20,401 nt of DNA from a virus (IMGVR_UViG_3300044732_000039:1-20401), one strand, 5' to 3'. Positions 1-20,401 are shown, counted from the first letter of the stretch. Notes: generated from the letters alone by a model not told the origin. Translations and numbers: made by a program.

Positions 1-2936
1 GCGGGTATGTTGGCGCTGTTAGCAACATAAGTTGAATCAACAGTTGAACGAATAACAGGTAATCTATTTGTTACAAACGCACTACCATTATGTCCTTGAA
101 ACACTAATCGTCCGAGAGTATCACCTGCATTGACGCTCAAATTACCATCACGGTTTCCACGTGCTTTACTAAATGAAATACCCTGACTTTGTCCTATATT
201 TGTTGGTTGTCCATAACTGAACATATTCAACATACTACCTGCAGTAGAGTTAGCACCTGGTATTAACATTAATTGACCAGTATCTCTTAATGATAATGTG
301 TTAAATGCACTATTTGCGTTAGCATTACCTTGATCGCCATTAGGATTGCCGGTACTCATACTATAACTTGCACCAGTAGTGAATGCATTACTGTTACTGT
401 TTAGATTACTTAATGTTACACTAGCAGTAAAACCAATTGCATTAGTTGTGCCATTGTAGAAATACACTCTATCTCTACTACCAACATCATTTACTGCAAC
501 TGTTGCTGGTGTAGATACATTACCACGACTACGAATTATTGCTCGTTGACCTGGTTCCACAATGTTACTTGTTTCACCATAAATTGTTGTTAAATCATAT
601 GCTGTGTTACTAGTTGCATTTGTTGTAATAGTTATTGTGTTGGGTGCAAGTTGTTGTATTGTTCCAGTTACGTTTGCACTATCAAGTACGTTTAAACTTA
701 CTAAGTTGCCAACACTTGTAATGTTTGGCTGTGCTGAAACTGTTACATTACCCGCATATGCCGCAAAATTTGCGTTAGCTACATTACTTACATTAGCACC
801 ATTAATGTTAGATAATAGTGATCCATCACCGCTGAAGAAGTTAGCAACTGCAAGATTACCTAAATTAGCATTGCCACTAGTAATGTTGCCTGTCACACTT
901 AAACTATCTGTAACAAAAACACTGTTAGCAAAAGTTACATTACCATTAGCCCAAAAGTTATGAGTTTTATTTTGATTGTTTATACCACCGTTTGTATCAT
1001 TTATAGATAATTGAAAGCCTACTGGTATGTTAGTACCATTTGCCGTATAACTGCTATCTACTCTGGCACGAATAAAACTAGCACTATTAGTTTGATAACT
1101 TGTACCATTATGTCCAAAGAAACTTAATGCACCTAAATTATCACCTGGATTTACACTTGTTGGACTAGTATTAGATCCACGTGCTCTAGCCCACGCAATA
1201 CGATGTGCATCACTTAATGGATTACCAAAAGTATTAATACGCAACATATTAATTACTGAACTTGTTGGGAATGCATTAACTACTCCGCCATTCTCTAACA
1301 TTGTTACATTTGCTACATTGTTAACACTGAATGCTATTGTGCCATTCGCAGTAGGAATACTAATATTGCTTGTGCCATTTATTAAATTACCAGCAAAGTT
1401 AGCATAGTTAGCGTTTGCTATACTTGTAGATTCAGGCGCAAATACACCATTACCAAACAATACGTTTGAACTAGAACCATCTAAATTGATATTTGCAATA
1501 TTGCCAATGCCAACAACATTAGCCAATGCTACACTATTAGCAGTTGCGGCAATATTAGAATAACTTGCAAAGTTTGCATTAGCTACTTCACCACTTACAT
1601 TAGCGCCAGCTACACTATTTGCTGTTGTTGCGTATGTAGCAAGATTTGCTAGATTAGCATTACCAGCATCTAATGCAAATGTTGCGTTAGCTACTGTACC
1701 ACTTACATTAGCACCTGCTACACTATTGGCTGTAGTTGCGAATGTAGCTAAGTTAGCTGTATTTGCTTCTCCTGCGTATGCACTATAATTTGCATTAGCA
1801 ACTGTACCAGTTATGTTACTAGCATTTACATTAAATGCTTCACCAGCAAAGTTAGCATAGTTGGCATTTGCTACATTAGATATAATTGGAGTCGTTGCAA
1901 ATACGCCATTACCATAAAGAATGTTGCTTGCGTTACCATCTAAATTAACTGTTGCAATATTACCGATTCCACTTACATTAGCTACTGCTACACTGTTTGC
2001 TGTATTAGCTAAATTGCTATTGCCAGCATCTAATGCAAATGTTGCGTTGGCTACAGTGCCACTTACGTTGGCTCCTGCTACTGCATTTGCAGTTGTAGCA
2101 AACGTTGCAAGATTAGCTGTATTAGCGGCATTTGCATATGCGGCATTTGCAACTTCACCAGTTACGTTAGATCCACTTACATTAAAAGCAGTACCAGCAA
2201 AGTTAGCATAGTTAGCATTTAGATTACCTGATTCAGGACCAAATACTCCATTGCCAAATAAGATATTACTTGCATTGCCATCTAAATTGATAACTGCAAT
2301 ATTGCCAATGCCACTGACGTTTGCTACTGCTACACTGTTTGCTGTATTTGCAATGTTAGCATAACTTGCATAGTTTGCATTAGCTACTATACCACTTACA
2401 TTATCACCAGCAACTGCATTCGCTGTTGTAGCAAATGTTGATAAGTTACTTGTATTTGCTTGACCTGCATATGCTGAATAATTTGCATTAGCTACTACTC
2501 CACTTACATTAGCACCTGCTACTGCATTGGCAGTTGTAGCAAATGTTGCGAGATTGGCTGTATTGGCCGCATTTGCATATGTTGCATTTGCTACTGCGCC
2601 AGTTACATTACTTCCACTTACATTAAAAGCTTCACCAGCAAAGTTAGCAAAGTTAGCAGTATTAGCAATTAGATTACCAACTTGTAGATTACCAATAACA
2701 ACAACATTACCAAATGTTGCTGTGCCGGTTGCGCTTAATGTTGTAAGTGTGCCTAAACTTGTAATATTAGGTTGATTTGCAATAGTTACATTACCTGCAA
2801 AGTTTGCAAAGTTAGCAGTTGGTACATTACTTATTGTTCCAACTACCGCACGACTAATCTGTACTTGTACATTTGGTGGTGGTGTTAATGCAACTTGTAC
2901 GTTGCCTGTGTTTGTTACGATTACTTGATTAGCCAT
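1..2936 (-). CDS. Large repetitive tail fibre protein, C-terminus cut off by window edge
   Basis: The minus-strand frame from the ATG at 2936 stays open to base 1: 978 complete codons and no stop. The N-terminus (MANQVIVTNTGNVQVALT) is a short beta-strand-like stretch. It is followed by long low-complexity repeats of YANFAG, ATTANAVAGANVSG, GNASNILFGNG and PNITSVGNL type, as in phage fibre shafts. Two ARG-GD-LG-F-GHNG blocks lie at about residues 575-635 and from 921 to the edge. Blocks like these often come before a C-terminal S74 endosialidase-type chaperone in phage fibres; any such domain would be outside the window. The start lies 1 nt after the stop of the upstream adaptor gene, with no good Shine-Dalgarno (GGGG is about 15 nt away), so translation is probably coupled. 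Role as a distal receptor-binding fibre is inferred from repeats and position. The gene is partial only because of the window edge. Confidence 0.85.
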   Translation of the reverse strand, partial: MANQVIVTNTGNVQVALTPPPNVQVQISRAVVGTISNVPTANFANFAGNVTIANQPNITSLGTLTTLSATGTATFGNVVVIGNLQVGNLIANTANFANFAGEAFNVSGSNVTGAVANATYANAANTANLATFATTANAVAGANVSGVVANANYSAYAGQANTSNLSTFATTANAVAGDNVSGIVANANYASYANIANTANSVAVANVSGIGNIAVINLDGNASNILFGNGVFGPESGNLNANYANFAGTAFNVSGSNVTGEVANAAYANAANTANLATFATTANAVAGANVSGTVANATFALDAGNSNLANTANSVAVANVSGIGNIATVNLDGNASNILYGNGVFATTPIISNVANANYANFAGEAFNVNASNITGTVANANYSAYAGEANTANLATFATTANSVAGANVSGTVANATFALDAGNANLANLATYATTANSVAGANVSGEVANANFASYSNIAATANSVALANVVGIGNIANINLDGSSSNVLFGNGVFAPESTSIANANYANFAGNLINGTSNISIPTANGTIAFSVNNVANVTMLENGGVVNAFPTSSVINMLRINTFGNPLSDAHRIAWARARGSNTSPTSVNPGDNLGALSFFGHNGTSYQTNSASFIRARVDSSYTANGTNIPVGFQLSINDTNGGINNQNKTHNFWANGNVTFANSVFVTDSLSVTGNITSGNANLGNLAVANFFSGDGSLLSNINGANVSNVANANFAAYAGNVTVSAQPNITSVGNLVSLNVLDSANVTGTIQQLAPNTITITTNATSNTAYDLTTIYGETSNIVEPGQRAIIRSRGNVSTPATVAVNDVGSRDRVYFYNGTTNAIGFTASVTLSNLNSNSNAFTTGASYSMSTGNPNGDQGNANANSAFNTLSLRDTGQLMLIPGANSTAGSMLNMFSYGQPTNIGQSQGISFSKARGNRDGNLSVNAGDTLGRLVFQGHNGSAFVTNRLPVIRSTVDSTYVANSANIP
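1431..2345 (-). repeat. Long-period internal repeats of the large fibre gene
   Basis: Three diverged copies of a module coding for LDG-ASN-LFGNGVF followed by an A-ANYANFAG segment can be read near 1431-1489, 1880-1946 and 2230-2287. Between them lie further copies of a shorter ATTAN-VAGANVSG-VANA unit. A roughly 100-base block at 2528-2630 closely matches 2089-2190. Copies differ mainly at third codon positions, so they are old, selected protein repeats and not a recent tandem expansion. The repeats continue past 2345 to about 2830 in shorter form. Confidence 0.8.
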
Positions 2937-2937
2937 A

Positions 2938-3699
2938 TTAGTAGTTGATTACCCCATCTGAATTTACCAAGAACAATAAGAATACTGCTTGGTCATATGC
3001 TGGTTGTGTTCCAACTGCGGGAAAACTAATCTTAATTCTACCTGTGAAACAAGCTGGCTCTGCGGCACTTATATCTAAATCAGGATCTCCTGCGATCAAG
3101 TCCCACGTATCATCATCAATAGTCATTGTGAACGTGCCTGCCGCATTAACTACATTAGTAATTGGCAATACGATTGGAGTAGGAGCAACACGATTCATAC
3201 GCATTGTACCACTAGCAGTAGTTAAGTTTAATACGCCGCCGCCCTGTGTAGCACTGATTGTAAATGTAGTTTCAGTGATAATTGTTTTTACAAAGTATGT
3301 TGTATTGATAGCGACACCGCCAAATACTGCGCCAACAAACTGTACTGGTTGATCGACAAATAGATCGGCAGTGCTAGTACAAGTAAATGTATCAGTTGTA
3401 GTTTCTGCACTTGTTATTGTAGTAATGAGAGGAACTAATGGATAATCATAGATTTGAAAATCATATCCAGTCCTGCTATCATTAAAGTTTGTAATTGCTC
3501 TGCGAACAATTTGTGCATTGATAGTAGCACCTGTTAAATCTACTGGAGTTGTTGCAGTTTGCCAACCACTAGTATAACTTGTAACTGTACTCCATTCAAA
3601 GTTCCAGAAATCTTTTTGATTGTATATTAAGTTCTGCGCTAATACTTGTGCGTCAAAACCTGCCACTTGATTTAATGTGGCTTGTGTAAATTTTGCCAT
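2938..3699 (-). CDS. Beta-rich tail/baseplate adaptor protein preceding the large fibre
   Basis: A 253-residue protein if started at the ATG at 3699. That start has GAGGA at the right distance (GAGGAAAACAA-ATG). An upstream in-frame ATG at 3723 would add eight residues but lacks a clear ribosome binding site. The N-terminal part has F-W-W and VDLTGATINAQIVRR, a pattern like the N-terminal beta-sandwich of BppU-type baseplate upper proteins. The middle (about residues 100-165) is a Thr-rich Ig-like segment of the kind seen in tail proteins, and the C-terminus has strands ending in VFLLFLVNSDGVINY. It lies directly upstream of the giant fibre (1-nt gap), as the 173-residue protein lies upstream of the shorter fibre, suggesting it anchors that fibre to the tail tip. 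Family membership is inferred from pattern only; no exact family is recognised. Confidence 0.65.
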   Translation of the reverse strand: MAKFTQATLNQVAGFDAQVLAQNLIYNQKDFWNFEWSTVTSYTSGWQTATTPVDLTGATINAQIVRRAITNFNDSRTGYDFQIYDYPLVPLITTITSAETTTDTFTCTSTADLFVDQPVQFVGAVFGGVAINTTYFVKTIITETTFTISATQGGGVLNLTTASGTMRMNRVAPTPIVLPITNVVNAAGTFTMTIDDDTWDLIAGDPDLDISAAEPACFTGRIKISFPAVGTQPAYDQAVFLLFLVNSDGVINY

Positions 3700-3726
3700 T
3701 TGTTTTCCTCTGCTGTCTCGCATCTA

Positions 3727-3756
3727 ACGAAACATAGCTACCTCGCTATGTTTCGT
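3727..3756 (-). promoter_or_regulatory. 12-bp perfect hairpin in the leader of the adaptor gene
   Basis: The arms 3727-3738 and 3745-3756 (ACGAAACATAGC and GCTATGTTTCGT) are perfectly complementary around a 6-nt loop. No U-tract follows on the minus strand, so it is not a simple terminator. It lies between the ATAAATA motif at 3763-3774 and the adaptor start at 3699, so it would sit near the 5' end of the predicted transcript. Minus-strand loop bases GAGG are followed 5 nt later by ATG-TTT-CGT-TAG, a three-codon open frame. Confidence 0.7.
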
Positions 3757-3762
3757 GTGTGA

Positions 3763-3774
3763 TAATGTATTTAT
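3763..3774 (-). promoter_or_regulatory. Putative late promoter motif ATAAATACATTA
   Basis: Minus-strand copy of the shared ATAAATASAWTA motif in the short gap between the 417-residue fibre and the downstream adaptor. The ATAAATA core at 3768-3774 ends 69 nt before the adaptor ATG. It resembles the T4-type late -10 element, and no -35 box was looked for or evident here. Flanking bases form ATAA-N5-TTAT symmetry. Confidence 0.6.
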
Positions 3775-3777
3775 GCT

Positions 3778-5031
3778 TTATTTGTAGCCAATTTCACCAG
3801 ATGATGGATTATAATATAATTGAACAGTGAATGCGGCGTTACCAGTTACATCACGTATAGGTTTAATGAATAAACTATTTGCTTGCGTAGCAAAAAGATT
3901 TGCTCCTGTAGCATTTATTACAGTTGCAAAATTAAATGAGGTACCGGCTTGCTTACCAAGTGCAATAGATCCAATACCTAAATTAGATGTACCGGCTTGT
4001 GTACCAATGGCAATACTATTTGAATTTTGATTATTTAATCCTGCGCCTGAACCTATAGCTATTGCATATAAAGTTTGATTATTAGCACCTGCATTGGCAC
4101 CAATAGCAATTGAATTGGTGCCCTGTATGGCACCTGCATTGGCACCAATAGCAACCGACCTAGACGATTGAAGTACACCGGCGTTTGCACCTATTGCAAC
4201 ACTTTCATCACCTATACTAGTATAGCCTGCATTTGCACCTATAGCTATCGTTCTCACAGCACCGTTGCCGGTATTTAAGCCCAAATGAATATTTTGATTA
4301 GAAACAAATAAATCAGTTAATGTTCCTACACTTGTAATATTAGGTTGAGCATTATTAGTTACTGTGTTTGCAGTGTTTGCAGAACCGCTAATGTTACCAA
4401 TAAAATTAACGGCAGTTATATTACCAGTTGATATAATATTACCAACATTAGCATTGCCAGTAATGCTTAAACCGGTTAATATGCCCAAACTTGTAATATT
4501 ACCTTGACTAGCAACCGTTATATTACCTGCGTATGCCGCAAAGTTTGCATTTGCAATATTAGAATTCAACGTTCCTAGAACTGTTAAATTACCTGGAATG
4601 TTTACATTGCCTGTAATTTCATTAAAAGTAAAACCACTGTTACCACCAAAAGTACCATTATCATTGTATTGTATTTGAGTATTACTACCGCCTGGAGTGC
4701 CATTACCGCCTCCACCAGTCATTGCAGTCCAATCTAAATTACCTGTACCATCAGTTTGTAATACATAACCATTAACACCACCAGTAATCTTAATGTTTGC
4801 AACATTGCCTAGTGATAAATTAGATCCATCATATGTTACAGTTGGGATACCATCAACTGTATTCATATTGTTATATAATAGTTCAGTTGGAGAACTATTT
4901 CCAGGAAATAGTGTTATTGCTGGATTAAACGTTAACTGTATATCAGTTGGAGTTATTGTAATATCGTTAGGTTCAACAGTAAAATTAATACTGTTATTAC
5001 TAACGGTAAAATCTAAATTTATATCAGACAT
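3778..5031 (-). CDS. Tail fibre with YadA-head-like AIGANAG repeats
   Basis: A 417-residue protein. The N-terminus (about 1-45) alternates short beta strands (FTVEPNDITITPTDIQLTF). A Gly-rich linker and NITSVGTL/NVGNI shaft repeats follow. Residues about 262-363 hold seven repeats of 15-16 residues with the core (V/I)A(I/L)G-x-x-AG. This is the signature of YadA-like left-handed beta-roll heads, which form trimers in adhesins and some phage fibres. The C-terminus (SLFIKPIRDVTG...LYYNPSSGEIGYK) matches a terminal motif common in aquatic phage fibres. The ATG at 5031 overlaps the stop of the 173-residue gene by one base (TAATG), so the two are translationally coupled. A trimeric, receptor-facing fibre is the likely role. 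There is no S74-type chaperone domain in this one. Confidence 0.8.
   Translation of the reverse strand: MSDINLDFTVSNNSINFTVEPNDITITPTDIQLTFNPAITLFPGNSSPTELLYNNMNTVDGIPTVTYDGSNLSLGNVANIKITGGVNGYVLQTDGTGNLDWTAMTGGGGNGTPGGSNTQIQYNDNGTFGGNSGFTFNEITGNVNIPGNLTVLGTLNSNIANANFAAYAGNITVASQGNITSLGILTGLSITGNANVGNIISTGNITAVNFIGNISGSANTANTVTNNAQPNITSVGTLTDLFVSNQNIHLGLNTGNGAVRTIAIGANAGYTSIGDESVAIGANAGVLQSSRSVAIGANAGAIQGTNSIAIGANAGANNQTLYAIAIGSGAGLNNQNSNSIAIGTQAGTSNLGIGSIALGKQAGTSFNFATVINATGANLFATQANSLFIKPIRDVTGNAAFTVQLYYNPSSGEIGYK
3943..4248 (-). repeat. Seven tandem 15-16-residue YadA-head-like repeats
   Basis: On the minus strand the segment encodes seven units beginning IAIGANAG, VAIGANAG, VAIGANAG, IAIGANAG, IAIGSGAG, IAIGTQAG and IALGKQAG, spaced 45-48 bases apart. 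The first four cores are identical at protein level, with the DNA varying at third positions. The last three have diverged. Confidence 0.85.
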
Positions 5032-5552
5032 TATTGATACCTTACGATCATTCCAATTGGTTCACGGCTTATATTTTGTAAACTACTTAATGCATCAGTC
5101 CTTGTTACGCTCATTGTAACAACTACAATGTTTGTATTTGCGGCACTGTTTGCTAAACTAACTATTGGTGTTGGGTTTGGACTTCCTGTGCCACCAGTTA
5201 ATGTAGCAGGAATATACAGATAACCAACACCGGTTGCTGGAGTAGTAAACACTGCTGTTAAATTGGCACTATATGTTCCAGCACCAGTGCTCGGCTGTGG
5301 AGTATCCAATGTAAGATTACCAATACTTATTTCTGATGGATTTGCTGTTGAATATGTGATATTATCTGCAACATAAAACTTAGCACTTGTGCCTAATGTC
5401 CAAGGTGATGGTAAAGTGCAATTGATTGGATTACCAACACTATCTGTAAAAGCAAAAGGAAAAGTATAAGCCTCTCCTGTGTATATCTCTATACAACTCA
5501 TCTCTGTGCCAGCGATTGTAATCGTCTTTGCGCCGTTTAATAGTAAACTCAT
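5031..5552 (-). CDS. Small beta-rich adaptor protein preceding the YadA-like fibre
   Basis: A 173-residue protein. The ATG at 5552 has AAGGA (AAGGAAAACAAA-ATG). The sequence is strand-rich: an N-terminal segment (YTGEAYTFPFAFTDSVGNPI) looks like the start of a BppU-like or other baseplate beta-sandwich domain, then GAGTYSANLTAVFTTPATG and a C-terminal VVVTMSVTRTD segment. No catalytic motif is visible. The core of a putative promoter lies only 19 nt upstream, and the stop overlaps the start of the YadA-like fibre. Its position relative to that fibre mirrors the 253-residue adaptor before the large fibre, so a fibre-anchoring role is inferred. The exact family is not recognised. Confidence 0.65.
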   Translation of the reverse strand: MSLLLNGAKTITIAGTEMSCIEIYTGEAYTFPFAFTDSVGNPINCTLPSPWTLGTSAKFYVADNITYSTANPSEISIGNLTLDTPQPSTGAGTYSANLTAVFTTPATGVGYLYIPATLTGGTGSPNPTPIVSLANSAANTNIVVVTMSVTRTDALSSLQNISREPIGMIVRYQ

Positions 5553-5565
5553 TTTGTTTTCCTTA

Positions 5566-5577
5566 TATTCTATTTAT
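5566..5577 (-). promoter_or_regulatory. Putative late promoter motif ATAAATAGAATA
   Basis: Minus-strand copy of the shared ATAAATASAWTA motif in the 35-nt gap between the tail-tip hub gene and the 173-residue adaptor. The core lies 19 nt upstream of the ATG, leaving room for only a very short leader that still includes the AAGGA ribosome binding site. Confidence 0.55.
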
Positions 5578-5587
5578 TGTTTTTATT

Positions 5588-8086
5588 TTAACTATTTCGC
5601 AGTAGGTTTAATGCGCCTGCGATACCAGTTACTCTAGTTCCACTAACCATATTTCTAATAATGTATCCCATACCTAGCATACCGCTTGTAGCGGGATATG
5701 TAGTTTGTTTTACTACTTTAATAGGTAAATCAGCTTCCATATTAAAAGTATCCATTAAGTAAGTATATGCTATTAACGTACTAGGGGCTGACGATAACAC
5801 ATAAAAAGGAACTAATTGAATTTTAGTATTACTATCAGCTACTAATGTAGATTCAATAGGAATAGAGACCGTCCATCCGTTTTGAAATCCACCTGTAGGT
5901 TGAACAAACATATAAATCCACCAATTATCTGTTCCATTAGCAATTGATAATACTGAGGCTTGCGCAGGATTAAATGAACTGGTGCTGTTTTGTAAATAAC
6001 CATTCGCAGTAGAGCTTGTCCCTTGATACCAAGGAAATTCATAACCAGCACTTACATTGGTTCCATCAATATACACAGGAACGTTAAAGTCTGTGGTAAT
6101 ATCTACTGGCATTAAAACAGTATTAGTAGATACGCTAGGAATAACAAACTGTACTGTCTGTAAAATCTGTGATCGAAGTAATGAAGTATTTAAATTAGTA
6201 AACGTAACACTGTTAGATTGTAAGTTAGCACCCCAGTTAAACAACGAACTACTAAAACTTGCACGACCTGCTAATTCATTACGTGCTGTTGTACTAAAAT
6301 AATAATTACCAATTGGTAAATCATTAATTTCAATACTTACTGTTTGTCCATTTGTGTATAGAGTGCCATCAGCTAATTGAGTGCTAGTATAAGATTTATG
6401 TAATGCAACGTTACTGCTATTACCATAATTGAAATCCATATACAATGTTGAACCAGTAGCAGGGACATTGCTACTAACTGTAAAACTTGTAACAGCACCG
6501 CTATTTGCTAATGTATTAGTTGTGATAACAGGTGTTGATGGTCTATCAAAGATATTAGGATCAGTCAATCCTGTATTTGCTTCTGGTATAAAATCATCTA
6601 ATGCGTTATCATTGTATATTGTACCATTGTATTCAAACGCAGTTATTCTTGCGCCTAAAAAGCCATCGCTTGTTTTAGTTTCTTGTACTTGACTTACACG
6701 GAATAGTTTATCTGCCCATCCATATTCTGCTAATGTAACACGAACTACATCACCAGCAACAACTTGTATACCACTGTAATCTAAATTACAAACAATAGTT
6801 AAATCTTCACGTGACTGCAATAATCTACGCACACCCAAATAAACTGCACGAATGTAGTTGTTAATTTGTGGATATTGAACAACTAATCTATTGTCTGGTT
6901 CATTAGGCGATAGTAAACTTGGGTCATACCAAGCAGTGCCAACTGTTGTTAAATCAACTACTTTGTAATCTGTTTGGTCATTGATGTTTGCATTTGGGTA
7001 CTGAACTTCTAAACTATTGTATGTTTGATTCAAGTCAATTGGATTGATATCAATACCACCAATCAATACACTACTATCTACACTGTACAAATCACCTAAT
7101 ACACCAGTATATGGTTTGTTGATAACAATAGTCCATTGTCCAGTTAGTTCGCTGTATTGTAGCCAACTATCACACGCATCAACCAATTGTTGTAGATTAC
7201 TTAAACAGTTATCACCTGTATTGACTGGCCCATCAATACGATATCTTGGTTGTGTAGTTGTACCGCCACCTACTGGTATATATGTAATTGTTTGATCGCT
7301 GTATGCGTTCAGTGCAGTCAAACTTGCTGTATCAATATTTGCTACATCAATAGCACAACCATATTGTACATCAGTCATATAATCAAGTAACACATCACCG
7401 GGTTTAGTCAATGTGTTTGTAAGTAACATACTCAATCTTGGCATTTGTTGAGCATCTTGTACATCTTTGTTATAGATAACTTTTACAACAACAAAGCAAG
7501 TATCAGTCATTACATCTGTGCTTGTCCACCTATCACTTACTGGAATGCCTGCATCAGATAATATAGTAATAGCACTTGTGCCACCTGTATTCACACCACT
7601 ACTTGAACCATTACTAAATTGATATATCCAAGCATAGCCATCAATAGTTGTATCTACTTGTGGAGTTGTTGCGTTAGTTGTTAAACTTACAACTTTGTTA
7701 ACACCACTATAATCGCCAGCACCTAATGTAACTTCTTTGCCATTCCAAAAGATTTTGCCAAAGCTCATTGTTCCACTACTTGCTTCACAAATACTGAAAA
7801 CATAATACATTGTCTTTTGGTCAGTGGTAATTTTAGCGTCTGTAACTGTAGGTGCTAGAAAAGCACTACCATAACTTACTGATAGTTTATTGTTTGTTGC
7901 TGGGCCTAATTGAACACGTGCTCCAACGTCTTGTGCGCCAGCGCCAGTTTTATTTGCACGATTAGCGACTAACTTACTAATGCCAATGGTAACTAATGTG
8001 CGAACTGCAAATGCGGCTACACTGCTTATTGTAATTCCTGCAAAGAAGCTTCCAACTGCGGCTGCGGCTGCTGTAAATACTGGCAT
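5588..8086 (-). CDS. Tail-tip hub/host-specificity protein, lambda J-like
   Basis: An 832-residue protein. Residues about 4-40 are strongly hydrophobic and Ala-rich, like the N-termini of lambda I/J-region and related tip proteins. The central part (about 200-500) carries hub features: a conserved LLDYMTDVQYGCAID segment, LVDACDSWLQYSELTGQWTI, and VVAGDVVRVTLAEYGWADKLFRV followed by a strand run to FEYNGTIYND. These resemble the phage_tail_3/J-type hub fold. From about 510 on, beta-sandwich (FnIII-like) and unclassified beta-rich sequence follows. It is shorter than lambda J (1132 residues). The start has GGAG 8 nt upstream and lies just past the GNAT stop. Position after the tape measure and minor tail genes supports the tip role: membrane contact and anchoring of the fibres encoded next. 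Confidence 0.75.
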   Translation of the reverse strand: MPVFTAAAAAVGSFFAGITISSVAAFAVRTLVTIGISKLVANRANKTGAGAQDVGARVQLGPATNNKLSVSYGSAFLAPTVTDAKITTDQKTMYYVFSICEASSGTMSFGKIFWNGKEVTLGAGDYSGVNKVVSLTTNATTPQVDTTIDGYAWIYQFSNGSSSGVNTGGTSAITILSDAGIPVSDRWTSTDVMTDTCFVVVKVIYNKDVQDAQQMPRLSMLLTNTLTKPGDVLLDYMTDVQYGCAIDVANIDTASLTALNAYSDQTITYIPVGGGTTTQPRYRIDGPVNTGDNCLSNLQQLVDACDSWLQYSELTGQWTIVINKPYTGVLGDLYSVDSSVLIGGIDINPIDLNQTYNSLEVQYPNANINDQTDYKVVDLTTVGTAWYDPSLLSPNEPDNRLVVQYPQINNYIRAVYLGVRRLLQSREDLTIVCNLDYSGIQVVAGDVVRVTLAEYGWADKLFRVSQVQETKTSDGFLGARITAFEYNGTIYNDNALDDFIPEANTGLTDPNIFDRPSTPVITTNTLANSGAVTSFTVSSNVPATGSTLYMDFNYGNSSNVALHKSYTSTQLADGTLYTNGQTVSIEINDLPIGNYYFSTTARNELAGRASFSSSLFNWGANLQSNSVTFTNLNTSLLRSQILQTVQFVIPSVSTNTVLMPVDITTDFNVPVYIDGTNVSAGYEFPWYQGTSSTANGYLQNSTSSFNPAQASVLSIANGTDNWWIYMFVQPTGGFQNGWTVSIPIESTLVADSNTKIQLVPFYVLSSAPSTLIAYTYLMDTFNMEADLPIKVVKQTTYPATSGMLGMGYIIRNMVSGTRVTGIAGALNLLRNS

Positions 8087-8087
8087 C

Positions 8088-8531
8088 TCAAATACTCCAA
8101 GTTGTTTCTATAGGCTTCAAACCAAATCTACTGTAATCTAGTTTTTGACCTTCCATTTGGCTCATTGTATAATTTACAATAATACCATTGTCTTTTAATT
8201 CATCACAATGTTCAACATACTTTGCAAGCAATCTATAACCTGCTGTTGACCCACGATATTCTTTTTCTACCCAATATGCTATCTCACTCATTATAAGTTT
8301 GTTTGCATCCCACATAAATGGGCTTTTTATTGCTAACAACATACCTGTTAATTTCTTATCTTTTTCACTGACGAATGCAACACCTAACCCAACAACAATT
8401 GCTGTTAGTATCTTTAATGCTGTTTCTTCACTCTCAACAGTTAATCCTTTTATTGTACCACTGTCTCTGTAATGACGCAACATTTCCATTAATTGAGGTA
8501 TATCAAATTTATTTGCTAATCTTATTTTCAT
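8088..8531 (-). CDS. GNAT-family N-acetyltransferase in the tail module
   Basis: A 147-residue protein of normal GNAT length. It begins MKIRLANKFDIPQLMEML, a typical N-terminal GNAT strand-helix. Residues 81-103 carry MSEIAYWVEKEYRGSTAGYRLL: strand beta4 with the acetyl-CoA loop (R93-G-S-T-A-G98, a variant of R/QxxGxG/A). Residues 133-145 (YSRFGLKPIETTW) match the C-terminal Y-x-x-x-GF region. It sits between a minor tail gene and the tail-tip hub, with a weak ribosome binding site, so it is probably translated by re-initiation from the upstream gene (2-3 nt spacing). GNAT-like proteins are known in phage tail regions, for example the T7 gp13 family, but the substrate here is unknown: it could modify a virion protein or a host target. 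Confidence 0.8.
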   Translation of the reverse strand: MKIRLANKFDIPQLMEMLRHYRDSGTIKGLTVESEETALKILTAIVVGLGVAFVSEKDKKLTGMLLAIKSPFMWDANKLIMSEIAYWVEKEYRGSTAGYRLLAKYVEHCDELKDNGIIVNYTMSQMEGQKLDYSRFGLKPIETTWSI

Positions 8532-8534
8532 TTG

Positions 8535-9212
8535 TTAAGGACTCGCATCTGTAACGTTTGTATTTGTATCTTGCGATATCTGACTTGCATCTGTTTGTGC
8601 CTGACTTTGTGTAGTAGCGACTTGAACTGGTGGCTTACCAAAGTCAAACGCTCTATCACTTAAACTTGGGACACGATCCATACTTGTATCAGTCGGGTTA
8701 TACTCTTTCCAACTTTCGCTATTTGTTTTTCTACCCGCAATGCGATTTTCTAATACAGTCTTAAAGCTACTTGCATTTAATGTGATTGTGAAGTTATCAT
8801 CATTATCTTGGCGTTCTTCACTAATGTTGTAGTTGGTAACAATACCAGTAAACCTGTGAGCATTGCTTGTAAGATTATAGTTGTTATCATAAAAGCCACG
8901 TGTGATTTCTAATTGACTACCACGTATCAAACTACCTAATACGATGGCCATATTGTTGCCATCGATACCACTTAAACTAATACTTGTATCTGCACTTGTT
9001 ACACGAATATCACGCTGTTGTACACCAACTGCAAGTAAGCCACCTAATGGTGTGTATACTTGTCCATCAATAGTTTCAGATTGATAGCTACTACTGAATG
9101 TATAAACATTGTTGTTTGCTGTGTTGCCATACTCATTGTATATGGTCAGCTTAACAAACTCTGCATTATTAACTAATGGTTTATTATTTGCTACTGCTGG
9201 AATATTATCCAT
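8535..9212 (-). CDS. Minor tail/baseplate protein, lambda L/DUF2163-like
   Basis: A 225-residue protein. The ATG overlaps the upstream stop (TAATG) and has GGGGA ahead of it. The body is beta-rich (VYTFSSSYQSETIDGQVYTPLGGLLAVG, then SLSGIDGNN and QLEITRGFYDNNYN), as in baseplate ring proteins beside the distal tail protein. Residues about 150-195 carry ENRIAGRKTN and TSMDRVPSLSDRAFDFGKP. The order N-R-xx-G-R-x-T-N, then S-M-D-x-V-P and K-A-F-D-F-G-K-P is common in minor tail proteins of proteobacterial phages. The C-terminal 30 residues are Q/T/D-rich and probably disordered. Location between the distal tail protein and the hub supports a tip-complex role. The family label is by resemblance. 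Confidence 0.6.
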   Translation of the reverse strand: MDNIPAVANNKPLVNNAEFVKLTIYNEYGNTANNNVYTFSSSYQSETIDGQVYTPLGGLLAVGVQQRDIRVTSADTSISLSGIDGNNMAIVLGSLIRGSQLEITRGFYDNNYNLTSNAHRFTGIVTNYNISEERQDNDDNFTITLNASSFKTVLENRIAGRKTNSESWKEYNPTDTSMDRVPSLSDRAFDFGKPPVQVATTQSQAQTDASQISQDTNTNVTDASP

Positions 9213-9925
9213 TATGCTGTCCCCACAAATTCATAAAGTTCAAATGCGTCACTAAACTCTAACAATGCGTTATTAATAACAGTTGATCCACTCATTGCTT
9301 GACCACCAGGTATCAATTTATAAGTTGGCATATTAGGACAGAACATTTTAAACTGGCAATTATTACCAACAATAATACCTTCGCCAGTTAACGAGGTGGC
9401 TGGTGGAATAGGAGTAAGTATATTTGGTCTGCTTGTAGTAACAACTACCTCTGATCCAGATCCGCGCAATACTTGTGTTGTACTTGTGAATGGGTAAGGA
9501 TATTCATTTGATGATCCAATCTGTATTAAATCGTTTGGTGCAAATATAACTGCTGTTGTTGCGGCAGTTATACCACTTACGTTTAATGTAAGTGTTGTGC
9601 CAACCCAACTTACAACAGTAATTGTTGCTAATTGACCACTAGTCATTGCACCTTGATAACGAAAGATCCAACTTAATTGAGGTAGATTACTAAATGTAAT
9701 TATTTCTGGTGTTATTCGATCTAATGTATCTAGTGCTTCCATTAAATCCCTTGCTTGATAGTATTTAAATCTGTTTGGCATATCAAGTGTGAATTTCCAA
9801 GGGTTTTTAGTTGGTGTTTGACTAACACGAGGTATTTCATTGCGTGTGTATTGTATGCCAACTACTTTACGTCTATCTATGTTTAGTCCGTTAGAGTAGT
9901 TTAATATTGTTTGTAAGCCGGCCAT
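9212..9925 (-). CDS. Distal tail/minor tail protein (lambda M position)
   Basis: A 237-residue protein. The ATG at 9925 has AAGGA 7 nt upstream, and that site reuses the stop codon of the tape measure gene (TAAGGA). The N-terminus (NYSNGLNIDRRKVVGIQYTRNE...KNPWKFTLDMPNRFKYYQARDLMEAL) reads as the belt-like beta domain of distal tail proteins. It is followed by ITPEIITFSNLPQLSWIFRYQG, and an inserted Ig/OB-like strand-rich domain at about 95-185. The C-terminus ends with LLEFSDAFELYEFVGTA. It is the first gene after the tape measure, the usual slot for Dit or gpM, which caps the tail tube and links it to the hub. No enzymatic motifs seen. Confidence 0.65.
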   Translation of the reverse strand: MAGLQTILNYSNGLNIDRRKVVGIQYTRNEIPRVSQTPTKNPWKFTLDMPNRFKYYQARDLMEALDTLDRITPEIITFSNLPQLSWIFRYQGAMTSGQLATITVVSWVGTTLTLNVSGITAATTAVIFAPNDLIQIGSSNEYPYPFTSTTQVLRGSGSEVVVTTSRPNILTPIPPATSLTGEGIIVGNNCQFKMFCPNMPTYKLIPGGQAMSGSTVINNALLEFSDAFELYEFVGTA

Positions 9926-9935
9926 TTATATTTCC

Positions 9936-12380
9936 TTATCTACCATAACTTAATTCTTTTTGTGCCATTTGTACTGACCCAAATAACACTTTACGATTTT
10001 CAGCGAATAGTTGCGCTACTGATTTAGCGTCAACTGCACTAATGTTATTTGTAATGTATGTATTGCCTTGTGCGGCGTTAGCTACATTACCACCGTTAGG
10101 TACAATAGTGCCTGCTGTTTTTGGTACAAACAATTCAGGGCCATTCTCGCCAACAATGCTTGCTTTGCCTACTGGTGGTTGACCACCTTCAGCAAAAGAA
10201 CCACCAAATAATGATCCTAAGAAACTAGATATTCCACTACTTGCACTTGCAAATAGTTTGCTTGCTTGCGCTTTTAATTCTATTTTTAGTAAATCCTGTA
10301 TAACACTGCGAGCAAAATCACTAAACTTAAACTTGCCTGTAGTAACAAAATTATCAATAGCACTATTCATATTTTGCATAATGCTACTCATACCTTCACC
10401 TATAGTTTGTTGTAATCGAAAATTTGCCTGTTGTTGTTCTCCTATAGCTTCGTATGCTCTTGTAATCTGTTCTAAACCTTTTGCAAGTTCGTTAGCTTGA
10501 CTTACACTCATATCCATACTATCAAAACCTGCCGCAAATGCCTGACCTGCTTGACGACCTGCTTCTGTGGCATCACGTTTGATTTTAGCAAACTGTTGCT
10601 CCATTGGACTCTTGCGTATTTGACTACTCTCAAACAATGCTTCGTTCATCTTTTCATTAGCACCACGTATTTGATCGCCTAATGTTGCTTGACGTTCCAT
10701 TTGTTTTGTGATTTGCTCCATTGCAATTTCACGTTGCTTTTCATTATTGCTAGCAATTTGCTGGCGTGATATCACGCTATCTAAACCTTGACGTTGAGTT
10801 TCATATAGTTGACTTGCACTTGCAAGTTGTTCATTAATAATAGGAATTAAATATTCTTCTTCTTTTGTTAATGATTGTTTTTTCTTTACTAATTGGTCAA
10901 TAAGATTGGCATAATCTTTGGTTAAATCAGCTTGCGCTAATATTCTTGTTTTTTCTTCTTCGCCATAGCCAGCAATATCTGCTTCTAATCCCATACGAAA
11001 TTGAAGCTGTTGATTTTGTTTTACAAATTCACCAGAAATTTCTCTTATAGATTGTAGTGCTTTTTCACGTGCCTTTTGATCCACATCACGTTCAGGTTGT
11101 TTTACTGGAAAACGTTTTAATAAATTATTAGTTTCTGCTAAGTTTGCATCTTTAACAGCTTGCGCCATTTTTTCAGTTTCAATACGGCTTTCTTTTGCCT
11201 TATCAATTAGATTGTTCCAACCAAGCATATCAGCTAATTTATCGCCTACAAAATATCCGGCGATGGCACCAAAAAATGTTCCTACGGGCCCTAGTACCGT
11301 ACCTAATTTCGCACCTGCAATGGCAGCGCCGGCTAACCCTGGCGCCAGTGAACCAATGCCTTCAACCATTCGTGCAAGTGCGTTAACTGCTATTGAACCA
11401 AAATCATCAAACAATTGTGATGCTGTATATATTGCAGTACCAAATACAGCCAAAACTGCTACGGCACCACGTATAGCTACCATCATTCCACTGGTAGCGG
11501 CAAATATGCCACTCATCGCACCTTTTCCGTTTTTCGCTATAAATCCAAATTCTTTTCCAATAACAGTTAAGCCACGACCTATTTGACCTAGTACTTTAAC
11601 AACAGACAATCCAAAACTTAATGCAAAAGCTGCCGCCATTACAGCGCCTAAAACTTTTAATGCATTAACAAGGCCTTCTGCTTTAATGCCGCTTTCTTCC
11701 ATTGCAAGATTAAATGAATTAACTTTCATAATAATAGGTTCAAAAGCCATTAATAATGCAAGTTGTAAATTACCACTTGCACGTTCTAAGTTGTCGTTCA
11801 AGTCTGCGGCACGCCTAATTGATTGAGCGTATCTGTCGCCTTCACCAGCTGTTGCTCTTAATTTTTCTGCTAATTGAGCAGGATCAACAGTTTTAAAACT
11901 CTTACCAAACTTGTCCATCATTAGAGTTGCACGGCGACCGGAATCATCAATCTTGCCAATGCCTTCTAACGTTTTAATCATTAGGTCACGTTCACCTAAT
12001 TGTTGTAAATCTTTTAATGATACGCCTGCATCTTGGAATGAGTTTTGCGCTTTTATTGATCCTTGAGCGGCTTCGTCTATACTGCGAACAAACTGATTGA
12101 TAGCCGCAGGCATTTGGTCGATTTGACCACCACTTTCAGCTAATGCCTTTTTTAGTTCTACTAAATTACCAACAGCAATGCCAGTTGCATTGCTTAAATC
12201 TTGCAGACCATCTGCCATTTTGACTGCACTTGCGCCAATAGAAGCTAGCCCAATACCAAGCAATGCTGTTCTCAATCCACCAAAACTTTTCGAAACTTTA
12301 TCTATTCTACTGTTTAAGGTATCTAACGAACGAATAGCAGGTGATGTGTTTACGTCAACTGTATAACTTAAATCTGCCAT
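9936..12380 (-). CDS. Tail tape measure protein, lambda H-like
   Basis: An 814-residue protein and the second largest complete gene here. Residues 1-230 are helical with Ala/Gly-rich heptads. Three hydrophobic segments lie at about 240-266, 299-320 and 345-378. A long charged coiled-coil stretch runs to about 640. The C-terminus has the lambda H-type ending: FKFSDFARSVIQDLLKIELKAQ, an Ala/Ser/Gly-rich segment, then FAEGG and IVGENGPELFVP at about 742-753. Tape measure proteins set tail length and are ejected with the DNA; the known rule of about 1.5 angstroms per residue predicts a tail near 120 nm. It follows the G/T chaperone genes, as expected, since T binds the tape measure. The start lies 1 nt after the upstream stop with AAAGG ahead. 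Confidence 0.93.
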   Translation of the reverse strand: MADLSYTVDVNTSPAIRSLDTLNSRIDKVSKSFGGLRTALLGIGLASIGASAVKMADGLQDLSNATGIAVGNLVELKKALAESGGQIDQMPAAINQFVRSIDEAAQGSIKAQNSFQDAGVSLKDLQQLGERDLMIKTLEGIGKIDDSGRRATLMMDKFGKSFKTVDPAQLAEKLRATAGEGDRYAQSIRRAADLNDNLERASGNLQLALLMAFEPIIMKVNSFNLAMEESGIKAEGLVNALKVLGAVMAAAFALSFGLSVVKVLGQIGRGLTVIGKEFGFIAKNGKGAMSGIFAATSGMMVAIRGAVAVLAVFGTAIYTASQLFDDFGSIAVNALARMVEGIGSLAPGLAGAAIAGAKLGTVLGPVGTFFGAIAGYFVGDKLADMLGWNNLIDKAKESRIETEKMAQAVKDANLAETNNLLKRFPVKQPERDVDQKAREKALQSIREISGEFVKQNQQLQFRMGLEADIAGYGEEEKTRILAQADLTKDYANLIDQLVKKKQSLTKEEEYLIPIINEQLASASQLYETQRQGLDSVISRQQIASNNEKQREIAMEQITKQMERQATLGDQIRGANEKMNEALFESSQIRKSPMEQQFAKIKRDATEAGRQAGQAFAAGFDSMDMSVSQANELAKGLEQITRAYEAIGEQQQANFRLQQTIGEGMSSIMQNMNSAIDNFVTTGKFKFSDFARSVIQDLLKIELKAQASKLFASASSGISSFLGSLFGGSFAEGGQPPVGKASIVGENGPELFVPKTAGTIVPNGGNVANAAQGNTYITNNISAVDAKSVAQLFAENRKVLFGSVQMAQKELSYGR

Positions 12381-12381
12381 T

Positions 12382-12669
12382 TTACTTTGCCTTTAATATT
12401 TGTTTCATTCTTTTTTCAATGAACTGTTCTGTTGGTTTGGTCATACCATCTGGCGATTGTTTACTATAACCACTATCTAACTTCTGTGCATAGTTATAAC
12501 CAGCAACAATTTTATTACCTACTAATCTAGTTTTACGCCTAGCATTACCACTGCGCTTAGGAGTATCTTTTACAAATTCTGCAAAAGCTTCTTTAGGTAG
12601 TTTAGTGATTGCTTTTTCTATCTTTAATAAGCTTTTACTCATTTTGTTTTTTGTTAATGTTATCGACAT
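12382..12669 (-). CDS. Small HK97 gp10-like tail/head completion protein
   Basis: A 95-residue basic protein. The ATG at 12669 overlaps the stop of the T frame (TAATG) and has AAGGA upstream (AAGGAACAATA-ATG), which favours it over the internal Met10. Residues 35-80 carry TPKRSGNARRKTRLVGNKIVAGYNYAQKLDSGYSKQSP, ending with PTEQFI. This order (P-x-x-S/T-G, then Y-A-x-x-x-x-x-G, then P-x-x-F) resembles HK97 gp10-type completion proteins. Those usually sit between the connector and the tail terminator; here the gene lies between the chaperone and tape measure genes. The match is weak and short, so it could instead be an unrelated tail protein. Confidence 0.45.
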   Translation of the reverse strand: MSITLTKNKMSKSLLKIEKAITKLPKEAFAEFVKDTPKRSGNARRKTRLVGNKIVAGYNYAQKLDSGYSKQSPDGMTKPTEQFIEKRMKQILKAK

Positions 12670-12926
12670 TATTGTTCCTTACTCTTATCTAACAATTGTT
12701 GTAATTCGTCAGTTGTAAAATCTGGTATTGGCTCTCTACCATTATTGGCTGCCTTCTTATGATGATAGTTTTCAAACGTCATAGCGGCATCCATTATATA
12801 CAAATCAAACGTATTACTTCTACGTAACACTTCGCTAGGCAACATTCCGTAACGCTTACCTAGTCCGTCAATCGTCAGTATCATAGTCATCTTTTCAGAC
12901 TTAGGATCAATACTGTCTTGCGTTAC
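12669..12926 (-). CDS. T domain of the tail assembly chaperone, made by -1 frameshift from G
   Basis: This frame is open from the slip site at 12926 to the stop at 12669, with no stop codon between the slip and the internal ATG at 12890. It encodes 12 linker residues (VTQDSIDPKSEK) plus 73 residues (MTMILTIDGLGKRYGMLPSEVLRRSNTFDLYIMDAAMTFENYHHKK...). The GMLPSEVL...TFDLYIMDAAMTFE pattern is typical of the C-terminal T part of gpGT and related chaperones, which binds the tape measure. Frameshifting would give a 183-residue GT fusion. Independent initiation at 12890 is possible but its ribosome binding site (GAAAAG directly upstream) is poor. The downstream 95-residue gene begins within its stop. 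Confidence 0.8.
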   Translation of the reverse strand, partial: VTQDSIDPKSEKMTMILTIDGLGKRYGMLPSEVLRRSNTFDLYIMDAAMTFENYHHKKAANNGREPIPDFTTDELQQLLDKSKEQ

Positions 12927-13219
12927 TTTCCCAATAGTTCAGTCACCTTTGCAATTGCTTTCATCAACACGTGCGTAGGTAACATCTGGTCATCTTTTAA
13001 TATCTCTTTACCCTTTTCATCTAGGATCAATGTGCGTACAATGCCAATGATGCCACTGGTATCTTGTCCACTTGCATTTGCTAGTTTCATAAACACGTCC
13101 ATAGGCTGACGATCCCAAGTCCAGAATTCGATTGGCTCACCAAATTCTTTTATTGTATCTTCGTCATCAATGTGAATGTCGATTAGTTGAGGTTTTGCTG
13201 TAAGCTGTGAGAGTTTCAT
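12923..13219 (-). CDS. Tail assembly chaperone G
   Basis: A 98-residue protein. It contains FGEPIEFWTWDRQPMDVFMKLA at about 26-47, a hallmark of small chaperones encoded just before the tape measure, and ends TELLGK. The last sense codons are TTG GGA AAG before TAA, exactly the lambda-type slippery heptamer G-GGA-AAG. Most ribosomes would stop to give G; a minority would slip -1 to give GT. G coats the tape measure during tail assembly. The gene is preceded by its own putative late promoter (13243-13254) and AAGGA (AAAAGGAATAACAA-ATG). Confidence 0.85.
   Translation of the reverse strand: MKLSQLTAKPQLIDIHIDDEDTIKEFGEPIEFWTWDRQPMDVFMKLANASGQDTSGIIGIVRTLILDEKGKEILKDDQMLPTHVLMKAIAKVTELLGK
12926..12932 (-). 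promoter_or_regulatory. -1 ribosomal frameshift site GGGAAAG
   Basis: Minus-strand bases 12932 to 12926 read GGGAAAG in the phase G-GGA-AAG, followed at once by the zero-frame TAA. A -1 slip re-pairs on GGG AAA and continues in the T frame (12926 and 12890 differ by 36, a multiple of 3). The heptamer and its phase equal the lambda G-T site. I did not find a strong downstream hairpin by eye. Confidence 0.85.
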
Positions 13220-13242
13220 TTGTTATTCCTTTTAAATTATTG

Positions 13243-13254
13243 TAATGTATTTAT
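13243..13254 (-). promoter_or_regulatory. Putative late promoter motif ATAAATACATTA
   Basis: Minus-strand copy of the shared ATAAATASAWTA motif. The core at 13248-13254 ends 29 nt before the G start codon. The TAA stop of the 61-residue gene (13251-13253) is embedded in it. It would restart transcription after the terminator at 13450-13480. Confidence 0.6.
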
Positions 13255-13436
13255 TCGTTCTCGTTTAGGTCTTCTAATAGTTGATTTAGTAGAGCTAATC
13301 TAAATGCTTGCTTTGCTTTTAGTTGTTTGATTGTTGCCATCATATTGTCTAACATAGGCATCATCTTTGCTTCGTCAGCTATTAAGCTACGTAGTTTTTC
13401 TTCACTTGTCTTATACCATACTTGTTCTTGCGTCAT
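13251..13436 (-). CDS. Small helical protein between tail tube and chaperone genes
   Basis: A 61-residue, Met/Lys/Leu-rich, probably fully alpha-helical or coiled-coil protein (EEKLRSLIADEAKMMPMLDNMMATIKQLKAKQAF...LLEDLNENE). I do not recognise a family. The gene is sandwiched between a Rho-independent terminator, whose U-tract ends about 14 nt before its ATG, and a putative promoter overlapping its stop. It therefore has no visible promoter of its own and would be expressed only by read-through. The ribosome binding site is weak (GAAAGAAACAA-ATG). A role in tail assembly is suggested only by position. Confidence 0.6.
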   Translation of the reverse strand: MTQEQVWYKTSEEKLRSLIADEAKMMPMLDNMMATIKQLKAKQAFRLALLNQLLEDLNENE

Positions 13437-13449
13437 TTGTTTCTTTCAA

Positions 13450-13480
13450 TAAAAAAGGGAATACCTTTTGAGTATTCCCT
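13450..13480 (-). terminator. Rho-independent terminator after the tail tube gene
   Basis: The minus-strand arms AGGGAATAC (13480-13472) and GTATTCCCT (13464-13456) form a perfect 9-bp stem with a 7-nt loop. A T-run follows at once (13456-13451 on the minus strand). The plus-strand reading has no T-run, so the terminator acts in the direction of the genes. It lies 22 nt past the tail tube stop. Confidence 0.85.
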
Positions 13481-13502
13481 AATATTCCTATATCAATTAA
13501 GA

Positions 13503-14006
13503 TTAAGGGTTTTTCTCTGTGGTCATTGAACCATTTACAGCCAAAGTCATTGGCGTGATCCAAACAGGTGCATCAGGACTTGCAGTTGGTGCAAGTTGGC
13601 TGATAAAGCCTTGACCAGCATAGTAGTATGCGTTCGCAGTTGCATTGCCACCGTTCATTACAAGTTTAAATTGTAATGGCTGCTTATCAATACTTAACTG
13701 TGATACACCATAAAATGATGCTGATGTATTTGGCGTAGCATTTGCGTTGCCGAAGAACACTGAATCATCGATAACCATATTTACAGATATCTCATTATCT
13801 GCTGGTGTTGTAAGCTTATTCATATCTGTGTTGCAGAAATCTGTATAAGAATAAACTCCAGTAGAGTTAGTGATAGTGATATCTTGTAAGCAAGTTACTG
13901 ATAGAGTGTTTGCTATGTTACCCCAGTTAGCACTATTGCTAATGAGTTCTGTACTTACCAATAGTGTTGGTTGAGTACCTGTTGTGTTTACTGTAATTCT
14001 TGCCAT
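13503..14006 (-). CDS. Major tail tube protein
   Basis: A 167-residue beta-rich protein (MARITVNTTGTQPTLLVSTELISNSANWGN..., SVNMVIDDSVFFGNANATPNTSASFYGVSQL, KLVMNGGNATANAYYYAGQGFIS, PMTLAVNGSMTTEKN). Length, the absence of charged clusters and a closing beta strand fit tube proteins of siphoviruses. The context is decisive: it follows the tail terminator-like gene and precedes the chaperones and tape measure. It has one of the best ribosome binding sites in the window (AAGGAG, 7-8 nt spacing), in keeping with a protein needed in hundreds of copies. A terminator follows directly. No single signature motif proves the family. Confidence 0.7.
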   Translation of the reverse strand: MARITVNTTGTQPTLLVSTELISNSANWGNIANTLSVTCLQDITITNSTGVYSYTDFCNTDMNKLTTPADNEISVNMVIDDSVFFGNANATPNTSASFYGVSQLSIDKQPLQFKLVMNGGNATANAYYYAGQGFISQLAPTASPDAPVWITPMTLAVNGSMTTEKNP

Positions 14007-14030
14007 TTAAGTTCTCCTTGTATGTTGGCG

Positions 14031-14474
14031 TTATGTATTAAATTCTAATCTTGTTAATTCGAATGTCCAAACGTGCTTCTCTGCTTGCGTCGGCCCGTAT
14101 GTTCTGACTTGATTGAAATTTCTTTCAAAATAGCCTTCCATAAGTTGTTGTCCATCATCTTTCAATGCTGTAACTAGATTTGCAACTATTGCATTAACAT
14201 CTAGGTTATATGGATCATCTTGGTAACTAATGTATGTTACGTCAAATACATCAAATGCGTGATATATTGCGCCACAATATTGTATGCCAAGTTGATGTGG
14301 ATTTCTACTATTTGTATGTACATCGCTAACGTAAATGCCATAACGAACTTTCTCATCATCGCTGGGAAAATCGTCATAAATCGGAACACTCCAAGTTCTT
14401 GGAATGTCTCGTTTCAACACATCAATAATTTGTGTAGTATTGACTGTTGGTGCATTTAATATTACCGCTGCCAT
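14031..14474 (-). CDS. Tail terminator/completion-like protein
   Basis: A 147-residue protein whose ATG overlaps the stop of the connector gene (TAATG), with GGAG 9 nt upstream. It shows an N-terminal helix (TTQIIDVLKRDIPRTWSVPIYDDFP), then strands (VRYGIYVSDV; HAFDVFDVTYISYQDD), a helix (DVNAIVANLVTALKDD) and a terminal strand (KHVWTFELTRLEF). This alpha/beta layout and length fit the gpU/HK97 tail terminator fold, which caps the tube and joins it to the head. The position between connector and tube protein supports this. Sequence alone does not prove the family. Confidence 0.55.
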   Translation of the reverse strand: MAAVILNAPTVNTTQIIDVLKRDIPRTWSVPIYDDFPSDDEKVRYGIYVSDVHTNSRNPHQLGIQYCGAIYHAFDVFDVTYISYQDDPYNLDVNAIVANLVTALKDDGQQLMEGYFERNFNQVRTYGPTQAEKHVWTFELTRLEFNT

Positions 14475-15001
14475 TAGAAATATCTCCTATCCCCATTGAA
14501 ATAATCGACGTCCGCTGTCCAATTTTCTTCGAGTTTCGTTGTTGGTCCTTGAGGATTATCCATATATAAATCATAGAAGTTCATCAACTGCAACGCCTTT
14601 GTCCATTCATCTTCACATCGCTTTTTGGCGAATTCGTAATTCTGCATATCTACTTCATTCATATTAGATACGTCTGTTACTAGGCTCTCATAAAATACAA
14701 GAATAGCTCCGAACGTATCTAAACGAATTAATGTTTGATCGCTTTTAATCAATAGACTTGGATTGAAACTTGAAATCAATTGTCCATTAGGCAAATTAGC
14801 ATAATAGTAAGCACCCAAAACGGTGTCGCAGTATTTCTGCCACCATCCGAACTCTAACTTATAAAGCCACTCTTGTGAACCGACCTTAAAGTATGGAGCC
14901 CAATCAACTTGTAGAGCACTAGCTCTACGCTCCGCTGCCGGATCGTAGAACTGTATGTCCTCTACTGTTGCATTTGATATTCGTTGATATGGTACCGACA
15001 T
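14474..15001 (-). CDS. Head-tail connector/head completion protein
   Basis: A 175-residue protein rich in aromatic residues (WLYKLEFGWWQKYCDTVLGAYYYANLPNGQLIS, DLYMDNPQGP, YFNGDRRYF). It probably combines helices with a short beta part. It is the first gene after the capsid gene, the usual place of adaptor or stopper proteins that bind under the portal. The ribosome binding site AAAGGA is rather far (about 11 nt) from the ATG at 15001. No family motif is recognised, so the role rests on synteny. The gene is separated from the capsid gene by 59 nt holding a hairpin, and it overlaps the following gene by one base. Confidence 0.5.
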   Translation of the reverse strand: MSVPYQRISNATVEDIQFYDPAAERRASALQVDWAPYFKVGSQEWLYKLEFGWWQKYCDTVLGAYYYANLPNGQLISSFNPSLLIKSDQTLIRLDTFGAILVFYESLVTDVSNMNEVDMQNYEFAKKRCEDEWTKALQLMNFYDLYMDNPQGPTTKLEENWTADVDYFNGDRRYF

Positions 15002-15024
15002 ATTATATTATTTCCTTTAGACAT

Positions 15025-15052
15025 TGAACGAGGATGTTTAGATCCTCATTCA
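15025..15052 (-). promoter_or_regulatory. Stem-loop after the major capsid gene
   Basis: In the minus-strand RNA the arms TGAATGAGGAT and ATCCTCGTTCA form an 11-bp stem with one G-U pair and a 6-nt loop (CTAAAC). On the plus strand the same position would be a C-A mismatch, which fits a structure selected in the transcript. No T-run follows, so it is more likely an RNA-stability or processing element, or a weak/Rho-type attenuator, than an intrinsic terminator. Confidence 0.6.
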
Positions 15053-15060
15053 TATTCGAA

Positions 15061-16116
15061 TCAATCTTGTAGAATGTTAATCGCTCCGCCTCTACGCAAG
15101 TCACCAACGCCAGATCCAAAATATCCAACTCCGGTTAACCAAATTTGCAAGCCACCTGGGACTTCACCAGTCTTCAATTGCAAGCCTTCTTTCATTACTG
15201 TAAAGATTGCGCTATCACCCATATAAGCACCAACTAGTACGGAGCTTGCTGATGCTTGACCCAACAATATACGATTTGTAGGTTGCAAGAATGTTGTGAA
15301 CATAATCATACATCCATAAACTGACTCAATCTTACCTGTTGTTAACAATTCGTTACCAAGTGCTGATAGGTTACTACCACCACTTTGTGATACTGCACCA
15401 CCAGTCAATTCAGCCAATAGGCGAGTCAAACTAGAACCAGAACCACCGGCTGAGCCAGGAACGTTTTCTGTGCAATAACCATTAGAATCAAGTACGATAA
15501 CAGGAGCGCCAGGCATACGAGCAACTTTGAAGTTCTGCTTAACGTTACGAACAAGCTCTAAAACTTGTGCGCTTGAGAAGCCAGTTGTCCAACCTGCTGT
15601 ATTAGCTGGAGTGCCAGCGCCAAGAAGTTCCATAGCACCTAATTGTAAGACACGATCAAATCCGTCTGCGCTAGTTGCGTAGTATGTGTTGCTTGGAGTT
15701 GCTTTGAATGATAAGAACGCCGCTGTAACACGTTGGTCAACCTTCTCTGCGAAACTCTCACCAAGTTCAGCACCAAGAGTAGCCGCTAGGGTGAACGATG
15801 TAGTCCAACCGTAGAAGATATCGAATGCTGTTTGTGCAACTGCAGGAGTTGCTGTAATTGTACCTTGACCCAATGCAGGATTCTGTACAACAGCGTTACC
15901 AGTACCAAAGGTACCATTAGCGCCGTTAGGATTATAATCTTGATATGTAATCGGTGCGAAGTTTGGTACTAAGAATGTTTGACCTTGTGTAGGTGTAACA
16001 ACGTTAGTGAAGTTAACTAGACCATTTGATTCGTGCATAGCACGTAATGCGAAATTTGAAATCGCTGTTGTAAAACCATCGCCCTCATTATTGGGGCCGC
16101 CTAAGACGTATGCCAT
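15061..16116 (-). CDS. Major capsid protein
   Basis: A 351-residue protein following the scaffold gene. The N-terminal part (NEGDGFTTAISNFALRAMHESNGLVNFTNVVTPTQGQTFLVPNF) has the N-arm/E-loop character of HK97-fold capsids. A spine-helix-like stretch follows (AELGESFAEKVDQRVTAAFLSFKA). The C-terminal half has P- and A-domain-like helices and strands (AQVLELVRNVKQNF, APVIVLDSNGY, LQIWLTGVGYFGSGVGD). The protein is very poor in Cys and charge. The ribosome binding site AAGGA is 7 nt from the ATG. An HK97 fold is inferred because capsid genes of tailed phages share it; no delta-domain or protease site is evident. Codon use is noticeably less AT-biased at third positions than in the fibres, consistent with high expression. 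Confidence 0.82.
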   Translation of the reverse strand: MAYVLGGPNNEGDGFTTAISNFALRAMHESNGLVNFTNVVTPTQGQTFLVPNFAPITYQDYNPNGANGTFGTGNAVVQNPALGQGTITATPAVAQTAFDIFYGWTTSFTLAATLGAELGESFAEKVDQRVTAAFLSFKATPSNTYYATSADGFDRVLQLGAMELLGAGTPANTAGWTTGFSSAQVLELVRNVKQNFKVARMPGAPVIVLDSNGYCTENVPGSAGGSGSSLTRLLAELTGGAVSQSGGSNLSALGNELLTTGKIESVYGCMIMFTTFLQPTNRILLGQASASSVLVGAYMGDSAIFTVMKEGLQLKTGEVPGGLQIWLTGVGYFGSGVGDLRRGGAINILQD

Positions 16117-16147
16117 AATATTTTCCTTAAATTAAATTTTGTTGGCT

Positions 16148-16924
16148 TCAGAGCACTTTACGACTTGAATTCGATACACTTGCTGATACGCCTAGACCTT
16201 TTAGTCCGACACCTTTACCTAGACCATTCTTGTTAGCCCACGCATTGAATGCGGCAGGGTCACGTGAATAGTCTGGTATAGTTTCTTCTAACGCACCAGT
16301 AAAACTACCTTGTCCAGGTCTTAAACCTGATCCAGAATTGGAATTGCTCTGTCTCAATAACTTAGGATTACCCTGAGCTACCTCTTGTACCAATCCCTGG
16401 ATTGTAAGTGGCATACCATCACTACCATAACGTTCTTGACCCTTTTGATTGACGATAGCATATGTGCCATCATCGTTCCATTGAATATTGCTTTTAACTT
16501 TATTCAGTGCGTAATCAATCAAATCACTGTCGAACTTGTCGCCCATTGCTCGCTGAATATCGCTATCAAGTTCCTTCTCACGCAATGCTTGCTCTTTACG
16601 TGCAAGATTTTGTGATAGTTCGTTAAAGCGTTCGTGCAAGTCATTAGTTGTAACACGTCCTGAACTTGGCTGTACTTTTGGTTGTTCCACTGGCTGTGCG
16701 TTGCCACCGAGTTGTTGAGCACTTGTTCTAGCAATATAAGCAAGAGCATCTTCTACACTAGTAAATTGAGTACCACTAGCATTGCTAAGGGCAGTTAATA
16801 AACCTTGTGTAGTACTCTTACGAATAGCACCAGCATTCACTTGCTCGTTACCACCTTCTTGTGTTTCCACTGACTGGTTAGTATTAGTCTGGCTGTCGTT
16901 GCCAACGAAAGATTGTTGTTCCAT
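16148..16924 (-). CDS. Capsid scaffold protein
   Basis: A 258-residue, Gln/Asn/Ser-rich hydrophilic protein. The N-terminal 90 residues look disordered. Residues about 95-125 form a heptad-like helix (LHERFNELSQNLARKEQALREKELDSDIQRAM), and the C-terminus is basic. This is the usual pattern for internal scaffolds located between portal and capsid genes. There is no Ser-His-Asp protease motif, so it is not a fused protease-scaffold. The ribosome binding site is weak (AGAAAAAAA before ATG), but a putative late promoter lies 43 nt upstream of the start codon. It should be needed at high copy number and leave the procapsid before DNA packaging. Confidence 0.75.
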   Translation of the reverse strand: MEQQSFVGNDSQTNTNQSVETQEGGNEQVNAGAIRKSTTQGLLTALSNASGTQFTSVEDALAYIARTSAQQLGGNAQPVEQPKVQPSSGRVTTNDLHERFNELSQNLARKEQALREKELDSDIQRAMGDKFDSDLIDYALNKVKSNIQWNDDGTYAIVNQKGQERYGSDGMPLTIQGLVQEVAQGNPKLLRQSNSNSGSGLRPGQGSFTGALEETIPDYSRDPAAFNAWANKNGLGKGVGLKGLGVSASVSNSSRKVL

Positions 16925-16961
16925 TTAATTTTTTTCTGATTTTACGTTATCACCGAGTTTG

Positions 16962-16973
16962 TATTGTATTTAT
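16962..16973 (-). promoter_or_regulatory. Putative late promoter motif ATAAATACAATA
   Basis: Minus-strand copy of the shared ATAAATASAWTA motif in the 71-nt gap between portal and scaffold genes, with its core 43 nt before the scaffold ATG. The TACAAT within it also matches a sigma-70 -10 box at 5 of 6 bases, but no TTGACA-like -35 lies 17 nt upstream. A perfect dyad ATTGTA-N5-TACAAT (16963-16979) overlaps it. Confidence 0.6.
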
Positions 16974-16995
16974 TACAATTAGTTTATAGGTAGTA

Positions 16996-18618
16996 TTATC
17001 TACCTGCTGTACCACCTATTAATAATGCAGGTGCTACTTGATTTGGATAGTAGGTTAATCCTACATCTGTAACTGGAGTACCCGCACCACCTAATATACT
17101 AGTGTTGTCTGGTATTCCATTCTCATTATCATATTCAGCTTCCTCTTTACCATCTTCATCTTCACCGTAATTTTCGTGTGCAGGTATCATTGAAGGTGCT
17201 AAATCTCTGCTTAATACTTCATCATTGTTTTCTTGCATCAATGCTTTTAACTGACTATCTGGAATAGTATTGATAAACACTTGTTCGTATTCTGGTATAT
17301 CTTCAGAAGGTGATAGCAATGCAATGATTTCTTTTGTAATTAATGACTTAACGATTTCATTGTCGCCAACTAGTTCATTAGCTTTGCTTATCAATGCCAT
17401 ACGATAGTTAGTATCGTGTGCTTCATAGTCAGTGTTATAGTGTACTTCACCTGCCCAACGCTGATCCATAAAACGTGCGGCATAAGTGTAAATCATTTCT
17501 TCTGTAACTTCCATCAATCTAGCTTTAGCTTTAGCCGTTCTATGTAGTTGTTTGCGTTCTTCAATGATAGCTACACCTGACGCTATTTGGTTCTTACTTG
17601 TGCGTAAGCCACCTAAGCCAGTCAATGCTTCTATCTGTTCTAATAAATTATCTTGTGTTCTAATAATTGCGTCTACATCACCTGTATCAATTGCGATAGC
17701 TTCAATCTGTCCTTCATTGGCACGAACGATAGCACCTGCGTGTACTGGGACACTAATGCCTTTATCAGCACGAATGATTGTGTGAGCAAACTGTAATGCT
17801 GTATACTTTTCGCATTCTAATTTGTAATATTCTTTTTGTGCGTCACTAGCACTATCAATATCGCTTACGCCACATTCCATTGTTCTAGGATCTCTGCGAC
17901 CATAAGCAATGAATACTGGCAAACTCATGCCAGCTGGGTACGTACCTTCACCTATTTGTTCTGCTGGTTGATTTTCCTTACCAGGACCTTTCTGAACCTT
18001 GTAACTATGCCAGTAGCTTGGAGTTACTGCGTCACCCAAATAGTAACATTTGATGTAATAACAATCTACTTCTTCCATCTCTTTAATTTTAACATATTTG
18101 AGCAATGGGCGACCACCGTAATAGTCAAACTCCCAGTCCCATACATCCAATGGGCTAATGGCACACACATAAGGTCTGCCAAGATTCCCTTCTGTTGCTT
18201 GGGGCATGTCAACTGCGACCCAACAATGCCCAAATATACTTGTTAAATCTCCTACACCTTCCATAAAACCATTCATTGAACGATTAGTTAAGTCACTGTC
18301 TAACTGAAACAAATCAATCCATTCATTAGTCTCAGGAGCAATGTGTTTACCTTGTGGTGTACAGAATTGTAAATTGCGTTTGATGCCTGGCTCAAACAAT
18401 ACATCATTGATAGTGTCTACAATGTAACGACATATAGGCTGTGCTACTGTGTTAGCTACTAAGTCTAGGTACAATGTACTATCTTCGCTAGGTCTTTTCT
18501 TGCGTACAGCTTGCTTGAAGGTGATGCCACCAAGATATGCGTATTGATATGATAACATCTGTAAATAAATGTTATCGTACACTGGGTTTCGTTTTAATAA
18601 ATCGCGGTTATTGTGCAT
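16996..18618 (-). CDS. Portal protein
   Basis: A 540-residue protein, a typical length for portals. N-terminal helical region (YLQMLSYQYAYLGGITFKQAVRKKRPSEDSTLYLDLVANTVAQPICRYIVDTINDVLFEPG). Then the wing-type beta segment (SIFGHCWVAVDMP..., YVCAISPLDVWDWEFDYYGGRPLLKYVKIKEMEEV). Next the region SDIDSASDAQKEYYKLECEKYTALQFAHTIIRADKG, and a long stem/clip helix area (AIIRTQDNLLEQIEALTGLGGL..., AIIEERKQLHRTAKAKARLMEVTEEMIYTYAARFM). The acidic C-terminus (ENYGEDEDGKEEAEYDNENG) may be flexible. It is located between terminase and scaffold with only the HNH and methyltransferase genes intervening. It forms the dodecameric DNA entry ring at one capsid vertex. Start at 18618 has AAAGAGA about 8 nt upstream. 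Confidence 0.85.
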   Translation of the reverse strand: MHNNRDLLKRNPVYDNIYLQMLSYQYAYLGGITFKQAVRKKRPSEDSTLYLDLVANTVAQPICRYIVDTINDVLFEPGIKRNLQFCTPQGKHIAPETNEWIDLFQLDSDLTNRSMNGFMEGVGDLTSIFGHCWVAVDMPQATEGNLGRPYVCAISPLDVWDWEFDYYGGRPLLKYVKIKEMEEVDCYYIKCYYLGDAVTPSYWHSYKVQKGPGKENQPAEQIGEGTYPAGMSLPVFIAYGRRDPRTMECGVSDIDSASDAQKEYYKLECEKYTALQFAHTIIRADKGISVPVHAGAIVRANEGQIEAIAIDTGDVDAIIRTQDNLLEQIEALTGLGGLRTSKNQIASGVAIIEERKQLHRTAKAKARLMEVTEEMIYTYAARFMDQRWAGEVHYNTDYEAHDTNYRMALISKANELVGDNEIVKSLITKEIIALLSPSEDIPEYEQVFINTIPDSQLKALMQENNDEVLSRDLAPSMIPAHENYGEDEDGKEEAEYDNENGIPDNTSILGGAGTPVTDVGLTYYPNQVAPALLIGGTAGR

Positions 18619-18669
18619 TGTTGTGTCTCTTTATATTGCCCGAGGCGAAATCTTTTGATGTATGGTGCA

Positions 18670-18681
18670 TAATCTATTTAT
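18670..18681 (-). promoter_or_regulatory. Putative late promoter motif ATAAATAGATTA
   Basis: Minus-strand copy of the shared ATAAATASAWTA motif in the 65-nt gap between HNH stop and portal start; the core (18675-18681) begins 3 nt past the HNH stop codon and ends 57 nt before the portal ATG. It lies inside a perfect dyad GCATAA-N5-TTATGC (18667-18683). Confidence 0.6.
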
Positions 18682-18683
18682 GC

Positions 18684-19136
18684 TTAAATTTTTGATTTGC
18701 ATTTATCACCGTGATTTCTACCTATACTAGTATCAGCTTGTGTTACGCCACAATACTTACATGTTTTTTTAGGTCTTGGTACACCTACCATAGATTTATG
18801 TCCCCAATACATTTGACGACCTTTATTCTCCATATCAGCAGAGTTTTGTTTGCGTGTACCTAGCCATAGATGTTTAGGATTAACGCAACTTGGATTGTCG
18901 CATGTATGGCATACGCACATGCCTGGTGGTATTATTGTATTGTTATAGAACTCATAACTCATTCTATGTCCAGTACGCATACGCATATTAGTTGTATCAC
19001 GCATTAGTGAATAGCCAAGTTTGTTTTTAGCGGCTTGCCATACCCAACATCCTGTGATAGGATCTACAGTTGATAATCTTTCTATTCGTTCATCTAGTGG
19101 TTGTCTAGTGCCAATTTTCGGTCCCGTTTTTGCCAT
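18684..19136 (-). CDS. HNH endonuclease, probably free-standing homing type
   Basis: A 150-residue protein when started at the ATG at 19136, 1 nt after the methyltransferase stop. An in-frame ATG at 19211 would add 25 residues but overlaps the preceding gene by 74 bases. Residues 27-67 (ITGCWVWQAAKNKLGYSLM...GHRMSYEFYNN) and 74-102 (CVCHTCDNPSCVNPKHLWLGTRKQNSADM) form an HNH_3-type nuclease: H77, N86 and H89 are the likely catalytic/metal residues, and C74, C79 and C84 could help bind zinc. A C-terminal CKYCG...NHGDKC (126-146) looks like a second small zinc knuckle for DNA binding. The site between terminase and portal is a common home of phage HNH genes. A packaging role (as for HNH proteins of cos phages beside the terminase) is an alternative, but those are usually upstream of the terminase. 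Confidence 0.85.
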   Translation of the reverse strand: MAKTGPKIGTRQPLDERIERLSTVDPITGCWVWQAAKNKLGYSLMRDTTNMRMRTGHRMSYEFYNNTIIPPGMCVCHTCDNPSCVNPKHLWLGTRKQNSADMENKGRQMYWGHKSMVGVPRPKKTCKYCGVTQADTSIGRNHGDKCKSKI

Positions 19137-19137
19137 A

Positions 19138-19728
19138 TTAATCTGCTCTTTCATAAATTGAAATGCTTCTATCTTTATGTCCAGTTGATCCTCTGTACAG
19201 TACGGCACCAACTTCTAGCCATTCAGTATTTTTATAAAAAGGTCTTTGCCAATCTAACCAAACGATGTGAGCTTTAGGTGCACTTGCTTTATACAATTCA
19301 TTGAACACTTTTTTAATATTCAAACTATCAGCCGGGCAATTGTATCGTTCCTGATATTGCTTTAATCGTTCTTCACCATATGGTGGATCACAAACCCATA
19401 AATCATGCTGTGCTATTGCGTGTTTGCTCATTTCCCTAGCGTCAGCATATAATGTATCTGAACTTTGTGGATTAATATCATACTTTTGTCCGGGTAAATC
19501 TTTTATATCTGCTTGCCCAGCATATAAATGAGCAATTGATTTTTTATCTGGAAACAATGCGGCAATTCGTTTTAAGTAATTACCTTGATATCCTCCATAA
19601 TAATCATTTGCTTTTGCGTAGTTGTTACCTATATAGATTACTCCTGTTATTCTACCACTAGATTCATTAAAGAGTTCCCATTTACTATTCGCTTGCTTGT
19701 AACTTGTTACTCTGTCAATATTGTTCAT
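19138..19728 (-). CDS. Small class I SAM-dependent methyltransferase-like protein (DPPY motif)
   Basis: A 196-residue protein. Residues 64-71 (SIAHLYAG) fit the SAM-binding motif I. YDINP (83-87) lies near the expected motif II. WVCDPPYGEE (111-120) contains DPPY, catalytic motif IV of N6-adenine/N4-cytosine DNA methyltransferases. HIVWLDWQRPFY (154-165) and RSISIYER (187-194) fit the last strands of the fold. Motif I before DPPY is the alpha/gamma-type order. It is short and has no obvious target-recognition domain, so it may be a minimal orphan methyltransferase, act on another substrate, or need a partner. It lies 3 nt after the terminase stop and 1 nt before the HNH gene. GGGAA precedes the ATG at 19728. 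It could protect phage DNA from restriction or from the adjacent HNH enzyme; this is untested. Confidence 0.7.
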   Translation of the reverse strand: MNNIDRVTSYKQANSKWELFNESSGRITGVIYIGNNYAKANDYYGGYQGNYLKRIAALFPDKKSIAHLYAGQADIKDLPGQKYDINPQSSDTLYADAREMSKHAIAQHDLWVCDPPYGEERLKQYQERYNCPADSLNIKKVFNELYKASAPKAHIVWLDWQRPFYKNTEWLEVGAVLYRGSTGHKDRSISIYERAD

Positions 19729-19731
19729 TTG

Positions 19732-20401
19732 TTATTCCCATGTCATAAAATCTTGTTCTTCTTCACCATTCATAATCTCTTCCCATGTTGGTCCACCAGG
19801 ATACAACGGGCTTTCAGGCATGTGTTGTAAGCCAGGATTACCTTGTCTGCTAAGTCGTTGATCCATACCTACATACTCTTTTATACCTACTGAATGATGA
19901 GTGATTGGGAAAAGATAATGTATTCCATAGCGTATACAATCGCCCAATCCATCTATGTGAGCATACTTTTGCTCGGTGTATTTTACTAACTTCTTGCGTG
20001 TACCATCTTCATAATGATATGTTTGCAATGCTTCTAATAAAAATCTGTCGTCTGGCTTAACTATCAATCCACCACGATTGATAAACGCATTACTTGTATT
20101 GTCTGTATCAGCAATCAATGGATTACTCTTACGATTATTAACAATTGTAAAGCCATACTTCTCTAAAATAATTCTGTCTGTTACGCCGAATGGACTTGTA
20201 GTATCTCTATTGACTTGTGTACCACTCATGTCAATAATACTGTTGATTCTACGCTTTGGGAAGTCTAGTCGTATCGCTTCTGCTAATCCTTCTGTGCTAC
20301 AATCATTGATAGCGTAACTCTTTAATATCTCTATGGTGCCGTTAGTCTCGCCAGGCTTACTTACTTGGGCAACTGTCGCACACATTACACGCTTATTAAA
20401 G
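19732..20401 (-). CDS. Terminase large subunit, C-terminal nuclease domain (partial)
   Basis: The frame is open through the right edge (residues F-N-K-R-V precede the Met at 20385), so that Met is internal and the ATPase half and true start lie outside the window. The visible 223 residues fit the RNase H-like nuclease domain of TerL: GTIEILKSYAINDCSTEGLAEAI, RINSIIDMSGTQVNRD (likely acidic active-site residue in the IID-M-S-G strand), IVNNRKSNPLIAD, and HIDGLGDCIRYGIHYLF, where an Asp near the C-terminus is expected to complete the metal site. The extreme C-terminus (PGGPTWEEIMNGEEEQDFMTWE) is acidic and may contact the portal. The enzyme cuts concatemeric DNA and drives packaging. Confidence 0.8.
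   Translation of the reverse strand, partial: FNKRVMCATVAQVSKPGETNGTIEILKSYAINDCSTEGLAEAIRLDFPKRRINSIIDMSGTQVNRDTTSPFGVTDRIILEKYGFTIVNNRKSNPLIADTDNTSNAFINRGGLIVKPDDRFLLEALQTYHYEDGTRKKLVKYTEQKYAHIDGLGDCIRYGIHYLFPITHHSVGIKEYVGMDQRLSRQGNPGLQHMPESPLYPGGPTWEEIMNGEEEQDFMTWE

Follow-up and report, generated by a model that had tools for sequence, protein, structure and literature searches.

A probable promoter of T4-late type before the virion genes of a siphophage family with no recognisable gp55

The motif ATAAATASAWTA, which stands before head and tail genes in a family of small siphophages that are mostly of lake type, is very probably a promoter of the T4 late type. It appears to be a known kind of promoter in an altered form, with a covarying RNA alongside. 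The assignment draws on the anatomy of the element, its position, direction and conservation, its avoidance within genes, its start register and the presence of a separate, early-type class of promoters, all read from sequence. Its activity, its late use and its recognition by the host core RNA polymerase together with a phage factor other than a recognisable gp55 are inferred.

The window, that is, the whole stretch of 20,401 nucleotides that was analysed (viral record IMGVR_UViG_3300044732_000039:1-20401 of IMG/VR), has a head-and-tail gene order running from terminase to fibre. It holds five copies of ATAAATASAWTA, all on the minus strand, which is the gene strand; 0.11 would be expected, and none of 100 shuffles reached five. 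A first-pass annotation of this DNA had listed the same five, and a motif search of the window returned exactly its coordinates and strand. The putative promoters and the genes downstream of them are as follows.

18670-18681, minus strand: putative late-type promoter ATAAATAGATTA, predicted start about 18668-18670, before the portal protein gene (16996-18618, minus; phrog_145, E 3e-22)
16962-16973, minus strand: putative late-type promoter ATAAATACAATA, predicted start about 16960-16962, before the head scaffolding protein gene (16148-16924, minus; phrog_206, E 1e-7)
13243-13254, minus strand: putative late-type promoter ATAAATACATTA, overlapping the stop of the preceding gene (ORF 13251-13436), before a 98-aa tail-module gene (12923-13219, minus), which opens the operon that runs on to the tape measure gene
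5566-5577, minus strand: putative late-type promoter ATAAATAGAATA, predicted start about 5564-5566, before a 173-aa tail gene (5031-5552, minus)
3763-3774, minus strand: putative late-type promoter ATAAATACATTA, before a fibre-module gene (2938-3699, minus)

All of these copies lie in gaps between genes, as had been claimed, and the spacing of 19-69 nt originally given is correct if the count runs from the final A of ATAAATA up to the start codon and provided that the ORF of 2938-3723 begins at 3699 (MAKFTQ...), as in relatives and as is most likely here. The heptamer ATAAATA is found in the window only within the five motifs, both strands counted, against 11.4 copies expected, and it is therefore otherwise avoided there; the earlier reading had seen no further copy on the minus strand, and the plus strand is likewise empty. 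Because a Shine-Dalgarno sequence (AAGGA) lies directly behind the motif at 5566, transcription from that site must start at about 5564-5566. Elsewhere in the window, a strong hairpin resembling an intrinsic terminator (AGGGAATACTCAAAAGGTATTCCCTTTTTT, 13456-13480, minus) lies between a 167-aa tail gene and a 61-aa gene, just before the promoter at 13243, and at 19138-19211, between terminase and portal, the ORF of a DNA methyltransferase-like protein and that of an HNH endonuclease overlap, the latter with its predicted 5' end.

Over 121 distinct sites, the logo of the element reads roughly AAAG-N-ATAAATA-C-A-W-T-A-Y-A. There is no general -35 element: TTGACA-like sequences at a suitable spacing show no enrichment, with one exception, the site of the 98-aa gene in some relatives, and there the letters are codons of the preceding gene. 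At the five window sites, the sigma70 hexamers TTGACA and TATAAT, spaced 16-18 nt apart, are absent, and the best -35 agrees at 2-4 of six positions. With the first A of ATAAATA taken as index 0, the transcription start is predicted at index 11-13 from three independent features. All 11 leaders examined for the 173-aa gene have a Shine-Dalgarno sequence that begins at index 13-14, and the start must consequently precede that point; the 5' strand of an RNA stem starts at index 10-13 in all 24 loci that follow a Dps-like gene; and a distant relative, G031, carries two TTGACA-N17-TATAAATA hybrids, which place the element in the register of a -10. Two other ways of reading the letters were rejected, since an extended sigma70 promoter with TACAWT as its -10 and an archaeal TATA box, with a start about 25 nt on, would each put the start inside the Shine-Dalgarno sequence of the 173-aa gene. 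The SAWTA tail, first described as conserved after the core, is present at all five window sites, but the description does not hold in general: the tail fades in diverged relatives while the ATAAATA core persists, and it is lineage-specific.

Relatives were gathered with the capsid protein as query, giving 80 related contigs, in which the full motif occurs 141 times on the late-gene strand and never on the opposite strand; the figures for ATAAATA alone are 183 and 16. When the window is taken together with 17 whole contigs, 65 of 74 full motifs fall within the 3.4% of bases that are intergenic (64 of the 72 plus-strand copies and one of the two minus-strand copies). Both minus-strand copies, in G003 and G004, stand ahead of a minus-strand gene, and for one of them the predicted start of the downstream gene is over-extended. 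The enrichment before genes for which the first-pass annotation had proposed a search is found in the relatives, and an equal frequency in coding regions or on the other strand, which it had named as contrary evidence, is the opposite of what they contain. Site by site, ATAAATA precedes the portal gene in 26 of 31 distinct relatives, the scaffold gene in 41 of 41, the 98-aa gene in 31 of 39 and the 173-aa gene in 7 of 7, and at orthologous sites the motif columns are 0.84-0.91 conserved, compared with 0.65-0.73 for the flanks. The full motif is never found within 100 nt before the capsid or tape measure genes of relatives, as would be expected if the sites are operon promoters. Furthermore, among the 21 A5T2 heptamers ATAAATA has the fewest copies inside genes (12 sense and 2 antisense in 366 kb of coding sequence) and the most between them (94), a distribution that fits the trace expected from a strong promoter core.

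A second class of promoter is present in the same genomes. Leftward genes carry the pattern TTGAC(A/G)ATAAATCnnnTCTGTGCTAYAAT, which was met 28 times (up to 3 mismatches) across 11 of the 19 records, and the reversed pattern is absent from the same 19 records at the same threshold. The pattern is that of a sigma70 promoter close to consensus and with an extended -10. Its spacer is conserved, and it precedes small leftward genes in G001, G002, G004, G017, G018, G020, G021, G024 and others. Since both classes occur in the same genomes, early-type and late-type promoters coexist, as they likewise do in T4-like phages. It is the gene content that suggests late use of the ATAAATA class; the motif also occurs near replication-side genes in G029 and G003.

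Directly after the Dps-like gene, the motif begins a candidate small RNA of 68-108 nt, at loci that include the following, each with the covarying closing helix.

L206, 5467-5558: candidate small RNA
L208, 5470-5555: candidate small RNA
L225, 5448-5524: candidate small RNA
L228, 5450-5533: candidate small RNA

The closing helix has 11 bp and is 98.3% paired over 16 distinct sequences, compared with 71% after shuffling, a figure that is favoured by the choice of the partner strand for best pairing. Changes on both sides are seen in 10 of the 11 pairs, which constitutes covariation, and scores as high are almost never reached by shuffled sequences or ordinary gene sites. The candidate carries GCCA in 19 of 22 cases and the anti-Shine-Dalgarno sequence UCCUU in 20 of 22 (about 2 each in shuffles), and a comparison of nine stretches from relatives with Rfam gave no match to a known RNA. 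Structured leaders also lie behind the motif elsewhere.

3711-3756 of the window, minus strand: structured 5' leader of the gene starting at 3699 (fold z = -5.4)
G002, ~32254-32400 (late genes on the plus strand): second structured leader, before replication-side genes
G003, ~27044-27190 (late genes on the plus strand): the same
G011, ~5730-5870 (late genes on the plus strand): the same

The first of these is composed of a 12-bp hairpin (3727-3756), which covaries across 11 relatives, and a small hairpin (3711-3722), both with GC-GAGNNA-GC loops. The leader in G002, G003 and G011 has a 5' hairpin, CTCCTAA..TCTTAGA, followed by a GC hairpin whose loop could possibly pair downstream as a pseudoknot.

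The likeness to T4 late promoters that had been proposed at the outset holds, in that a promoter-type element with the common core ATAAATA is enriched before genes. Like the late promoters of T4 (TATAAATA, read by gp55, gp33 and gp45), the element has no -35, a start (here predicted) some 12 nt beyond the first A, an AT-rich initial melt region and a position before virion genes. Unlike them, it usually has A or C for the first T, favours G two bases before the core and C after it, and belongs to a genome of about 30-33 kb in which gp55, gp33 and a gp45-type clamp were not found. The first of these differences had been taken to set the motif apart from the T4 type, a distinction that has to be given up: the late promoter of cyanomyophages is NATAAATA (PMC2984593), and at nine of fifty T4 late promoters, which lack a -35, A replaces the first T, at position -13 (PMC2988020). 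The free first base is common to the family and to cyanomyophages and pelagimyophages (S-PM2, Syn9, HTVC008M), and overlapping early and late promoters have been reported for the latter, as seen here in G031; however, those phages encode gp55 and gp33, and in the neighbourhood of their gp55 genes ATAAATA is mostly followed by T, compared with C here. In public contigs of T4-like phages, G is likewise favoured two bases ahead of the ATAAATA sites near gp55 genes, and the next base after them is mostly T; many of these sites are orthologous copies of a single one. A comparison is also offered by the Methylophilaceae siphophage P19250A (KX815270), whose fibre-module protein is related (52% identity) and whose tail genes stand in a similar order; it has no full motif, and its 25 unselected ATAAATA copies are scattered over both strands. 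Judged by its sequence, the N/TATAAATA element stands before late genes and in their direction as in the T4 type, and the motif would belong with T4-type late promoters by its working, whereas it is in the proteins that the match to the T4 system breaks down.

The gp55 protein, which reviews describe as a core gene product of large T4-type myophages, was found in none of 37 records (phrog_234) by a search that finds it in T4, Syn9 and HTVC008M, and in a profile-profile comparison with the family's protein clusters (45-350 aa) the best probability was 2.9%. Likewise, gp33 (phrog_254) was found in none of 17 records, with T4, Syn9 and HTVC008M positive, and a gp45-type clamp (PF02916) in none of 11, with T4 positive and the Syn9 clamp missed by the same model. 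Sigma70 region 2 was not found in the subset of records searched, and T7-type RNA polymerase (PF00940) gave no match anywhere in a search that had no positive control. Four contigs (G003, G004, G005 and G031) are self-closing, with near-identical ends of 126-145 nt and genomes of about 30-32 kb, and because these too are without gp55, its absence is more than an effect of fragments. The lambda/HK97-like background described earlier is supported, in a siphovirus family without gp55. Bacterial genomes searched with MCP and terminase yielded no prophage and no host. Genes of replication type differ between genomes, with Prim-Pol and DUF3987 in G001 and DUF5906 in G002.

Without a recognisable gp55, some other factor must read the late-type promoters, and a novel sigma factor, or an RNA polymerase of novel specificity, as suggested at first, is plausible. 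The reader is probably encoded by the phage and is not a recognisable gp55. In the model proposed here, ATAAATA(SAWTA) would be the late promoter of a siphophage family with genomes of about 30-33 kb, built like that of T4 as a single -10-type element without a -35, in which N-ATAAATA spans roughly -13 to -6. Early genes would be expressed first, from sigma70-type promoters; the virion genes and the small RNA would then be transcribed from the ATAAATA sites by the core RNA polymerase of the host, to which a specificity factor encoded by the phage would be bound. Such a factor may, tentatively, be unrelated or unrecognisably related to gp55 and have converged on the T4 late sequence. The conserved non-structural proteins are 107-aa and 120-aa families beside the small terminase, a zinc-finger-like protein and NUMOD/HNH-type proteins, and perhaps the factor lies among the first two. 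These universal terminase-operon proteins match neither sigma proteins nor anything known, and a fold search with the 120-aa protein gave no match (model pLDDT 72).

It is rather unlikely that the reader is a host factor, whether sigma70 or an alternative sigma of the host, that uses ATAAATA as an unusual -10, possibly aided by an activator from the phage. The lack of a recognisable phage sigma and the resemblance of the G031 hybrids to sigma70 promoters speak for it, but near-consensus sigma70 promoters with conserved spacers serve other genes in the same genomes, so that the late class is distinct, and a general -35 is missing. In addition, ATAAATA is unselected in P19250A, a point that counts only if the hosts are common to both. 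It is more doubtful still that the family borrows the gp55, gp33 and clamp of a co-infecting T4-like phage. The core is identical to that of the cyanomyophage promoter, the T4 genome has the exact 12-mer ATAAATAGAATA at 116455, with gene 51 following 24 nt on, and the family has no gp55 of its own; however, it carries full structural and packaging genes, unlike known satellites, and no helper is known. Moreover, the T4-like contigs were rejected as the origin of the exact SAWTA tail, which is found at none of 50 ATAAATA sites with a Shine-Dalgarno sequence in 770 kb around the gp55 genes of related T4-like phages.

A dedicated, divergent single-subunit polymerase with ATAAATA as its promoter is very improbable. 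The candidate, a 607-aa orphan protein (L202 2230-4050), has motifs that by eye resemble Pol A and T7 RNA polymerase (YDLNAAVYAIKL, K-x7-FG in KEAITAIGFG, and VHDSF), but it occurs only in some genomes, being absent from the self-closing G003, which retains the promoters, and not seen in G001; it has no Pfam or PDB match, and its predicted structure has a pLDDT of 42. That the sites, which lie at operon junctions and are in a few cases partly palindromic (GCATAAATAGATTATGC), serve for RNA processing or repressor binding is hardly credible, given that a palindrome sought by eye is not common to all of them, that ATAAATA is avoided in genes on both strands, as fits a DNA element, that leaders, the RNA stem included, begin right behind the motif, and that the promoters form two classes.

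The usual picture of T4-type late transcription links it to gp55 and to the T4 replisome of large myophages, and the literature searched described no siphophage with T4-late-type promoters. In the family described here, the T4 late promoter code appears to organise genomes of ~30 kb with another body plan and without the known reader. The factor that reads it, if found, would either prove to be a minimal sigma-like protein of a new kind or show one phage making use of another's transcription machinery.
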